Source of the DNA: an uncultured Clostridia bacterium
GTDB lineage: Bacteria > Bacillota > Clostridia > Oscillospirales > Acutalibacteraceae
Direction of reading: 5' to 3'
Assembly: GCA_945874765.1 (NCBI GenBank)
Contig: CAMCHQ010000003.1
Span: forward strand, 1-64,000
DNA: 64,000 nt
The notes beneath the pieces were generated by a model, which saw only the letters and a list, made by a program, of their open reading frames with translations, ran no database searches and was not told the origin of the DNA. Position numbers and translations under genes: made by a program. Of this stretch, positions 1 to 64,000 are shown in pieces. Each line of letters starts with the position of its first letter. Position 1 is the stretch's first letter.

Positions 1-569
1 GTGCGCCATATGTTTCAGAAGGTAATGTAAAGATACATAATCGTCAAGACGGCAAACTTATCACAAGTTTTAAACCGTACGAAATTAAAAGTTTTGCGCT
101 TAAATTAAAGAATACGGCTGACATATCAAAACAGAAAAATATAAAAATATCATTGCCTTTTGATAAAAACATTATTTCAAAGCAAAATGAAACGGCTGAT
201 TTTGAATACAGCATTGCTTATGAGATTATGCCAAATGAAATAAATTCAAACGGCTTTAAATTCGGCATAGAAAAAGACGGCAAAAATGCGCTTGTTGCAA
301 ACAGTCAAAAAATCAAAATCGAAAACGACGGCGAAATTGCTTTTCTTTGCGCTTCTTTAGGAAAAGACAAGGAATGCGAATTTATAGTTGACGGCAAGAA
401 AATCAAAGTCAAAATAAACTCTTGCTTTGAAAGATTTGCAAGATGGGATTTATACGATTTCGGTGAAACGGCATACATAAAAGACGGTAAAATCGCTTTT
501 GAAGCAACACATTGCCACAAAGACGGCAAAGACGAATTTATCAAAGCTAACAACAGAGGCAAAGAATAA
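1..569 (+). CDS. GH38-like alpha-mannosidase, C-terminal part only (5' end outside window)
   Basis: The reading frame is open from the first bases (codons start at base 3), so this is the last ~188 residues of a larger protein. The visible part is beta-rich. It has a 'KPYEIKSFAL' segment typical of the end of the GH38 C-terminal beta domain and a late 'FEATHCHKDGKDE' segment resembling the 'THRH' tail of bacterial GH38 alpha-mannosidases. GH38 enzymes remove alpha-mannose from N-glycan-type substrates. The catalytic domain is not in the window, so activity is inferred from the tail alone. The stop codon overlaps the ATG of the next gene (TAATG), so the two are co-transcribed. Another large beta-sandwich glycosidase is the main alternative. 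Confidence 0.6.
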   Translation, partial: APYVSEGNVKIHNRQDGKLITSFKPYEIKSFALKLKNTADISKQKNIKISLPFDKNIISKQNETADFEYSIAYEIMPNEINSNGFKFGIEKDGKNALVANSQKIKIENDGEIAFLCASLGKDKECEFIVDGKKIKVKINSCFERFARWDLYDFGETAYIKDGKIAFEATHCHKDGKDEFIKANNRGKE

Positions 570-1537
570 TGGTAAACGAACTTAACTTTACGGTTATCAG
601 CGATACGCACTACTATTCCAAGAAAAATTATGTTGACGGTTTTGACAAAAGAAAAAAGCAAAAAAGCGACCAGCTCTTTTTCAGCGCAAGCGAGGAAATT
701 GTAAATCACACTTTTAAAAGTTTATGCGAAAATGACACACCCGATATAATACTTATCAGCGGTGATTTGACATATAACGGTGAAAAAACGTCGCACGAAG
801 AGATGAAAACCGCCTTAAAAAAGCTGAAGCAAAACGGCAAAAAAGTTTTTGTTATAACGGCAACTCACGATTATACTTCACCCGATATGCCGACATACGG
901 AATTGACAAAAACGGGAAAAATACGCAAGTTGAATCCGTCAGCCGTGACGAACTTTTAAGCTATTACGGTGAATTTGGGTATAACGATGCGCTTGCAAAG
1001 CACGAAAGTTCAATGTCATACGTTGCAAAGCTTCAAGACGGATACAGACTTTTTGCGCTTAATGACGATTTCGGTGACCCAAACTGCGGTTTCAGTGACG
1101 ATTTGATTGAATGGATTGGTAAGCAGGCAAAAACGGCAAAAGAAGAGGGACAGTACATAATTGCAATGACGCACCACCCTCTTGTTGCGCCGTCGCCTAT
1201 TTTCACGGCAGTCGCAAAAGGAGATATGTTAAGTGATTTCGAACTTCGCACAAAACAGCTTAGCCAATTCGGTTTTGACTTCATTTTGACAGGTCACACC
1301 CATATGCACAATATTTCCTGCTGCAATGTATGCGGCAAGAAGTTTTACGATATTTCCACTGCGGCGCTGACCGGATTTCCGCCGTATTACCGCTGTATCA
1401 CTCTCAATAAAGACGAGAAAAAGATGGATATAAAAACCGTTTGCGTTGATAATGTAAGCAAAATTGACACCGATAATCTTTCGCTTGAGCAATATACAAA
1501 AAAGCTCTTTTTAGGCGTTGTCAAAAGCACTTTATGA
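569..1537 (+). CDS. Calcineurin-like metallophosphoesterase (catalytic part; probably frameshifted at its 3' end)
   Basis: A 322-residue phosphoesterase without a signal peptide. Metal-site motifs are visible in order: D12-T-H14 (DxH), G65-D66-L-T-Y-N (GDxxxxG), A98-T-H-D (where GNHD is usual, so the metal-bridging Asn is replaced by Thr), 'MTHHPLV' and 'LTGHTHMHN' (GHxH). It should hydrolyse a phosphomono- or diester. The substrate is unknown. It overlaps the upstream GH38-like gene and precedes an EEP-family hydrolase, suggesting a job in phosphorylated-glycan or surface-polymer turnover. The frame stops at 1535-1537 in an overlap with a second frame that carries on what looks like the C-terminal domain of the same protein (next entry), so the gene may be broken. 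Confidence 0.82.
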   Translation: MVNELNFTVISDTHYYSKKNYVDGFDKRKKQKSDQLFFSASEEIVNHTFKSLCENDTPDIILISGDLTYNGEKTSHEEMKTALKKLKQNGKKVFVITATHDYTSPDMPTYGIDKNGKNTQVESVSRDELLSYYGEFGYNDALAKHESSMSYVAKLQDGYRLFALNDDFGDPNCGFSDDLIEWIGKQAKTAKEEGQYIIAMTHHPLVAPSPIFTAVAKGDMLSDFELRTKQLSQFGFDFILTGHTHMHNISCCNVCGKKFYDISTAALTGFPPYYRCITLNKDEKKMDIKTVCVDNVSKIDTDNLSLEQYTKKLFLGVVKSTL

Positions 1538-1976
1538 CGCTGAATATAATTATGAGGGATTTATGGATTTTGCCGTCGGAATAAGTATTCCCAAAGAAAC
1601 GAGCAAAAAATACAAGCCGATTTTTCACCTCATCGCTAAATTTTTAAACCGTTTAACTTTCGGAAAAGTTTGGCGCTTTATTCGTTTTTCAAGCGGTGTG
1701 AGCAAAGAGGAGATAAACAAAATCTACAATAATAAGGTTGTCCCCTATGCAATTGACATAGCTGCAAATTTATATAAAGGCGACGGCAACATACCTGTAT
1801 CAAGCAGTGAGTACAAAATGACATATGCGCTTTTAAAAAAAGTTGATATTCTTGCAAAACCGTTTGGCAAAAAACTTAATTCAATCGGTTTATCAAGTAT
1901 AAGCAGTGCAGTTTTACCGCTTGTCAACCGTGGCACAGGCAGTGACGCAAACGCAACTATTTACTTTGAGGAGTAA
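1515..1976 (+). pseudogene. C-terminal domain of the metallophosphoesterase, in the +1 frame
   Basis: About 153 codons in the +1 frame relative to the preceding gene. The frame opens just after a TAG at 1512-1514 and overlaps the upstream gene by about 20 nt. The only start in the overlap is TTG at 1518, with no convincing Shine-Dalgarno. A later ATG at 1563 has GAGGG 4 nt upstream, but open coding continues before it. The product is helical and basic ('VWRFIRFSSG', 'AANLYKGDGN') with no domain I recognise. Removing one A from the A4 run at 1523-1526 would join it to the upstream protein (..GVVK-ALYDAEYN..). The simplest reading is one ~475-residue enzyme broken by a single-base insertion or sequencing error. 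An independent overlapping gene is the alternative. Confidence 0.6.
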
Positions 1977-1979
1977 AAA

Positions 1980-3347
1980 ATGAGCAAGCAATTAAAAAAT
2001 GACATTAAAAATTCTATAATAAAAACGCCTTGGCACATTATAAGATTTCTTTCATTTTTCAGCGTACTTTTACCGCTGTGCCTTCCTGTGCTTTGGGCAG
2101 GTCACAAAAACGTTTCGCTTATAACATTTATAGCAAGTATTGTAAATCACGGCTTTGACATTAAAGCCATATGCGCAGATAAATCATATCTTTTTGCAAT
2201 ATGCACGGTAATAAGCGTGATTATTTTCAGTATTGTTGAAATAATCTGTTCCCTTTTTACGCAAATGAAAAACGGATATAAGCGCAACATTACAGCTTTT
2301 TCAATTAATTTTTTTGCTTTGGCATTAACTGCGTTTTTATCTATCGGCTTCGGCGCAAAAGCAAAAATAGGGCTAATCATTATATTTTTGATATATTTGG
2401 TGAAATTGATTTTGCACAACAAGGTTGATAAAAAAGAAATTAAGCCATACCAAGGACTTCTTTTTGTATTGATAATCGCTTCGATTATTGCTTCATTATG
2501 TTTTTCTTATCACACACAAGACGTAAAATACACGGCGCCGAAAAGCAAGGAAAATGATTTAAGCGTTGTAACATTTAATGTTGCCGCCGCATTCGGAAGC
2601 AAACTTGACGATACCGACAGTATGACACGTTCATCACGCTTTGCAAATTATATGAATGATATTAAACCTGATTTAATCGGCACGCAGGAAATGAATTCTT
2701 ACTGGCTTAACAATTTAAAAACAGGTTTGGGCGATTACGAAAGCTACGGTATTAAGCGAGGCGGTGACAGCGAGGAGAAAAACAGCGAGATGAATGCTCT
2801 GTTTTGGAATAAAAGCAGATTTTCTTTAATTGAGAAAAATACTTTTTGGTTGAGTGAAACTACGCAAAAGCAAAGCAAATATACATACACCGACGAAAAC
2901 GGCAACAAGGGAGAAGCCGGTTGCTACAGAATTTGCAGTTTCGTTGTGTTATTTGACAAAAAGACTGAGCAAAAACTTATTTTTCTAAACACTCATCTTG
3001 ACAATGCAAGCGAGCAGGCGGCAAATTTCGGCGCAAAGGTTATTATCGATAAAACAGACGAATTAAAATCTAAATACGGCAATAAAGTTCATATTGTTTT
3101 AACCGGAGATTTTAACGAAACGCAGAATAACACGGCGTACAAACTTGTAAAAGACAAATTAAACGATTGCACCGATTCATCTAAGAAAACGGCAACATAT
3201 CAGGAATGGGGATACCGCAGTACGCAAAACGAGCCGATTGATTTCATTTTCACAAGCGGAAAAGGATACGATTACACCGTTTTAAACAACTTAAACGGCG
3301 GTTATATTTCCGACCACTACGGTGTATATTCAAATATAAATTTTTGA
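1980..3347 (+). CDS. Membrane-anchored endonuclease/exonuclease/phosphatase (EEP) family hydrolase
   Basis: 455 residues. The N-terminal ~170 residues hold about five hydrophobic segments (roughly 22-45, 62-85, 100-118, 120-140, 155-173). After them comes an extracellular EEP (DNase I-like) domain: 'VVTFNVAAAF' (metal Asn), 'DLIGTQEMN' (metal Glu), 'FLNTHLDN' (catalytic His), 'LTGDFNET' (GDFN) and the final 'SDHYGVYS' (catalytic Asp-His). Such ectodomains cleave phosphodiesters, including phospholipid head groups or nucleic acids. The substrate cannot be told here. A GAGGAG site lies just upstream of the ATG. The gene sits directly behind the metallophosphoesterase, probably in one operon with the GH38-like gene. 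Confidence 0.85.
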   Translation: MSKQLKNDIKNSIIKTPWHIIRFLSFFSVLLPLCLPVLWAGHKNVSLITFIASIVNHGFDIKAICADKSYLFAICTVISVIIFSIVEIICSLFTQMKNGYKRNITAFSINFFALALTAFLSIGFGAKAKIGLIIIFLIYLVKLILHNKVDKKEIKPYQGLLFVLIIASIIASLCFSYHTQDVKYTAPKSKENDLSVVTFNVAAAFGSKLDDTDSMTRSSRFANYMNDIKPDLIGTQEMNSYWLNNLKTGLGDYESYGIKRGGDSEEKNSEMNALFWNKSRFSLIEKNTFWLSETTQKQSKYTYTDENGNKGEAGCYRICSFVVLFDKKTEQKLIFLNTHLDNASEQAANFGAKVIIDKTDELKSKYGNKVHIVLTGDFNETQNNTAYKLVKDKLNDCTDSSKKTATYQEWGYRSTQNEPIDFIFTSGKGYDYTVLNNLNGGYISDHYGVYSNINF

Positions 3348-3353
3348 TTTTTA

Positions 3354-3382
3354 TTGACTGTAAATTTATTTTTTCATATAAT
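3354..3382 (+). promoter_or_regulatory. Sigma-A promoter for the EFR1 gene
   Basis: TTGACT at 3354-3359 and TATAAT at 3377-3382 are separated by exactly 17 nt. GGGAGG follows at 3403-3408. The gene therefore has its own promoter despite the short gap after the EEP gene. Confidence 0.75.
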
Positions 3383-3418
3383 CAAAATTAATAACAGCCT
3401 TATGGGAGGAAAAGTGAT

Positions 3419-4177
3419 TTGGTTATATATTTTTCCGCAACGGGAAACAGCAAATATATTGCAAAAAGAATTGCAAACGCCCTCGATGACGAGATTATTT
3501 GCATTAACGATAAGATAAAAAACAATGACACAACACCTATTGAAGCCGACAAGCGACTTGTAATCGTCACTCCGACTTATGCTTGGAGAATTCCTAAAAT
3601 TGTAAGAGATTGGATTAAAAAGACGGAATTTAAAGGCAATAAAAACACTTGGTTTGTTATGAGCTGCGGCGGAGAAATAGGCAATGCCCAAAAATACAAT
3701 AAACTTTTATGCAATGAAAAAGGTTTTAATTATATGGGAACGGCGCAAATTTTAATGCCGGAAAACTACATTGCTCTTTTCGGGACACCGGAAAAAGACA
3801 AAGCAAGGCAAATTGTTTCAAATGCACAGCCGTATATTGAAAAAACGATTAAAACTATCGGTGAAAACAAAGCGTTTGCACCTAACAAAAACAGCATTTA
3901 CTACAGCGCTTTGAGCGGAATAGTAAACGATATGTTTTATCCTCTTTTCGTCAAGGCAAAAGCATTTTCCGTAAATGATAAGTGTATTTCCTGCAAAAAG
4001 TGTGTGAATTTATGCCCTTTAAACAATATTAAACTCGTTGACAAAAAGCCTGTTTGGGGCAGCAACTGCACTCACTGTATGGCTTGCATAAGCTATTGCC
4101 CGTGCCAAGCTATAGAATACGGCAAAAACAGCGTTGGCAAAACAAGATACACATTTGAAAGTTTAAAAATTGAATAA
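3419..4177 (+). CDS. EFR1-type flavodoxin/ferredoxin fusion protein
   Basis: 252 residues. The N-terminal flavodoxin-like half begins with the FMN phosphate-loop motif 'FSATGNSKYIA'. The C-terminal half has two 4Fe-4S cluster motifs, C-I-S-C-K-K-C-V-N-L-C-P and C-T-H-C-M-A-C-I-S-Y-C-P. This layout is the EFR1 family of anaerobe electron-transfer proteins. The start is TTG at 3419, placed 10 nt after the GGAGG at 3404-3408; a GTG at 3414 is out of frame. The gene is monocistronic, with its own promoter and a terminator directly behind it. Its redox partner is unknown. Confidence 0.88.
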   Translation: MVIYFSATGNSKYIAKRIANALDDEIICINDKIKNNDTTPIEADKRLVIVTPTYAWRIPKIVRDWIKKTEFKGNKNTWFVMSCGGEIGNAQKYNKLLCNEKGFNYMGTAQILMPENYIALFGTPEKDKARQIVSNAQPYIEKTIKTIGENKAFAPNKNSIYYSALSGIVNDMFYPLFVKAKAFSVNDKCISCKKCVNLCPLNNIKLVDKKPVWGSNCTHCMACISYCPCQAIEYGKNSVGKTRYTFESLKIE

Positions 4178-4181
4178 AATA

Positions 4182-4210
4182 AAAATGCTCGCATACTTTG
4201 CGGGCATTTT
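4182..4210. terminator. Bidirectional terminator between convergent genes
   Basis: The arms AAAATGC-T-CGCA (4182-4193) and TGCG-G-GCATTTT (4199-4210) form a stem with A- and T-rich flanks. It lies between the EFR1 gene and the decayed thioesterase gene. Confidence 0.75.
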
Positions 4211-4216
4211 AAACTT

Positions 4217-4748
4217 TTATTTGTCATTTTTCCACTGAGTTATTGCACTTGTTACACGACGGTCAATATCTACTCTTGCCGCCTTGCACTCGGCTTTATA
4301 TTTTTTACTGTTAGGAAATGCAATTGATACAAAAAGCGACGAGCCGATAGGAAGCATCTTTTTAATCATACTTTCAGGAAAAACAAAATGGGTAGCGTGC
4401 TTATAAACAACCGTTTCAAGCCTGCAATCGTGCGAAATGTCGGCAAAGCGTACCCGTGGTTTAAGCGCCTGTTATTCCTACCTTTTTATTGCCATGCGCC
4501 AAAAGCCAACTAATCGCCGTTTCTACTCGTTCCAAGGGATAATTATGGTGACCGTAATCTTTCTTTCCCGGTGACATAGTCATAACATTTACGCCAAGCT
4601 CTATAAGCCACTTAACAGCCGAGCGTGCCATATAATCTTCAGGGTCATCGCCGAGCATTGCAATTATTGCACAGTCGGACGGTTCTTTCCGCTTCCAATA
4701 TGCGCCGTAAAAGCCGTCCTTTTCTATATCAAAATGTATATGCTTCAT
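4217..4748 (-). pseudogene. Decayed BAAT/acyl-CoA thioester hydrolase-like alpha/beta hydrolase
   Basis: Translation from ATG 4748 (RBS GGAGG at 4754-4758) reads a typical N-terminus: 'FDIEKDGFYGAYW', then 'AIIAMLGDDPEDYMARSAV', ending 'HGNKKVGITGA' at a stop near 4461. In another frame, from about 4455 to the TAA at 4217-4219, the C-terminal segment is recognisable: 'VVYKHATHFVFPESM', then 'AARVDIDRRVTSAITQW'. The block that should hold the nucleophile (after GITGxSxGG) and the acidic residue is missing. This is a deletion with a frame change, so the gene is inactive. Its promoter is still near-consensus, which suggests recent loss. Confidence 0.8.
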
Positions 4749-4778
4749 ATCTGCCTCCAAATAGATTTATTTAAAGCA

Positions 4779-4796
4779 AGTTAGTCTTTGCTAACT
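4779..4796. promoter_or_regulatory. Operator-like dyad
   Basis: AGTTAG (4779-4784) and CTAACT (4791-4796) are perfect inverted repeats 6 nt apart. They lie just downstream of the minus-strand -10 element of the decayed thioesterase gene, where a repressor would block transcription. The binding protein is unknown. Confidence 0.4.
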
Positions 4797-4798
4797 AA

Positions 4799-4827
4799 AT
4801 TATATTATGAAGTTCATTTTATGTCAA
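4799..4827 (-). promoter_or_regulatory. Sigma-A promoter of the decayed thioesterase gene
   Basis: On the minus strand, TTGACA (4822-4827) and TATAAT (4799-4804) are spaced by 17 nt, a perfect consensus. Confidence 0.7.
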
Positions 4828-4856
4828 TGCTCTGTTATATTAATCGCAAATTTATA

Positions 4857-4886
4857 TTGTAATTCGGCTATGACAAATGTTATAAT
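4857..4886 (+). promoter_or_regulatory. Promoter of the first acetyltransferase
   Basis: TTGTAA (4857-4862) and TATAAT (4881-4886) have an 18-nt spacer. AAGGAG follows at 4906-4911, 8 nt before the ATG. Confidence 0.6.
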
Positions 4887-4919
4887 TATTACATGGCAAT
4901 TTGATAAGGAGAAAGCTTT

Positions 4920-5489
4920 ATGCAGTACAGTGAAAAAGACTTTTTGGAAACGGGCGATCCGGCTAACAGAGAATTAAGCATTTCGTGCAGAGAATTAACA
5001 AGAGAGTATTATCTTTGCGATTACAGAGATGAAAAGAAAAAATCGGAAATATTAAATAAGCTTCTCGGCAAGGTGGGTAAAAATGTAGGAGTAGGCGTAC
5101 CGTTTTACTGCGACCACGGAAAAAGTATTTTTATAGGCAACGATGTTGTTATAGGTATGAACTGCACCTTTGTCGACAACGAGGAAATACGCATAGGAAA
5201 TCGGGTAATGATAGCGCCTAACGTTCAAATATACACCGCCTCTCACCCGACTCTTCCTCAGGAAAGGCTTATAGATAATTGGGAAAACAAAAGCCCCACG
5301 TTTTTCAGGACATTTGCAAAGCCTGTCAAAATTGAGGACAATGCTTGGATAGGCGGAGGGGTTGTAATTTTACCGGGAGTCACTATCGGTAAAAATTCAG
5401 TTATCGGTGCCGGAAGCGTAGTTACAAAATCAATTCCCGCTGACTGCGTTGCCGTCGGAAACCCCTGCAAAGTAATTCACAAATTATAA
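4920..5489 (+). CDS. Sugar O-acetyltransferase (Maa/LacA family, hexapeptide repeat)
   Basis: 189 residues, the usual size for maltose/galactoside O-acetyltransferases. It has an N-terminal Maa-type helical cap (roughly residues 10-50) and a left-handed beta-helix of isoleucine-patch hexapeptides. 'PFYCDHGKSIFIGNDV' and 'YTASHPTLPQ' carry the conserved acceptor-site residues and the catalytic His. The coil ends with 'VIGAGSVVTKSIPAD' and 'VAVGNPCKVI'. It transfers acetyl from acetyl-CoA to a sugar hydroxyl in the cytoplasm. The acceptor sugar is unknown. It has its own promoter and a strong RBS, and a related but non-identical paralogue follows at 5673. Confidence 0.9.
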   Translation: MQYSEKDFLETGDPANRELSISCRELTREYYLCDYRDEKKKSEILNKLLGKVGKNVGVGVPFYCDHGKSIFIGNDVVIGMNCTFVDNEEIRIGNRVMIAPNVQIYTASHPTLPQERLIDNWENKSPTFFRTFAKPVKIEDNAWIGGGVVILPGVTIGKNSVIGAGSVVTKSIPADCVAVGNPCKVIHKL

Positions 5490-5502
5490 TTTTAGGAGAA
5501 TA

Positions 5503-5522
5503 TAGTGTGAAAAATCACACTA
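5503..5522. repeat. Perfect palindrome in the spacer between the acetyltransferase genes
   Basis: TAGTGTGA and TCACACTA are separated by AAAA. The half-site TGTGA..TCACA resembles CRP/FNR-type operators but with a 4-nt rather than 6-nt spacer, so it could equally be a small RNA hairpin. Confidence 0.5.
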
Positions 5523-5544
5523 ATGAATTATATGTCAGTTGCGG

Positions 5545-5595
5545 TGCCCAAAATTTACCGGTGGGCATAATTTGAAATGGCCAAAATCGCCATTT
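5545..5595. repeat. Two tandem perfect hairpins
   Basis: TGCCCA (5545-5550) pairs with TGGGCA (5562-5567), and AAATGGC (5575-5581) pairs with GCCATTT (5589-5595). Neither is followed by a T-tract, so they do not look like simple terminators. Together with the palindrome at 5503-5522 they fill most of the 170-nt spacer. Confidence 0.5.
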
Positions 5596-5672
5596 ACGCC
5601 TGTTCGGGCAACGCAGGTCATCAGGTGATTTTTAATAAACTATTTGTTGCCTGAAAGACTATGGTGATTATT

Positions 5673-6272
5673 ATGAGTAAAGCAAACGTACCGATTAATT
5701 GTTTCTTTCAAGGGTGCTATAATCCCGAATTTGAGGTTGAAATCGCAAAATGTAAAGATAAATGCTTTGAATACAACAAATTAAACCCAAACGACAGAGA
5801 AACCCAAACTAAAATGTTGAAAAACATTATCGGCAAAATGGGCAAAGAGGTAATTATCACTCCGCCGTTTTGGTGCGACTACGGTTATCATATTGAGGTG
5901 GGCGATTATTTTTACTCAAATCATAATTTGATTATAACCGACGGTGCCATGGTGAAATTCGGCAACAATGTATTCATTGCGCCAAACGTATGTTTCACCA
6001 CAGCAGAACACGCTATCGACCCCGAAATGAGAAAATCGGGAGTGGAAATCGCAAAACCGATTACTGTAGGAAACAATGTTTGGATAGGTGCCGGTTCAAC
6101 AATCCTTGCAGGAACAATCATCGGTGACAACACGGTTATCGGAGCAGGCAGTGTAGTTAAAGGCGAAATACCGGAAAACGTTGTGGCGGTCGGCGTGCCG
6201 TGCAAGGTAAAAAGAAAGATTACAGAAGAAGATAAGCACACATATCCTTTAATGCTAAAAAATACCGATTAA
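5673..6272 (+). CDS. Second sugar O-acetyltransferase (Maa family)
   Basis: 199 residues from ATG 5673 ('MSKANVPINC'); an in-frame ATG at 5661 is possible, and neither start has a strong Shine-Dalgarno. Same fold as the upstream enzyme: N-terminal cap, left-handed beta-helix, 'PFWCDYGYHIEVGDYF', 'FTTAEHAIDPE' with the catalytic His, and the 'VWIGAGSTILAG' and 'VIGAGSVVKGEIPENVV' coils. The sequences are clearly diverged, so this is an old paralogue rather than a recent duplication. It presumably acetylates a different sugar. The structured spacer upstream may regulate it. Confidence 0.88.
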   Translation: MSKANVPINCFFQGCYNPEFEVEIAKCKDKCFEYNKLNPNDRETQTKMLKNIIGKMGKEVIITPPFWCDYGYHIEVGDYFYSNHNLIITDGAMVKFGNNVFIAPNVCFTTAEHAIDPEMRKSGVEIAKPITVGNNVWIGAGSTILAGTIIGDNTVIGAGSVVKGEIPENVVAVGVPCKVKRKITEEDKHTYPLMLKNTD

Positions 6273-6280
6273 ATAAAATT

Positions 6281-6311
6281 ATCCCTACTCAAAAAATGAG
6301 CAGGGATTTTT
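6281..6311. terminator. Bidirectional terminator
   Basis: ATCCCT-A-CTCA (6281-6291) pairs with TGAG-C-AGGGAT (6297-6307), then TTTT. It serves the acetyltransferase and the convergent antiporter gene. Confidence 0.8.
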
Positions 6312-6312
6312 G

Positions 6313-7488
6313 TTACTGCTTTTTAAGCAATTTTTTATAACTTAAATCAATGGCGAATGCGCCGAGAGGTGCGGTAAGCAAAATAGCAATTACGGAAACC
6401 GTTAAAACAATTTGACCGCAATCAAGACCCATTGCAAGAGGCAAACCTCCGATAGCCGCCTGAACGGTAGCTTTGGGAGTATAGGCAAGCATCGTAAAAA
6501 GCTTTTCTTTAAATGTAAGTCCCGTTTTCAAAATGCAAACGAACACGCCAAGCATACGAAACAAAAGCACGCACAAAACAAGCAAGACGGACATTAATCC
6601 GGCATTTTTCAAACTGTCAATCGCAACGCTTGCGCCGACCAAAACGAACAGGAAAATTTCCGCCGGTATCCAAAGTTTATCAAACACGTTTGAAAGCGGT
6701 TTTGCCATATTTTCGTTTTTCTTTTTAATCGCAACGCCGAGTGACATAATTGCAATAAGAGCGGCAAAAGGAATAAACGATACCGCACCTTCTGCAAAAT
6801 TCAATGCAAAACTTACGGCAAGGATAATTACAGCTTGAATTAAAGTCGATATTTTAGCTTTATTAAACAGAATTTCCAAAAGTACGCCTGCCAAAACTCC
6901 TACCAAAATACCGATTAAAATAGAAATGGGAATATTGACAAAGCTCATTATCGATACCTTTTCACCCTTTGCCATACCCGTAAAGGCAGTAAACATAACG
7001 ATAACGAAAACGTCGTCAACCGAAGCACCGGCTAAAATCATTTGAGGAATTGATTTATCTGTTCCCATCCCCTCATCCATAAGTTTAATCATTCGTGGTA
7101 CAACAACGGCAGGCGAAACAGCACCGACAACAGCGCCCAAAATTGCGGAATCGAGTACGCTCAGACCGAGAAATTTAGGTGCAAGCAAAACCATACCCAA
7201 AATTTCAAAGCAAGCGGGCACAAAGCACAACAGCACCGCCGGTCTGCCCACTCTTTTTAAGTCGTCAATATTGAGTTTAAGCCCTGCTCTGATTAAAATT
7301 ATAATAAGCGCTATTCTTCTTATATCCGACGAAATCGATAAAATACTGTCGTCGAGCAAATTCAGAACACTCGGACCGATTAAAATACCTGCAATAATCA
7401 TTCCGAAAAGAGGCGGCAATTTAATTTTTTTACAAAGTTCACCTAAAACAAGACCGGATAATAAAATTAACGAAATACTGATTAACAT
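6313..7488 (-). CDS. CPA-family cation/proton antiporter under fluoride riboswitch control
   Basis: 391 residues with about 11-12 hydrophobic segments and no C-terminal TrkA-N/RCK domain. This is the Na+/H+ exchanger fold of the CPA1/CPA2 superfamily. Helix signatures include 'LPPLFGMIIAGILIGPS' near the N-terminus, 'AVVGAVSPAVVVPRMIKL' and 'LAGASVDDVFVIVMFTAF', the last carrying the Asp pair (D-D) expected in the ion-binding site. The leader holds a fluoride aptamer and an intrinsic terminator. This class of antiporter is a known fluoride-riboswitch target, so the likely role is relief of fluoride (or linked pH/cation) stress. RBS AGGAG lies just upstream of the ATG. Confidence 0.88.
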   Translation of the reverse strand: MLISISLILLSGLVLGELCKKIKLPPLFGMIIAGILIGPSVLNLLDDSILSISSDIRRIALIIILIRAGLKLNIDDLKRVGRPAVLLCFVPACFEILGMVLLAPKFLGLSVLDSAILGAVVGAVSPAVVVPRMIKLMDEGMGTDKSIPQMILAGASVDDVFVIVMFTAFTGMAKGEKVSIMSFVNIPISILIGILVGVLAGVLLEILFNKAKISTLIQAVIILAVSFALNFAEGAVSFIPFAALIAIMSLGVAIKKKNENMAKPLSNVFDKLWIPAEIFLFVLVGASVAIDSLKNAGLMSVLLVLCVLLFRMLGVFVCILKTGLTFKEKLFTMLAYTPKATVQAAIGGLPLAMGLDCGQIVLTVSVIAILLTAPLGAFAIDLSYKKLLKKQ

Positions 7489-7514
7489 ATATTTTCTCCT
7501 TTTTCGCAGAAAAT

Positions 7515-7560
7515 AAAAAAGCCGATAATTTCTGCGTCATTAATCGCAGAAGTCATCAGC
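7515..7560 (-). terminator. Riboswitch expression-platform terminator
   Basis: On the minus strand the 3' part of the aptamer (revcomp of 7545-7560) pairs with revcomp of 7521-7536, giving an imperfect stem closed by TTCTGCG/CGCAGAA. Six U follow (7515-7520). Because the 5' arm belongs to the aptamer, ligand binding and termination should be mutually exclusive. Confidence 0.8.
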
Positions 7561-7608
7561 TAAAAAGCGGTTTAGAATTAATATTCAAGGGAGAACCTCA
7601 TTCCCTGC
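7545..7608 (-). ncRNA. Fluoride riboswitch (crcB motif)
   Basis: The minus-strand leader reads AGGGAATGAGGTTCTCCC, then after a short AT-rich linker AAACCGC..., then AGCTGATGACTTCTGC. These are the three conserved blocks of the crcB/fluoride aptamer in the correct order: 5' hairpin with GATG-like loop, ACCGC joining strand, and GCTGATGRCTYCTRC 3' block. It sits between a consensus promoter and the antiporter gene, and its 3' block merges into a terminator. The call rests on motif recognition; a covariance-model search was not possible. Confidence 0.88.
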
Positions 7609-7612
7609 TAAG

Positions 7613-7641
7613 ATAATACAACTAAAGCGTCATATTGTCAA
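7613..7641 (-). promoter_or_regulatory. Consensus promoter of the fluoride-riboswitch transcript
   Basis: Minus strand TTGACA (7636-7641) and TATTAT (7613-7618) with a 17-nt spacer. Transcription would start a few bases before the aptamer. Confidence 0.8.
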
Positions 7642-7647
7642 TACATT

Positions 7648-7860
7648 TTAAAACTTATCCTTTAACATATCGGCAAACTCTTCAACATAATATCCCGAAT
7701 TATCCTTTTTCCAAAAGGCGCAATACGCTTTTGTAATCGCCTGTGAATTTCTGATTAAAGGAATACGGCTGACGGACATATCAAACCATTCGCTTTTCGG
7801 CACTGCGTCAACAGGCATATATCCCTGCCCCGTGACAATTTCAAGCCAATCGGGTTGGAG
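7648..7860 (-). pseudogene. LysR-family regulator remnant (C-terminal ~70 residues)
   Basis: The frame upstream of the TAA reads 'DWLEIVTGQGYMPVDAV' and then 'IPLIRNSQAITKAYCAFWKK', which looks like the end of a LysR effector-binding domain. The HTH and most of the sensing domain are absent. Further upstream, the same frame runs antisense through the neighbouring dehydrogenase remnant and is meaningless there. It probably once controlled the divergent dehydrogenase gene, and one deletion removed both 5' halves. Confidence 0.6.
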
Positions 7861-7870
7861 AATGCCGCAG

Positions 7871-8299
7871 CTTACTGCAAAACAGGACGAACAGCTTGCA
7901 ACCACGCCGACAGAGGATTTATTAAAGCTTGAATTATTGCAACCCGAAAACATAAAAGACACGCTTCACGCATATCAACTTGCAAAGCGCTGCAACGAAA
8001 AGAGAGTTATGGCGCAATCGGTTGAATGGGGAAAACGTGGGGCAAGGCTCAACGCAATTGCACCGGGAATTATTGTAACACCGCTTGCAATTGACGAGTT
8101 TAACGGAATCAGAGGAGATTTTTACAAAAATATGTTTGCAAAATGCCCTGCCGGCAGACCGGGAACAGCCGATGAGGTGGCGAACGTTGCCGAACTTTTA
8201 ATGAGTGACAAAGGTGCATTCATAACAGGCTCAACATTTTTAATTGACGGCGGCGCAACGTCATCATATTTCTACGGACCTTTAAAGCCCGAAAACTAA
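7871..8299 (+). pseudogene. Short-chain dehydrogenase/reductase remnant (C-terminal half)
   Basis: From about 7871 the frame reads 'LTAKQDEQLATTPTEDLL', then 'RGARLNAIAPGIIVTPLA', 'CPAGRPGTADEVANVAELL' and 'GAFITGSTFLIDGGATSSY'. This is the C-terminal half of an SDR, with the PG motif after the active site and the final IDGG. The N-terminal TGxxxGxG Rossmann motif and the YxxxK catalytic pair are missing. No start codon with an RBS exists in this frame, and the preceding bases belong to the LysR remnant on the other strand. Treated as inactive. Confidence 0.8.
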
Positions 8300-8314
8300 A
8301 AAAATGTATTTCGC

Positions 8315-8346
8315 ACGGCGAGGAACAGCGTTTCCTTGCCGTTTTT
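8315..8346 (+). terminator. Terminator after the SDR remnant
   Basis: ACGGC-G-AGGAA (8315-8325) and TTCCTTGCCGT (8332-8342) pair around a short loop, followed by TTTT. Confidence 0.75.
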
Positions 8347-8351
8347 GTTTC

Positions 8352-8380
8352 TTGATATTAGCATAATTATAATATATAAT
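8352..8380 (+). promoter_or_regulatory. Promoter of the GNAT-PfkB operon
   Basis: TTGATA (8352-8357) and TATAAT (8375-8380), 17-nt spacer, followed by AAAGGAG before the small ORF at 8401. Confidence 0.65.
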
Positions 8381-8400
8381 ATAGAAAAAGGAGTGGGAAA

Positions 8401-8469
8401 ATGAACAAGGAAGAAATATATAAGTATTCGGAAAACGACGGAACCGAAACGGAGTTTGCTCAACTATGA
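8401..8469 (+). CDS. 22-residue leader or remnant ORF
   Basis: An ATG at 8401 follows AAAGGAGTGGGAAA, an excellent RBS. The ORF encodes 22 residues (MNKEEIYKY..., ending EFAQL) and ends in TGA overlapping the ATG of the acetyltransferase (ATGA, 8466-8469). The overlap implies translational coupling. It could be a truncated start of a lost gene or a genuine leader. The peptide matches no family I recognise. Confidence 0.4.
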   Translation: MNKEEIYKYSENDGTETEFAQL

Positions 8470-8993
8470 TAAAAATCAGAAAAGCGGATAAAAACGATTT
8501 AAACCAAATAGAGAAAATATACAATCATATCCATTTGCGTGAGGAAAAAGGACTTACTTCAATCGGGTGGATAAGAAACGTTTATCCCACTTTACAAACG
8601 GCACAAAATGCGCTTGAAAGAAACGATTTATTTGTTATGGAAAGCGGCGAAAAAATTGTTGCCTGCGCCGTAATCAATCAAATTCAGGTTGACGAATACA
8701 GGCTTGCAAAATGGAAATTTGAAGCAAAAGACAGCGAAGTTATGGTTTTGCACACTTTAGCGGTAGAGCCTGACGAAGCCGGCAAAGGATACGGCAAGGC
8801 ATTTGTAAAATATTATGAAAATTATGCAAGAGAAAATAACTGTTTTGAGCTGAGAATAGACACAAACAAAACAAATACTTTAGCAAGAAAAATGTATGAA
8901 CATTTAGGCTTTGAAGAGACAGGAACAGTCACGTGTAATTTTAATAACATACCGAATGTTTCGCTTATTTGCCTTGAAAAGCACATTGATTAA
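8466..8993 (+). CDS. GNAT family N-acetyltransferase
   Basis: 175 residues with the full GNAT fold. Motif A, the acetyl-CoA pyrophosphate loop, is 'VEPDEAGKGYGKAFV' (Q/RxxGxG/A type). Motif B is the late 'NTLARKMYEHLGFEETG'. The N-terminus 'IRKADKNDLNQIEKIYNHI' is typical. The substrate, an amine on a small molecule or protein, cannot be predicted. Translation is probably coupled to the 22-residue ORF upstream, and the gene is followed after 25 nt by a sugar kinase, so they share the promoter at 8352. Confidence 0.88.
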   Translation: MIKIRKADKNDLNQIEKIYNHIHLREEKGLTSIGWIRNVYPTLQTAQNALERNDLFVMESGEKIVACAVINQIQVDEYRLAKWKFEAKDSEVMVLHTLAVEPDEAGKGYGKAFVKYYENYARENNCFELRIDTNKTNTLARKMYEHLGFEETGTVTCNFNNIPNVSLICLEKHID

Positions 8994-9018
8994 TAATAAT
9001 TTTTTACAGGAGATAAAT

Positions 9019-9939
9019 ATGGACGATAAAAATTTTATTGCAGGAATAGGCTGCACAAACGTTGATATTCTTTATTCGGGAATTGACAGATTGCCAAACG
9101 AGGGTGAGGAAATTTATGCAAAACATTTTTCACTTCAGCTCGGCGGCGGTGTTCCTGCAACACTTATAAATCTCGGCAGACTCGGAATTAAAACAAAAAT
9201 TGCTACAGAGCTTGGAGAGGACATTTTTTCAAACTATGCAAGGCAGGAATTTGAAAAATGCGGTGTTTCCCCCATTAATCTTTATAAAGGCAATGACGAT
9301 ATTCCGCTTAATGTTACAAGCGCCATGATTACGAGCAGAGACAGAACGTTTATGTCCTACGGTCACGGAAGTGTTGAGGCGACACCCGACGCACTTGAAG
9401 AGGCTTACAAAATGTGCACAGGCGCAAAGATAGTTATTATGCACACCGGCGGCTTTTTGCCTGTTTATAAAAAGCTTAAAAGCGAGGGCACAACACTTGT
9501 TTTTGACTGCGGCTGGGACGACAATTTGAGCCTTGAAAACTACAAAGAGCACCTTGAACTTGCCGATTACTACACACCAAACCAAAAAGAAGCGCTTAAA
9601 ATAACAAACACCGACACTCCCGAAAAGGCGGCTGACGTTTTATCAAATTATTTTGAAAAAGTTATTGTTAAACTTGACAAAGACGGTTGTCTCGGAATGG
9701 AAAACGGAAATAAATTTTACGTCAGTCAGGTTAATGATTTCAAGCACGTTGACTCAACCGGTGCAGGCGACGCATTTCTTGCAGGCTTTATTTACGGCTT
9801 ATACCACGAAAAGAGCTTTGAGGATTCGATCAAATTTGGCAATATCACGGGCGGAAAGTGCGTTACATCTGTCGGCTGCTTAAGTTCATCATGCACCGAG
9901 CAGGAACTTCTTGCGGTAAAGGAAAGTTATTATAAATAA
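9019..9939 (+). CDS. PfkB/ribokinase-family carbohydrate kinase
   Basis: 306 residues from ATG 9019, chosen because AGGAG lies at 9008-9012; an upstream in-frame start would read through the end of the GNAT gene. PfkB signature 1 region is 'LGGGVPATLINLGRLGIKT'. Signature 2, with the catalytic Asp and anion hole, is 'DSTGAGDAFLAGFIYGLY'. It phosphorylates a sugar or nucleoside using ATP in the cytoplasm. Specificity is unknown, though the glycan genes nearby fit a sugar. Confidence 0.9.
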   Translation: MDDKNFIAGIGCTNVDILYSGIDRLPNEGEEIYAKHFSLQLGGGVPATLINLGRLGIKTKIATELGEDIFSNYARQEFEKCGVSPINLYKGNDDIPLNVTSAMITSRDRTFMSYGHGSVEATPDALEEAYKMCTGAKIVIMHTGGFLPVYKKLKSEGTTLVFDCGWDDNLSLENYKEHLELADYYTPNQKEALKITNTDTPEKAADVLSNYFEKVIVKLDKDGCLGMENGNKFYVSQVNDFKHVDSTGAGDAFLAGFIYGLYHEKSFEDSIKFGNITGGKCVTSVGCLSSSCTEQELLAVKESYYK

Positions 9940-9946
9940 AGTGAAC

Positions 9947-9987
9947 AAAAAAGTGACTTGAACTCAATTTGTTCAAGTCACTTTTAT
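9947..9987 (+). terminator. Strong terminator after the kinase
   Basis: AAAAGTGACTTGAAC and GTTCAAGTCACTTTT form a long perfect stem around a 7-nt loop. It may also serve the convergent TagF-like gene. Confidence 0.85.
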
Positions 9988-10025
9988 TTAAATAGCGTAG
10001 GACGATTATCAATCGCCTATCTGTA

Positions 10026-11342
10026 TTATTCCTCTATAATAGCTTCGGTTACTCTTTGCGCCGCCTTGCCGTCGTCAAGATAATTAAACTTAGCATTAAA
10101 AGCCTTGTATTTCTCGTCGTAGCTTCTGTCGGTTTCGGCATTTTTTATTGCTTTTATAAGCTCGTCCTCGGTTTGAACAATCGGGCCTGGAAGCTCGTCA
10201 AGGTCGATATAAAAGCCACGAATTTCACTTCCGTATGCTTCAAGGTCATACATATAGAAAATTTCAGGTCTTTTAAGATTTGCGTAATCGAAAAATACAG
10301 ATGAATAGTCGGTCACGAGCAAATCGGAAATGACATAAAGATGATTGATATCATTCACCTTTGACACGTCATAAACAAAACCCTTATATTTATCAAAATC
10401 GAATGAATTTGCAACAAGATAATGCGCCCTGAAAAGGATAATATATTCATCGCCGAGAGCATTTTTGAGTTTATCAAAATCGACCTCTGTTTTATAAGTA
10501 TAACCGATACCTGCCTGGTGCTGATTATCACGCCAAGTAGGTGCATAAAGAATATACTTTTTATCCTTCGGAAGCTCTAATTCAGCGACAATATTTTCAA
10601 CGTCCTGCTTTGTATAGTTTGTCAAAAAATCATTTCTCGGATATCCGAGTTCCAAAACAGTATCCGTTCTGCCGATAGCTTTTAAATTCCAAGCGGAAAT
10701 AAACTTTTCAGCCGCAAAGTGCGACGGGGCAAGAATATATTTAAACTTGCTTGCGTCAACTTTGTATTTTTCACGAATTTCGCTTTTTGAGTTCATAGCG
10801 TTATCGGAAATATTGATATCATATCCGAGACGTTTAAGCGGAGTGCCGTGCCAAAGCTGAATATAAACCTGGTCGTCCTTAGGATAAATATGGTCGCTCA
10901 TTCTATAATTATAAATCCAATACTTAGCAGTTGCAGCCGCAATTTCATAATCCTTTGTATTGACGGTGACTATATAAGTATTAGGGTTGTCCAAAACAAA
11001 GGTAAATTGCTTTGGATTGCGAAAAGCCCAAACGAACGTATAGTCCTCAAATTTTTCCTGACTGAGCATATACTCATAAATCGCCTTAGGACTGTCGCCG
11101 TAACTTCTGCCGTCAAAGGTGGAAAACAAAATAACCTTAGGGTCGGTTTTAATTTTTCCTCTTATTTCATCATAAGACTTTTTTCTGCTTTCAAGGAGAA
11201 TTTTACGTGACTCTTTACGAAAACCGGACTGCTTTTTTGCAATATTAATCGCAAATTTTTTAATTGCCTCGAAAATCTCTTTTTTATAATTGCGCTTTTT
11301 AGGTGCATAAAGAGTTTCAATATTACTTTTATCGAGCCACAT
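10026..11342 (-). CDS. CDP-glycerol glycerophosphotransferase family protein (TagB/TagF-like)
   Basis: 438 residues from ATG 11342, which has AAAGGAGG immediately upstream; an in-frame ATG 30 nt earlier lacks an RBS. The C-terminal two thirds is the TagF-type GT-B domain: 'YIQLWHGTPLKRLGYDI' (catalytic His), 'ELGYPRNDFL', 'ILYAPTWRDNQ' and 'LLVTDYSSVFFDYANLKRP', all hallmarks of glycerophosphate polymerases and primases. It acts at the inner face of the membrane, transferring glycerol- or ribitol-phosphate onto a lipid-linked glycan. A CDP-glycerol synthase is encoded at 43340-43780, so its donor is available. Length suits a TagB/TagF-like single-domain enzyme. Confidence 0.9.
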   Translation of the reverse strand: MWLDKSNIETLYAPKKRNYKKEIFEAIKKFAINIAKKQSGFRKESRKILLESRKKSYDEIRGKIKTDPKVILFSTFDGRSYGDSPKAIYEYMLSQEKFEDYTFVWAFRNPKQFTFVLDNPNTYIVTVNTKDYEIAAATAKYWIYNYRMSDHIYPKDDQVYIQLWHGTPLKRLGYDINISDNAMNSKSEIREKYKVDASKFKYILAPSHFAAEKFISAWNLKAIGRTDTVLELGYPRNDFLTNYTKQDVENIVAELELPKDKKYILYAPTWRDNQHQAGIGYTYKTEVDFDKLKNALGDEYIILFRAHYLVANSFDFDKYKGFVYDVSKVNDINHLYVISDLLVTDYSSVFFDYANLKRPEIFYMYDLEAYGSEIRGFYIDLDELPGPIVQTEDELIKAIKNAETDRSYDEKYKAFNAKFNYLDDGKAAQRVTEAIIEE

Positions 11343-11441
11343 ATTCCCGCCTCCTTTAAAAACATTGTTCAAAATCTATTATATATTATAATAAACAAAT
11401 CGTCAACAAACTTTCGTTAATTTATTAACGAGCAGACAAAA

Positions 11442-12119
11442 CTAATACGTTTTAATCATTTCAAAATCCTGACTTTTGAGCACTTTGAGCAAATCGGCAT
11501 TATTATTTATTTTCTCTTTCGTGATAATTCCGCCACGTGCCGTGTGAGCTTTAGTATGAAAATCGGAACCCGAGCACATCAGCTTACCGCTTTTTCTTGC
11601 CCAAGCCTCTGCCTTAGCATTAAGTTTTTCATTTGTTTTGCCGTTATAAATCTCAATTCCGTCAATATATCTTTCGTCGCACCTTCTGATACACGGTCTA
11701 AACGGGTGCGCTTGAAATACAAGAAAACCTTTAGAATGGCAAAGAGAATAGATTTTCTTCTCCCACGGCTTCATCAAATTGCCGGCGCTGTAAAGAAATC
11801 CCTCGTCAATTCCGTAAATAAGATAATCGTTAGCCGTACCGTAGTGGCGAAGTTCCATTCCGAGCAAAACGGTAAAATCTTTACCAGATTTTTCAGCCGC
11901 CGCTTTCATTCTCCTATATCCCGAAAGGTAAAAATCAATCTGCCTTTGCGGACACCAATTAGGCTCAAAAGTCATAGGACTGTAATGGTCGGTAACAACT
12001 ATTCCGTCATATCCCTTTTCAATATATAATTTTACAATTTCCTCAGGCTCAACTCTGCCGCAGCGTGAAACGCAGCCTGTATGGCAGTGGAGCTCATACT
12101 TATACAAATTATTTTCCAT
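11442..12119 (-). CDS. PHP-domain metal-dependent phosphoesterase
   Basis: 225 residues. PHP motifs: 'YELHCHTGCVSR' (HxH), 'GIVVTDHYSP' (motif II Asp-His), 'FLVFQAHPFRP' (motif III His) and 'MCSGSDFHTKAH' (motif IV DxH). The protein is a stand-alone PHP hydrolase, not a histidinol phosphatase-length or polymerase-associated one. It likely hydrolyses a phosphoester such as a nucleotide. It lies behind an AT-rich spacer and precedes the TagF-like gene in the same direction. Confidence 0.87.
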   Translation of the reverse strand: MENNLYKYELHCHTGCVSRCGRVEPEEIVKLYIEKGYDGIVVTDHYSPMTFEPNWCPQRQIDFYLSGYRRMKAAAEKSGKDFTVLLGMELRHYGTANDYLIYGIDEGFLYSAGNLMKPWEKKIYSLCHSKGFLVFQAHPFRPCIRRCDERYIDGIEIYNGKTNEKLNAKAEAWARKSGKLMCSGSDFHTKAHTARGGIITKEKINNNADLLKVLKSQDFEMIKTY

Positions 12120-12214
12120 AAATTTTAGGATATCACAAACCTTACTTTATAGCAAGAAATTTTGAATAAATTTGCGGCACAATTATTTAAACGTATAAAT
12201 TTGAAATAAGATTA

Positions 12215-12241
12215 TTGACACGCTGTCCTTTTAATTATAAT
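12215..12241 (+). promoter_or_regulatory. Probable promoter of the GH27-esterase-GH31 operon
   Basis: TTGACA (12215-12220) and TATAAT (12236-12241) have a short 15-nt spacer. The AT-rich flank offers alternative -10 hexamers (TAATAT at 17 nt). Confidence 0.45.
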
Positions 12242-12282
12242 ATAAAATTATAAAATACTTTAAATACTTTCGGAGAAACGGT

Positions 12283-13587
12283 ATGACACACAGAGATTTT
12301 GCAAAATATGCACCGATGGGTTGGAACAGTTGGGACTGCTTCGGTGCGGCGGTAAATGAAAAACAACTTAAAGAAAATGCCGATTATATGGCAAAAAATT
12401 TAAAGCAATACGGTTGGGAATATATTGTTTGCGATATTCAATGGTACGAACCGAAAGCAAAAGACAACGATTACAACAATTTCACCGAGCTTGATATGGA
12501 CGAATACGGCAGGCTTATTCCGGCTGAAAACCGTTTTCCGAGTGCTAAAGACGGTAAGGGATTTAAACCTATTGCCGACTACGTTCACTCCCTCGGCTTG
12601 AAATTCGGTATTCATATTATGCGTGGTATTCCACGTCAGGCAGTGCATAAAAACACTAAAATCAAAAACAGCAAATTCACCGCACGTGAGGTTGCTCACC
12701 ATTTCAGCGTGTGCTCGTGGAACACGGATATGTACGGAATGAAAAACTGCGAGGGTGCGCAGGACTATTACAACAGCATTTTTGAACTTTATGCAAAATG
12801 GGGCGTTGATTTTATTAAATGCGACGACATTGCGGTGACGGAATTTCGTCAATGGGACACGCCATACAGCGCATATTATGAAATTGAAATGATTAGAAAA
12901 GCGATTGATAATTGCGGCAGGGATATGGTGCTTTCGCTCTCTCCCGGTCCTGCAAAAATCGAAAACGCAAAACACCTTGCAAAAAATGCAAATATGTGGC
13001 GAATGACAGGCGATTTTTGGGACAAGTGGGACAAACTTCACGATATGTTTGACAATTGCTTATTGTGGCAAGGCGAAGTAAGAAGCGGAAACTATCCCGA
13101 CTGCGATATGCTCCCTCTCGGAAAACTTTGCAAAAACAATTCCTGCCACGGTCCCAAAGACAGATACACCCAATTCACAAAACCGGAACAAATCACAATG
13201 ATGAGCCTTTGGGGAATATTTAAAAGCCCGCTTTTCTTCGGCGGAAATATGCCTGAAAACGACGAATGGACGCTTTCGCTTTTAACTAATGAGGAATATC
13301 TCAAAATGCACAAAGAAGCAAGCGGCGCACATCAGCATTACAGGAAAGAGACAAACGGCAAAGGCACTGTCATTTGGGTGGCAAACGGCAAAAAGTGCAA
13401 ATATGCCGCACTTTTCAACACAAAGGATAAAAAGGCTAAAATTAAATTTAATTTAAGCGATATTTTAATGCCCGACGAAAAATATAACATTTATGATATT
13501 TGGGCAAAAAAGGAACTTGGACAGTTTAAAAATTCATTTACTGCCGAGCTTGAGCCTCACGGCGCAGTATTGATTAAAATTAATTGA
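12283..13587 (+). CDS. GH27-family alpha-galactosidase-like glycosidase
   Basis: 434 residues, no signal peptide, so cytoplasmic. The start 'APMGWNSWDCFGA' is the GH27 signature. 'YIVCDIQWYE' follows. The nucleophile is D181 in 'VDFIKCDDIA' and the acid/base is D244 in 'WRMTGDFWD'. A C-terminal beta domain completes the protein. GH27 covers alpha-galactosidase, alpha-N-acetylgalactosaminidase and isomaltodextranase; the Trp-rich substrate pocket does not settle which. It heads a probable operon with a carboxylesterase and a GH31 enzyme, suggesting stepwise breakdown of an acylated alpha-linked oligosaccharide. Confidence 0.9.
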   Translation: MTHRDFAKYAPMGWNSWDCFGAAVNEKQLKENADYMAKNLKQYGWEYIVCDIQWYEPKAKDNDYNNFTELDMDEYGRLIPAENRFPSAKDGKGFKPIADYVHSLGLKFGIHIMRGIPRQAVHKNTKIKNSKFTAREVAHHFSVCSWNTDMYGMKNCEGAQDYYNSIFELYAKWGVDFIKCDDIAVTEFRQWDTPYSAYYEIEMIRKAIDNCGRDMVLSLSPGPAKIENAKHLAKNANMWRMTGDFWDKWDKLHDMFDNCLLWQGEVRSGNYPDCDMLPLGKLCKNNSCHGPKDRYTQFTKPEQITMMSLWGIFKSPLFFGGNMPENDEWTLSLLTNEEYLKMHKEASGAHQHYRKETNGKGTVIWVANGKKCKYAALFNTKDKKAKIKFNLSDILMPDEKYNIYDIWAKKELGQFKNSFTAELEPHGAVLIKIN

Positions 13588-13643
13588 AATAATACGTAAT
13601 AAACGTCTTAAACACGGAATTTATTTCGACGAGGTGTGAATAT

Positions 13644-14972
13644 ATGAAAACGGTTAAAATTAAAACGGATTGCGGCAAGATAAAAGGTATTGATAATGAG
13701 GATTATAACGCTTGGCTCGGTATTCGCTATGCGACAGCAGGCAGGTGGGAATACCCGAAAGTTGTTGAAAAATGGGACAAAACATATGACGCAACATATT
13801 TTAAAGATTGCGCAATTCAGCACAGAGCTTTTCTTGATGACGCAAAGGTAAATTCCTTTTATCACAACGAGTTTAGAAAAGGGCTTGAATTTACATACAG
13901 TGAGGACTGTCAATATTTAAATATTTACTCACCCAAAGAGGCTGAAAACTGCCCTGTTTTAATTTATATTCACGGCGGAAGTTTTACAGGCGGAAGCTCA
14001 AACGAAGCACACATTGACGGAGCAAATTTTGCAAGGCACGGCGTTATTTTTGTATCTCTCAACTACAGGCTCAACGCTTTCGGCTTTTGCTCTCACCCCG
14101 ATATCGCAGACGAAAACGGAATATGCGGCAACTACGGTTTATATGACCAAGTGGCGGCTGTTGAGTGGATAAGAAACAATATTGCTTCATTCGGCGGAGA
14201 CAAGAATAAAATAACGATTATGGGGCAAAGTGCCGGCGCAATGAGCGTTGATATTTTGATGTCAAGTCCGCTTTGCAAAGGCTGGTTCTCGGGTGCGATT
14301 ATGATGAGCGGCGGCGGAATACAAAGAGATTTGGCAAGACCGCTTGATAGGGAAAAAACGAGAGAATTTTGGGATGAAATAATCGAATATGCCGACTGTG
14401 CCGATATCGAACAGCTCAAAACGGTTGACAAAGAGGTTTTGTGGCGTGCGTGGGAGAGAGCAAGAAAGGAAAACAATCCTAAATCTATGCTCTACACCTT
14501 GCCGATTTATGACGGAAAACTACTTACAAAAGAAACATTTAATATGAACACCATTCCTAAAATGCCGAAAATTATAGGCATTACTCAAACGGATATGGCG
14601 CCCGTCATTTTAATGGAAATTGACAAAAAATGGGTTAAATGCGACAGGCAAAGCAACTGCTACGTTTACTGCTTTGCACGCAATTTGCCGGGTGACAACA
14701 AAGGCGCTTGGCATTCGTGCGACTTACTTTATGCGTTTTCAACTCTTGATAAAAACTGGCGACCGTTTGAAAAAATCGACTATAAGATATCCAACGAAAT
14801 CGCAAAATCGTTTATAGCATTTGCAAAGACGGGAAATCCTAACTGCAACGCAATACCGAAATGGGAAAGCGGTGCAAAAAAGATAATGACATTCAGTGAA
14901 AACACGCAATTAAGACCGTGGTTCGGCGGAAGACTTTTAAAAAATACAATCAGCGGAGGATTTGAAATTTAA
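13644..14972 (+). CDS. Type B carboxylesterase
   Basis: 442 residues of the alpha/beta hydrolase fold. Oxyanion loop 'YIHGGSFTGGS', 'LNYRLNAFGF', and nucleophile elbow 'IMGQSAGAMS' with S196. The catalytic His is probably that in 'GAWHSCDLLYAF'. It lacks a signal peptide and is slightly shorter than the usual ~500-residue family. A role in removing acetyl or other acyl groups from a sugar is suggested by its place between two glycosidase genes; its stop overlaps the next ATG (TAATG). Confidence 0.88.
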   Translation: MKTVKIKTDCGKIKGIDNEDYNAWLGIRYATAGRWEYPKVVEKWDKTYDATYFKDCAIQHRAFLDDAKVNSFYHNEFRKGLEFTYSEDCQYLNIYSPKEAENCPVLIYIHGGSFTGGSSNEAHIDGANFARHGVIFVSLNYRLNAFGFCSHPDIADENGICGNYGLYDQVAAVEWIRNNIASFGGDKNKITIMGQSAGAMSVDILMSSPLCKGWFSGAIMMSGGGIQRDLARPLDREKTREFWDEIIEYADCADIEQLKTVDKEVLWRAWERARKENNPKSMLYTLPIYDGKLLTKETFNMNTIPKMPKIIGITQTDMAPVILMEIDKKWVKCDRQSNCYVYCFARNLPGDNKGAWHSCDLLYAFSTLDKNWRPFEKIDYKISNEIAKSFIAFAKTGNPNCNAIPKWESGAKKIMTFSENTQLRPWFGGRLLKNTISGGFEI

Positions 14973-17263
14973 TGAAATTCGACCACAATTTCAATCTGAT
15001 TAACAAAACGAAATCAAGCAGAATTTACGAATGTGACAATACGCTTGCACGTCTTGACTTTATTGATAAGACGGCAATACGTGTTGCGCTTTATAAAAAA
15101 GGGGCGCAAATGCTTCCGACATTCACAATAAGTCCCGACAATAATTTAAGCCATACGGGCAGGGATAAGCTTTCATCAAACGGCTTTAAAATGTATGAGC
15201 CGATTGAAGATGAAAAAGACGGCAAAGAAATATTCAAACTTGAAAACGGAATTGAAATTTCACTTGATTTGCACAACTTCCTTTTAAGTTATTACAAAAA
15301 CGGTAAAAGAATATTTGCCGACCGTGCACCGCTTGCATATAATATTGACGACGAATTCGGTCAGGGTGCTTACCACTATATTTCACGCTTTGACGATGAA
15401 GAAATTTTCGGCTTGGGTGACAAGTCGGGAAAAATAAACAAGCGTGGCAAAACATATAGAATTGAAACGGCGGACAGTATGGGCTATGACGCAGAAAACA
15501 CCGACCCGCTTTACAAGCACGTACCGTTTTACATTTGCAAAAACGACGTTCAAACATACGGAATTTATTACGATACATCAAACACTTCTTTCATTGATTT
15601 AGGCAGGGAAATCAACAATTATTACGAGCATTTCAAGTTTTTCAAAAGTAATGACGATTACCTTGTTTACTACGTGTTTTTCGGCGATACGCTCTCTGTT
15701 TTACAGCAGTATAACAGACTTTGCGGCAAGCAGGCTTTTCCGCCTAAATGGAGTTTTGACTACTGTGCGAGCACTATGGCTTACACCGACGCCGACAATG
15801 CGGAAGAGGAAATGGACGCATTTTTGGATAAAATCAAAGAACTCGGCATTGCCTGTCAGGGATTTTATCTTTCATCGGGATATACGCAAATAGGAAATTT
15901 ACGTTGCGTTTTCCACTGGAACAGAGACAAATTTCCGAATCCCGAAAAATTTATAGCCGATTTCAAGCGAGAGGGTATTCATCTCATTCCTAACATTAAG
16001 CCGGCATTTTTGACTTCTCACCCTATGTATGACGAAATCAAAGAAAAAGGGCTTTTTGTTAAAAACAGCAACGGCACACCTTACGTTACTCAGTTTTGGG
16101 ACGGCGTCGGCAGTTATATCGACTTTACAAATCCCGACGGCTTCAATTTTTGGAACACGCAGGTTAAAGAAAAACTTCTTGACTTCGGCATTGACGCCAC
16201 GTGGAACGATAACAACGAATTTGACATAAAATCGCTTGATTCTGTCGCCCACGGCTTTAAAGGGGAAGTATGTGCCGCTCAAATCAGACCGATTTTAACA
16301 TATCTTATGGTGCTTTCTTCATATGAAGCGCAGAGGGAAAAATATCCGAATTCGAGACCGTTTTTATCAACAAGAAGCGGCAGCAGTGCCGTAAGGCGAC
16401 TTGCACAAACGTGGTCGGGCGATAACTTTACATCATTCAACGATTTGCGTTTTTGCCATTATGTAGGAATGACGCTGTCCCTTTCGGGTATGTATTTTTA
16501 CGGTCATGACCTCGGCGGTTTTTCGGGTGATATGCCGTCAAAAGAGCTTCTTTTACGCTGGATGCAACACGGTGTGTTTGAGCCGAGATTTACAATCCAT
16601 TCTTGGAACAAGGACAACAGCGCCACTATGCCTTGGAGTTACGAAGATGCAATTTATGCAGCAAAAAACATACTTGCGCAAAGGAAAAGACTTATCCCTT
16701 ATCTTTACAACTGCGCTTATGAGGCAGTGGAAAAGGAACTTCCTATTCAGGCACCGCCGTTTGTTTATTTTGATGACGAAAATATCGACGTCAACACCTC
16801 TGCTTTTATGCTCGGCAGAAATATACTTGCAAAATGCGTACTCGACGAGGGCAAAGAAAGCGTAAAAGTATATTTGCCAAAAGATGAAATTTGGTATTTA
16901 GACGATAAAAAATACAGCGGCAATCAGGAAATCGAAGTTAAGATTCCTATGGATAAAGAAGTACCGTTTTTTGTAAGAGGCGGCTGCGTTTTGCCGACTG
17001 ACGAAGGAGACTACGGTTTTAGAGAAAAGGAAAAGCTCACTTTTACGGTTTTCCCTAATGAAAGCGGTATATTCACCGACAGTTTCTTTACCGACGACGG
17101 CGAAAGCTATGAATACTTAAACGGCAATTGCGCCAAACTTGAATTTAATGTAACTTCAAACGAAAACGAGGTTACGGTTCAAATTCAAAACAAAGGCAAA
17201 ATGAAAATTGATTATGACATTCGCCTTACAAAAGTCGACAAGAGAAAACTGATTATAAAATGA
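14972..17263 (+). CDS. GH31-family alpha-glycosidase
   Basis: 763 residues. An N-terminal beta-sandwich ('DDEEIFGLGDKSGKINKRG', the GH31 GLGE-like loop) is followed by the barrel: nucleophile D413 in 'GIDATWNDNNEFD', acid/base D484 in 'AQTWSGDNFTSF', and 'GHDLGGFSG'. C-terminal beta domains follow. It is cytoplasmic. The GH31 family includes alpha-glucosidase, alpha-xylosidase and alpha-galactosidase; the sequence resembles the alpha-glucosidase group, but specificity is not proved. It overlaps the esterase gene, so the operon is GH27-esterase-GH31. Confidence 0.92.
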   Translation: MKFDHNFNLINKTKSSRIYECDNTLARLDFIDKTAIRVALYKKGAQMLPTFTISPDNNLSHTGRDKLSSNGFKMYEPIEDEKDGKEIFKLENGIEISLDLHNFLLSYYKNGKRIFADRAPLAYNIDDEFGQGAYHYISRFDDEEIFGLGDKSGKINKRGKTYRIETADSMGYDAENTDPLYKHVPFYICKNDVQTYGIYYDTSNTSFIDLGREINNYYEHFKFFKSNDDYLVYYVFFGDTLSVLQQYNRLCGKQAFPPKWSFDYCASTMAYTDADNAEEEMDAFLDKIKELGIACQGFYLSSGYTQIGNLRCVFHWNRDKFPNPEKFIADFKREGIHLIPNIKPAFLTSHPMYDEIKEKGLFVKNSNGTPYVTQFWDGVGSYIDFTNPDGFNFWNTQVKEKLLDFGIDATWNDNNEFDIKSLDSVAHGFKGEVCAAQIRPILTYLMVLSSYEAQREKYPNSRPFLSTRSGSSAVRRLAQTWSGDNFTSFNDLRFCHYVGMTLSLSGMYFYGHDLGGFSGDMPSKELLLRWMQHGVFEPRFTIHSWNKDNSATMPWSYEDAIYAAKNILAQRKRLIPYLYNCAYEAVEKELPIQAPPFVYFDDENIDVNTSAFMLGRNILAKCVLDEGKESVKVYLPKDEIWYLDDKKYSGNQEIEVKIPMDKEVPFFVRGGCVLPTDEGDYGFREKEKLTFTVFPNESGIFTDSFFTDDGESYEYLNGNCAKLEFNVTSNENEVTVQIQNKGKMKIDYDIRLTKVDKRKLIIK

Positions 17264-17264
17264 C

Positions 17265-17300
17265 AAAATCCCGTATCGAGTGATACGGGATAATTTTTTG
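17265..17300 (+). terminator. Terminator after GH31
   Basis: TCCCGTATC (17269-17277) pairs with GATACGGGA (17282-17290), followed by TAATTTTTT. Confidence 0.85.
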
Positions 17301-17309
17301 GTTTACATA

Positions 17310-17978
17310 TTATGCCGATTTGATTTTTAAAACAACGGAAATAATTATTGAAATAATACCGGCTGCGGCGCAGGCAATAGCGTAAGGCAGAGTATTTGCA
17401 CCGGAATTTGCCGCAACAAGTGCAAGAAACGCACCGACAAAAACAAGCGTCATTCCTGCCGAGGAAGCGATATTGATTTTAATATCACGCTTCGTTTTTT
17501 CATCGGGCTTCTTTGCCGCATTTTTTACATTTCTTGCAAGGTTGATACCGAAAACGGCAAAGCTTGCTATAAAAAATGCAAAAGCAAGAGGAACGAGGAA
17601 AAATGTTTCGTGCAAAACGCCGTTTTTGTCAACGCTGTCACCGAGGAGTGCCCTTATAACAAAAAGCGCCGTTCCGATTAATAGAAGGACCGAACCTAAA
17701 AGTGAGGTTATCATATTCATTTTTGCCGTGCGGTTTTCATTAGTGTCTTTAATAAGTTTTTCAGTCATATTGTTCATTTTTCTTTCTCCTAAAATTAATT
17801 CATCAAGAGAAATATCAAACGTTGTTGAAATTGATATAAGCATTTCGATATCAGGCAAATTTCTGTCATTTTCCCAATTTGAAACCGACTGACGTGATAT
17901 ACCGAGTTCGTTTGCCATTTGCTCTTGTGTAAGACCTCGGCTGTCACGTAATTTTTTAATTTGCTGTGAAAAGTTCAA
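17310..17978 (-). CDS. XRE-family regulator with C-terminal membrane domain
   Basis: 222 residues starting at TTG 17978, 8 nt after GGAGGG. The N-terminal HTH (residues 6-60) reads 'LTQEQMANELGISRQSVSNW'. A linker leads to a C-terminal region with four hydrophobic segments. Membrane-tethered XRE proteins of this design are common in Clostridia and often sense envelope or antibiotic stress, but no target is apparent. It is monocistronic and convergent with the GH31 operon. Confidence 0.8.
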   Translation of the reverse strand: MNFSQQIKKLRDSRGLTQEQMANELGISRQSVSNWENDRNLPDIEMLISISTTFDISLDELILGERKMNNMTEKLIKDTNENRTAKMNMITSLLGSVLLLIGTALFVIRALLGDSVDKNGVLHETFFLVPLAFAFFIASFAVFGINLARNVKNAAKKPDEKTKRDIKINIASSAGMTLVFVGAFLALVAANSGANTLPYAIACAAAGIISIIISVVLKIKSA

Positions 17979-18291
17979 AACGTTTCCCTCCTGACAATTT
18001 CATTTTATGAAAGATATATCAAAAATACAAGAAAGCAGTCCTTGCAAGCGCTTATTTTTAATGACAGAGTTACTTGCGCACCTGTATTTACGCCGTTTTT
18101 CGTTGAATTATAAGATAATTATACTATAAGGCTTATTGCTATTCAAGAAAGATTAACTAACACTTTCCCTATCTCTCCGTAGTTCTCCCAAAGTATTACC
18201 CGTATTACCTTTTTGGATTTTCTACTTTCCTTATTTCAGCCTATCTCTCCATAGGTCGCCGTAAGTTTAGTATCACAATAGTATAAAGAAA
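17979..18291. other. Non-coding spacer with degenerate repeats
   Basis: No coding sequence seen. A 22-nt block at 18167-18188 recurs imperfectly at 18239-18260, sharing the core CTATCTCTCC-x-TAG and a nearby ACTTTCC. The second copy is also a hairpin (CCTAT-ctctcc-ATAGG). Base composition differs from the flanking glycan genes, and the block may mark the edge of an inserted segment. Confidence 0.45.
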
Positions 18292-18323
18292 GAGCCTTGA
18301 CCGTTTTGTTTAGTCAAGGCCCT
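18292..18323 (-). terminator. Terminator of the PH/SHOCT gene
   Basis: On the minus strand GGGCCTTGAC and GTCAAGGCTC pair around an A-rich loop, followed by TTTCTTT. Confidence 0.75.
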
Positions 18324-18326
18324 TTT

Positions 18327-19025
18327 TCATAGTCCTAAGAGTTGCTTTTTCTTCTGCTCAAATTCTTCCTGTGTAATGACACCCATATCTAACAGGTTTT
18401 TGTATTTCAGTATTTCATCAGCGGAACTGTTTTGCTGAATTTGTACTTGTGGTTGTGTAGTTCTGGAATCTTCCATAGAGAGTAGAACTTCATGGACCTT
18501 TTCACAGATTTTATTTGCGGAACGACTATCTACACAAACATTGAATTTCTCTTTAATCGTGTCGATTGTGATAACTCCCAATGCCAAGCCAGAATTTGCA
18601 GTAATGTCATTGAGATTCTTTAACAATACAGACTGAACAACCTGACCGATTACTCTTTGCTGTGCCATTATCACACGCTTATTCGTAATTGCATAAGCAA
18701 AGTTGTTATCATGTTTCGTCATGGAAATGTAGTTATGTAGGCCAATGAAGCACATAAGCACTTGTTCATCACTCTGTAATGCCTGTTCAATCAACATAAA
18801 GTGCTTGACACCCCATTTTTCGTTCATACCATTACCAAAGTTGTTATCAAGGCAGTATTGATACATCTGCTTTGCAGCGTTGAGATTTTGTGTTGCTCGT
18901 TCTGCAATCTCTCTGTCCTTTGCCTTAACCCTTGCTTCAAACTGCTCAAAGGTTTCGTTTGGCTCACGCTTCATACCTGTTGTTTTGAATATTATTTCTT
19001 CTAATTTCTGCTGTTTTGATTTCAT
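18327..19025 (-). CDS. PH-domain protein with C-terminal SHOCT motif
   Basis: 232 residues from ATG 19025 (GAGGG 8 nt upstream). A charged helical N-terminus ('TFEQFEARVKAKDREIAERA') leads to a bacterial PH-like domain ('YAITNKRVIMAQQRVIGQVV', then 'LNDITANSGLALGVITIDT'). The C-terminus has a classic SHOCT: 'ILKYKNLLDMGVITQEEFEQKKKQLL'-type, residues ~205-232. Such proteins are often cargo of phages and integrative elements, and their function is poorly known. Codon use is more balanced, with more cag, atc and ctg, than in neighbours, suggesting transfer. It has its own terminator and abuts a truncated phosphoesterase. Confidence 0.8.
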   Translation of the reverse strand: MKSKQQKLEEIIFKTTGMKREPNETFEQFEARVKAKDREIAERATQNLNAAKQMYQYCLDNNFGNGMNEKWGVKHFMLIEQALQSDEQVLMCFIGLHNYISMTKHDNNFAYAITNKRVIMAQQRVIGQVVQSVLLKNLNDITANSGLALGVITIDTIKEKFNVCVDSRSANKICEKVHEVLLSMEDSRTTQPQVQIQQNSSADEILKYKNLLDMGVITQEEFEQKKKQLLGL

Positions 19026-19141
19026 ATCAAAATCCCTCATTCCTTTATGTTTGCGTTTGACGGTTATCCTTTTGGCTTCCGACGCTATCATTATAACACG
19101 ATGCAACACAAAAGTACATTGAAATTTTACTCTTTAATGTG

Positions 19142-19516
19142 TTATAGTTTTAGGTTGGGTATAGGCTCTTTTTCCCCTGCCATTACCTTATCATAAATTT
19201 CTTTATACGTATTCCAAGCATTTTTTGTGCCTTGGTCTGTAAAATCGCCGTCAATGATAAGTGCGTCCATACCCTTATTTTTCAACATTGTAAGAGTTGA
19301 TTCAAAGGATTTATATTGATGAGTGTTTTTATCCGTGCTGTTTGGCAGCTGAAGGTCGCTGATTATCGCAACTCTCAGCGGATGCGACGATGTGTCAACT
19401 GTATGTTCCTCCTGCTTGAACGATTTGTCGCTGTAGCCGAAATGAACACCGAGTGATACACCGACTATTGCAGCGGCAGTAACTGCACAAGTTATTATTT
19501 TCCCAACCTTATTCAT
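19142..19516 (-). pseudogene. Truncated membrane-anchored calcineurin-like phosphoesterase
   Basis: Only the first 124 residues remain. They contain an N-terminal signal anchor (residues 7-27), 'LRVAIISDLQLPNS' (DxQ/H metal motif) and 'ALIIDGDFTDQGTKN' (GDxxxxG). The frame then stops after 'EKEPIPNLKL', just where a GNHD motif should follow. The remaining ~200 residues of the family are not found downstream, where the foreign-looking PH/SHOCT segment begins. The break point (~19150) is therefore probably an insertion or deletion junction, and the product is inactive. Confidence 0.75.
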
Positions 19517-19543
19517 AATTTTACCTCTCTTAATTTGTTAATT

Positions 19544-20896
19544 TTATAATCTGTAAGCTCCCGTTTTGCAAACCTCGATTTTATTAATATAAGGTTCTTT
19601 TCGGGAACGCTTTATTTTAAGTGTAAGCGTATCGGTAACAATCGGCTCGTCAAAAATCGCAATTTTGGAAAAGCCTATAACCGTACCTTTATATACGCAT
19701 TTATCGTAGGAATAGATTTCAAATTCCTCAACCCTTTGCGACTTTCTTGTATCCTCCGCAAGTCTTAAACGGTCAACCGACTGCTTTTCAAACTTAATTT
19801 CATAATGCATTTTGTCCTCGCTTTGAGTGAAAATGCTGTTTATTACACTTTCATCTTCTTTTTTAAGCCACTTGCCCATTTCATTAAGCCTTTTAATATC
19901 TCTTTTATCAAATCTGCCACGCTTATTTGGCGGAATATTGAGTATCAAAAGACAATTTGAGCCTACGCTGTTGTAATAAATTTCCATAAGATGATGAAGT
20001 GATTTAAGAGTAAGCGACTGCAAAGGATGATAAAACCAGCCTAATCTTATCGATACGTCAACCTCGGCAGGATACCACATAAATTCATCATATTTTGAAA
20101 GAAATTCACGTGAGCCGATATCCTCAATCATAACATCCTGACAACGCTTTTGAAACTTTTTAAAATCATCGTCGTGCTGACAGTTTGCCGCAATGTTTTG
20201 AAGTTCGTATTGAAATTTGGGAACAACGTTCCACTCGCTTTTCCTTGCTTTCCCGCTTTCGTTTCCTACCCAGCGTATATCGGGAGCACAGCCTGACATA
20301 ACAATATTCGGCTGAAGTTTTAATGCGGTTTCCCATATACGTTCAAAATCATACTTTTGCTTTGGCATACCGTCTGCACTTGCACCGCACGCACCGTCAA
20401 GCCACAGCATAAAAATCTCGCCGTAGTTACTCAAAAGTTCGGTAAGTTGAGCAATATAAAAATCATTATAAGCCGGCGTACCGTAAAGCTTGCTGTTTCT
20501 GTCCCACGGGGATAGATAGACGCCGAATTTCAAACCGTATTTTTTGCAAGCGTTTGAAATTTCCTTAACAACATCGCCCTTGCCGTTTTTGTAAGGACTG
20601 TTTTTTATTGAATATTCGGTAGTTTCAGTCTGCCAAAGGCAAAATCCGTCATGGTGCTTGCAAGTTAAAACAACGCCTTTCATACCTGCCGACTTTATTG
20701 CCTTGCACCACTCGTCAACATCTTGGTCTTTCGGATTAAATACCGACGGTGAATCTTTTCCTTTTCCCCATTCACGGTTAGTGAAAGTGTTGGGTCCGTA
20801 ATGAATAAAAGCATAAAACGGCATTTGCTGAATTTTAAGTTGCCTTTCATTGGGGACAATTGAAGTGTAAAGGTCAAGCCTTTGATTATCAAGCAT
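19544..20896 (-). CDS. GH29-family alpha-L-fucosidase
   Basis: 450 residues without signal peptide. The N-terminus 'MPFYAFIHYGPNTFTNREWG' and 'GVVLTCKHHDGFCLWQT' are GH29 hallmarks. The nucleophile is D167 in 'IFMLWLDGACG', and the C-terminal beta domain is short. It releases L-fucose from glycans in the cytoplasm; the compact size and motif set suggest the subfamily that prefers alpha-1,3/4-linked fucose. It lies downstream of the GH123-like gene in the same direction, and both are probably controlled by the divergent AraC regulator. Confidence 0.92.
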   Translation of the reverse strand: MLDNQRLDLYTSIVPNERQLKIQQMPFYAFIHYGPNTFTNREWGKGKDSPSVFNPKDQDVDEWCKAIKSAGMKGVVLTCKHHDGFCLWQTETTEYSIKNSPYKNGKGDVVKEISNACKKYGLKFGVYLSPWDRNSKLYGTPAYNDFYIAQLTELLSNYGEIFMLWLDGACGASADGMPKQKYDFERIWETALKLQPNIVMSGCAPDIRWVGNESGKARKSEWNVVPKFQYELQNIAANCQHDDDFKKFQKRCQDVMIEDIGSREFLSKYDEFMWYPAEVDVSIRLGWFYHPLQSLTLKSLHHLMEIYYNSVGSNCLLILNIPPNKRGRFDKRDIKRLNEMGKWLKKEDESVINSIFTQSEDKMHYEIKFEKQSVDRLRLAEDTRKSQRVEEFEIYSYDKCVYKGTVIGFSKIAIFDEPIVTDTLTLKIKRSRKEPYINKIEVCKTGAYRL

Positions 20897-20949
20897 AATT
20901 ACTTATTCCTTTTGTTATCTTTTTTGCCACGGGCAAATTTTCAACCTAT

Positions 20950-23361
20950 TTATTTTATGAGTAAAAGCATACCCTCTCTTTTTGAAAGCGAATGTTTCTC
21001 AAAAATGTCATATTTTCTTTTTATACTCGAGCCGAATTTGATTTTTTGCACCTTTGAGATATCAAATCCCAAAAGTTCTTTATTAATATTGAAATTAAAG
21101 TTTTCCTTTTTATTTGAAAAATTATACACACTCAAAAGCGCACAGTCTTTTTTCAAATAAACGGTTGTAAGTACGTTTTCATTATCCGTCAAAATAGGAT
21201 TTTTACCGTTCCAATAGCCGAGCATTTTGCTCTCTTCAATCTCAAATTCATCCCATACCTTATACATATCGACTGCGTTTTTATGCCCCCAGCCGTAACG
21301 GTTATTCATACCATAAAGCATGCCCTCATATAAATCGCCGCCGTCTTGAAGCATTTGCCCCGGCACGCCGTAAGGAATACCCGATACTTCGCAAAGCATA
21401 TATTCGGGTGAATATTTTTTATAGAAAAAGCCCTCTCCGAGCCAAATACTGTCAAGAAACGGAAGAAGTTCACAATAAAGATTAAGACAGCTTACGTCGC
21501 CTGCCCGCTTTTCCTCGTGGTTCCACATATGCATATCAATAAGACCGTCGACTTTATCAAGAAGCTTTTTTGCCCTTTCAAGCGTCGTTCTGTCAAGCGA
21601 AGTGTCGTCGATATAAATACCCTTAATTCCGATATTGTCAATAAGCCATTTAAGCCCCTCGATATAGTAATTATCAAGACGTGTATCGGGGCGGACAATA
21701 AAGCTGATATCGTGCTCGCCCTTATATTTGCCTTTATTATACTTAACAAACCAGCCGGGAATGATATCCTCGCCGAAATTATCAACAAGCCACTGAGGTT
21801 TTTCCTTTTGCCACGAATGACTGACGCCCTTTTTCCTAAGTACGATTTCATCACCGAGCGCCTTATATACAAACGTTTCCGCCATATGGTTGCTGTGTTC
21901 ACGTTCGGTATAATAAAGTTTAATGCCGATATTCTTATAATCTGCATATTGAACCGCTTTTTTGAGCCTGTCAACCTCGTAAAAAGGATAGTTGATATAC
22001 GGCATAATCATATTGCCCTGATGAAAGTTGACATAATTAAGACCGTGTTTAGCCGCTTCGTCAATATCTTTATATTCATCTTTCATGGCATTATTATGAA
22101 AATATCTTACGCCGAACATCTTTTCATAATCCATCGGCTTAAAAGGTGTGAAGTGAAATTCAAAATCGAAATGTCTTTCCTTGCCTTTTTTGAAATTAAA
22201 TTTTCCCGTTTGTGCGCTGATTTTTGCAAAATCGTCAAAAACATTTACACAAATTGAGCCTTTCGAATTATTATCCCAAGTTTCGTTCGGAGTTTTAAGC
22301 GGAAGATTTTTATAAAAAATATTGATAAGAGGTCTGACATATTTTTCAGCCTTAAATTTAACTCTGAGCCCGCAGTTGACGCCGCCCATAAAAATGCAGT
22401 CCTGCTGCTTATCGTTATCCCATTTAAAAGTCAAATTTTCCGCTTTTGACGCTTTGTGACCGAGCCCATGCATAAGAGAAGTACACGATTTATCAACGTA
22501 GATATTAAGCGCCGTATTCTGAACCTCAAAATCTTTTTTAGGCTTGATTTTAAGTGAATAAAGCACCTGACCGTCATAGTAAATTGTTGAAGTTATCTCC
22601 GATACGAAATCATCGTTTTCAAATTTCGATTTTGCTTCAACTCTGTTGTTATATGCTTTTGCAACAAGCAAATTGCCGGATATTTTAGTATCGCCTACGA
22701 GAAATTCACATTTCTTTGCAAAAAGTGTTTTTTGAACGTCTGTGCAAATTTCGATTGCCTCATCATAAAAGGAATACACCTGTTTTGGAAGCGCATTTTC
22801 GCCCAGTTCTATTTTCCTGCCTAAAATTTCTATCGTATTTTCATCGAGTTTAGGCGATACAAACGGTTTAACAAGGCTGTCGTTTTGCTCCAATGTCGAA
22901 TTGAGCCACTTAATTCTCGAAAGGCGCCACAAATCGTTATAGCCGTGATTTGCCACTCTTAAATCGTTAATCTTAAAATTGATTTTGATTATGTATTTTC
23001 CGCTTTCACACTCAATTTCAAGCTCGGATTTTTCCCTCTCAAGCCCCTTTTCTTTAACCTCAACTGTAAAAAATAAGGGCTGAATAACATTTTTCTTGAG
23101 TTTGATTTCCTGATTTTTTCTGTTGCCGAATTTATCCACAATATCTGTATTAATGCAGGAAATATCGAGTTTCTTGCTCTTTGATTTAACGCCTTTAATT
23201 ATATCGTCGCTTTTGCTCAAAGCCGCAATTTGCAAAACAAAAACCTCGTTTTGAGAAAAAGTGACGTCAACTTCATTTTCGATTTTTTGTCCGTTTTTAA
23301 GCTGACTTAAATCGTCAAAATGAATAATTTTATATGTCCTGTCAAATAAGTAAAAATCCAT
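20950..23361 (-). CDS. Putative glycoside hydrolase of the GH123-like / DUF6067 type
   Basis: 803 residues, no signal peptide. The first half is beta-sandwich. The second half is a TIM-barrel-like domain: 'MFGVRYFHNNAMKDEY', 'GLNYVNFHQGNMIMPYINY', 'DISFIVRPDTRLDNYY' and 'GIKGIYIDDTSLDR', where the adjacent Asp residues are candidate catalytic acids. It matches my recollection of DUF6067 'glycoside hydrolase domain-containing' proteins, related to the GH123 beta-N-acetylgalactosaminidases. The substrate is unknown, but pairing with a fucosidase and an AraC regulator points to host mucin-type or similar glycans. RBS GGGGGC precedes the ATG. Confidence 0.7.
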   Translation of the reverse strand: MDFYLFDRTYKIIHFDDLSQLKNGQKIENEVDVTFSQNEVFVLQIAALSKSDDIIKGVKSKSKKLDISCINTDIVDKFGNRKNQEIKLKKNVIQPLFFTVEVKEKGLEREKSELEIECESGKYIIKINFKINDLRVANHGYNDLWRLSRIKWLNSTLEQNDSLVKPFVSPKLDENTIEILGRKIELGENALPKQVYSFYDEAIEICTDVQKTLFAKKCEFLVGDTKISGNLLVAKAYNNRVEAKSKFENDDFVSEITSTIYYDGQVLYSLKIKPKKDFEVQNTALNIYVDKSCTSLMHGLGHKASKAENLTFKWDNDKQQDCIFMGGVNCGLRVKFKAEKYVRPLINIFYKNLPLKTPNETWDNNSKGSICVNVFDDFAKISAQTGKFNFKKGKERHFDFEFHFTPFKPMDYEKMFGVRYFHNNAMKDEYKDIDEAAKHGLNYVNFHQGNMIMPYINYPFYEVDRLKKAVQYADYKNIGIKLYYTEREHSNHMAETFVYKALGDEIVLRKKGVSHSWQKEKPQWLVDNFGEDIIPGWFVKYNKGKYKGEHDISFIVRPDTRLDNYYIEGLKWLIDNIGIKGIYIDDTSLDRTTLERAKKLLDKVDGLIDMHMWNHEEKRAGDVSCLNLYCELLPFLDSIWLGEGFFYKKYSPEYMLCEVSGIPYGVPGQMLQDGGDLYEGMLYGMNNRYGWGHKNAVDMYKVWDEFEIEESKMLGYWNGKNPILTDNENVLTTVYLKKDCALLSVYNFSNKKENFNFNINKELLGFDISKVQKIKFGSSIKRKYDIFEKHSLSKREGMLLLIK

Positions 23362-23390
23362 AAAGTGCCCCCTATCCGTTATACTTAATT

Positions 23391-23437
23391 ATTATATAAT
23401 ATATTTACTTGTAATTAAATGTATAATACAGTATAAT
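23391..23437. promoter_or_regulatory. Divergent promoters between the GH operon and araC
   Basis: Rightward: TTGTAA (23409-23414), 17 nt, TATAAT (23432-23437). Leftward: TTTAAT (revcomp of 23414-23419), 17 nt, TATAAT (revcomp of 23391-23396). The two -35 elements overlap by one base, so one bound AraC-type regulator could control both directions. Confidence 0.6.
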
Positions 23438-23468
23438 AGATACAAATATCGGAAACGGTGGAACAATA

Positions 23469-24299
23469 ATGTATCACAATAAATCTTTTTATTTGGGACT
23501 TCAAAACAAAAACAATTTATTTTTGCCGAGTGTAATCAGCGCCTTTAAAATCCTTGTTGACGAAAGCTATTTTCACTTAACAGACGATGAGGAAAGAAGA
23601 ATGCACCCGAAAACTACGGTTTCATTTATCCGCTGCGTTGCCGGGCAGGGCAAAATCTACACAAAAAACGGTGAATATGAATTAAACGAAAACGATTATA
23701 TATTTTTGAACTTCCACGATATCATAAAGTACAAGGCAAGCGACCGAATTTGGGGATACCGCTGGACTAATTTCACCTATTACGGATGTAAAGATTTTGA
23801 AATAGGGAAAATTCAAAAAAACGAGGTCGGCGAGGACGAGGAAAAATATTTTGACAAACTTATCAAAGTAGGGCAAAACGATGAGATTGCAGGCTATGTC
23901 AATTTTATTTTTCTCGCCTATTACTACAATGTGTGCAGGAAAGATGAAATAAGCGAAATCTTAAAACTCGACACCGCACAGCACAGGCAAATCGACGATA
24001 TCTGCTCTTTTATAACGCAAAAAATATTTACAAAAATCACTGTTGATACCGTGTCGGCGTTTTTCAATATATCGCCACGCAGACTTCATCAAATTTTCAT
24101 CAAGGAGCTTGATATTTCGCCTAAGCAATACATAATCAAAAAGAAAATGGAGGAGGGCTACAGGCTGCTTGTTCAAACCTCTATGCCGATTAATAAGATA
24201 AGCGAATTATTGTGCTTCAGCTCACCCTATCACTTCACAAATGAGTTTAAAAAAATCTTTAATCAAACACCGACTCAGGTTAGAAATATGGAAAATTAG
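23469..24299 (+). CDS. AraC-family transcriptional regulator
   Basis: 276 residues. The N-terminal cupin-like sensing domain contains 'KTTVSFIRCVAGQGKIYTKN'. The C-terminal double HTH runs over residues ~180-274, with 'ISPRRLHQIFIKELDISPKQ' and the second helix region 'MPINKISELLCFSSPYHFTNEFKK'. This is the usual AraC size and order for a sugar-responsive activator. It is divergent from the GH123-like/GH29 pair with overlapping promoters, so these are its likely targets. Confidence 0.9.
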   Translation: MYHNKSFYLGLQNKNNLFLPSVISAFKILVDESYFHLTDDEERRMHPKTTVSFIRCVAGQGKIYTKNGEYELNENDYIFLNFHDIIKYKASDRIWGYRWTNFTYYGCKDFEIGKIQKNEVGEDEEKYFDKLIKVGQNDEIAGYVNFIFLAYYYNVCRKDEISEILKLDTAQHRQIDDICSFITQKIFTKITVDTVSAFFNISPRRLHQIFIKELDISPKQYIIKKKMEEGYRLLVQTSMPINKISELLCFSSPYHFTNEFKKIFNQTPTQVRNMEN

Positions 24300-24368
24300 C
24301 AATTAATTCATATCATCACACCATATCTTGTATATATTATATATTAAATAACTATTTTTAAAATTCGC

Positions 24369-24397
24369 TTTACAATTTGTGCGTAATATGCTATAAT
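24369..24397 (+). promoter_or_regulatory. rpsO promoter
   Basis: TTTACA (24369-24374), 17 nt, TATAAT (24392-24397). About 110 nt of leader with potential secondary structure precedes the rpsO RBS; ribosomal protein S15 often represses its own leader, which could apply here. Confidence 0.75.
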
Positions 24398-24510
24398 CTT
24401 TTCGCTGTAAACGAATTACACGGTTTCGGGGTTTGACTGCTTTGCAGTATTCACCTGCCCGTTACTGAGTTTTGCGTGGTGCGGCAAATAATATAAATGA
24501 GGTGAAAATT

Positions 24511-24786
24511 ATGACACAGGCTGAAAAGCAAGCAATTATCAAAGAGTATGCTACTCATGAGGGTGACACAGGTTCACCGGAAGTTCAGGTTGCAGTTCTT
24601 ACAACAAGAATCAACGAGCTTACAGAGCATCTTAAGGTTCACAAGAAGGATCATCATTCAAGACGTGGTCTTTTAAAGATGGTTGGTCACAGAAGAAACC
24701 TTCTCGTTTACCTTTACAATAAGGATATCGAAAGATACCGTGCTCTTATCAAAAAGCTTGGCATCCGTGATACACTCGACAGATAA
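24511..24786 (+). CDS. rpsO: 30S ribosomal protein S15
   Basis: 91 residues from ATG 24511, preceded by GAGGTG. The sequence '[20 protein letters not shown]', '[20 protein letters not shown]' and 'LIKKLGIRD' is unmistakable S15, which binds 16S rRNA helices 20-22 in the platform of the small subunit. It is followed by a terminator, a large hairpin and pnp, the classical rpsO-pnp order. Codon use is that of a highly expressed gene. Confidence 0.98.
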
Positions 24787-24796
24787 TTTGTCACTT

Positions 24797-24840
24797 AGGC
24801 AAGCAATGGCTGCACGGTCACTGCTTGCCTTGTTTACTTT
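24797..24840 (+). terminator. rpsO terminator/attenuator
   Basis: AGGCAAGCA (24797-24805) pairs with TGCTTGCCT (24822-24830), followed by a T-rich tract. Read-through would supply pnp. Confidence 0.75.
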
Positions 24841-24850
24841 TTTGTAATTT

Positions 24851-24972
24851 AAGGAGGCGCAGACAATAGTAGTAAACCGAGTATGCAAACATAATGCATT
24901 TCAGCGGTGAAAGTCCTGCCCAGCGAAAATAATGCAATTTGTATATTGGGTTTATTACTATTGCACCTCCTT
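24851..24972 (+). repeat. 122-nt long imperfect hairpin between rpsO and pnp
   Basis: The arms begin AAGGAGG (24851) and end CCTCCTT (24972). Left arm AAGGAGG-C-GCA(gaca)ATAGTA-G-TAAACC-G-A-G-TAT-G-CAAA matches the reverse complement of the right arm AAGGAGG-T-GCA-ATAGTA-A-TAAACC-C-A-A-TAT-A-CAAA. Three arm differences leave G-U pairs in the plus-strand RNA (one C-A and one G-G mismatch remain). It is either a regulatory leader of pnp or a MITE-like element with ~40-nt terminal inverted repeats. No clear target-site duplication is seen. Confidence 0.7.
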
Positions 24973-25010
24973 GATTAAATAAATAATATTTAAAGAAATG
25001 AGGTACTAAA

Positions 25011-27203
25011 ATGTTTTTCAAGAATTTTAAAGTTTGGGAAACTGAGCTTGCAGGCAGAAAGCTTACACTTGAAACAGGAAAAATGGCAGGCCTTGCAAAC
25101 GCTTCTATTATGGCTCGCTACGGCGAAACAGAGGTTCTTTGCACAGTAACGGCATCTGCAAAGCCACGTGAGGGCGTTGACTTCTTCCCTCTCTCAGTTG
25201 ACTATGAAGAGAAAATGTATGCAGTAGGTAAAATTCCGGGTTCATTCCTTCGCAGAGAAGGCAGAGCAGGTGAAAAGGCAATACTTACATCTCGTTGTAT
25301 TGACCGTCCTATCCGTCCGCTTTTCCCTAAAGATTTAAGAAACGACTGCTCGGTAGTTGCAACAGTTATGTCTGTTGACCCTGACTGCTCACCTGAAATC
25401 ACAGCAGCAATCGGTGTATCTGCCGCTATCGCTATTTCGGATATTCCTTGGGACGGCCCAATCTCTTCTGTAAATGTCGGCATTGTTGACGGCGAAATCG
25501 TTATCAACCCAACTCTTGAGCAGAGAGCAAAGACCGACCTTAACCTTACAGTTGCATCAACAGCAGACCTTATTGCTATGATTGAAGCAGGCGGTAACGA
25601 AATTGATGATGACACAATGTTCAACGCTATTATGGCAGGTCACGAGGAAAACAAGAAGATTGTTAAGTTCATTCAGGGCATTGTTGACGAGGTCGGCAAG
25701 CCTAAGTTTGAATATGAATCATCAGATCCCGACCCTGAAATTATGAAGGAAATCGAGGACTTCTGCATTGAAGATGTTAAGAAGGCTCTTGATACAGACG
25801 ATAAGCTTGTTCGTGACGAGGCTCTTCTTCCTATTTATAATGCAGTTCACGAGAAGTTCGACGAAAGATTTGAAGGCAACGAGGGCAAGATTGAAGAGAT
25901 TATGTATCTTGTTCAAAAACACGTTGTTCGTGCTTGGCTTAAAGACGAGCATAAGAGAGTTGACGGCAGAGGCATTGACGAAATCCGTCCTCTTAATGCA
26001 GAGATTGATCTTCTTTCAAGAGTACACGGTTCAGGACTTTTCACAAGAGGACAAACTCAGGTTCTTTCAGTTACTACTCTCGGCCCTATGTCAGACGCTC
26101 AGCTTCTTGACGGTCTTGACGAGCAGACTGAAAAGAGATATATCCACCACTACAACTTCCCGTCATACTCTGTAGGTGAAACAAAGCCTTCAAGAGGACC
26201 GGGCAGACGTGAAATCGGTCACGGCGCACTTGCCGAAAAGGCACTTGTTCCTGTTCTTCCGTCAGTTGACGAATTCCCATATGCAATCAGAGTTGTATCT
26301 GAAGTTCTTTCTTCAAACGGTTCAACTTCACAAGGTTCAATCTGCGGTTCTACTCTTTCACTTATGGCTGCCGGCGTTCCTATCAAGGCTCCTGTTGCAG
26401 GTATCAGCTGCGGTCTTATCACAGGTGACGAGGGTGTTTACGGCGACTTTATGACAATGGTTGATATCCAAGGTCTTGAGGACTTCTACGGCGATATGGA
26501 CTTCAAGGTTGCAGGTACTAAGAAAGGTATCACAGCAATTCAGATGGACCTTAAAGTTCACGGTCTTACTCCTGAAATCATCAAAGAAGCTTTCGCAAAG
26601 ACACATAAGGCAAGAAATTACATTCTTGATGAAATTATGCTTCCTTGTATCAGCGAACCGAGAAAAGAACTTTCAAAGTACGCCCCTAAGATGTATACTC
26701 TTTCTATCAACCCTGACAAGATTGGCGATGTTATCGGCAAGGGCGGCAAGGTAATTCAGGAAATTCAGGCTGACTACGATGTTAAGATTAACATTGAAGA
26801 GGACGGCAGAGTATTCATCAGCGGTATTGACGCAGACAAGTGCAAGGGTGCTGTTGAAATCGTTAAACTTATTGCTACCGACCCTGAGGTTGGCGCTTTC
26901 TATAACGGTGTTGTAACAAGAATTATGAACTTCGGCGCATTTGTTGAAATTGCACCGGGCAAGGAAGGTCTTGTTCACATTTCTCGTCTCGATGTTAAGA
27001 GAACAGAAAAAGTTGAGGACGTTGTAAACGTTGGCGATTCTGTTATCGTTAAGTGCATTGAGATTGACGATCAGGGCAGAATTAACCTTTCAAGAAGAGA
27101 TGCATTAATCGAGCTTGAAGGTATGACACCTGAAAACGAAATTGACGAAACACCGAGAAAACCACGCAGAGATAACCATAACAGACGTGGTGACAGAAGA
27201 TAA
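25011..27203 (+). CDS. pnp: Polyribonucleotide nucleotidyltransferase (PNPase)
   Basis: 730 residues. Two RNase PH-like domains lie at roughly 10-220 and 310-530, with 'SRCIDRPIRPLFP', 'GRGIDEIRPL' and 'SNGSTSQGSICGSTLSLM'. A helical linker separates them. The KH domain has 'IGDVIGKGGKVIQEIQ' (GxxG), and the C-terminal S1 domain spans ~620-690. It degrades RNA 3'-5' phosphorolytically and forms a ring trimer, often with RNase partners. The short basic tail (RKPRRDNHNRRGDRR) is typical. An unusual hairpin lies in its leader, recalling the RNase III-processed autoregulatory leader of E. coli pnp. Confidence 0.98.
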   Translation: MFFKNFKVWETELAGRKLTLETGKMAGLANASIMARYGETEVLCTVTASAKPREGVDFFPLSVDYEEKMYAVGKIPGSFLRREGRAGEKAILTSRCIDRPIRPLFPKDLRNDCSVVATVMSVDPDCSPEITAAIGVSAAIAISDIPWDGPISSVNVGIVDGEIVINPTLEQRAKTDLNLTVASTADLIAMIEAGGNEIDDDTMFNAIMAGHEENKKIVKFIQGIVDEVGKPKFEYESSDPDPEIMKEIEDFCIEDVKKALDTDDKLVRDEALLPIYNAVHEKFDERFEGNEGKIEEIMYLVQKHVVRAWLKDEHKRVDGRGIDEIRPLNAEIDLLSRVHGSGLFTRGQTQVLSVTTLGPMSDAQLLDGLDEQTEKRYIHHYNFPSYSVGETKPSRGPGRREIGHGALAEKALVPVLPSVDEFPYAIRVVSEVLSSNGSTSQGSICGSTLSLMAAGVPIKAPVAGISCGLITGDEGVYGDFMTMVDIQGLEDFYGDMDFKVAGTKKGITAIQMDLKVHGLTPEIIKEAFAKTHKARNYILDEIMLPCISEPRKELSKYAPKMYTLSINPDKIGDVIGKGGKVIQEIQADYDVKINIEEDGRVFISGIDADKCKGAVEIVKLIATDPEVGAFYNGVVTRIMNFGAFVEIAPGKEGLVHISRLDVKRTEKVEDVVNVGDSVIVKCIEIDDQGRINLSRRDALIELEGMTPENEIDETPRKPRRDNHNRRGDRR

Positions 27204-27216
27204 TCAAATAAAACAC

Positions 27217-27247
27217 AAAACGCAAGGATATATGTCCTTGCGTTTTT
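27217..27247 (+). terminator. pnp terminator
   Basis: AAAACGCAAGGA (27217-27228) and TCCTTGCGTTTT (27235-27246). Confidence 0.85.
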
Positions 27248-27264
27248 ATTATTCTTACAATGAT

Positions 27265-27300
27265 AAAAGGACTGTCGGATTTCTCCAACAGCCCTTTTTT
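27265..27300. terminator. Bidirectional terminator of the InlB-repeat protein gene
   Basis: AAAAGG-A-CTGT-C-GG and CC-A-ACAG-C-CCTTTT pair around a 6-nt loop, with T-runs on both strands. Confidence 0.8.
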
Positions 27301-27312
27301 CGTCATATACAT

Positions 27313-30300
27313 TTAATAAGTATACATTGAAATATTTGAATAGGTAACTTTTTCATTGCCCGAAGCGTCTTTTGTTACAACAAATGCCCTTGCACCGACA
27401 GTACCGTTCATTGCTTTAAGACCGTAATTAAGTCCGATTTGCACTGAACCGTTTTTATTATAAATCGCTTTAACGGTACCCGGATTTTCACCCGAAGCAG
27501 TCTTGCCTACATTTTCAAACACAAGGTCCTGCTCGGTTACGTTTTTGCCGTAAATAAAGCCCTGCTTTACAACAGTTTCACCCGGTGCGATTGTGCGGCT
27601 GCCGACAAACAAAACATCAGGTGCGCTTGCTGACGGACGGTCGGTTGAAACAATAGCAATTTGAGTTTTTACAGATTCGTTTTTATCCTCAACCGCATTA
27701 AGCTCCATATTCGAGCCGATAAAGAATGTATAAGACTCGCCGTAAGATACAACCGAATTGCCCACTCTCCAAGAAGTTGTGCCTGCCTTTGTAACGGTTA
27801 CTCTTGTGTCATAAGCAATACCGCTTGCCTCATTTTGATAAGTTTTATCGCCTACGGTTATTGTTGCGCCGTCTGCCTTTACAGAATAGGTTTTTGAATT
27901 ATCTTTTCTGTAATTTGCAACTATCGTTGTGCTTTCGGTAAGGCTCTTAATTTTTTCCTCGCTGACTGACCAAGATTTAAAAGCATATCCCGGATAAATA
28001 GGGATATAAGGAATAACTATATCAGCGCCGTTATTTACACTTTGGCTTGACAAAACATTGCCGTACATATCGATAAATACTACCGTGAATTCCTCGTTAT
28101 TGCTCTTTTCAAATACAGGGGTATATGTTACATATTTATCCGCACTTACTACAAATTCCTCATCAATGCTGACAAGTTTGCCGTTTATTTTCCAGCCGAC
28201 AAACTCAGCCCCGTCATTTGCAACTGCTTTAAGCGTAACTTTTGAGCCACGTTCAACCTCAACCTCTTTACCTGAAGTGGTATCAACTCCGTTTACACTT
28301 GTTTTGCCTAAATCCGACTTTTCAACAGTAATTATTACGGTATCGTCATTCGGTGTAAACTCATCCCACACCGCATAGAACGTTACATCGCCCGCATATT
28401 TGAAATCATTACTGTCGATTTTTGAGCCTATCGCAAAATCAACCATAGCAGGCGGATCGGCGTCAAGACTCCAGCCGAGAAAATACTTATCTAAAAATTC
28501 TTTACTGTATAAATCTGTAAACTCAAGCGGTGATTTAACAACGTAATTTCTGTCATTATAATATCCCGTATCTGTAAATACCTGATTTTCTCCAAGTGAA
28601 TATTTAACTTCAAACTTACTTGCACTCTTTATTACAGGATAAAGTTTAATAACAGCGACCTGCTCGCTTGCAAGGTTTTTATAAGTTGCAGCTTCCTTAT
28701 ATTCAACAGTATCACTACCCAAAGAAGTGCTCCAACCGGCTGACATCATATCCTCGTCAAGTTCACCGCCGAGGTCTTTATATGTATGAGTTTTAAATTC
28801 GCTGTCATACTTGATATTTCTGCGTGTGCCGAGCAATTCGCCGTTTGTGTCATAATACTCTACATTATACTTAATCGGTGATAATACAGCATACAGATTT
28901 ACTTGCTCTGTAGCGGCTACAACATTTATCTGTGCGCCGTCGGCATATTTAACCTCACCCTGCACCTCTGTTGCCCAGCCGTCAAAAGTATATCCTTTGA
29001 CCGAAAGATTCATTGAAGCAAACGTATTGAGTGATGAGGCAGAATTATTATTAACCACCTGAGTTGCTTTAACTTCACCGTTTAAGTAATAGTAAATTAC
29101 CGCTTTACTGTTATTTTTAATATAGACAGGATAAAGAGATACGGTTTTGCGCACCTTGAACAGATTATATATTTCCTGCTCTTCTTTATATACTACGTCG
29201 CTCGAATTAACAGCAGTGCTCCAGCCGACAAAATCATATCCCGGCTTAGCGTCATATAATCCAAGTTTCTTTGAAGAGATAAGCTTTGACGCTTTGTCAT
29301 AAGTAATCGTTTGAGTATCAAGCTTTGTACCGTTTGAATTGAAATATATAAATGTATATTTTACCGGCTCCCAAGTAGCTCTGAGATTAATAATCTTAGC
29401 ACCTTGCGGGACAATATCCGTATTGGTTACTGCGTTTGAATTTTCATCAACCCAGCCGTCAAATTCGTAACCGTCTCTTTTGGGTATCGGCATTGAACCG
29501 TATTCGTCACCCGTTGAAACAGACATACTCGTTGTGTCCACAGTACCGCCGTTTGCATCAAAAACTATTTTTGCGCTTTGCGTTTTAACAACCGTAATTG
29601 TAAAGGTGCAAGGAATACTTTGTGTTCTTACATTGAGCCTGTAATTTCCTTTTGTGAGCTTGGCTGTAATTTTTGCATAATTGCCATAAGTCAAATTGTC
29701 CGAGGTTGCAATTGTGTTACCGTCGTAATCTTTGAGGGTTATTGTAAGCCCTGCCGTGCCGACTTTGATAAGATAATCGTAATCTTCGTCTACATAAAAT
29801 CCCGAATAATAGCTTGCCGGGTCGGTGCCGAAAGACGAAATATTAACTGTTTTCGTTTCGCCGATTGTAACTTCCGTATATCCAAGCCAAATAGCATAAA
29901 TATCAACGTTTGCACCTTGAGAATCGTGCATATTCTTAAGTGCCTGACCGTCTTTATATTTAATATCCTTTTCGTTTTTCGATGTGCTCCAACCGAGAAA
30001 ACGTTTATCTTTAGCGATGTCGGGAGCAATATCTGCCGCATTCGGCAAAATAAAGTCCTCATCATACTTTACCGAATATGATTTATCCAACCAAACACGG
30101 CTGCCTACTACACTGTATAATGTAATAGTATATGTTATAGGAACATAATGTGCCGTAAGAGTGATATTGCCGTCAAAGTTATAAACGGTATCCTCTGTTA
30201 CCTCTTCTCCGCTTTCGGTAAACCAACCGTTAAAAGTATATCCGTCTTTCTTTGCAGTCGGAAAGTAACCGTAATCGCCTATCTTTTGACCGTAATCAAC

Positions 30301-31527
30301 CTGAAAATTTTTGTCACCTTTAAGTGTTCCGCCGGCGGGGTCAAAATTTACTGTACGTACCACACCGCCGTAAGTTGCGTACAAGATATGGTCCTCGGGA
30401 TATACAAGGCAATCGGAATCAATCTTTCTTGCATTATCATTTACCCAACCCTTAAAAACATAATTATCCGATGTGCAGTTAGGAAGGTTTCCGTAACTGT
30501 CGCCTACGGTATAGGTTGCACTTGTTTTCTCGCATTTACCGTCGCCTGCGTCAAAAGTAACGGTTACACTGCCTGTATTACTTGTATAATTAATACCGTT
30601 ATTTATTGCATACTCCTCGGCATAAGAGCCCTCCGGTGTAATAACACATAAATCTACACTGTTTCCGTCAAATATATCTTCTTCAATTTCGGTAACCGAA
30701 GCCGGAATATACACAAGTGTAAGATTTACGCAATCCGCAAAGGCATTTTTACCGATAAGTAAATCTGCGCCGTCCTCAATCTTAACACTTTGCAAAGCTT
30801 CACAGCCCCAAAACGCTTTATCTACAATCGTTTCAAGTGATTTAGGAAGATAAATACTTTTAATCCCGTTACAGGAGAAAAATCCTCCCTGCTCAATAGT
30901 AACAACATTACTCAATTTTACCGTGCTTATTTTTGCATCCTTGGTAAATGCATATCTGCTAACCGTCTTAGCCGTGGTTTCGACATATTCAAGTGAAAGA
31001 CAACTTGCAAATGCATATGCGCCGATAGTTTCGCAATTGTTTGCAACAAGTTTTTCAATAGGCGTTTTGCTGAAAGCGTATTTACCTATAGTTTGAACGC
31101 TTGATAAATCGGCTGTGTGAATATAGGTATTATAAAACGCATAATCGCCGATTGTTTTAACATTTTCCAAATTAATTTCGTTAAGTACTGTATTTCTAAA
31201 CGCATCTTTGCCTATCTCTTCAACAGTTGAGGAAAGCGAAACACTTGCAATATCAAAATCCATAAACAAGGCTGTTCCGATTTTGGTTACACCCTCGCCT
31301 ACAACGACATTTTGCGCCTCGTTTACAACCTCTTGATATTTTTCATCACCGAGCACCGTATCCATATCGCTCGCTTCGCCCGTTCCGTTAATATAAATAG
31401 TATGCGTTTTTTCATCAAAAACGTACTCGCACGTGTCGGCATATGCAGAAAAGCTCATACCGAACACCATACTTATCATCATTAAAAACGATAAGAAAAT
31501 ACTTAAAGGCTTTCTGACTTTTTTCAT
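27313..31527 (-). CDS. Large secreted BspA-like LRR / InlB B-repeat surface protein
   Basis: 1404 residues. It has a signal peptide (residues 1-31, cleaved after 'FSAYA') and an N-terminal BspA-type leucine-rich repeat region (~60-300; 'VSRYAFTKDAKISTVKLSN'). Next come about ten Listeria/Bacteroides InlB B-repeats (Flg_new), each ending in '..GYxFxGW..' plus '..LxAxW/Y', for example 'KRDGYEFDGWVDENSN'. A beta-sandwich insert lies near residues 560-650. The C-terminal ~120 residues form a separate domain without LPxTG, dockerin, SLH or TM anchor. BspA and InlB proteins mediate adhesion. How this one is retained on the cell is unclear. Confidence 0.85.
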   Translation of the reverse strand: MKKVRKPLSIFLSFLMMISMVFGMSFSAYADTCEYVFDEKTHTIYINGTGEASDMDTVLGDEKYQEVVNEAQNVVVGEGVTKIGTALFMDFDIASVSLSSTVEEIGKDAFRNTVLNEINLENVKTIGDYAFYNTYIHTADLSSVQTIGKYAFSKTPIEKLVANNCETIGAYAFASCLSLEYVETTAKTVSRYAFTKDAKISTVKLSNVVTIEQGGFFSCNGIKSIYLPKSLETIVDKAFWGCEALQSVKIEDGADLLIGKNAFADCVNLTLVYIPASVTEIEEDIFDGNSVDLCVITPEGSYAEEYAINNGINYTSNTGSVTVTFDAGDGKCEKTSATYTVGDSYGNLPNCTSDNYVFKGWVNDNARKIDSDCLVYPEDHILYATYGGVVRTVNFDPAGGTLKGDKNFQVDYGQKIGDYGYFPTAKKDGYTFNGWFTESGEEVTEDTVYNFDGNITLTAHYVPITYTITLYSVVGSRVWLDKSYSVKYDEDFILPNAADIAPDIAKDKRFLGWSTSKNEKDIKYKDGQALKNMHDSQGANVDIYAIWLGYTEVTIGETKTVNISSFGTDPASYYSGFYVDEDYDYLIKVGTAGLTITLKDYDGNTIATSDNLTYGNYAKITAKLTKGNYRLNVRTQSIPCTFTITVVKTQSAKIVFDANGGTVDTTSMSVSTGDEYGSMPIPKRDGYEFDGWVDENSNAVTNTDIVPQGAKIINLRATWEPVKYTFIYFNSNGTKLDTQTITYDKASKLISSKKLGLYDAKPGYDFVGWSTAVNSSDVVYKEEQEIYNLFKVRKTVSLYPVYIKNNSKAVIYYYLNGEVKATQVVNNNSASSLNTFASMNLSVKGYTFDGWATEVQGEVKYADGAQINVVAATEQVNLYAVLSPIKYNVEYYDTNGELLGTRRNIKYDSEFKTHTYKDLGGELDEDMMSAGWSTSLGSDTVEYKEAATYKNLASEQVAVIKLYPVIKSASKFEVKYSLGENQVFTDTGYYNDRNYVVKSPLEFTDLYSKEFLDKYFLGWSLDADPPAMVDFAIGSKIDSNDFKYAGDVTFYAVWDEFTPNDDTVIITVEKSDLGKTSVNGVDTTSGKEVEVERGSKVTLKAVANDGAEFVGWKINGKLVSIDEEFVVSADKYVTYTPVFEKSNNEEFTVVFIDMYGNVLSSQSVNNGADIVIPYIPIYPGYAFKSWSVSEEKIKSLTESTTIVANYRKDNSKTYSVKADGATITVGDKTYQNEASGIAYDTRVTVTKAGTTSWRVGNSVVSYGESYTFFIGSNMELNAVEDKNESVKTQIAIVSTDRPSASAPDVLFVGSRTIAPGETVVKQGFIYGKNVTEQDLVFENVGKTASGENPGTVKAIYNKNGSVQIGLNYGLKAMNGTVGARAFVVTKDASGNEKVTYSNISMYTY

Positions 31528-31715
31528 AAATTTACCTCCCCTAAAATTGCCGAAAAAATCGACAGTTGTTCATTTATGTTCTATCAAAAACGTTCATTCA
31601 AGTCAACAAATATTTCAAAAGCATTCATATTTTATGAGCATTGACAATATTCGGCTTGATACAAAGGAATACTCCCATTTTACTAAAAATAAAGATACTC
31701 CCTCGCCGTTATTAT

Positions 31716-31732
31716 AATTCCGTAACGGAATT
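31716..31732. promoter_or_regulatory. 17-bp perfect palindrome upstream of the XRE gene
   Basis: AATTCCGT-A-ACGGAATT. It overlaps a TATAAT (31713-31718) and lies ~75 nt before the XRE gene start, so it may be its autoregulatory operator. Confidence 0.45.
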
Positions 31733-31806
31733 TTGTCAAGCCTTGCAGGCAATATAATTTGAATATAGAAATAAGATATGCAAACAATTGTTGGCGGGTG
31801 TTATTT

Positions 31807-32052
31807 ATGAAAACGAGAAAAAGACCTTACGGCGACTGCAATATGGTCGGCAGGAATATAGAAAGGCTCAGGCTTGAACAGGGAATAAAGCAAAAGGACT
31901 TTATATCAAAGCTTCAGGTTTACGGGCTTGACATAAATCCGACAAGTTACTCCAAACTTGAAGGGCAGGTTCGCCTTGCGACAGACAAGGAAGTTTTTTA
32001 CTGCGCAAAAATTTTAGGCGTTAAAACTCAGGAGCTTTTTGACGAGGAATAA
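31807..32052 (+). CDS. Small XRE-family HTH regulator
   Basis: 81 residues from ATG 31807; an upstream in-frame ATG at 31759 has no RBS, while GGGTG is near the chosen start. The protein is almost entirely one helix-turn-helix domain: 'NIERLRLEQGIKQKDFISKL', 'INPTSYSKLEGQVRLAT' and 'EVFYCAKILGVKTQELF'. It is a stand-alone Cro/C1-type DNA-binding protein with no partner toxin visible. It stands between a surface-protein gene and a metabolic gene, each with its own promoter. Confidence 0.75.
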   Translation: MKTRKRPYGDCNMVGRNIERLRLEQGIKQKDFISKLQVYGLDINPTSYSKLEGQVRLATDKEVFYCAKILGVKTQELFDEE

Positions 32053-32101
32053 GACTAAAAATAAAACAATTGTCTTATTTTTAATTATCGTGTTAGTTTT
32101 A

Positions 32102-32129
32102 TTGACAAAATTTGTAATAGTGGTATAAT
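32102..32129 (+). promoter_or_regulatory. Promoter of the epimerase-like gene
   Basis: TTGACA (32102-32107), 16 nt, TATAAT (32124-32129), with a GGAGG site before the ATG at 32194. Confidence 0.75.
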
Positions 32130-32193
32130 TGTATTTGTACGGTTTGAGGAAATCAGATCAAAGAATTACGCTTAGCGTAACGGAGGAAAAATT

Positions 32194-33216
32194 ATGAACA
32201 TTTTTATGATTGGCGGCACAGGTCTTCTTGGCTGCGAAGCTGCAACCCAGCTTATCAAAATGGGTCACAAGGTAACAAGTGTTGCTTTGCCACCACTTCC
32301 TCAGGGTGCTCCTATTCCTGAAGAAATGGAAATCGTATTCGGCGATATCAACAAAAAGAGCGATGAGGAAATTATGGATCTCCTCAAGGGCAACGATGTA
32401 TTTATTTATGCTGCAGGTGTTGACGAAAGAGTTGAATTCCCACATCCTGTAATGGATTATTATGATAAATTCAACAATGCACCTCTTAGAAGAATTTTCC
32501 CTCTTTGCAAAAAGGTTGGCGTTAAGAGAGCAGTAGTTCTCGGTTCATACTTTGCTTACCTTACAAAGAGCAGACCTGATATGAGACTTCAGCAGAGAAA
32601 TCCGTATTTCAAGGCAAGAATGATTCAGGAAGACATTTGTAAGAATGCTGCTGATGAAAACTTCTCAACATGCGTACTTGAACTTCCTTACATCTTCGGT
32701 ACTCAGCCGGGCAGAAAGCCGGTTTGGACAATCCTTATTGAGCAGCTCAAGATGATGGATAAGCTTCCGTTCACCCTTTATCCAAAGGGAGGTACTGCAA
32801 TGCTTACTTGCCGTCAGGTAGGTCAGGCTATTGCCGGTGCAGCTGTCAGAGAACATGACGGTTTCGAGGCTATTCCTATCGGTATGTATAATATGAAGTG
32901 GGATAAGTTCCTTAAGATTGTATATGCTGCAAGAGGTATGGGCAACGACAGAAAGATTGTCGGCATTGCTCCTTGGATGATGAAGATGGGCATGGTTGGC
33001 ATTGCTAAGGACTATAAGAAGAGAGGCATTGAATCAGGTATGGACCCATTCAATCTCCCTGATATTATGGACATTGACCTTTTCATCAACAACCAATATA
33101 CTAAGGAACTCGGTGTTCAGGAAGACGATATTGAAGAGGCTATCACCGATTCAATCCGTGTTTCTCAGGCATCATATGACGGTAAGGTTAAGCTTCTTGA
33201 AATGAAGGGTGAATAA
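32194..33216 (+). CDS. NAD(P)-dependent epimerase/dehydratase family protein (atypical extended SDR)
   Basis: 340 residues with an N-terminal Rossmann motif 'MIGGTGLLGCEAATQLI' and a strand-4 'VFIYAAGVDERVEF'. 'AVVLGSYFAYLTKSRPDM' stands where the catalytic Ser lies, and a Tyr-containing 'NPYFKARMIQED' segment gives Y-F-K-A-R rather than a clear YxxxK, so catalysis may differ. The substrate is unknown. The gene uses the same optimal codons as rpsO and pnp, has a near-consensus promoter and is monocistronic, so it is probably abundant. Confidence 0.8.
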   Translation: MNIFMIGGTGLLGCEAATQLIKMGHKVTSVALPPLPQGAPIPEEMEIVFGDINKKSDEEIMDLLKGNDVFIYAAGVDERVEFPHPVMDYYDKFNNAPLRRIFPLCKKVGVKRAVVLGSYFAYLTKSRPDMRLQQRNPYFKARMIQEDICKNAADENFSTCVLELPYIFGTQPGRKPVWTILIEQLKMMDKLPFTLYPKGGTAMLTCRQVGQAIAGAAVREHDGFEAIPIGMYNMKWDKFLKIVYAARGMGNDRKIVGIAPWMMKMGMVGIAKDYKKRGIESGMDPFNLPDIMDIDLFINNQYTKELGVQEDDIEEAITDSIRVSQASYDGKVKLLEMKGE

Positions 33217-33552
33217 TCCAAACATTGATAAAGTGGCTAAACCGCGCCATGTTTTAACACAGTAAACTGATTTCGTAGGGCAAGGGATTGCTCTTGCCGA
33301 AATAGAATTAAAAAATCACATTTTTAGAAAAAGTTGCTCGAACTTTAGTGTTCGAGCAACTTTTGGCGCTTTCCGTTTTTTGCGAGTGGGCAGTACACAC
33401 GTACAGCTCCACTCACAAAAAACGAAATTTATCTCACTTTCTCAAAGTTTGGCAACTAATCTTCGATTTGTCGGGGACCCCGAATATAAAAGCGACTAAA
33501 GTAAATTATCATTACATAACAAAAACCAAGGATATAAAATCCTTGGTTTTTT
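33217..33552. other. Convergent intergenic region with four hairpins
   Basis: No protein gene is supported. It holds a GGCAAG/CTTGCC hairpin (~33271-33304), a strong hairpin AAAAGTTGCTCGAAC/GTTCGAGCAACTTTT (33329-33364), repeat copy 1 (33374-33424, separate entry) and a terminator AAAACCAAGGAT/ATCCTTGGTTTT (33522-33550) serving the minus-strand RHH gene. Confidence 0.6.
33374..33424. repeat. Duplicated intergenic hairpin element, copy 1
   Basis: The outer stem CGTTTTTTG-c-GAGTGG pairs with CCACTC-a-CAAAAAACG. Inside is the motif gca-GTAC-acac-GTAC-agct, giving a second 4-bp stem after an asymmetric loop. Copy 2 is at 42782-42830. The inner motif is shared while the outer stem differs with pairing kept. 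Confidence 0.75.
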
Positions 33553-33555
33553 ATT

Positions 33556-33711
33556 TTACTGTTTTTTTGAATTGATATGATTTTTAAGCACGAGATTTAT
33601 ATATTGAGAAAGCGACCTATCGTCACATTCTGCCTCATATTTTATTTTTTCGAGAATATCGGCGTCAATTGTTATGCTTATTTTTTCCTTCAACGGTTTC
33701 AATGGCTTCAT
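33556..33711 (-). CDS. Ribbon-helix-helix (Arc/MetJ-type) small DNA-binding protein
   Basis: 51 residues from ATG 33711, with AGGAG upstream (spacing ~10 nt). The sequence begins MKPLKPLKEKISITID, has a beta-strand (KISITIDADI) and two helices ('ILEKIKYEAECDDRSLSQYI', then 'NLVLKNHINSKKQ'), the RHH pattern of antitoxins and plasmid-type repressors. No toxin gene is adjacent. A 17-bp palindrome lies 46 nt upstream, a likely autoregulatory operator. A terminator follows the stop. Confidence 0.75.
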   Translation of the reverse strand: MKPLKPLKEKISITIDADILEKIKYEAECDDRSLSQYINLVLKNHINSKKQ

Positions 33712-33756
33712 TTTGTCGCATCTCCTAATATATAATATCCTTTAGTCAATGAAATT

Positions 33757-33773
33757 ATACTATAAAATAGTAT
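33757..33773. promoter_or_regulatory. Palindromic operator candidate for the RHH protein
   Basis: ATACTAT-AAA-ATAGTAT, perfect 7-bp arms, between the divergent RHH gene and the second BspA-like gene. Confidence 0.5.
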
Positions 33774-33852
33774 TTCGCATTGACAAGTAGGATAAAATAA
33801 GATTGATTTACGGCTTATTTTAAACAAAGCTTTAAATTTTAGGAGGTAGATT

Positions 33853-35658
33853 ATGAAAAAGATTATAAGTGTAGTTTTAGCTATAATTATGTTATGCAGT
33901 GTCACTTTGAACTCGGAAATATTGGCTTTTGCGTCAACATCGGGAGAATTAAGCAACGGCATAAATTATAGCTTTGATGAATCTATCGGCGAATTGGTTT
34001 TAAGCGGTCAAGGAAAAGTGACACAAATATACAACGGCTGGCAAAATTACCAAAACATCGATATTAAAAGTGTTGTTATTAAAAACGGTATAACAGAAAT
34101 CGGAAATTCTGCTTTTGCAGATTGTTCAAATTTGCAAAAACTTATATTGCCTAACGACCTTGAAAGTATTGGCGAATTTGCTTTTTATAATTGCACAAAT
34201 TTGAAAAAATTATCATTGCCAGAAAGTTTAACTCAAATTGGCGAATGCGCTTTTGAATATTGTAATTTATCATCTGTTTATGTTCCTAACAATAACGCTC
34301 ATATTGGGAAATATGCTTTTCTATCAGACAATGAAAATCCTATAATATTATGCAATTCCACCGTACAATTTGATGATGATTATAATACCGTATATTATAT
34401 CGATAAAAGTGTTTCTGTAAAGAATTTCAAAGATTTATACCAAGGCGATTATGATTTTAATAACACTTTGCTTTATTCTTTCACGGCAAATGAAAGCGGC
34501 ACATACTTCTCCGGCGGAGAAGGCTGGTATTCGGATAGCAATTATATGAAAATTTTTGATGAGAATTATAATTTGGTTGAATCTCAAAAAATAGCGAGCA
34601 TTTCCGAAGACGAGTATAATCCAACAGGCGGCTTTTCCTTTAATTTGGAAAAAGGTCACACTTATTATTTCCCGTATGGTGGTGATTACAAAAACGACCT
34701 TGAAATAATCAAGGATTATCATTATTTTGAAAACGGAAAACAATATATTCAAGGTGACAGTAATTACGCTTGCCTTAAAATTGTTTATCCTGATGATTCA
34801 TTTGAAGTTGAAAAATATTACGGTAAGAATAATGAGGATTTAAGTCAACCGATTACTTTGCAACGCTGCGGAAAAACAATAACATTCAGCCTTAACGACC
34901 CTGTTACTTTTGATTCTTTTGAAGTTTTAAACAGCGAATACATTGACAATGCATTCATTGCGGCAATTAAAGCATTTGACGGCAAAACTTTAGAAAAATA
35001 TCCTGTAATTTACCGTCTGCATTTATCTAACGGTAAAACCTATGACATAAAAAATTACAGTATGTGGTGTGGTGCAGGCGGAGCTGTACCGAATGGAACT
35101 TTCGCATATTATGAGTGTAATTTGAGTGACGGAAGACAATTTGGTATTGAATTTACTTATTATAATAATGCGCCGAATAAATTGGAAATACGTGTCAACA
35201 ACAAATATATTGTATCAAGTCCATCATTAACAATTGAAATTAACAATCAACAACCACCTCAACCGCCGCAGCCGACCGTACCCGAAGTGCCTGCAACCAC
35301 TCAGCCGACAGCACCGACGCCTACACAGCCTACTCAAACAACTGTCCCGCAAATAAGCACAAAAGTTACCAAGCCGAAAAAGGTAACAATCAAAAAGGTT
35401 AAAGGCTATAAAAAGGCTTTAGAGGTAAGCTATGCAAAGGTAAGCGGCGTCGGCGGATATCAAATTCAGGTTGCGACCGATAAGAAATTTAAGAAAAACA
35501 AGAAAACCGTTACCGCAAAGAAAAGCAAAACAAAAGTTAAAATCAACAAATTAAAAGGCAAAAAGAAATATTACGTTCGCATTCGTGCTTACAAAAATGT
35601 TTCGGGCAAAAAGGTTTACGGCTCATGGAGCAAAGTAAAAACAGTTAAAACAAAATAA
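33853..35658 (+). CDS. Secreted BspA-like LRR protein with C-terminal FnIII-like domain
   Basis: 601 residues. Signal peptide 1-27 ('VVLAIIMLCSVTLNS', cleavage near 'ILAFA'). BspA-type LRRs at ~45-180 ('ITEIGNSAFADCSNLQKLIL'). A middle domain of unknown fold follows (~180-460). A Pro/Thr linker ('PATTQPTAPTPTQPT') and a very basic, Lys-rich fibronectin III-like domain ('YQIQVATDKKFKKNKK', 'YYVRIRAYKNVSGKK') end the protein. No sortase motif is present. The basic FnIII tail could hold the protein to anionic wall polymer. RBS AGGAGG. Confidence 0.85.
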   Translation: MKKIISVVLAIIMLCSVTLNSEILAFASTSGELSNGINYSFDESIGELVLSGQGKVTQIYNGWQNYQNIDIKSVVIKNGITEIGNSAFADCSNLQKLILPNDLESIGEFAFYNCTNLKKLSLPESLTQIGECAFEYCNLSSVYVPNNNAHIGKYAFLSDNENPIILCNSTVQFDDDYNTVYYIDKSVSVKNFKDLYQGDYDFNNTLLYSFTANESGTYFSGGEGWYSDSNYMKIFDENYNLVESQKIASISEDEYNPTGGFSFNLEKGHTYYFPYGGDYKNDLEIIKDYHYFENGKQYIQGDSNYACLKIVYPDDSFEVEKYYGKNNEDLSQPITLQRCGKTITFSLNDPVTFDSFEVLNSEYIDNAFIAAIKAFDGKTLEKYPVIYRLHLSNGKTYDIKNYSMWCGAGGAVPNGTFAYYECNLSDGRQFGIEFTYYNNAPNKLEIRVNNKYIVSSPSLTIEINNQQPPQPPQPTVPEVPATTQPTAPTPTQPTQTTVPQISTKVTKPKKVTIKKVKGYKKALEVSYAKVSGVGGYQIQVATDKKFKKNKKTVTAKKSKTKVKINKLKGKKKYYVRIRAYKNVSGKKVYGSWSKVKTVKTK

Positions 35659-35665
35659 ACAATAT

Positions 35666-35696
35666 AAAAAAGCAAGGAAAATTCCTTGCTTTTTTG
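35666..35696. terminator. Terminator after the BspA/FnIII gene
   Basis: AAAAAGCAAGGAA and TTCCTTGCTTTTT, 13-bp perfect arms; also useful to the convergent zinc-ribbon gene. Confidence 0.85.
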
Positions 35697-35715
35697 TTAT
35701 TTGCCATACGGTATT

Positions 35716-36174
35716 TTATTGATTATCAGTCGCTTTCTTGCCGGTATTTACTACAAATTGAGTATGGCAATGAGGGCAGGTTACGTTGATTTTTCCCTTA
35801 TGGCGAGGGAGGCGAAGCGTTTTTTTACAATTTTTGCACTTAACGAATTTATGAGTTTTGCGCTGTTTGAATTTATCGTTTTGGAATTTGAAAAAGCCTT
35901 TAAAACCGTTTTCAAATTTAAGCCACTTTGCATTTTCCGCTCTGCGAGCGTCGATATTTTTTGAAAAAACTCTGAAAATCGCAAAAATGACAAGCACAAG
36001 CGCCATAACTTCAAGCGCATAATATGTGATTTTTGACACCCTGTAAAAAGCGTTTGCCAAAAGAGTTATAATGAAGAAAAATACTAAAAGCACGCCCCAA
36101 AGTTTATCAATGCCGTATCTTCCTATCATAAATTGCTGAAATTTATATGCCTGTTTTCTAAAAAAATTCTTCAT
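35716..36174 (-). CDS. Membrane protein with C-terminal zinc ribbon
   Basis: 152 residues from ATG 36174, six nt after AAAGGTG; an in-frame GTG at 36183 is less likely. Two hydrophobic helices (roughly residues 25-45 and 49-67) are followed by a basic segment and a zinc ribbon, C-K-N-C ... C-P-H-C. It is encoded directly behind a J-domain membrane protein, so the two probably work together at the membrane. The function is not known. Confidence 0.7.
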   Translation of the reverse strand: MKNFFRKQAYKFQQFMIGRYGIDKLWGVLLVFFFIITLLANAFYRVSKITYYALEVMALVLVIFAIFRVFSKNIDARRAENAKWLKFENGFKGFFKFQNDKFKQRKTHKFVKCKNCKKTLRLPRHKGKINVTCPHCHTQFVVNTGKKATDNQ

Positions 36175-36185
36175 AATTTTCACCT

Positions 36186-37034
36186 TTATTGATTATATGC
36201 TCCGCCGTCTTGACTGCCGAAATAGTCTGACGCATTTGAACCGCTGTTTGAATTATCGCCTGATGTACCGCTTGAATTGCCGAAATCCTGCGACTGAGAG
36301 TAAGAGCTGCTGTTATTAAAATGCGGAGTATAATAGTAAGTTCTTGACGTAAACAAACCGCCGATAAGAGTAATAACAAGTCTTATAATTATTAAAATAA
36401 GAATAATTTTCAAAATCCTTGAAACACAGCCGCCACGTCTTACTGTATATGTGCGTGTATTTTGATTAGGTTGAGTATAAGTATAAGTCTGCGCACCGCC
36501 GCCCATATCGCCGAAATCAAAAAAGCTTGAAAACGGGTCTTTTTTAAGCGGATTTATGCCGTTTGTAATATCGCTGTATGCCTGATGATACGTCATATTA
36601 TCAGGTTCTTTTGCATAAGCCGTACGAATATGGTCCTGCGCAACGCTCCACTTACCTATTGCCGCATTTGCAAGAGCCGACAAATAATACCAACGGGCGT
36701 TTCTGTCCTCAATAGTATTAAGAAGATTAATTGCCTGCGTATATTGCCCCGTATTAATAAACTGCGCAACGGATTTTAAATAATCGGGTGCGGAATTTGT
36801 TTTTGCTTTAGCTCTTGTACCGCTAAAAGGAGAATAATATTCACTTTGATTAGCCGTGCCGTTTTTGATTTGGTCATAAGCCGCATTGATTTGCGACATT
36901 TTTTCCTCGGCTTCTTTATCATTAGGATTAAGGTCGGGATGATACTTTTTGGCAAGCTTTTTATATGCTTTTGTGCACTCTTCAACGCTTGCACCGTCGG
37001 GCACACCCAAAACCTTATACGGATTAGTTATCAT
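36186..37034 (-). CDS. J-domain (DnaJ-like) membrane-anchored co-chaperone
   Basis: 282 residues. The J-domain occupies residues 3-60 with H32-P-D34 in '[12 protein letters not shown]'. A TPR-like helical stretch (~85-160; '[21 protein letters not shown]') follows, then one hydrophobic segment (~205-228) and a Ser/Gly/Asn-rich tail. The J-domain would stimulate DnaK ATPase, and the rest positions it at the membrane. It lacks the Gly/Phe and zinc regions of true DnaJ. A zinc-ribbon protein encoded 11 nt downstream may supply that part in trans, which is inference. Confidence 0.85.
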
Positions 37035-37204
37035 ATATATTCCTCATAATTTGATTTTATCAAATGTTACCACGCAATTTTTAAGACGTTATTAACAAAT
37101 AAAGTATAAGACTTAAACATTAGTTTAAACATTTTTATTGAATTTTTTAACTAATTTTGGTAGTATAATATAGTAATAAATAACAGACGGAGGTTTTAAG
37201 CATT

Positions 37205-38101
37205 ATGTATCCTATTTTGCTTACTCTGGGTGATAATATCGATAAGATTTTTTCATCCTTTGATTTGTGGGTTTTCCACTTTTTCGGTTCAATGCAATGC
37301 ACGTTTCTTACATACGTTGCAAAATTTTTCACAACCTTTGGCGACGAGGGATTTATAATTCCTCTTGTTGTTGTCGGCGCTGTTCTTTGCTTATTTAAAA
37401 GAACGAGAAAATACGGTTTATCAATTATTTTCGCAGTAGTTATCGGCACACTTGTCACAAATATTGTGGTTAAGCCTATGGTGCTCAGGGTAAGACCTTA
37501 CAACACCCTTCAGGGCAATGCGGACTATTGGAAATGGTACATCGGCGCAGGCGCACTCAGCGAAAGCGACTATTCTTTCCCGTCAGGTCACACAACAGGC
37601 GCATTTGAAATTGCAACAGCACTTTTCCTTTGCTTCAAGAGTGACAAGAAGAAAATTGCTTATCTTTTCCCGATAATCGCAATTTGCACAATGGGCAGCC
37701 GTGTTTACCTTATGGTTCACTATGCGTCAGACGTTCTTGCAGGTCTTATTGTAGGTATTGTTGCAGGTATTCTCGGTTATCTCATTGCTAAGTTTATTGT
37801 TAAGTTCATATTTGAAAAGACAAAGCTTGACAATATCGATTTAGGCAAAGCTCTTAAAAAGATTACAGACAAAACGAACGGCAAAGCAGCACCCGTTGCA
37901 ATCGTTCTTGTAGTAGTTTGCATCTTCCTTTATGCATTTATTCCAAGCCTTACGGAGGGCGGCGACAAGGCAGTAAGATGCGCCTACAACGGTGAATACG
38001 ATTGCTACAACGAGGCAAGAGTTGACGATAAGGATTATCCGCCTATCGACGGTAAATATTATTGCAAAATCCATTGGAAACAACTCAAAGGCGTTGACTG
38101 A
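37205..38101 (+). CDS. PAP2-family phosphatase with Cys-rich C-terminal tail
   Basis: 298 residues, six predicted membrane helices. The PAP2 signature is complete: 'KPMVLRVRPYN' (KxxxxxxRP), 'SFPSGHTTG' (PSGH) and 'GSRVYLMVHYASDVLAG' (SRxxxxxHxxxD). Such enzymes dephosphorylate undecaprenyl-PP or phosphatidate at the outer face. The C-terminus is unusual: after the last helix a ~45-residue tail contains C-x7-C-x19-C-x2-H, which could bind Zn. RBS GGAGG. Confidence 0.9.
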   Translation: MYPILLTLGDNIDKIFSSFDLWVFHFFGSMQCTFLTYVAKFFTTFGDEGFIIPLVVVGAVLCLFKRTRKYGLSIIFAVVIGTLVTNIVVKPMVLRVRPYNTLQGNADYWKWYIGAGALSESDYSFPSGHTTGAFEIATALFLCFKSDKKKIAYLFPIIAICTMGSRVYLMVHYASDVLAGLIVGIVAGILGYLIAKFIVKFIFEKTKLDNIDLGKALKKITDKTNGKAAPVAIVLVVVCIFLYAFIPSLTEGGDKAVRCAYNGEYDCYNEARVDDKDYPPIDGKYYCKIHWKQLKGVD

Positions 38102-38116
38102 TAATCAAAATAAATT

Positions 38117-38149
38117 ACCTCCTGTATCAACTGATACAGGAGGTTTTGT
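38117..38149. terminator. Terminator between PAP2 and GPH genes
   Basis: ACCTCCTGTATCA (38117-38129) pairs perfectly with TGATACAGGAGGT (38132-38144). Confidence 0.85.
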
Positions 38150-38176
38150 TATATATACTTTCTTTTAATTTATTGT

Positions 38177-39601
38177 TTATTTTCTTCTTGCGGCAAGCTC
38201 GGAAGAAATCTTTGCTTTCTTTTCGCCTACGATATCATATTTGAACATAGGGAAGATTGAAATAAGAGCAAGGATACCCGGCAAAGCGGTATATGCAAAG
38301 AAGATAATGTCCTTAGTTTTATTAGTGAAGGTGCCTGCCGAAAGCGATTCATAATAGCCCGACTTTTGAACAAAGATAAGACCTACTGCGGTACCGAGTG
38401 CAAGGCAAACCTTAATTGTAAGGGTAAGAATTGAGTAGCAAGCGCCCTCCATTCTCTTGCCTGTTTCATACTCGTAATAATCTACTGCGTCTGCTGTCAT
38501 AATCATAGGCATAAGAGTAACGGCACCGAACTGCAAGCCGATAAGGAACAATGACGCATAGAAAAGAACCGTAAGCACCATATTCTTAGGCGACTGGAAC
38601 CAGAAGTGACCGATTACAAATGAGAAAATCGAAGCTGCAAAGCCGTAAACGGAGAGAAGAATATATGCATTTCTCTCATTAAGTTTCTTGATAAGAAGAG
38701 GACAAAGCGCCATACTTATCATTGAACCGACAGCCGTAACGATACCCAAAACGGCAACGAGGTTTTGACTGCCCAAAATAACCGTAGCAGCCTGAACCTG
38801 AATACCCATAGCCATCTGTCTGCCGAAGCCAAGGAAATAAGAAATAATTACAAGCATAAACGGCTTATTATTCTTAAGCGCAAGCGCCATATCCTTAAAT
38901 GTTGTTTTTTCCTGAGAAGTGTTTGTAACTCTTTCCTTATTAATAATAGGGATGAGAGCAAAAAGAACACAACCGAAAATCGCAGTCAAAAGTGCGGTAA
39001 AGAAATACTCGGTACTGATCATCGGAGTATCTGTTTCGCCGCTTTTAACAAATACTCTTGAACCGCCCGGAATGATAAGGCAAACGATAGGAACAATAAC
39101 AACGCAAGCGGAAAATCCGATTTGCTTAAATGTGTTGGAAATTGAAACAACATTTGTTCTCTCTGTCGGGTTAGGTGTTAAAGCGGAAGCAATACCCTGC
39201 GACGGAACGTCACCCATTGTCATTGCAATACTCCAAACAAGATATGTAAGGAAAATCCAAACATAAAGACCTACGCCCTTAAACGGAACTTTAACGAAAA
39301 CTACGGCAGTAAAAATGAGAAGCGGTGCAATCGAATATAAAATCATTGATTTAAACTTGCCGAGTTTGCTTTTTGAACGGTCAACAAGGTTACCTACTAC
39401 AGGGTCGGCAACTGCCGAAACAATCTTTGCAACCAAGATAAGAATTGCAACTACGCTGACATTTGCGCCCAAAATCGAGCCGTCAAATTCCGCCTGATAG
39501 GAATTAAGAAGTCCGACTATTGCCTGAAAGCCGAAAAGGCCAAGAGAATAAGCCGCCACCTCTTTAAACGACATATGTTTTTTCTTTGTAATATCTTCCA
39601 T
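38177..39601 (-). CDS. GPH-family glycoside/sugar:cation symporter (MFS)
   Basis: 474 residues with about 12 membrane segments. 'AYSLGLFGFQAIVGLL' at the start, 'IVSAVADPVVGNLVDRSKSKLGKFK' as the loop 2-3 signature (cut here for length: DPxxGxLxDRTxSxxGKFR type) and 'DAVDYYEYETGKRMEGA' late in the protein are hallmarks of the MelB/GPH family. It imports a glycoside with Na+ or H+. AGGAGG precedes the ATG. The upstream SDR gene ends at a terminator, so the transporter is separately expressed or read through. Confidence 0.9.
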   Translation of the reverse strand: MEDITKKKHMSFKEVAAYSLGLFGFQAIVGLLNSYQAEFDGSILGANVSVVAILILVAKIVSAVADPVVGNLVDRSKSKLGKFKSMILYSIAPLLIFTAVVFVKVPFKGVGLYVWIFLTYLVWSIAMTMGDVPSQGIASALTPNPTERTNVVSISNTFKQIGFSACVVIVPIVCLIIPGGSRVFVKSGETDTPMISTEYFFTALLTAIFGCVLFALIPIINKERVTNTSQEKTTFKDMALALKNNKPFMLVIISYFLGFGRQMAMGIQVQAATVILGSQNLVAVLGIVTAVGSMISMALCPLLIKKLNERNAYILLSVYGFAASIFSFVIGHFWFQSPKNMVLTVLFYASLFLIGLQFGAVTLMPMIMTADAVDYYEYETGKRMEGACYSILTLTIKVCLALGTAVGLIFVQKSGYYESLSAGTFTNKTKDIIFFAYTALPGILALISIFPMFKYDIVGEKKAKISSELAARRK

Positions 39602-39632
39602 AATTACCTCCTAAAAAGATATTTAAAAGCAT

Positions 39633-39672
39633 AAAAGGGCGGAAGTATCGCCATTGATACTTCTACCCTTTT
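39633..39672. terminator. Terminator of the SDR gene
   Basis: AAAAGGG-cg-GAAGTATC and GATACTTC-ta-CCCTTTT pair around a 6-nt loop. Confidence 0.8.
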
Positions 39673-39683
39673 AAAAAATCCGA

Positions 39684-40541
39684 TTAGTCATCAAATACTT
39701 CGCTGAAAAGGTCAATATCAGCCATCTTCATAATAGCAGAGAAAAGCTCTGAACCTGCAACAGGAAGAAGTCTGTTAAAGATTGACATAGCGTGAGCATC
39801 AAGACCGTGAACCATCATAGGTCTCTTATGCTCGATACCGAACATAATCATCTTAACCATAGTATCACAATCTGTTGAAATCATATCCATAACCTTTTGA
39901 CCCTTGCCGCCTGCATTAGTCTGGTCACGGAAAATATCTGTCTTAGTAAAGCCCGGGCAAACAAGACCGACATAGCACTTACCCTTAAACTCAACTCTGA
40001 GTGCTTCGGTAAAGCCTTTAAGAGCAGCTTTAGATGAGCTATACATTGAAGTACCTGCCAAAGTCATAAGAGCGGCAGATGAGTCAACGTTAATGATACC
40101 CGGGTCATCCTGTGTTAAAAGAACAGGTAAAAATGTCTTTACACCGTAAACACAAGAATAGAAATTGATATTCATTGCTCTTTCAATTTCTTCATAAGAA
40201 TATCTGTCAAATCTCTTAAACTTAGGAAGAATTCCTGCGTTATTAACGAGAACCGACGGAACAATACCCTCTTCGTCAAGCTCGGCAGCAAAATTCTCCC
40301 AAGCTTCTCTTGAAGAAACGTCAAAGAGTTTGTATGAGAACTGGTCTTTATACATAGGACCGAGTTCTTCGATAAATTTAAGCATTTTTGCTTCATTTCT
40401 TGCAACGCCTACAACACGGCAGTTGTGCTTTTTGATAAGTGTAGCAGCGATGCCTGCGCCCATACCGCCTGATGCGCCTGTAACAATTACAGTCTTGCCG
40501 TTGAGCCAATCACCGCAAATAGCTTTAGTAAAATCACTCAT
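39684..40541 (-). CDS. Short-chain dehydrogenase/reductase
   Basis: 285 residues, classical SDR. Cofactor motif 'VIVTGASGGMGAGIA' (TGxxxGxG), 'LVNNAGIL' (NNAG), catalytic S in 'INVDSSAALMTLAG' and 'MYSSSKAALKGF' (YxxxK). The C-terminus extends beyond the core with a hydrophobic segment. The Arg in 'VVGVARNEAKM' after strand 2 hints at NADP(H). The substrate is not predictable. GGGGG upstream serves as RBS, and codon use suggests high expression. Confidence 0.9.
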   Translation of the reverse strand: MSDFTKAICGDWLNGKTVIVTGASGGMGAGIAATLIKKHNCRVVGVARNEAKMLKFIEELGPMYKDQFSYKLFDVSSREAWENFAAELDEEGIVPSVLVNNAGILPKFKRFDRYSYEEIERAMNINFYSCVYGVKTFLPVLLTQDDPGIINVDSSAALMTLAGTSMYSSSKAALKGFTEALRVEFKGKCYVGLVCPGFTKTDIFRDQTNAGGKGQKVMDMISTDCDTMVKMIMFGIEHKRPMMVHGLDAHAMSIFNRLLPVAGSELFSAIMKMADIDLFSEVFDD

Positions 40542-40650
40542 AAATAGTAATCCCCCTTTTTAAATACTTAATTATTATACAATAGTTTTTCCAACTAATC
40601 AATAGATTTTATTTTAATTTTTTACAATTAAATATTATCAATCAAATTCT

Positions 40651-40684
40651 ATTGTAAACCTATTTATAATTTTTAGTTGACAAT
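40651..40684. promoter_or_regulatory. BirA-type biotin operator upstream of bioY
   Basis: ATTGTAAAC (40651-40659) and GTTGACAAT (40676-40684) are inverted repeats with one mismatch, 16 nt apart, matching the TTGTWAAC-N14-16-GTTWACAA pattern of BirA operators. The right half contains the -35 hexamer, so binding would block transcription. Confidence 0.75.
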
Positions 40685-40705
40685 AAAGCGTCGAAGTGGC
40701 ATAAT
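40677..40705 (+). promoter_or_regulatory. bioY promoter
   Basis: TTGACA (40677-40682), 17 nt, CATAAT (40700-40705). Confidence 0.75.
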
Positions 40706-40737
40706 CTTTAAGAAATTTATTTTGAAAGGCAAAAATT

Positions 40738-41304
40738 ATGAGTGAAAAAGCAAAAGAAACAAACGCAAAAAACAGAAATAAAATTTTAAGCATTGTATAT
40801 ATCGGCGTATCAGCGGCGCTTATTGCAATATGTTCGTGGATTCAAATTCCGCTTACAGTGCCAATCACGCTTCAAACTATGGGTGTGTGCTTGGTATCGG
40901 GACTTTTAGGACTTAAAAGAGGTACGCTTGCAACGGTTGTGTTTATTGTTTTAGGTGCAATCGGCGTTCCCGTATTCGCAGGATTTACCGGCGGTATGGG
41001 TGTAATTTTGGGTTCAACCGGCGGATATATTATCGGATTTATTTTTACAGCGCTTATCGTCGGCTTTGCATCCGACAAATTCAAGGGTAAACTTATCCCT
41101 CTTATCATTTCTATGGTAATAGGTATTCTTGTTTGCTACGCTTTCGGCACAGCCTGGTTTGCGGTAGTTTACAACAAGGCAAACGACCCTGCTTCACTTG
41201 CAACAATTCTCGGCTGGTGCGTAACTCCGTTTCTTATCCCTGACGCAGTTAAAATCGTAATTGCCGCAATTCTTACAAACAGACTCAAGAAGTTTATAAA
41301 ATAA
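40738..41304 (+). CDS. bioY: Biotin ECF transporter substrate-binding component
   Basis: 188 residues with six predicted helices. 'IQIPLTVPITLQTMGVCLVSG' (shown: the PxxxVPxTxQTxxV loop), 'GFTGGMGVILGSTGGYIIGF' and the late 'LGWCVTPFLIPDAVKIVIA' are BioY signatures. It captures biotin and works with the shared EcfA/EcfT energising module, not encoded here. The BirA-type operator over its promoter supports the call. Its stop overlaps the DUF1284 start (TAATG). Confidence 0.95.
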   Translation: MSEKAKETNAKNRNKILSIVYIGVSAALIAICSWIQIPLTVPITLQTMGVCLVSGLLGLKRGTLATVVFIVLGAIGVPVFAGFTGGMGVILGSTGGYIIGFIFTALIVGFASDKFKGKLIPLIISMVIGILVCYAFGTAWFAVVYNKANDPASLATILGWCVTPFLIPDAVKIVIAAILTNRLKKFIK

Positions 41305-41612
41305 TGGAAATAAGATATCATCACCTTTTATGTTTGCCGAGATTTGAGGGAAAGGGATACAGCAATGATTTTTGCAAAAATATGGCAAATATCAAGAAGC
41401 GATATGACAGTGAAAAAATAACGCTTGTTGAAAAATGCGACGAGGTTTGCGCTCATTGCCCCAATAATATCGGCGGGAAATGCAAAGACGAGGAAAAAGT
41501 AAAACGCTACGACAAAAAGGTTAAAGAATTGATTTCTCTCGGTAAAAAGCCGACGCCTAAAGAAGTTTGCTTTGACTGTAAATGGTATTACATTTGCAAA
41601 AATGTCGATTAA
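41304..41612 (+). CDS. DUF1284 cysteine-rich protein, cotranscribed with bioY
   Basis: 102 residues. 'IRYHHLLCLPRFEGKGYS' at the start is the DUF1284 signature. Cysteines C-x2-C-x5-C ('CAHCPNNIGGKC' region) and a final C-x2-C-x4-C ('CFDCKWYYIC') suggest an iron-sulfur cluster or Zn site. It overlaps bioY by one base and shares its BirA-controlled promoter, so a role linked to biotin supply or use is inferred. The family has no established function known to me. Confidence 0.8.
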   Translation: MEIRYHHLLCLPRFEGKGYSNDFCKNMANIKKRYDSEKITLVEKCDEVCAHCPNNIGGKCKDEEKVKRYDKKVKELISLGKKPTPKEVCFDCKWYYICKNVD

Positions 41613-41615
41613 CTA

Positions 41616-41644
41616 TTGAAAAAGGCTTGGGTATATAGTAAAAT
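41616..41644 (+). promoter_or_regulatory. Promoter of the GH43 gene
   Basis: TTGAAA (41616-41621), 17 nt, TAAAAT (41639-41644). Confidence 0.55.
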
Positions 41645-41672
41645 CAGTTTATCAATTTTTTTGGAGAATACT

Positions 41673-42620
41673 ATGCATTTACTTGAAATAAACAAAGAAA
41701 ATTATATAGGTCAAGCCGACCCGTTTATCTTTGAAGCCGACGGAAAATTCTATATCTACACCACGGGAAGCGACGGAATTTACGCTTACTATGCCGACGA
41801 CCTTTTCGGCAAGTGGAATTTTTACGGCAGAGTTTTCACATATGAGGGCAAGGGCGTTCACGATTTTTGGGCACCGAGTGTAATTGAAGTTGACGGCACT
41901 TATTATCTTTACTGCTCGTTTGAATTTTTTGACGATGAGCCGGACAAGGGCGGTCACCACCAGGCTATGCACGTTTCGTCATCAAAAAATCCGCTTGGTC
42001 CTTTTGAAAATGCAAAACAGCTTTTGCACCCTTTTTCAATAGATTCCCACGTTGTTAAAAATGAAAGCGGTTTGTTTATTTTTTATTCAACCAACACTTT
42101 TGAGGGTGAAAGACCGGGAACATATATTGTTTGCGACCGTCTTTTAACTCCCGAAAAAGCAGAGGGCAAGCCTGTCACAATGCTAAAACCTACGCTTGAC
42201 GAGGATATCTATATGCGTGACAGATACAAAAAGGGTGAAAATTGGCACACAATCGAGGGCGCTTTCTATTTCAAAGAGGGCGACTGGCAATATCTTATGT
42301 ATTCGGGCAACTGCTACCTACAGCCGACCTACTATATCGGCTACGCAAGGGCAAAGACGGACGAAACCGACCTTACAAAGATTAAATTTGAAAAATATCC
42401 CGACGAAAACACCTACCACCCTGTTATGAAAGCTAATGATTTTGAAGAGGGCACGGGTCACCATTCAATGATTAAGTATAAAGGTCAATGGTATGCGATT
42501 TATCACGCAAGAGATATTGAGGACGACGGCTTGTCGGGTGACAGACGAAATGCAAGAATTTGCAAGTTACACGTTAATGACGGAATAATTACAGCAGAAA
42601 CATATAAAGACCATATATAA
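41673..42620 (+). CDS. GH43-family arabinosidase/xylosidase-like glycosidase
   Basis: 315 residues from ATG 41673 (GGAG 8 nt upstream; an earlier in-frame start overlaps the promoter). Single five-bladed beta-propeller. Catalytic residues by motif: base D16 in 'GQADPFIFEADGKFY', pKa-modulating D124 in 'FSIDSHVVK', acid E195 in 'WHTIEGAFYFKEG'. 'FWAPSVIEVDGTYYLYCS' is also typical. No signal peptide, so it acts on imported oligosaccharides. GH43 specificity (arabinose, xylose, galactose) cannot be fixed here. Confidence 0.9.
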   Translation: MHLLEINKENYIGQADPFIFEADGKFYIYTTGSDGIYAYYADDLFGKWNFYGRVFTYEGKGVHDFWAPSVIEVDGTYYLYCSFEFFDDEPDKGGHHQAMHVSSSKNPLGPFENAKQLLHPFSIDSHVVKNESGLFIFYSTNTFEGERPGTYIVCDRLLTPEKAEGKPVTMLKPTLDEDIYMRDRYKKGENWHTIEGAFYFKEGDWQYLMYSGNCYLQPTYYIGYARAKTDETDLTKIKFEKYPDENTYHPVMKANDFEEGTGHHSMIKYKGQWYAIYHARDIEDDGLSGDRRNARICKLHVNDGIITAETYKDHI

Positions 42621-42658
42621 GGTTGTGAATAAGCAGCCATAACCGTGCCGAAATAGAA

Positions 42659-42710
42659 AAGGAATTAGAAATACGTATTTATCTACGTTTTTCTAATTCC
42701 TTAATTTTTT
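42659..42710 (+). terminator. Terminator after GH43
   Basis: AAGGAATTAGAAA-TACGTA pairs with TACGT-TTTCTAATTCCTT, followed by TTTTTT after a short AA. Confidence 0.8.
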
Positions 42711-42781
42711 ATATCAATAACAATTGAACATTTTGTCTTAATATCCCAAAGGATACGGCGACAAAACGTTGGGCACTTTGA

Positions 42782-42830
42782 ATTTTTAGCGAAAGGGCAG
42801 TACCAGCGTACAGCTCCTCTCGCTAAAAAT
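42782..42830. repeat. Duplicated intergenic hairpin element, copy 2
   Basis: The outer stem ATTTTTAGCGA-a-AGG pairs with CCT-c-TCGCTAAAAAT. The inner motif gca-GTAC-cagc-GTAC-agct matches copy 1 at 33374-33424. Like copy 1 it lies between convergent genes. Confidence 0.75.
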
Positions 42831-42863
42831 CCAATTCTGACTACTTCTTCGCAACCTAAAAAA

Positions 42864-43337
42864 TCATTCTTTATTATCCTTTTTCTTTCCCTTTTTGGCG
42901 AAAATAATAAACTTACTAAAGAAATAATTTAAAATAACAACTATTACTGCAAGCAATACTTTTGCAATAAGCTTTCCTGTTACTTCAAAATTAAACACGG
43001 TGAATGAATACCTGTCAAATCCGAATTTATCAACAAAAAGCCACAAGCCGCCTTCTTCAACACCAAGACTGAAAAGCCTTGCCGCAAAAAACTCAGGCAC
43101 TTCTTTTAACAAAACTTTAAAAGCCCAACTTTTCGACTCAAAAACCCACAACTTATTTGTAACATAGGCAAAAACAACAGAAATAAACCAAGCAATTACA
43201 TTGCTTACCAAATAAAATTTTTCGCCTAATATTTTATTAAACGCCCAAAATGAAACGAAATTTACAAGAGTTGTAAGTCCGCCGAAAACAACGTATAAAA
43301 TAACTTCTTCATATTTTTTATAAAGCTTTTTTATCAT
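42864..43337 (-). CDS. GtrA-family membrane protein (first copy)
   Basis: 157 residues with four predicted helices. 'YVVFGGLTTLVNFVSFW', 'AWFISVVFAYVTNKLWVFES' and a final 'VIVVILNYFFSKFIIF' are GtrA hallmarks. GtrA proteins are thought to help move polyprenyl-linked sugars to the outer leaflet for glycosylation. It lies 3 nt after tagD at the end of the surface-polysaccharide locus, and a GtrB-like transferase is encoded at 46469. Confidence 0.88.
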   Translation of the reverse strand: MIKKLYKKYEEVILYVVFGGLTTLVNFVSFWAFNKILGEKFYLVSNVIAWFISVVFAYVTNKLWVFESKSWAFKVLLKEVPEFFAARLFSLGVEEGGLWLFVDKFGFDRYSFTVFNFEVTGKLIAKVLLAVIVVILNYFFSKFIIFAKKGKKKDNKE

Positions 43338-43339
43338 AA

Positions 43340-43780
43340 TTATTTCTCCGGCTCACCGGGAAGCTGGTCAACTCCGCTGATTGCCTCCTGAAGCCCAAGG
43401 TCCTTTTTAATTTGCGTAGTCGAAACACCGGGAGTTCTGTCAAGAAATACAAGTTCGCAATAATCTTTAAGATAATCAAACTTGTCGCTTCCTGCCCAGT
43501 CACCGCCCATTACAACGGTATCAACGTGGTATTCCTTAACATCGTTAATCTTCTGCTCCCAGCTTTCCTCAGGGATTACAAGGTCAACGTATCTTATAGC
43601 CTCAAGCATTTTCTTTCTTGTTTCGTATGTGTGATATGCCTTTTTGCCTTTGCCTGCGTTAAATTCATCGGTCGAAAGAGCAACAATAAGATAATCTCCC
43701 ATTGCCTTTGCCCTTTTCAAAAGACGAATATGACCGTAATGAAGCAAATCAAAAGTGCCGTAAGTCAAAATTCTTTTCAT
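43340..43780 (-). CDS. tagD: Glycerol-3-phosphate cytidylyltransferase
   Basis: 146 residues. 'YGTFDLLHYGHIRLLKRA' contains the HxGH nucleotidyltransferase motif, and 'DRTPGVSTTQIKK' is the R-T-x-G-x-S-T-T motif of the CTP:glycerol-phosphate branch. It makes CDP-glycerol for teichoic-type polymers. The TagF-like enzyme at 10026-11342 would use it. Length matches B. subtilis TagD (about 130) with a short extension. Confidence 0.93.
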   Translation of the reverse strand: MKRILTYGTFDLLHYGHIRLLKRAKAMGDYLIVALSTDEFNAGKGKKAYHTYETRKKMLEAIRYVDLVIPEESWEQKINDVKEYHVDTVVMGGDWAGSDKFDYLKDYCELVFLDRTPGVSTTQIKKDLGLQEAISGVDQLPGEPEK

Positions 43781-43795
43781 AATATCCCTCCGTTA

Positions 43796-46468
43796 TTATT
43801 TGTTGGTATTAATATCTATTGTTTTGGATTTCCAATTGTTTAATTCAACAAGATTCATACCTGCTGCTTCAAATTTACTTTCATATGCCAATACATTTTC
43901 ATTGAGTTCATCGGAAAAATCTTTAGAATTCATTTCCTTGTTTGAAACTCTTATAGAAAATGTATCGTGATAATATTTTGTATTTGTATAACAATTTTCA
44001 AGAGTAAACTCTGCTTTCTTATATGATACAAATCCAACATTTTTAGGAGCAACCAAAGAAACATTATCGGCAACCGAATTATAAATAAATCCGTCAAAGT
44101 CATCAGCCATTGCGCCACTTCTGTATTGACCTGTTATATTTGAATTTTTAATATAACAATTGACAATACTTGAACCGTTAGTAGCGCTGTGTCTTACTAA
44201 ACCTGCAACACAAAAACCTTTGACATTAAAGTTTTCAATACCGAGATTGACAACCTTACCATTAAGTGTTCCGAACAGAGCAAAATCATATTTGTTCTTT
44301 TCAACTTTGTTTTTCTTGTTGTTCTTTTTCTTTTTCTCGTTTTCCGGCATACGTTTATCAACAGTTAAGTTCTTAATTACGTAACCATTTCCGTTAAAAG
44401 TACCGTCAAATGATGCGCCGTTGATTTCATTTCCTATCGGTTCAAAATCTTTACAACCCGACAAATCAATATCCGAAGTCAACTCAACATTTAATCCCTT
44501 AAATGAAGCACCGCCATTTACCATTTTAGCAAAGTTTAAGAATTGTTCTGTATTATTGATTTTGAACGGATCGGATTTCTTGCCTGTTCCGCCGTTATTC
44601 CAATTCAAATACTTATCACTTTTAATAAATACACTTATAGAGCATTTATTGTTGATTTCGTAATTATTTACTGCGCTATAATTATTTCTGATACAAAATG
44701 TTCTAAGCGCTTTCATCATTTTTGTTGTTGCTGATTCCTTATTATTATTAAATGATGATTCGTGACCTTCAATTGCAAATTCAGGTATATTATAAATAAC
44801 AATTGCTTTAGGTTCAGCTTTAGTTATTGTCTCGATATCTTTCTGAACTGAATCATTAGTTGATACATCATACCATTGAACCTTTGTAAATGAACCCGGA
44901 TCCATTCTGTCAGCCGCAGTATATAATATAGGAGTATGTGGGAATACAAATATAGAATCATCCTTTGTAGTATTACTGTCTATATCATTAACGATTCCCT
45001 CGTATAATTTTTTATCCTCCTCGGACATTTTTATACCTTTAAGAATTGATACATTGGTTGTTTCTGTTGATTCCCATATCGATGAATCAGTAAGACCCCA
45101 CCAACTATAAGTATTAACCATTTTAAACGCACTGCAAAACATAATAAAGCACATTGCAACAACGCCAACAAGAGACATTGAAATCCAACTGTATTTATTA
45201 GTGCATAAACTAACCAACAAACAAATTATAACACCTGTTGAAAGTGCAATTTGGCTTGCCGCAAGACTTCCCGACATTCCGACACCATAACCGATAGTGA
45301 AAATAGCGCCGAAAAGGAGGAAAAAGCCTATATATTCTTCAAAGTGCTTTTTCTTGCAGAAAATGTCAACTGCATACATTATCATCATAATGAAAAATAC
45401 AACGGTTGCAAATACATAAAATCCATATGTTTTGCTTTTATAAATATCGGTCAACATTTCGGAAATTTTTTGTACTTTTGAAAGAATCAAAATACCGATT
45501 ATTGCTATTGCACCAAATACGATTAAAACAATTCTCTGTGCTTTGCTTTCGTCTTTGTCACCGGGATATACCTTTCTTAAAATAAACAATAAGAAAAGTG
45601 CGCCGGCCGCAACACCGGCAACACCAAGTTCGCCGATAAAATCATCTTTTCCGTCAATTATCCATTTAAAAAGAATAGTTTTAACTCCACCCTTTGCACC
45701 TACTGCGCCAAAAAGAGTTTGTGATAAGCAAGCACCAAGAGCACCGTTTGCAAGAAGATATATTCCGTATCCGGCAAATACTATTGCCGCACCGCAACCA
45801 TAATACAATAAATTCAAAAATACTGTTTTCTTGTCTTTTTCATAAACAAACAAGAATATAAAATAAATTAAAACAAAAAATCCGAATAAAAGTCCGATAT
45901 TTTGCTTAACCATTAAAACCATAGCATTTGAAAATCCGGCAAGCAAAGTGATTTTAATATCCGGCTTTTCTTTTGCTATAAAGCTTTTTCCCATTTTTAT
46001 AAGGAGAAATATTGTAAGATATGCAAAAATATCCATCATACGAATATAGTCATAAAAAATTTGTACTACTTCCGACTGAAGATAAAATGCTGTTACCAAT
46101 GCGCCCATACAAGCGGCAATAGGATTAAATAATTCATTAAATATACGATATGCAAGATAAGCTATTATCGTAAAGAATATAACCCCTAAAATTCTTAAGG
46201 CTATAATTGAATATCCGAAAATTTTAGTAAACAGAGCTATAAATGTAATATATCCCGGCATAAAAAGATATTCAAAATCTTTATAAACAACTTGTCCGTT
46301 ATTAATAAGCTGAGCATAATAGGTATACCAGCCTTCTGCCGCAGGCATTGTTTTGTTGCATAAAATAGCTGCAAATAAAACAACAGGTATTATTGTGAAC
46401 AATACACCTAATTTATAATCTCGGTTTTTGTCAATTTTTAGTTTATTATAATTCAAATTCTTAAACAT
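43796..46468 (-). CDS. Polytopic GT-C-like glycosyltransferase fused to a GLUG beta-helix domain
   Basis: 890 residues. Residues ~20-470 contain about 12 membrane helices in the ArnT/PMT (GT39/GT83-like) style, with 'WYTYYAQLINNGQVVYKDFEY' spanning the usual acidic first loop. A soluble outer domain follows (~480-620; 'FVFPHTPILYTAADRMDPGS'). The C-terminal ~260 residues are a right-handed beta-helix with GLUG-type motifs: 'VELTSDIDLSGCKDFEPIG', 'FDGTFNGNGYVIKNLTVD' and 'CVAGLVRHSATNGSSIVNC'. GLUG repeats normally occur in secreted adhesins or proteases, so the fusion is unusual. It probably transfers a sugar to a surface polymer or protein. Confidence 0.75.
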   Translation of the reverse strand: MFKNLNYNKLKIDKNRDYKLGVLFTIIPVVLFAAILCNKTMPAAEGWYTYYAQLINNGQVVYKDFEYLFMPGYITFIALFTKIFGYSIIALRILGVIFFTIIAYLAYRIFNELFNPIAACMGALVTAFYLQSEVVQIFYDYIRMMDIFAYLTIFLLIKMGKSFIAKEKPDIKITLLAGFSNAMVLMVKQNIGLLFGFFVLIYFIFLFVYEKDKKTVFLNLLYYGCGAAIVFAGYGIYLLANGALGACLSQTLFGAVGAKGGVKTILFKWIIDGKDDFIGELGVAGVAAGALFLLFILRKVYPGDKDESKAQRIVLIVFGAIAIIGILILSKVQKISEMLTDIYKSKTYGFYVFATVVFFIMMIMYAVDIFCKKKHFEEYIGFFLLFGAIFTIGYGVGMSGSLAASQIALSTGVIICLLVSLCTNKYSWISMSLVGVVAMCFIMFCSAFKMVNTYSWWGLTDSSIWESTETTNVSILKGIKMSEEDKKLYEGIVNDIDSNTTKDDSIFVFPHTPILYTAADRMDPGSFTKVQWYDVSTNDSVQKDIETITKAEPKAIVIYNIPEFAIEGHESSFNNNKESATTKMMKALRTFCIRNNYSAVNNYEINNKCSISVFIKSDKYLNWNNGGTGKKSDPFKINNTEQFLNFAKMVNGGASFKGLNVELTSDIDLSGCKDFEPIGNEINGASFDGTFNGNGYVIKNLTVDKRMPENEKKKKNNKKNKVEKNKYDFALFGTLNGKVVNLGIENFNVKGFCVAGLVRHSATNGSSIVNCYIKNSNITGQYRSGAMADDFDGFIYNSVADNVSLVAPKNVGFVSYKKAEFTLENCYTNTKYYHDTFSIRVSNKEMNSKDFSDELNENVLAYESKFEAAGMNLVELNNWKSKTIDINTNK

Positions 46469-47458
46469 TTACTTTTCCTCGTCACCCGTATTTTTATCAG
46501 CAATTTCTTTTTTATCTTTATCGTCATCAAAATTAATTCTTTCCTCTTCGACAACGAGAGGTCTGTTCATAATACGTGCATTCATACTCATAATATACTC
46601 GCCCAAAAAGCCGAGGAAGAAAAGCTGAATACCGCCGATAAACATTGAACAAATAATTGCCGGTGCAGTACCGCCCGGGAATCTGTCCCACCAAATAAGT
46701 TTCATAATAAGATAAACAATTCCGATAACAAAACTTAAAATACCGATTCCGAAACCTGCAAACGTTGCAATTCTAAGCCCCATTTTAGTATAAGAAGTAA
46801 ACGAAAGCATTGCCGCATCATAAAGAGAATAGAAATTGTTATGAGTTTTGCCTGCCTTACGCTTTGGCTGTTCAAACTCGATATCCTTTCTCTTAAATCC
46901 AAGCTCGGCAACAATTCCACGAATAAACGGAGTCGGGTCATTAAGATTTTTAAGAACATTGATAAAATCTCTGTCATAAAGGGCAAAGCCTGTAAAATGC
47001 TCAATCTGCTCAACCGATGACATTTTTTTAATCATCTTATAGTAGCAGCTTCTTGCCCAATACATAAATTTGTTTTCTTTACTCGAAGATTTAATTGCGC
47101 AAACGATTTTATATCCGTTTTCCCACTCGTGAACAAATTTAGGAATCATCTCAACAGGGTCTTGGAAATCGGCGCAAATAGGAATTACGCAATCGCCGTC
47201 AACGTGGAGCATTCCGTAATACGGGGAATTAAACTGACCGAAATTTTTAGCATTCAAAATAGCCTTGATTTTCGGGTTCTTTTTACAAATTTCCCTAATC
47301 AGCGGACGTGTATTATCCGTAGAACAGTTATCCATAATAAGTATTTCATAATCATACTGAGGAAGTTCCTCGGTAATTTCCTTGACTACAGCATTACAAA
47401 TTTGAACAATATTATCCTGCTCGTTATAGCAAGGAATCATAATTCCTATTTTTTTCAT
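46469..47458 (-). CDS. GtrB-like family 2 glycosyltransferase
   Basis: 329 residues. GT-A domain: 'IMIPCYNEQDNI' start, 'MDNCSTDNT' and 'PICADFQDP' (metal-binding DxD-like). Two C-terminal membrane helices ('FAGFGIGILSFVIGIVYLIM' and the following one) complete the layout of GtrB/DPM1-like polyprenyl-phosphate glycosyltransferases. It should charge undecaprenyl phosphate with a hexose for the GtrA and GT-C proteins of this locus. Its start overlaps the acyltransferase stop by 4 nt. Confidence 0.9.
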   Translation of the reverse strand: MKKIGIMIPCYNEQDNIVQICNAVVKEITEELPQYDYEILIMDNCSTDNTRPLIREICKKNPKIKAILNAKNFGQFNSPYYGMLHVDGDCVIPICADFQDPVEMIPKFVHEWENGYKIVCAIKSSSKENKFMYWARSCYYKMIKKMSSVEQIEHFTGFALYDRDFINVLKNLNDPTPFIRGIVAELGFKRKDIEFEQPKRKAGKTHNNFYSLYDAAMLSFTSYTKMGLRIATFAGFGIGILSFVIGIVYLIMKLIWWDRFPGGTAPAIICSMFIGGIQLFFLGFLGEYIMSMNARIMNRPLVVEEERINFDDDKDKKEIADKNTGDEEK

Positions 47459-48564
47459 ATTCTTACCTCACTTTGCTTTTTATAAAATAAAATATGAGTT
47501 ATTTTTTTACTGATATATTTCATCACTATACTTATATCTATAGTAACTAACAAAACAAGAATTGCAAACAATGTATCATTTTCAACATAGGCAAATGTAC
47601 CACTTCTCAAAAGGCAATATACAAATCCGTGATACAAATACAATTCATATGATATATTTCCAAGTTTGTCAAGAATTATATTATTTGACTTGAATTTCAT
47701 TGAAACAAGTAAGACTGTTGTTACAAAGAAAGGAGATGTCAAATATCTTGAAAGGTATTTTGGGCTAATATTATGAGCCTGAATTATATCTATCTTTTCA
47801 AATAATTTATAACTAAAGAAAAGTAAAACTGTTAATGTAATAAAAATCAACAATTTAGCGTAGTAGTTTTTTTGTAATCGTGCTTCTATTTTTTCTTTAC
47901 GTGAACCTTGCCAAATTATTCCATATGCAAAAGCCGGAAGTGAATAAGCCCAAAATTGTTTCCACTCAGTTTTATAAGTAAGTACACCAAAAAATACTGT
48001 GGTCAGCAAAGTAAATACTACTATTAATATTGTACCTGCCTTTTTATTTTTGCCGCCGATTTTAAATGCGAGCCAAAATTCAAGATACATAAGTAATATT
48101 TCGTAAATATACCATGCATTTATTGTCAAAGTACTACCTGATTTAACAAATTTTAATAATAGATTTTTTATATTATAAGTTTCTTCTGTCAATCCTTGTA
48201 CTGCCGGTAAATAGTGAAAAAGAATAAACGAAAAAAGCTGAACAAAAAGAAAAGGTATCAAAACAGTTGAAAATCTCTTTTTAAAGAAATTATTTAAACC
48301 GTTTTTCTCATAACTGCACATCAATCCATAGCCGGACAAAAAGAAAAACATTGAAACAGCTAAATTTCCTGTTCCTCTGAAAAAATAAAATGATTCAACA
48401 TTGGGCATTTCGGATAAATGGCAAAATATTATTGAAACGGCGAACAAGCCTTTCATTGAATTTGTATTTGACCGAGATAAATTATCAAGATTAAATTTTT
48501 CACCGCTGAATTTTACGTTATAAAAACATAAAATCAAAAAAGCGGGTATTATAATATTTATCAC
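47455..48564 (-). CDS. Acyltransferase family 3 (OafA-like) membrane protein
   Basis: 369 residues, about ten membrane helices, starting at GTG 48564 (GAGGGG upstream; GTGA overlap with the previous stop). 'NSMKGLFAVSIIFCHLSEM' holds the conserved His after the first helix, and 'FFFLSGYGLMCSYEKNG' the F/LxSGxL motif. Such enzymes O-acetylate surface sugars. It is more AT-rich than the enzymes around it, suggesting exchange of serotype-like genes within the locus. Confidence 0.88.
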   Translation of the reverse strand: MINIIIPAFLILCFYNVKFSGEKFNLDNLSRSNTNSMKGLFAVSIIFCHLSEMPNVESFYFFRGTGNLAVSMFFFLSGYGLMCSYEKNGLNNFFKKRFSTVLIPFLFVQLFSFILFHYLPAVQGLTEETYNIKNLLLKFVKSGSTLTINAWYIYEILLMYLEFWLAFKIGGKNKKAGTILIVVFTLLTTVFFGVLTYKTEWKQFWAYSLPAFAYGIIWQGSRKEKIEARLQKNYYAKLLIFITLTVLLFFSYKLFEKIDIIQAHNISPKYLSRYLTSPFFVTTVLLVSMKFKSNNIILDKLGNISYELYLYHGFVYCLLRSGTFAYVENDTLFAILVLLVTIDISIVMKYISKKITHILFYKKQSEVRI

Positions 48565-49487
48565 TTGTTTTCCCCTCGTTTATACCACTCAACAGTATTT
48601 TTTATTCCTGTTTTGAAATCGACTGTAGGTTTAAAACCGGTATCTCTTTTCAAATCGTCAATATCAGCGCAAAGATACATTACCTGATTAGGGAAATAAT
48701 CGACAGCGCCGAAATTGCACTTAGCACTCGGGCAGGCTATGTCACGAATATCGGTTATATAGTCTTTAAGACTTCTTGTTTCACCCGAGCCGACGGTATA
48801 AATTGCGCCGTCTTTACCCTTTTCGCCGGCGAGGAAAAATGCGTTTGCGATATCGCCGTTATAAAGAAAGTCCCACTGCTGTTCACCCGGTGTAAAGTCG
48901 CAATCCTCACCGTTTAAAAACTTAATAATCGTGCTCATAACCATAGTATGCGCACCGTCACCCGGACCGTAGGCGGACAAAATTCTGCACCAAATATGCC
49001 TGATACCGAGTTGAGAGCAAAGAATCCTGCTCATTTTACCTGCCGCAAGTTTAGCTATACCGTAGCCGTTATTGGGATTGGTAGGAGAATCGGGAGCAAC
49101 CTTTTGTCCGTTTTCAAGCCTGCCGTTTTCAGCCTGACTGCCTGCGCCGACAAATACGTCACAGCCGAATCTTTTAGCAAGTTTAACCGCTTCGAGTTCG
49201 TTTTTAATATTATTCGCCTGCAAGAACATATTGTCCCTATCCTTACCGTAAGGGCCTGCCCATGCAAGATGAAAGAAAGCGTCATATTTTTCATCATTTT
49301 CATTTTGAAAATCCGCCATTTCATCAAGCGAGCAATATGCAATTTTAACAAGAGGGTTTGACGGAATTTTATTAACCCTGCCGCCCTTGCGAACAAGGAC
49401 AAGGGTTTCAACCCCCTCGCTTATAAGTTTATTAACAAGTGCCGTACCGACAGCGCCGGTTGCACCCGTGACAATAGCTTTTTTCAT
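48561..49487 (-). CDS. NAD-dependent epimerase/reductase (extended SDR) of the CDP-sugar branch
   Basis: 308 residues from ATG 49487 (AGGAG upstream; an earlier in-frame start overlaps the GT-C gene). Rossmann motif 'IVTGATGAVGTALV', 'FFHLAWAGPYGKD', and the catalytic Tyr-Lys in 'NNGYGIAKLAAGK' (YxxxK). It resembles CDP-sugar reductases such as the AbeAB/YerF type. Lying in one locus with rfbFGH and a YerE-like enzyme, it is the best candidate for the ketoreductase that finishes a CDP-branched dideoxyhexose. This assignment is inference; the family call is firm. Confidence 0.85.
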   Translation of the reverse strand: MKKAIVTGATGAVGTALVNKLISEGVETLVLVRKGGRVNKIPSNPLVKIAYCSLDEMADFQNENDEKYDAFFHLAWAGPYGKDRDNMFLQANNIKNELEAVKLAKRFGCDVFVGAGSQAENGRLENGQKVAPDSPTNPNNGYGIAKLAAGKMSRILCSQLGIRHIWCRILSAYGPGDGAHTMVMSTIIKFLNGEDCDFTPGEQQWDFLYNGDIANAFFLAGEKGKDGAIYTVGSGETRSLKDYITDIRDIACPSAKCNFGAVDYFPNQVMYLCADIDDLKRDTGFKPTVDFKTGIKNTVEWYKRGENK

Positions 49488-49494
49488 AATTGTA

Positions 49495-51606
49495 TCACTC
49501 CTGTGACGGAACATAAATATAATATAATTGTTTCGTATGATTTTCACCAACTTTTGTGTCAGTTACAAATGTTTTAACCAATGTATATTTTTTCAACGCA
49601 TTTTGATAATCAGAATTCATATTTTCAGTCAAAACATCCACGGCTTTATTATCTATAACGAAAGCACTTGATGTATCACTGTTCATTGAATCTATATAGG
49701 AATGAGCATTTGATTTATAAAACCAATCAATTTGCTCACACGCCGAATAATTAGTTTTTTCATGATTGATTTCATTAACAAAAGCAGCCCAATAAATAAA
49801 GAGACGAGGATTTTCTCCATTATTATCATTTGTTGCCCAATCATTGATGTTATATGCAACTTCATCTATGTCATTATAATTCTCATTGTCGCTGTTTCCA
49901 ACCCATTTTAAATCAAACGAAGAATTTGAACCGTTTAAAACATTATCACCGATTACCATTACAGGATTTGCTACACAAAAAGAAATAGCTAAAAAACAGC
50001 AAAGCAATTTAATATACAACATAAATCTATCATTGCACTTTTCTTTTTTTTGAGTAAATGAGGTTCGGTTTCTGGCTAAAAAATCATCTGCCGCAACAGC
50101 ACATATCAAACACGTAATAAACAAAAGCGTGTAAATATTAGTTGAATAACTGCGCCCTACAAAATACGAAAAAGCAGAAAATCCATAAATTGCAAGCACA
50201 AACAGTGCGGTCGAAATACGTGTATCGGCAATTTGTTTTTCGCCCACTCTTTCACTTTTCAATTTAGGCAAGGCGGAATACAGAGCATAAACAAGCACGA
50301 TAATATAAACAATCCACAATCCAAATGAAATAGGCAACATATAGAACCCTGTGCCCTCAAATGCCAATATTCCAAAAAACAATTCATTAATGCCAAGTGC
50401 TTGACCGCTTCTCAAATAAGTAATTAATTGTACCGTACAAATAAAAATTAAAATCGAAATAATTGCACAAAATATTTGCGCAAAAATTGTTTTCCATATT
50501 TTCGGGTCGCCGAACGTATACAAATACGCTTTTTGCAAAATAACATATCCTGCAAAAGCGATAATACATATTATTCCGCTTTCAAAATTACAAAACAAAG
50601 CAAGAGCAATTGAAGCCCACGCAACTGCAGCTATTATATGTTTTGCTTTTCTGCTTTTTGTAGCGTAATGAATAGAAATTAAAAACAATAGAGATATCGG
50701 GAAAAAAGAGCGAAGCGGAAAATATTGAAAATAATAATTGCCGCAATAAAGCAGATTTAGCGGTCCCAACGTACAGGCAGAAAGTGACATCAAAAAAGCA
50801 ATGGCTTTGTTTTGAATAAACACATAGGAAAAAGAAAAAATTTCAAAACTCATAACACACAAGGCAATTGCAATCATTAAAGACATGTTCGCCTGTGTTA
50901 CGCCACCGATGATTTTTAAAAAAACAACGGCGATATAAGGATAAAATCCATAAATACTGTTAAAATCGACGCCGATTGTTTTTAAACTAAAAACGTTATA
51001 AATAGGATACCACCAAGCATAGTAATGATGAACCAAATAGTCACAGTTTGATGAAGCGTAATTTTTTGAAATCAACTTTGCAAAAACATAAGCAATAAAC
51101 GCCAAGGCAAACAAAAAATATAAGCATCCTACATTTTTCTTATTTCTACTGCCGATTAATATAAAAACAACTGATACAACTAATGATATAATCATTACAA
51201 TTGCCAAATTGCCGTAAAAAAGATTTAATGATATTGACGAATAGGATGTATCTGAATACAACAGAATCATCAAAACCAAAAACGCAAACGTCAAAAATAT
51301 TGCGAAATTTATAAGATTAAGCATTTTTTGACTAAAAAGCAAACTGTTGTCAGAACGTTTTTTTATTAACGGAATAAATACCATATAAAGTACAGGAAAC
51401 AAAACCGTTAAAATCATATATTGCAGTGTTTCCGCTCTTTCGGGTCGGCATTGCTTAAAAGCACCACTGAGCATTAAATTCTCAAGTGCTTGCATATCAA
51501 CCTTGTCAGATATTTTTGACAAAGCGACACCAACAATAAAACACGCAAAAATTGACAATACGAGGGAATATACATTAACCAGTATTTTTCTGCTTTTGTT
51601 TTCCAA
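49495..51606 (-). CDS. Polytopic membrane protein, probable GT-C glycosyltransferase
   Basis: 703 residues with about 13 hydrophobic segments over residues 10-560 and a C-terminal soluble tail (~570-703; 'FDLKWVGNSDNENYNDIDEV'). The short loop 'NCDYLVHHYYAWWYPIYNVF' and 'FNSIYGFYPYIAVVFLK' resemble the acidic/aromatic outer loops of GT-C enzymes, but I do not recognise a named family. It is AT-rich and sits between GtrA and the SDR reductase. Likely transfers a sugar from a polyprenyl carrier outside the membrane, or is a polymerase or flippase-like protein. Confidence 0.6.
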   Translation of the reverse strand: MENKSRKILVNVYSLVLSIFACFIVGVALSKISDKVDMQALENLMLSGAFKQCRPERAETLQYMILTVLFPVLYMVFIPLIKKRSDNSLLFSQKMLNLINFAIFLTFAFLVLMILLYSDTSYSSISLNLFYGNLAIVMIISLVVSVVFILIGSRNKKNVGCLYFLFALAFIAYVFAKLISKNYASSNCDYLVHHYYAWWYPIYNVFSLKTIGVDFNSIYGFYPYIAVVFLKIIGGVTQANMSLMIAIALCVMSFEIFSFSYVFIQNKAIAFLMSLSACTLGPLNLLYCGNYYFQYFPLRSFFPISLLFLISIHYATKSRKAKHIIAAVAWASIALALFCNFESGIICIIAFAGYVILQKAYLYTFGDPKIWKTIFAQIFCAIISILIFICTVQLITYLRSGQALGINELFFGILAFEGTGFYMLPISFGLWIVYIIVLVYALYSALPKLKSERVGEKQIADTRISTALFVLAIYGFSAFSYFVGRSYSTNIYTLLFITCLICAVAADDFLARNRTSFTQKKEKCNDRFMLYIKLLCCFLAISFCVANPVMVIGDNVLNGSNSSFDLKWVGNSDNENYNDIDEVAYNINDWATNDNNGENPRLFIYWAAFVNEINHEKTNYSACEQIDWFYKSNAHSYIDSMNSDTSSAFVIDNKAVDVLTENMNSDYQNALKKYTLVKTFVTDTKVGENHTKQLYYIYVPSQE

Positions 51607-51608
51607 AT

Positions 51609-52130
51609 TTACATATCCTTTTCTTCTTTTTTCTTAGCTCTGAATGCCCAAAACTTATTGAGCACGAAGTTAAGCGGAATTGTAATCAAGAGATTAAGAA
51701 TCGGGGCAACATAATCGCTTATATGGCAAATCGAGGTGAAGAACCAAAGAAGGATATTATGAAGCACCAAACCCGTTCCCGCATAAGAGAGGAAAAGCTT
51801 GATAAAAGCCTGAACTGGCGAACGCTCCTCTTGGTCCTCTTTTTTGAAAACGTAGCTGTTATTCCAATAAAACGCATTAGCCACGCTCAAAATAAAGCCG
51901 ATTACGCTTGCCACGTATTTATTAACGTGAAGCGGAACGAGAATATAATAAGTCGCATAAGAAATGACGGTATTTGAAAGACCGACAAGTCCGAATTTAA
52001 CGAACTGGACAAAGCCGTTCCAAACGTCATCCTTAATTTCAACTTTTGTAATTTTAGTAAACACCATGCGGCACCAATCCATAATCACCTTGATTATATG
52101 CCAGCACCACGCTGCAATTTTAATTAACAT
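51609..52130 (-). CDS. GtrA-family membrane protein (second copy)
   Basis: 173 residues with four helices and a lysine-rich end. 'FVKFGLVGLSNTVISYATY' and 'NAFYWNNSYVFKKE' are GtrA signatures, and the closing 'LITIPLNFVLNKFWAFRAKK' is typical. It differs clearly from the copy at 42864 and is preceded by an extra N-terminal amphipathic segment. Two GtrA proteins in one locus suggest two separate lipid-linked sugars are presented for transfer. Confidence 0.9.
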   Translation of the reverse strand: MLIKIAAWCWHIIKVIMDWCRMVFTKITKVEIKDDVWNGFVQFVKFGLVGLSNTVISYATYYILVPLHVNKYVASVIGFILSVANAFYWNNSYVFKKEDQEERSPVQAFIKLFLSYAGTGLVLHNILLWFFTSICHISDYVAPILNLLITIPLNFVLNKFWAFRAKKKEEKDM

Positions 52131-52149
52131 AGAAATTTCCTACCGTTTT

Positions 52150-53988
52150 TTATTCATCATCAAGAGGCTTGATATAAAGATTTTCCCTAAGTTCCTCACG
52201 TGGTAAGAACGGAGCAAGATCCTCAAGCGGAGGGCTGACAATCGTTCCGTCATCAAGTCTTCTTGCACTGCTCTTAGGCTCCCAAACCTGAGTTGTATCG
52301 GTAAAAATTTCGCAAAAAGCGAAGCCCGGCTGAGCGAGAACCTCATCAACAACTTTTTTCATATCGTCGTTATTATGAGCGCTGTAATAAGGGAAGCCGA
52401 AAGCCTTTGCAATCTTAGAAAATTCAGGGAATGAAAGGTCGTGCGATTCAGGGCCGATACCGACTTTGGTATGCTCTGAGAAAATATTATTTTGCGTAAG
52501 TCTGATTGAATGATATCCCTGATTATTAATAAGGAAAAGTTTAATAGGAAGATTATTTGTAACAATGGTCTGAAGTTCCTGAAGATTCATCATAATAGAG
52601 CCGTCGCCCTCAAGGCAAACAGTATCTTTTCTGCCGTCGGCAACGCAAAGACCGATAGCGGCAGGTAAACCGTAACCCATACTTGCAATAGCGCTGTTGA
52701 TAATAAATCTTGTACCGCTTTTAATAGTATAGTTTTGATGACCTACAACGCAGCAAGCACCGTTTGAAACCGCCGTATAGCTTTCTTCGGGAAGTTCGTC
52801 GCTCAAATATTTAATAAATGCGAAAACGTTAGCAAATTCACCGCCGTTATTCCAATGCCTTTCAAGAGTAACGGGATATTTATGCTTCCAATTTTGACAG
52901 ATATCAAGCCATTTTTGATTAGTAAACACTTTATCATTTGCAAGTGCGTTCACACTATGAAGAAAATCCTTAGCGTCTGCCCAAATACTCTTATCAACGT
53001 GGAGGGTATGCTTCATCATTTCGCTTTTATCGATATCAACCATAATAACCTTAGCTTCTCTTGCCCAGGTATCATAGCCATAGCCGACCTGACGAATTGA
53101 AATTCTTGTGCCGATAGCGACAACGAGGTCTGAATTTTGCACGGCAAAGTTACCCGGACGATCCCCCATATTACCGCCTCTGCCGACATAAAGTTCGTCA
53201 TCATTTTCGATAAGGTCAACGCTGTTCCAATAAGTTACAACAGGAACATTAAGTTTTCTTATTGCTTTTTTAAATTCTTCATATCCGCCTGAAAGACGAA
53301 TACCGCCGCCTGCATAAATAACAGGTCTTTCGGCTTTTCTTATTTCGTCGAGAACATACTCAACCTCACTGTCTGCCACGTGCGGCGGAAGAAGAGCGTC
53401 GTCCTCCGATGGGTCATAAGTCTTATCAAGGTCGTCCGTTTCGATAACAGTGCCCTGAATATCAACAGGAACGTCAAGCCAAACGGGGCCGGGTCTGCCT
53501 GTTGTTGCAAGATGCCAAGCCTTTTCCAAAGCATAACGGATATCCATAGGGTCTTCAATCATAACCGCATACTTAGTCATAGGCTCAACCGATTTAACTA
53601 TATCATACTCCTGGTCGCCGAGCGAACGCAGGTTGATTTCAGGATTAAGAGTTTTGGCATAACGTGAGGTGGTGGTATATTTTACCTGACCCGAAACAAT
53701 AAACATAGGAATTGAATCAAGCCAACCGCCGCAAACACCGGTAAGAGCATTAATTCCGCCCGGTCCCGACGTTACGCAAACGAGTGCTATTTTATTTTCA
53801 AGCCTTGCATATGCCTCTGCGGCAATTGCGCAAGCCTGCTCGTGATGATTATAAGTTGTGTGCAAGCCCTCTTGATGACCGAAAGCGTCATTCAAATGCA
53901 TTGCACCGCCGCCGACTACCGAAAAAGCGTCGGTTACACCGTGGTCAACAAGAAATTGAGAAATATAATTTGCAACTTTAATTTTCAT
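52150..53988 (-). CDS. Thiamine-diphosphate enzyme of the acetolactate synthase family, YerE-like
   Basis: 612 residues with the three ALS-type domains. 'YNHHEQACAIAAEAYAR' carries the catalytic Glu that activates ThDP, and 'TSGPGGINALTG' follows. 'GDGSIMMNLQELQT' through 'LINNQG' is the GDG...NN cofactor motif. The C-terminus lacks a regulatory domain. In a CDP-glucose/RfbH locus, the characterised family member is YerE of Yersinia, which adds a two-carbon unit from pyruvate to CDP-3,6-dideoxy-4-keto-glucose to make yersiniose. No ilvN/ilvC genes are nearby, which argues against branched-chain amino acid synthesis. Function is inferred from context. Confidence 0.85.
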   Translation of the reverse strand: MKIKVANYISQFLVDHGVTDAFSVVGGGAMHLNDAFGHQEGLHTTYNHHEQACAIAAEAYARLENKIALVCVTSGPGGINALTGVCGGWLDSIPMFIVSGQVKYTTTSRYAKTLNPEINLRSLGDQEYDIVKSVEPMTKYAVMIEDPMDIRYALEKAWHLATTGRPGPVWLDVPVDIQGTVIETDDLDKTYDPSEDDALLPPHVADSEVEYVLDEIRKAERPVIYAGGGIRLSGGYEEFKKAIRKLNVPVVTYWNSVDLIENDDELYVGRGGNMGDRPGNFAVQNSDLVVAIGTRISIRQVGYGYDTWAREAKVIMVDIDKSEMMKHTLHVDKSIWADAKDFLHSVNALANDKVFTNQKWLDICQNWKHKYPVTLERHWNNGGEFANVFAFIKYLSDELPEESYTAVSNGACCVVGHQNYTIKSGTRFIINSAIASMGYGLPAAIGLCVADGRKDTVCLEGDGSIMMNLQELQTIVTNNLPIKLFLINNQGYHSIRLTQNNIFSEHTKVGIGPESHDLSFPEFSKIAKAFGFPYYSAHNNDDMKKVVDEVLAQPGFAFCEIFTDTTQVWEPKSSARRLDDGTIVSPPLEDLAPFLPREELRENLYIKPLDDE

Positions 53989-54058
53989 TTTTACAAATTC
54001 TCCCTTATGTCATTATTTATTATGGCGATAAGAAATTAAAATAAAATCTCCATTCACA

Positions 54059-54117
54059 AAAGCAAGCCTTACCCTCAAAATTCTAAAAAATCAAGAGGGC
54101 AAAGCCTTGCTTAAAAA
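54059..54117 (-). terminator. Terminator-like hairpin after rfbH
   Basis: AAGCAAG...CCCTC and GAGGG...CTTGCTT form a long imperfect stem within the CDP-sugar cluster. It would separate rfbFGH from the YerE-like gene or reduce its expression. Confidence 0.6.
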
Positions 54118-54126
54118 CATTTTAAA

Positions 54127-55464
54127 TTAAAGATTTACTGCCTCAATGATTGTCTTAGCCATATAGTCAATCATTTCATCAGTCATTCCCGGATATACGC
54201 CAATCCAGAATGTGTCGTTCATAATGCTGTCTGTAACCGAAAGATCCCCGATTACTCTGTAGCCCTTACCCGACTTTCTCATTTCGTCAAATACAGGCTG
54301 CTTTGTAATATTGCCTGCAAAGAGCATTCTTGTCTGAACACCGTGGTCCTCGCAATACTGAACTACCGTGTTCTTAGATGTGCCCTCTTTACAAGTGATA
54401 AGGAAGCCGAACCAAGAAGGAGTGCTGTTTTTAGCAGGTTCAGGAAGAATAAGCTTATCCGAAACACATTCAAGCGCCTTGTGAAGTCTGTCAAAATTAT
54501 GACGTCTTCTCTCAACAAATGAAGGGAACTTTTCAAGCTGAGCGCAACCTACCGCTGCCTGCATTTCCGTTGCTTTAAGGTTAAAGCCGAAATGTGAATA
54601 AACATATTTATGGTCATAACCGAGAGGAAGCTCGCCGTACTGCTTATCAAAACGGTGACCGCAAAGGTTGTCCATACCAGACGGGCAAATGCAATCACGT
54701 CCCCAGTCACGCATTGAACGGGCAATCTTGTTAAGAAGCGGGTCATTTGTATAAACAGCGCCGCCCTCGCCCATTGTCATATGGTGAGGAGGATAGAAGC
54801 TTGATGTGCCAATATCACCGATTGTGCCGGTAAATTTCTCTTCTCCGTCAATTACATACTTACTGCCGAGTGCGTCGCAGTTATCCTCAATAAGCCAAAG
54901 ATTATGCTTAGTACAAAAATCCTTAACAGCCTGAAGGTCAAAAGGATTACCGAGTGTATGCGCAATCATAACAGCCTTAGTCTTATCGCTGAGTGCTGCT
55001 TCAAGCTGAGTGACGTCGATATTGTACTGCGGAATTGTTAAATCAACGAATACAGGAACCGCACCGTACTGAATAACAGGTGAAACAGTTGTCGGGAAGC
55101 CTGCTGCAACAGTGATAACCTCATCGCCTCTGTTTACTCTTCTGTCGCCGAGAAGCGGAGAAGTAAGTGTTGCAAAAGCAAGAAGATTAGCAGATGAACC
55201 CGAGTTTACAAGTGAAACGTACTTAACGCCGAGATATTTGCCGAAGTCCTTTTCAAACTTATTGCAATATCTGCCTGCCGTAAGCCAAAATTCAAGAGCC
55301 GAGTCAACAAGATTTGTCATTTCCTTACTGTCATACACACGGCTTGCATAAGGAATTCTGTCGCCCTCTTTGTATGGTGGCTTAGTCTTAAACTTGTCGC
55401 AATATTCTTTAACCATTGCAAGTATTTCTTCTTTAGCCTGTTCTTCTGTCTTATTTTCTAACAT
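54127..55464 (-). CDS. rfbH: CDP-6-deoxy-L-threo-D-glycero-4-hexulose-3-dehydrase (E1)
   Basis: 445 residues of the DegT/aminotransferase fold. The usual PLP-binding Lys is replaced by His in 'SFYPPHHMTMGEGGAVY', the hallmark of this PMP-dependent dehydrase. The [2Fe-2S] cysteines appear as C-x-C-x7-C in 'WGRDCICPSGMDNLCGHRF', with an upstream Cys in 'LIEDNCDALGSKY'. It removes the 3-OH from CDP-6-deoxy-4-ketoglucose and needs an E3-type reductase, which is not encoded in this window. GGAGG lies before the ATG and the gene follows rfbG closely. Confidence 0.95.
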   Translation of the reverse strand: MLENKTEEQAKEEILAMVKEYCDKFKTKPPYKEGDRIPYASRVYDSKEMTNLVDSALEFWLTAGRYCNKFEKDFGKYLGVKYVSLVNSGSSANLLAFATLTSPLLGDRRVNRGDEVITVAAGFPTTVSPVIQYGAVPVFVDLTIPQYNIDVTQLEAALSDKTKAVMIAHTLGNPFDLQAVKDFCTKHNLWLIEDNCDALGSKYVIDGEEKFTGTIGDIGTSSFYPPHHMTMGEGGAVYTNDPLLNKIARSMRDWGRDCICPSGMDNLCGHRFDKQYGELPLGYDHKYVYSHFGFNLKATEMQAAVGCAQLEKFPSFVERRRHNFDRLHKALECVSDKLILPEPAKNSTPSWFGFLITCKEGTSKNTVVQYCEDHGVQTRMLFAGNITKQPVFDEMRKSGKGYRVIGDLSVTDSIMNDTFWIGVYPGMTDEMIDYMAKTIIEAVNL

Positions 55465-55468
55465 TCAG

Positions 55469-56527
55469 TCAGTCCTCCAATTCAAAAAATTCATTAATTT
55501 GTTTATCCATAATAGCAGGAATATCCCCGCCGTCAAAATATACCTTAGTCCATTCAACGATTTTCTCAACTGCCTCTTCAACGCTCCAGCGTGGCTGCCA
55601 GCCGAAAACCGTTTTAACCTTAGTTGTGTCAAGTCTTAAGAAATTAGCCTCGTGAGGAGCATTAGCCTCACTTACGTCTTTCCAGCTTGCACCGTCGCCC
55701 CAAAGTTTGCAGAAAAGAGTAACGAGTTCGCCCGTAGTTCTGCAATCGCTGTCGTTAGGACCGACGTTATAATATCCCTCAAGCTTGTGATTTTTATATT
55801 GAGCCTCAACAATCATAAGATAAATTTTAAGCGGCTCGAGCACGTGCTGATAAGGTCTTGTCGAATTAGGGTTACGAACAATAATAGTATCGCCCTTTTC
55901 AACCGCTCTTACGCAGTCGGGAATAATTCTGTCATTTGCAAAGTCACCGCCGCCGATAACGTTACCTGCCCTTGAAGTTGAAACAGCAACACGTCCGTCG
56001 GTAAAGAATGACTTTTTATAACTGTGAGTAACAAGTTCCGAGCAAGACTTACTGTTTGAATAAGGGTCATATCCGTCAAGCGGCATATCCTCTGTAAAAG
56101 CAACGTTGGTTTCCTGATTTTCATAAACCTTATCCGTTGTTACATTAAGAAATGATTTAACGCAATCAAAAAGCCTTACACATTCGCAAATATTAACAGT
56201 GCCCATTACGTTTGTTTCATAAGTGTAAACAGGCATTTTATAGCTGTCACGCACAATAGGCTGAGCGGCAAGGTGGAACACAAGTTCCGGCTGCTCTTTT
56301 TCAAAAACTTCTTTAAGTTTATCAAGGTCACGAATGTCGGCAATATATGACGTCATTTGATTTTTAATACCCGAAAGTTCAAAAAGACTCGGGTCGGTCG
56401 GCGGGTCAATAGAATAGCCGACTACTTTAGCGCCTGCGTTAATAAGAATTTTGCAAAGCCAAGAGCCTTTAAAACCCGTATGACCTGTTACAAGCACTTT
56501 TTTATCTTTGTAAAACGATAAATCCAT
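55469..56527 (-). CDS. rfbG: CDP-glucose 4,6-dehydratase
   Basis: 352 residues from ATG 56527; an earlier in-frame start at 56569 would overlap rfbF by 37 nt. Rossmann motif 'VLVTGHTGFKGSWLCKIL' (TGHTGFKG is diagnostic). Later come 'VNICECVRLFDCVKSFLNVT' (split here at 20: catalytic Thr region 'NVTTDKVYEN') and 'DPYSNSKSCSELV' with YSNSK, the YxxxK form. It converts CDP-glucose to CDP-4-keto-6-deoxyglucose with tightly bound NAD. Lies immediately behind rfbF. Confidence 0.95.
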   Translation of the reverse strand: MDLSFYKDKKVLVTGHTGFKGSWLCKILINAGAKVVGYSIDPPTDPSLFELSGIKNQMTSYIADIRDLDKLKEVFEKEQPELVFHLAAQPIVRDSYKMPVYTYETNVMGTVNICECVRLFDCVKSFLNVTTDKVYENQETNVAFTEDMPLDGYDPYSNSKSCSELVTHSYKKSFFTDGRVAVSTSRAGNVIGGGDFANDRIIPDCVRAVEKGDTIIVRNPNSTRPYQHVLEPLKIYLMIVEAQYKNHKLEGYYNVGPNDSDCRTTGELVTLFCKLWGDGASWKDVSEANAPHEANFLRLDTTKVKTVFGWQPRWSVEEAVEKIVEWTKVYFDGGDIPAIMDKQINEFFELED

Positions 56528-56532
56528 ATTTT

Positions 56533-57306
56533 TTACCAAACCTTCCACGGAGCAGTACCCTTTGCCCACATTTCTTCAAGCTGCATCTTCTCTCTCAAAG
56601 TATCCATAGGCTTCCAAAAACCGTTGTGAATATATGCGTCAAGTTCACCCATAGAAGCAACCGTTTCAAGAGGAGCTTTTTCAAATACTGTTGAATCGCC
56701 CTCAATAAAATCAAAAATCTTAGGCTCAAGAACCATAAATCCGGCATTAATACGGCTTCCGTCCATATCACTCTTCTCTCTGAAAGAAGAAATTGTGAGG
56801 TCGTCCTCAATACCGAGGCAACCGAAGCGCTGACCTACCGAAACGGCAGTCATAGTTGCAATATGACCGTGCTCTTTATGAAATTCAACAAGTTTGTCAA
56901 TATCAACGTCTGCAACGCCGTCGCCGTAAGTGAGCATAAACGCCTCGTCACCGATATACGGCTGAATACGCTTAACTCTTCCGCCTGTCATTGTATCAAG
57001 ACCGGTATCAACAACAGTAACTTTCCACGGCTCTGCGTGCTCGCTGTGAACAGTCATCTTGTTAGATGCGGTGAAATCAAAGGTAACATCCGAGCAATGA
57101 AGAAAATAGTTAGCAAAATATTCCTTAATTGCATATTGCTTATAGCCTGCACAAATCACAAATTCGTTATATCCGTAATGAGAATAGGTTTTCATAATAT
57201 GCCAAAGAATAGGATAACCGCCAAGCTCAATCATCGGCTTAGGCTTATTCTGACTCTCCTCGCTGATACGTGTTCCGTATCCGCCTGCAAGAATTACTAC
57301 TTTCAT
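56533..57306 (-). CDS. rfbF: Glucose-1-phosphate cytidylyltransferase
   Basis: 257 residues, the family's usual length. 'VVILAGGYGTRISEES' (GGxGTR with the Ser/Glu spacing of RfbF), 'KPKPMIELGGYPILWHIM' and 'MLTYGDGVADVD' (metal-binding D) identify the CTP-specific member. It makes CDP-glucose, the entry point to 3,6-dideoxyhexoses. GGAGG upstream of the ATG; a probable promoter (TTGATA, 17 nt, TTTAAT) lies in the spacer behind the YfhO gene, so rfbFGH can be transcribed independently. Confidence 0.96.
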   Translation of the reverse strand: MKVVILAGGYGTRISEESQNKPKPMIELGGYPILWHIMKTYSHYGYNEFVICAGYKQYAIKEYFANYFLHCSDVTFDFTASNKMTVHSEHAEPWKVTVVDTGLDTMTGGRVKRIQPYIGDEAFMLTYGDGVADVDIDKLVEFHKEHGHIATMTAVSVGQRFGCLGIEDDLTISSFREKSDMDGSRINAGFMVLEPKIFDFIEGDSTVFEKAPLETVASMGELDAYIHNGFWKPMDTLREKMQLEEMWAKGTAPWKVW

Positions 57307-57458
57307 TTTTAACCTCCGTTATGTTTATGCCGAATAATTATATATTCTAACATATTATTATATTAAACCACCTACAGTTTAACATATCAACATACTCTTT
57401 GCAACAAAAAAATTTTTCATCGGGCAAAAAGTGAGTGTATTTGGTGTTTTTCGCAAAA

Positions 57459-60164
57459 TTATTTTATTAATTTGTGATAAATCAAAAAGGCAATCGGAAC
57501 GATATAAACCGCAAAAAGAGCAACAGAAAACGCCAACGAATAAAGCGCATAAACAACCGAGCAAAGTGCCTTCGGTGCGAATTTTTCTTTTCTTCTGAGC
57601 AGTAATACGAGTGCAAAAATCACGGCGCTTACCACGCTTATAACCGCACCTGTTTTAAAGCCCGACGGTATGAATTTCATAGAAATATTATTGTTTTCTC
57701 CGTTTAATTCAACCGCAGTCAAAAGCGACATAACGCTTTGAACCTTTGCGCCTTTACCGTTTACCTCTGCGCTCCAGCAACCGTTATACTGCAACGGAAG
57801 AAGCAATACTTTATCTTTGTTTTCAGCCTTTACGTTTTTGATATCAAGCGAATAATTTTGTGCCGAAACGTCGGCGGGGTTGTTATACATATCGCAAACT
57901 TTTTGAAGTTTTTCAAGGCTCATAAGCCCAACCTCTGCGCCGAAGTTTTTATTCCTGATATCATCGTCGCCGAGATTGTTTTTCCTGAAATCTTTTTTAT
58001 CCTCATACTTGCCCTCTTTAAGTTCAAGTCTGATTTCAACCTCTTTATCGCCAAAATCGCCGAGGCAAATAAGATTTCTGTTAAACCTGCCCGGATATTT
58101 TTTTGCCTTTTCTCTGTCAATCGACGGTATTCTCACAGCCTTACCGTCAACGTAAATCCTGACTCCGCCTGCGCCTTCAAGCTTGAAATAAGAAATATTA
58201 CCCTTCTTTGACTTGAAAGTGTAAATTTCCGTTTCGCCGTTCTTAGATTTAAGAGTAAGATTGCCGTTTTCGACTATATTTTCATCTGTTGAGGTAAAGG
58301 ATTTATAAAGCTGATTGTTAAGTTCCATCCAATTTGAATTTTCGACATCGATATCCAAAACGCTCTTATCAACAACCATTGCATACGGTAAAGTGTATTT
58401 GCATTTGTAATAATTATATCCTTTTTTCTTAGAAATCCTATCATAAAGTTCGGGACTTTCTTTTTTAACCGAAAGAACATTTTTAACACCCAATATTGCA
58501 TCTGTAAAAGCAGTTCCGCCACTGTCGTGCAGACGTGTGTATTCGCTGCTGTATCCAAGTGAAATAAGGGAACCTTGTACGTCCGACGGAATAAGATGAG
58601 TCCAATCGGCAAGCGTTGCCCTTTGCATAACCGTGCCGTAATTGCAGTTTAAAGTAGTGCCGACGGTTTTAATTCTGTCGGTTTTGGAAGTTTCGATATC
58701 GAGCTTTTTGACAAGTGACTGCGAAGTTGAAATATACTGCGGATTATGTTCCTTTTCAAGCATATCGGTTTGCCAATAAGGAATGAAAATTACCGACAAA
58801 GCAAGTGTTTCTGCAAGGACAAGCGAAAGCGCCGTTCTGTAATCAACCGTTTTATTTTTAGAACAGAAAATAACGAGATAAATCACCGTCAAAACAGGCA
58901 TTGCGTAAAGAACGGAATACTTAAAATCGTAAGCGCTGTCAAGTTTTTTGAGTACAAAATACGTCAATATCAAAAGAGCGGCAAACAACATTGCATTAAA
59001 CAAAACAAGCAAAATGTTTTTGCCCGATTTATCACTTAAATTCAACTTGTTGAGTTTAAGATATTTTGAATAATAACCCGCTGCCCAAACAAACGAAAAA
59101 GCAAGCGCATAACCCATTCGCATAGGAAAATATTTATAATCGCCGAAGTGCATTAACGCATTTGCGCCTTCGCACACAATCAGCACGGCAAGAAGCAAAA
59201 TATTAAGCACGAAAAAAGTGTTGATTTTCTTGTTTTTTCTGTTTTTTATTATGCCCAAAATCATTATTGCAAGGGGCAAAGAAGTACAAAACAGCATTGC
59301 CCATTTATCGTCGCTTTTGCAGGTATATGTTTTTACGATTTCGAGATACTGCTTTAAGATTTTTGAAAAATCAAAGCCTGTTTCGCTCAAAAATCTTTCG
59401 CTTGAGAATGTTTGGACGAGTTTGGGCGCAAGAACAGCACCGGACAAACCGAAGCCCAAAGCTGTTGAAAGTCCGAGTTCAAAAGCACGTCTTTTTTTGT
59501 CTTGCTTATTATCAATTGTTTTGAGATACAAAAAGCTCATAAAGAAAACGTAGAAAATAAGCAAAATGAAAACATAGTAGCCGCACAATACATTAAGTAC
59601 CGTCATTAATATGTAGGGCAAAATTTTGCCTTTTTTCATAAGCGCATACCAAGCAAGCATAAAGAGCGGGAAAAGCAAAACGGTATCCTGCCAAGCATTT
59701 GTGTAATACATAACCGAGAAACCGCAAAACGCATAGCAAATTGACAAAAGCGTTGACATAAACGGTTTTGTTTTAGCAGCCTTTTTCAAAAAAATCGCAG
59801 AAGTAAGGGCGGAAAGCGAAAAAGTCATTACGACATAAAGCCCCATAGCCTTGCCTACAAGTCGCCTCGGCAAAACAAGAAGCGCAAGCCAAAACACCGA
59901 AAGAGAAGCATTGGCGGTATCGTTTACTCCCAATCCAGAATACCAATTAAACCACAAAGCTGTGTCTTTTGTGTGTAATGCGTCCCAAATATGATAAAAA
60001 TTAGGTATAATTCCCTGCGCCATATCATAATATTCAACATTATTACTGCCGAAAGGGAATATTTTTCCTATCGCAAAACAGACAAGAAGTATCAAAGCAG
60101 TCAAAGCAGGCGCAAGCAATATATCATAATTTTTTCTAACTGTAATTTTTGATTTATCAGCCAT
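57459..60164 (-). CDS. YfhO-family polytopic membrane protein
   Basis: 901 residues from ATG 60164 (GAGG upstream; an in-frame start 15 codons earlier lacks an RBS). Around 13 membrane helices occupy residues 15-480, a soluble beta-rich domain lies at ~500-840, and two helices close the protein. 'FPFGSNNVEYYDMAQGIIP' with 'WFNWYSGLGVNDTANAS' in the first outer loop is the YfhO signature (acidic GT-C-like loop). YfhO proteins are linked to glycosylation of lipoteichoic acid and other surface polymers. It fits as the most upstream gene of the locus. Confidence 0.85.
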   Translation of the reverse strand: MADKSKITVRKNYDILLAPALTALILLVCFAIGKIFPFGSNNVEYYDMAQGIIPNFYHIWDALHTKDTALWFNWYSGLGVNDTANASLSVFWLALLVLPRRLVGKAMGLYVVMTFSLSALTSAIFLKKAAKTKPFMSTLLSICYAFCGFSVMYYTNAWQDTVLLFPLFMLAWYALMKKGKILPYILMTVLNVLCGYYVFILLIFYVFFMSFLYLKTIDNKQDKKRRAFELGLSTALGFGLSGAVLAPKLVQTFSSERFLSETGFDFSKILKQYLEIVKTYTCKSDDKWAMLFCTSLPLAIMILGIIKNRKNKKINTFFVLNILLLAVLIVCEGANALMHFGDYKYFPMRMGYALAFSFVWAAGYYSKYLKLNKLNLSDKSGKNILLVLFNAMLFAALLILTYFVLKKLDSAYDFKYSVLYAMPVLTVIYLVIFCSKNKTVDYRTALSLVLAETLALSVIFIPYWQTDMLEKEHNPQYISTSQSLVKKLDIETSKTDRIKTVGTTLNCNYGTVMQRATLADWTHLIPSDVQGSLISLGYSSEYTRLHDSGGTAFTDAILGVKNVLSVKKESPELYDRISKKKGYNYYKCKYTLPYAMVVDKSVLDIDVENSNWMELNNQLYKSFTSTDENIVENGNLTLKSKNGETEIYTFKSKKGNISYFKLEGAGGVRIYVDGKAVRIPSIDREKAKKYPGRFNRNLICLGDFGDKEVEIRLELKEGKYEDKKDFRKNNLGDDDIRNKNFGAEVGLMSLEKLQKVCDMYNNPADVSAQNYSLDIKNVKAENKDKVLLLPLQYNGCWSAEVNGKGAKVQSVMSLLTAVELNGENNNISMKFIPSGFKTGAVISVVSAVIFALVLLLRRKEKFAPKALCSVVYALYSLAFSVALFAVYIVPIAFLIYHKLIK

Positions 60165-60317
60165 AAGTTTTTCCTCTTTTTTATTGTTATCAACAGTATA
60201 ACACAACACTTTTTATTTTTAAAGTGCAAAATAAATACAACATATTACCCCGTCGTTTATACTTAACACTATACCTTGTGCTTATGTAATTTTATATAAT
60301 ATTTTTTCAAAAAATGC

Positions 60318-60346
60318 TTTACTTTTAGGAGACTTAATGTTATAAT
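60318..60346 (+). promoter_or_regulatory. Promoter of the sortase-substrate gene
   Basis: TTTACT (60318-60323), 17 nt, TATAAT (60341-60346). Confidence 0.6.
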
Positions 60347-60397
60347 TTACTAAAATACCAATACGATTGTATTATTTAGATTGAGGTGCATTTAATT

Positions 60398-60973
60398 ATG
60401 AAAAAGATTATTTCATTAGTCATTGCAGCTATGATGGCTGTATCAATGTTCGCAGTAACCGTTCCTGCTATGGCAGCTAACGTAAGCAGTCCTACAGCAG
60501 CTACTCTTGAAGAGGGCAAAGCTAAGACTACTGTAAACGGCGAAACAAGACAGGGTGTTACTTACACAGTAAACGCTCAGAACAAGAAGGAAGTTACATT
60601 CACTTATAACGGCGAAGGTACTTTCAAGAGCTGGACAGACAACCTTTCATCACTCGGTCTTGCTGAAGGCACAGACTACACAAAGGCTTTAAATGCTGAC
60701 GGTTCACAGACTATCACATTCATTTCTCAGAAAGCTATCACTGCTTGGAACAACGGTTCTGTTATTGTAAACGCAGTTGTTGAATTTGCTGACGCTACTA
60801 CCGAAGCAACTACAGGCAAAGAAGAAACATCAAAGGCAACAGAGCCTAAGAAGAATTCTTCTTCAAAGTCTCCTGCAACAGGTGCATCAAGTGCAGTTAT
60901 GGCAGGTGCAATTGCAGCAGCAGGCGCCGGTATTGCAGTTTTAGCAGCTACAAAGAAGAAAGAAAACGACTAA
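60398..60973 (+). CDS. Small secreted protein with C-terminal sortase signal (SPATG)
   Basis: 191 residues from ATG 60398 (GAGGTG upstream). Signal peptide 1-26 ending 'VTVPAMAA'. A ~95-residue beta-rich domain follows ('TYTVNAQNKKEVTFTYNGEG', 'DYTKALNADGSQTITF'), then a Thr/Ser/Lys-rich spacer and 'SPATGASSAVMAGAIAAAGA', a sorting signal of the xPxTG type with hydrophobic stretch and basic tail (KKKEND). A class B sortase gene follows after 170 nt, so it is probably anchored to peptidoglycan by it. The codon use suggests high expression. Function unknown. Confidence 0.8.
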   Translation: MKKIISLVIAAMMAVSMFAVTVPAMAANVSSPTAATLEEGKAKTTVNGETRQGVTYTVNAQNKKEVTFTYNGEGTFKSWTDNLSSLGLAEGTDYTKALNADGSQTITFISQKAITAWNNGSVIVNAVVEFADATTEATTGKEETSKATEPKKNSSSKSPATGASSAVMAGAIAAAGAGIAVLAATKKKEND

Positions 60974-60991
60974 TCAATAATTGTATCATTT

Positions 60992-61021
60992 AACCTGTTT
61001 GCTTTTGCAAGCAGGTTTTTT
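60992..61021 (+). terminator. Terminator after the sortase substrate
   Basis: AACCTG-TTTGC and GCAAG-CAGGTT pair, followed by TTTTTGTTTTG. Expression of sortase downstream is therefore lower or separate. Confidence 0.75.
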
Positions 61022-61142
61022 GTTTTGTTATAATAAAAATAATATGATTTTAATAATATAAATTTACATTATTGCTATATTATTTTCATTTAATTTATGT
61101 TATACTATATTTGCTTTAAAATGAGATTACTCGGTGATTGAA

Positions 61143-61949
61143 ATGAAAGACAATGAAAATGCAAAAGAAAATGAGCTTGAAAAAAAGAAAAAGAAAAATG
61201 TCAAGCTGATTGTAATATTCTTACTTGTATTTATAATAATTTTTGCGGCGGTATATTTTGGCAGTTCATATTTACAAAAGAGAAATGAAACGCCAAGCCA
61301 AAGCGGTACAACCACAACCTCGGCTGTTTCAAGCGAGACTGAAAAAAAGGTTAAAAATCCGATTGATTTCAAATCGCTTCAAAAGAAAAACGATGAAATA
61401 TATGCTTATATCAAAATAGACGGAACAAAGGTTGATTACCCTATCGTGCAAAGCAAAACGGATGACGCTTTTTATTTAAGGCATAAGGCTGAGGATAAAT
61501 CTTGGTCTGCAAGCGGCGCTGTTTATACGGAAGCTGCCAACAGTAAAGATTTCAACGATTTTGTAACGGTAATCTACGGTCATAATGGGTATTCGGACAC
61601 CTTTTTCACAACGCTTCATTATTTTGAGAAAGAGGATTTCTTTAAATCCCACCCATATTTTTACATTTACACACCCGACAGGAAGCTCACTTATCAAATT
61701 GTTTCGGCTTTCAAATACGATAACCGTCATATACTTAACAGTTTTGACTTTAATAAGGAAGAATCGCTTAAGCAGTGGCAGGATACAATTCAAAATCCGT
61801 CATCAAGCCTCAAAAATGTAAGAGAGGAACTTGACAAGCCGCTTAGCATTAACAGTAAAATCGTTGTTCTTTCAACATGCATTACAAATCAAAAAAGCAG
61901 TAGATATTTAGTTTGCGGAGAATTAGTAAAAGATGAAAAAACCAATTGA
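61143..61949 (+). CDS. Class B sortase
   Basis: 268 residues from ATG 61143 (GGTGA upstream; a GTG 9 nt earlier is possible). N-terminal anchor helix at ~20-40 after a Lys-rich start. 'KIDGTKVDYPIVQSKTDDAF' is the SrtB core. Catalytic triad by motif: H147 in 'VIYGHNGYSD', C246 in 'VVLSTCITN' (TLxTC) and R254 in 'SSRYLVCGEL'. It cleaves a sorting signal, here probably SPATG in the preceding gene, and joins it to the wall. Its end overlaps the LCP gene by 17 nt. Confidence 0.92.
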   Translation: MKDNENAKENELEKKKKKNVKLIVIFLLVFIIIFAAVYFGSSYLQKRNETPSQSGTTTTSAVSSETEKKVKNPIDFKSLQKKNDEIYAYIKIDGTKVDYPIVQSKTDDAFYLRHKAEDKSWSASGAVYTEAANSKDFNDFVTVIYGHNGYSDTFFTTLHYFEKEDFFKSHPYFYIYTPDRKLTYQIVSAFKYDNRHILNSFDFNKEESLKQWQDTIQNPSSSLKNVREELDKPLSINSKIVVLSTCITNQKSSRYLVCGELVKDEKTN

Positions 61950-63342
61950 CCCAAATTTAGACAATATTCTTGATGATATTTTGACCTCCGACGGCAAGAA
62001 AAACGATAACACTCTGCCGAAAAAGGAGCAAATTCAAAAAGAAGTTAAAAATGAAATAGAAGAAGCATTAAATTCGAGTGAAGAGCCTAAAGGAATTGAT
62101 TTTTCTTTCAGCGGAAATGCTCCGGCTCCCGAGAAAAAGGAAATCAAGCCTCAAAATTCAAGTTTTGAAATTGAGCAAAAAAATGATGAAGCCGTGCACC
62201 ATTCTTCGCACAGTCATCACTCTTCGAGTGAACATCATTCAAGTTCATCACATCACCACCATTCAAGTTCTTCCCACCACTCTTCACATCATCATTCTTC
62301 ACACTCACACCACCATCACCACAAGAAAAAGATGAGTATTCCGGCAAAAATCGGAATTTCGGCACTTGCAATAATTTTAGCTTTAATTCTTGCTTTTGTA
62401 GGCACATTTGCTTATCTTGAATCAAGCGGTAAAAACGAACTTAAAGACGTTTCCGACCAAACGGATTATCAGGAAACGATTGAATATAACGGCAACAAAT
62501 ATGTATATAACAACGACGTAATTGCAATTGCGTTTATGGGTGTTGACAAGCGTGATTTAGGGCTTGAAAACAACAATATCGGCACAGGCGGACAGAGTGA
62601 TGCAGATATCTTGCTTACAATAAACACAAAAACAGGCAAGGCAAAGGCAATTGCCATTCCACGTGACACAATGGTTGACGTTGACCTTTACAGCGAAAGC
62701 GGAATTTTCCTCAGAAGTGAAAAAATGCAGCTTTGTTTAAGCTATGCTTACGGTGACGGCAAGGCAAAATCGGCAGAAAACACCGCAAATTCAATCAGCC
62801 GTATTCTTTATGATGTGCCGATTACCAAATATTTTGCACTTGACCTTAACGGAATTGCACCGATTAACGATTCTATCGGCGGTGTAACCGTTGAATCTCT
62901 TTACGATTTTAAAGACCTTGGAATTAAAAAGGGTGACAAAATCAAACTTACCGGTGATATGACAGAAAAATATGTAAGGCAGAGAGATATGGATACCGTC
63001 AATGCTTCTCTTAACAGAACGGCAAGGCAGGTTCAGTATATCAAGGCATTTGCGTCTCAGGTTGTTCCGGCTGTAAGTCAGGATTTCAGCGTTGTTTCAA
63101 GGCTTTACGATACGGCAAGCAAGTACAGCACAACCAATCTTTCCCTTTCAAACGTAACATATCTTGCTTCTCTTATGCTTTCAAAAGGTATTACAAACTT
63201 TGATACCGTAACGCTTGAAGGCGAGATGAAAGAAAGTACAAAAAAAGATTATGCAGATTATGTTTATGCGGAATTTTATCCCGACAAGGATAAGCTTATG
63301 CAGTTGGTACTTGATACATTCTATACAAAGCAGGATAAATAA
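61933..63342 (+). CDS. LytR-CpsA-Psr (LCP) family ligase with His-rich cytoplasmic region
   Basis: 469 residues. The N-terminal ~130 residues are cytoplasmic, acidic then extremely His/Ser-rich (about 30 His between residues ~88 and 133). One helix follows ('IPAKIGISALAIILALILAF', ~137-158), then the extracellular LCP domain: 'IAIAFMGVDKRD', 'SDADILLTINTKTGKAKAIA', 'IPRDTMVDV' and 'YVRQRDMDTVNASLNRTARQ', which includes the conserved Arg residues and Asp. LCP proteins attach teichoic acid or capsule to peptidoglycan, so it could ligate the polymer made by the 42-60 kb locus. The His tract could bind Zn/Ni or regulate activity, which is inference. Confidence 0.92.
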   Translation: MKKPIDPNLDNILDDILTSDGKKNDNTLPKKEQIQKEVKNEIEEALNSSEEPKGIDFSFSGNAPAPEKKEIKPQNSSFEIEQKNDEAVHHSSHSHHSSSEHHSSSSHHHHSSSSHHSSHHHSSHSHHHHHKKKMSIPAKIGISALAIILALILAFVGTFAYLESSGKNELKDVSDQTDYQETIEYNGNKYVYNNDVIAIAFMGVDKRDLGLENNNIGTGGQSDADILLTINTKTGKAKAIAIPRDTMVDVDLYSESGIFLRSEKMQLCLSYAYGDGKAKSAENTANSISRILYDVPITKYFALDLNGIAPINDSIGGVTVESLYDFKDLGIKKGDKIKLTGDMTEKYVRQRDMDTVNASLNRTARQVQYIKAFASQVVPAVSQDFSVVSRLYDTASKYSTTNLSLSNVTYLASLMLSKGITNFDTVTLEGEMKESTKKDYADYVYAEFYPDKDKLMQLVLDTFYTKQDK

Positions 63343-63422
63343 TTTTTCATATAATCCCTCCTTGTGAGGTTTATTATATATAATACTTAAAGCTTACGTT
63401 GTAAGCAGAAAGGCTATAAGTT

Positions 63423-64000
63423 ATGAATAAAGAAACTAAAAAATCGCTTTCTTTAATTGCCACAAAAATCAGAATGGGCATTATCGAGGGCACACATTCG
63501 GCTAAAGCAGGTCATCCGGGCGGAAGTCTTTCCTCGGCTGATTTATTCGCATATCTCTACTTTGCCGAGATGAAAAACATTGACCCTAAAAATCCTAAGG
63601 CAGAAAACCGTGACAGATTTGTTCTTTCAAAAGGTCACTGTGCACCGGGTCTTTACAGCGCACTTGCACTTAAAGGATTTTTCCCATTTGAAGATTTGAA
63701 AACTCTTCGTCATATAGATTCATATCTCCAAGGTCACCCGAATATGAACACTGTTCCGGGTGTTGATATGTCAACCGGTTCTCTCGGTCAGGGTATCAGC
63801 GCTGCCGCAGGTATGGCAAAAGGCGCTAAGTATTTAGGCGAGGATATCAATGTTTATACCCTTTTGGGCGACGGCGAAATTGAAGAAGGTCAGGTTTGGG
63901 AAGCTATGATGTTTGCAAGCCAATATAAGCTTGACAATCTTTGCGTTATCGTTGACGTAAACGGACTTCAGATTGACGGCAAGTGTGAGGACGTTATGAA
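63423..64000 (+). CDS. Transketolase, N-terminal subunit or domain (truncated by window end)
   Basis: The first 192 residues are visible from ATG 63423 (AAAGG upstream). 'IIEGTHSAKAGHPGGSLSSAD' is cut here for length; it carries the GHPGG motif. 'FVLSKGHCAPGLYSAL' and 'STGSLGQGISAAAGMAKGAK' are also typical. The ThDP motif is 'TLLGDGEIEEGQVWEAMMFA'. In Clostridia transketolase is often encoded as two genes, and the clipped end prevents deciding between the split and full-length forms. It transfers two-carbon units in the pentose phosphate pathway. Confidence 0.95.
   Translation, partial: MNKETKKSLSLIATKIRMGIIEGTHSAKAGHPGGSLSSADLFAYLYFAEMKNIDPKNPKAENRDRFVLSKGHCAPGLYSALALKGFFPFEDLKTLRHIDSYLQGHPNMNTVPGVDMSTGSLGQGISAAAGMAKGAKYLGEDINVYTLLGDGEIEEGQVWEAMMFASQYKLDNLCVIVDVNGLQIDGKCEDVM

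Follow-up and report, generated by a model that had tools for sequence, protein, structure and literature searches.

A putative operon for a branched 3,6-dideoxy sugar, with a YerE-like ThDP enzyme, in an uncultured Clostridia bacterium

The operon described here probably directs the synthesis of a CDP-activated 3,6-dideoxyhexose branched at C4 and its display on the cell surface. It lies in a stretch of 64,000 nucleotides (the window; positions 1 to 64,000 of contig CAMCHQ010000003.1, assembly GCA_945874765.1) from the draft genome, in 31 contigs, of an uncultured Clostridia bacterium of the Acutalibacteraceae. The identities of RfbF, RfbG and RfbH and the YerE-like class of the ThDP enzyme beside them are assigned with confidence from sequence, predicted fold and genomic context; we infer the donor, the step of the short-chain dehydrogenase/reductase (SDR), and the export and attachment steps. 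The genes considered are as follows:

57459..60209, minus strand: YfhO/PgfM2-like membrane protein, 916 aa, upstream of rfbF (NF047590, 109 bits, below the cut-off of 1500)
56533..57306, minus strand: RfbF, glucose-1-phosphate cytidylyltransferase giving CDP-glucose, 257 aa (TIGR02623, 400 bits, cut-off 300)
55469..56569, minus strand: RfbG, CDP-glucose 4,6-dehydratase, 366 aa (TIGR02622, 437 bits, cut-off 278)
54127..55464, minus strand: RfbH, PMP/[2Fe-2S] CDP-6-deoxy-4-hexulose 3-dehydrase for 3-deoxygenation, 445 aa (NF011936, 714 bits, cut-off 423)
52150..53988, minus strand: YerE-like (JanthE-type) ThDP carboligase, 612 aa, predicted to transfer a 2-keto-acid-derived acyl group to C4
51609..52130, minus strand: GtrA-type small membrane protein, 173 aa, putative polyprenyl-phosphate sugar flippase (PF04138, 89 bits)
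49495..51606, minus strand: multi-TM protein, 703 aa, putative GT-C-type transferase (15 hydrophobic segments)
48561..49487, minus strand: extended SDR, 308 aa from ATG, proposed branched-keto-sugar reductase (PF01370, 113 bits; model pLDDT 95.5)
47455..48564, minus strand: Acyltransferase 3 family membrane protein, 369 aa, possible O-acylation (PF01757, 99 bits)
46469..47458, minus strand: PgfS/ArnC-like GT2 glycosyltransferase, 329 aa, proposed polyprenyl-phosphate loading (PF00535, 87 bits; two C-terminal hydrophobic segments)
43796..46468, minus strand: PMT_2-like multi-TM glycosyltransferase, 890 aa (PF13231, 32 bits, cut-off 26; 11 hydrophobic segments)
43340..43780, minus strand: TagD-like glycerol-3-phosphate cytidylyltransferase, 146 aa (TIGR01518, 191.5 bits, cut-off 165.4)
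42864..43337, minus strand: second GtrA-type protein, 157 aa (PF04138, 73 bits)

All the genes named in the original prediction were found where it had placed them, on the minus strand. Its gene order held for RfbFGH followed by the ThDP enzyme; the SDR does not come directly after the ThDP gene, from which it is separated by the GtrA gene (51609-52130) and the gene for the 703-residue membrane protein (49495-51606), and the run of sugar genes on the same strand extends on to 42864. The 703-residue protein gave no family match in Pfam or NCBIfam searches, the GT2 matched NF047588 at 166 bits, below the cut-off of 500, and a gene similar to that of the 916-aa protein occurs at 9 of the 80 best related loci (from at least 563 relatives). 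A hairpin is located between rfbH and the ThDP gene; a search of the genome turned up no other copy similar to it over its full length.

In the proposed pathway, RfbF would form CDP-glucose and RfbG would convert it to CDP-4-keto-6-deoxyglucose, from which RfbH, with PMP and its iron-sulphur cluster, would produce CDP-4-keto-3,6-dideoxyglucose. The YerE-like enzyme would then decarboxylate a 2-keto acid (pyruvate being the likeliest) and add the acyl group at the C4 ketone to give a tertiary alcohol, and the SDR would reduce the side-chain ketone. The PgfS/ArnC-like GT2 may load the sugar onto polyprenyl phosphate, GtrA may flip the lipid-linked sugar, and the multi-TM GT-C-type proteins may transfer it, on the outer side of the membrane, to a protein or polymer of the envelope.

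The acceptor-forming enzymes of CDP-yersiniose synthesis, RfbF, RfbG and RfbH (DdhA-C), are present as a full set, each scoring above its curated NCBIfam cut-off, in agreement with the prediction. The RfbH call, already considered secure, was borne out by the NF011936 score, the replacement of the PLP-binding Lys by His and the C-x-C-x7-C motif, which together with one Cys upstream comprises cysteines 196, 258, 260 and 268; the solved CDP-6-deoxy-4-hexulose-3-dehydrase 3bcx was matched at 2e-154. The E3 reductase that serves such enzymes elsewhere, DdhD/AscD, combines Fer2 and NAD_binding_1 domains. Searches of this one draft genome (31 contigs) with PF00175 and PF00111 found no AscD/RfbI/DdhD-type reductase, the sole matches being a PyrK-like protein and, in a 744-aa frame, a partial Fer2; electrons for RfbH would therefore probably come from a general carrier.

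The ThDP enzyme contains all three TPP domains, the catalytic Glu50 and intact motifs (GDG at 461-463 and Asn489, as GDG...NN). By both sequence and predicted fold, its nearest solved structure is JanthE (8rph, 8rpi, 8rpj; 38% identity), a characterised YerE-like ketone carboligase according to excerpts of PMC12188165. The two proteins have in common a C-terminal tail, the NNxGY motif and a Thr at the position of AHAS Trp574, and Tyr297 and Lys567 are retained. They differ in that the window enzyme has GDG where JanthE has CDG (PMC12188165, in excerpt) and carries Asp for Val121, Arg for Pro293 and Met for Tyr268; the Asp at the V121 active-site position is also found in 79/79 relatives aligned. 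The numbering of these five residues was aligned by a shift of one position, deduced from residues mentioned in the excerpted text of PMC12188165, and the motif comparison (GDG, NNxGY, Trp574 position) was made without it.

A 31-row tree, which included 12 of the 79 relatives and six divergent loci, all hand-chosen, grouped the window enzyme with JanthE and 5ahk at 100/100 support and left AHAS outside; the alternative topology with AHAS was rejected (p-AU 7e-42, with the groups for the AU test named after inspection of the tree). JanthE has a long branch in these trees, and 5ahk, which we take to be PpYerE and which is represented by a 488-residue fragment missing the C-terminal tail, groups with four Firmicute enzymes at 91/57. 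The clustering with housekeeping IlvB that would speak against the predicted YerE-like identity was looked for and did not appear, and the same clade and AU result uphold that identity. Taken together, these comparisons place the protein in the YerE-like class, on the JanthE branch, as a predicted ketone carboligase, a class placement made by comparison with JanthE and 5ahk. Against plasmid records the enzyme had 1597 matches, all below 60% identity (28.8-31.1% among the 15 matches listed), and a JanthE query gave no match at 1e-70.

The pairing of RfbH with a YerE-like enzyme recurs across the family and supports the predicted route to a branched 3,6-dideoxy sugar. Among 300 family genomes, the window's own included, a YerE-like enzyme was found in 43/46 genomes with RfbH, and RfbH in 43/45 genomes with a YerE-like enzyme, at a threshold of 250 bits chosen after the list had been inspected; at 400 bits, 37 genomes had both, of 38 with the YerE-like enzyme and 46 with RfbH (Fisher 1e-37). 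These counts and the recurrent loci rule out a chance neighbourhood. The loose E-value search returned at least 563 relatives, some of which may be other TPP enzymes; the best 80, which were studied, show 54-79% identity and are by title mainly gut Clostridia (species genomes). The rarity of a Firmicute version implied by the original prediction was thus mistaken, with the pair in 43/300 genomes and 80 loci at this level of identity.

RfbF, RfbG, RfbH, the ThDP enzyme, the SDR and the GT2 form a recurrent module among these relatives, with a GT2 near the ThDP gene at 31 of the 48 well-flanked loci (the other 32 of the 80, with short flanks, were left out of such counts). RfbH was absent within 7 kb at 13/48 well-flanked loci, relatives of 65-70% identity occur in other gene contexts, and the presence of RfbH changed 23 times on an 88-row tree against 26.9 in shuffled labels (43/500 shuffles were as low; one of the 80 relatives, with a ThDP protein under 560 aa, was dropped, and cut contigs add changes). 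The ThDP family therefore does not appear to be bound to this acceptor everywhere.

The choice of donor is where the prediction meets its strongest competitor, a possible though tentative reading in which the pathway is the same but its 2-keto acid is longer or hydroxylated, as with ErwE, and the product is a long-branched 3,6-dideoxy sugar of the erwiniose/caryophyllose type instead of yersiniose. JanthE, the nearest characterised relative, takes pyruvate, 2-oxobutanoate, 2-oxovalerate and 4-methyl-2-oxovalerate, and with benzaldehyde also accepts 4-hydroxy-2-oxovalerate (PMC12188165, in excerpt). Moreover, a 4-hydroxy-2-oxovalerate-aldolase-like gene lies within 7 kb at 15/80 related loci (the best 80 of at least 563), some of which also carry RfbFGH, the SDR, and a PfkB kinase or HAD phosphatase, and the constant Asp at the V121 position is consistent with this reading. 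However, an aldolase of this type was not found in a search of the window genome, an empty result of little weight, nor near the window's closest relatives (L111, L035, L036, L042, L084), and a comparison of aldolase-linked with other ThDP enzymes (15 versus 42 rows) gave no discriminating residue once the 1009 tests were corrected for (best p 1e-4). Because JanthE is promiscuous for its donor and the aldolase-like gene recurs, we stop short of assigning the pyruvate-derived two carbons of yersiniose. In its broadest form, which we advance with considerable reserve, gut Clostridia may harbour a large number of surface-sugar operons that have so far gone undescribed, in which carboligases of the JanthE type, bearing the constant active-site Asp (79 relatives), join 2-keto acids that are long or hydroxylated, some of them supplied by a neighbouring aldolase-like enzyme, to CDP-4-keto-3,6-dideoxyglucose; the window product would then be a branched sugar other than yersiniose, without known structure, shown on a Gram-positive envelope through GtrA, GT2 and GT-C proteins.

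The SDR is proposed to reduce the side-chain ketone of the branched sugar. Its frame (48561-49550) encodes TGATGAVG and YGIAK, and the likelier start is the ATG (48561-49487, 308 residues), as a frame begun at the TTG would run into the neighbouring gene. A fold search left epimerases, a reductase and dehydratases tied. The SDR gene, which in the window is two genes away from the ThDP gene, immediately follows it in many relatives. An unlikely alternative is that the SDR reduces C4 directly to a linear 3,6-dideoxyhexose of the paratose/abequose type, the ThDP enzyme having another role. At the 48 well-flanked ThDP loci the SDR does track RfbH (28/35 with RfbH, 2/13 without), and two loci, L119 and L120, the only ones lacking a nearby ThDP enzyme in the SDR tree, have RfbFGH and an SDR, which suggests that an SDR acting on the RfbH product is workable; one ThDP-adjacent SDR, L057:9047, clusters with theirs (85%). 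Nevertheless, the L119 and L120 SDRs pair together (82%), are only 34-36% identical to that of the window and lack the GSQAE(Y/N)G motif found in 13/13 aligned ThDP-linked SDRs, a third RfbH-only genome (L121) has no SDR of this type in the stretch examined, and RfbH and YerE-like genes occur nearly one-to-one across the family. Finally, a housekeeping role for the ThDP enzyme, as an acetolactate synthase or some other decarboxylase present in the operon by accident, is very improbable: acetolactate synthase models are the enzyme's top NCBIfam matches, but the best, at 328 bits, falls far under its cut-off of 538, the other 24 listed models are also below theirs, Thr498 occupies the AHAS Trp574 position, the clade excludes AHAS, and a separate AHAS-like gene exists in the genome. 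That gene (L001) is one of two other TPP-enzyme matches there; the second (L003), which presumably resembles IolD, lies beside an iolG-like dehydrogenase.

Excerpts of a 2016 paper contrast Gram-negative O-antigens, with their single YerE protein, with the antibiotic-sugar-branching enzymes of Gram-positives (PMC4753412). In the present case a YerE-like enzyme and RfbH occur jointly in 43/300 genomes of one Firmicute family. Among the matches listed in a search of the open-access full-text literature, none described a pathway of the YerE type for the envelope of a Firmicute, and the more than 200 predicted YerE-like enzymes of Krug 2024, as cited in excerpts of PMC12247030, may include some from Firmicutes. 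The operon is very probably a further case of chemistry known from Yersinia O-antigens, in a lineage with no described example among those matches. If so, branched 3,6-dideoxy sugars would be displayed on the surface of many gut commensals. This would be relevant to phage receptors, to immune recognition and to residues left unassigned when glycans are analysed, and tertiary-alcohol synthesis could draw on a large reservoir of carboligases that accept ketones.

Several known systems resemble parts of this locus. In CDP-cereose and CDP-cillose the branch arises by C-methylation at C3, with no ThDP carboligase. These are likewise CDP-linked rare sugars of a Firmicute, Bacillus cereus (PMC7725333, in excerpt). 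The Pgf system of Streptococcus mutans (PgfS, M1, E, M2) also combines a GT2 with large multi-TM proteins and acts on surface proteins (PMC5856776, in excerpt), whereas the GT2 and 916-aa protein of the window score far under the Pgf cut-offs and the sugar differs. ErwE (erwiniose), MMAR_2332 (caryophyllose) and MygE (gastriose), likened here by description, are YerE-like sugar-branching enzymes with longer 2-keto-acid donors (PMC12247030, in excerpt); the window has no adjacent aldolase, and 15/80 relatives have one within 7 kb. The CDP-yersiniose A pathway of Yersinia pseudotuberculosis (DdhA-D/Asc, YerE, YerF) differs in that the window is from a Firmicute, its carboligase falls in the JanthE group (in the tree with JanthE and 5ahk), no DdhD/AscD-type reductase was found in the one draft genome, and polyprenyl-phosphate and GT-C-type genes surround the carboligase. 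Nonetheless, in both, a single surface-sugar cluster combines the same acceptor-forming enzymes with a YerE-like ThDP flavoenzyme and an oxidoreductase (PMC12247030, PMC4753412, PMC4509608, in excerpt).

The product of RfbF, RfbG and RfbH is well supported as the acceptor of the predicted carboligase, a YerE-like ThDP enzyme. Gene calls and family searches placed these genes together in the following operon.

Sugar operon and its gene order
57306 down to 42864, minus strand: sugar operon
From 57306: rfbF, rfbG, rfbH, ThDP enzyme (612 residues), gtrA, 703-residue membrane protein
Continuing toward 42864: extended SDR, acyltransferase, GT2, PMT_2-like membrane protein, glycerol-3-phosphate cytidylyltransferase, second gtrA

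RfbF, RfbG, RfbH and the TagD-like protein of the window passed the curated NCBIfam cut-offs, and the assignment of RfbH in the original prediction was upheld, with the PLP-lysine replaced by His and the expected cysteines present. The predicted coordinates were also correct, but the SDR does not directly follow the ThDP gene, since two genes lie in between. The intergenic stretch 53989-54126, bounded by rfbH and the ThDP gene, can fold into a strong hairpin (-35.1 kcal/mol, z -3.0) with a U run behind it. No further full-length copy of this possible attenuator or terminator was found in the genome.

Among 300 genomes sampled from the window's family, RfbH (E <= 1e-90) was found in 46 and a match to the ThDP enzyme (at least 250 bits) in 45, with both occurring in 43 (Fisher 6e-46). 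Raising the ThDP line to 400 bits left both proteins in 37 genomes, of 38 with ThDP and 46 with RfbH (1e-37). The two genes lie at most 10 kb apart in 34 of the 43 genomes and at most 600 bases apart in 19, while in the remaining nine, which are draft assemblies, they are on separate contigs. Of 398 genomes spread over the phylum, 13 (counting that of the window) had a match at 1e-150. RfbH occurred in none of the four other genomes sampled from the window's genus, so the presence of the operon appears to vary.

A scan of species genomes returned at least 563 relatives of the ThDP enzyme, of which the best 80 (54-79% identity) were studied. Counting loci on cut contigs, these 80 carried RfbH in 50 cases, an SDR like that of the window in 48, RfbF in 44, GT2 in 43 and RfbG in 40. 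RfbF, RfbG and RfbH were all close by in the nearest relatives among the loci studied (L111, at 79% identity, L035, L036, L042, which is from the cultured Eubacterium xylanophilum, and L084). Of the 48 well-flanked loci, 35 had RfbH no more than 7 kb from the ThDP gene, and in 16 the ThDP gene was directly flanked by RfbH and the SDR. The other 13 had no RfbH within 7 kb and the RfbH label clustered weakly on a tree of 88 rows (23 changes vs. a shuffled mean of 26.9), indicating that the gene context shifts often. In locus L124 the corresponding slot of this module is taken by an enzyme that falls outside the JanthE group, which argues that the slot serves sugar branching.

Other arrangements were also observed. 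In L037, L038, L044 and L046 the ThDP gene is followed by RfbG, RfbH and two adjacent RfbF-like genes, and two loci whose records are titled Methanomassiliicoccaceae archaeon (L098 and L106) combine the YerE-like enzyme with an RfbF, the SDR and the aldolase-like protein, with RfbH also present in L098. Five Butyrivibrio loci (L079, L080, L081, L083 and L089) carry a YerE-like enzyme and an RfbF-like gene, and neither RfbG nor RfbH was found in the stretch around the YerE-like gene, so these loci may use an acceptor other than the RfbH product.

Regarding the donor, those described for JanthE of Janthinobacterium sp. HH01, the closest solved relative, include pyruvate and longer ones, and 4-hydroxy-2-oxovalerate when benzaldehyde is the partner (PMC12188165). 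At the position of JanthE V121, the window enzyme and all 79 relatives have Asp, and at that of Pro293 the window enzyme has Arg. Additionally, 15 of the best 80 loci encode, at most 7 kb away from the ThDP gene, an HMGL-like protein (approximately 525 residues where complete) composed of an HMGL-like domain and a second part, whose top NCBIfam matches, under cut-off, were 4-hydroxy-2-oxovalerate aldolases.

Example loci of the aldolase-like protein
L040, 11860-13428: aldolase-like protein
L051, 11851-13425: aldolase-like protein
Thirteen more loci: aldolase-like protein

Some of these loci also carry RfbH, the SDR and a PfkB kinase or HAD phosphatase, which suggests that such relatives make longer-branched sugars, the aldolase-like protein being a possible route to them. 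No such gene was found in the window genome; pyruvate is thus the simplest predicted donor for the window enzyme, and yersiniose only a candidate product.

The SDR belongs to the extended nucleotide-sugar type and its structure was predicted with confidence; epimerases, GDP-4-keto-6-deoxy-mannose reductase and dehydratases tied in its fold search. An Arg that follows the second strand and is shared by all 15 aligned SDRs suits NADP(H) and would fit a reductase. Among ThDP loci the SDR tracks RfbH, occurring in 28 of 35 with RfbH vs. two of 13 without it (Fisher 7e-5). The SDRs of two RfbH loci without ThDP showed 34-36% identity to that of the window and paired at 82% support, and they were joined at 85% by an SDR adjacent to a ThDP gene (L057:9047).

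The two GtrA and the multi-TM proteins point to a sugar that would be loaded on polyprenyl phosphate, flipped and transferred outside the membrane. Similarity links the GT2 to PgfS and ArnC-type polyprenyl-phosphate transferases, and a 916-residue protein to PgfM2, in both cases with scores far under cut-off. With TagD among the genes of the operon and an LCP-type protein close by, the acceptor of the sugar might resemble teichoic acid. Adjoining the operon, 60386-63342 encodes a small protein with a tail read as sorting-signal-like and two proteins that score under their cut-offs, one like a class B sortase (147 bits against 154) and the other like an LCP-type glycopolymer transferase (61 bits against 62).

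No description of a YerE-like pathway in a Firmicute envelope was found among the papers listed by searches of open-access full text, one in-silico survey lying outside that search. The chemistry and the enzyme class are already known; the operon adds to them its lineage, a carboligase of the JanthE branch, a setting of export genes, an RfbH for which no cognate reductase was visible in searches of the window genome, and, over a whole Firmicute family, an almost one-to-one association of the ThDP enzyme with RfbH.
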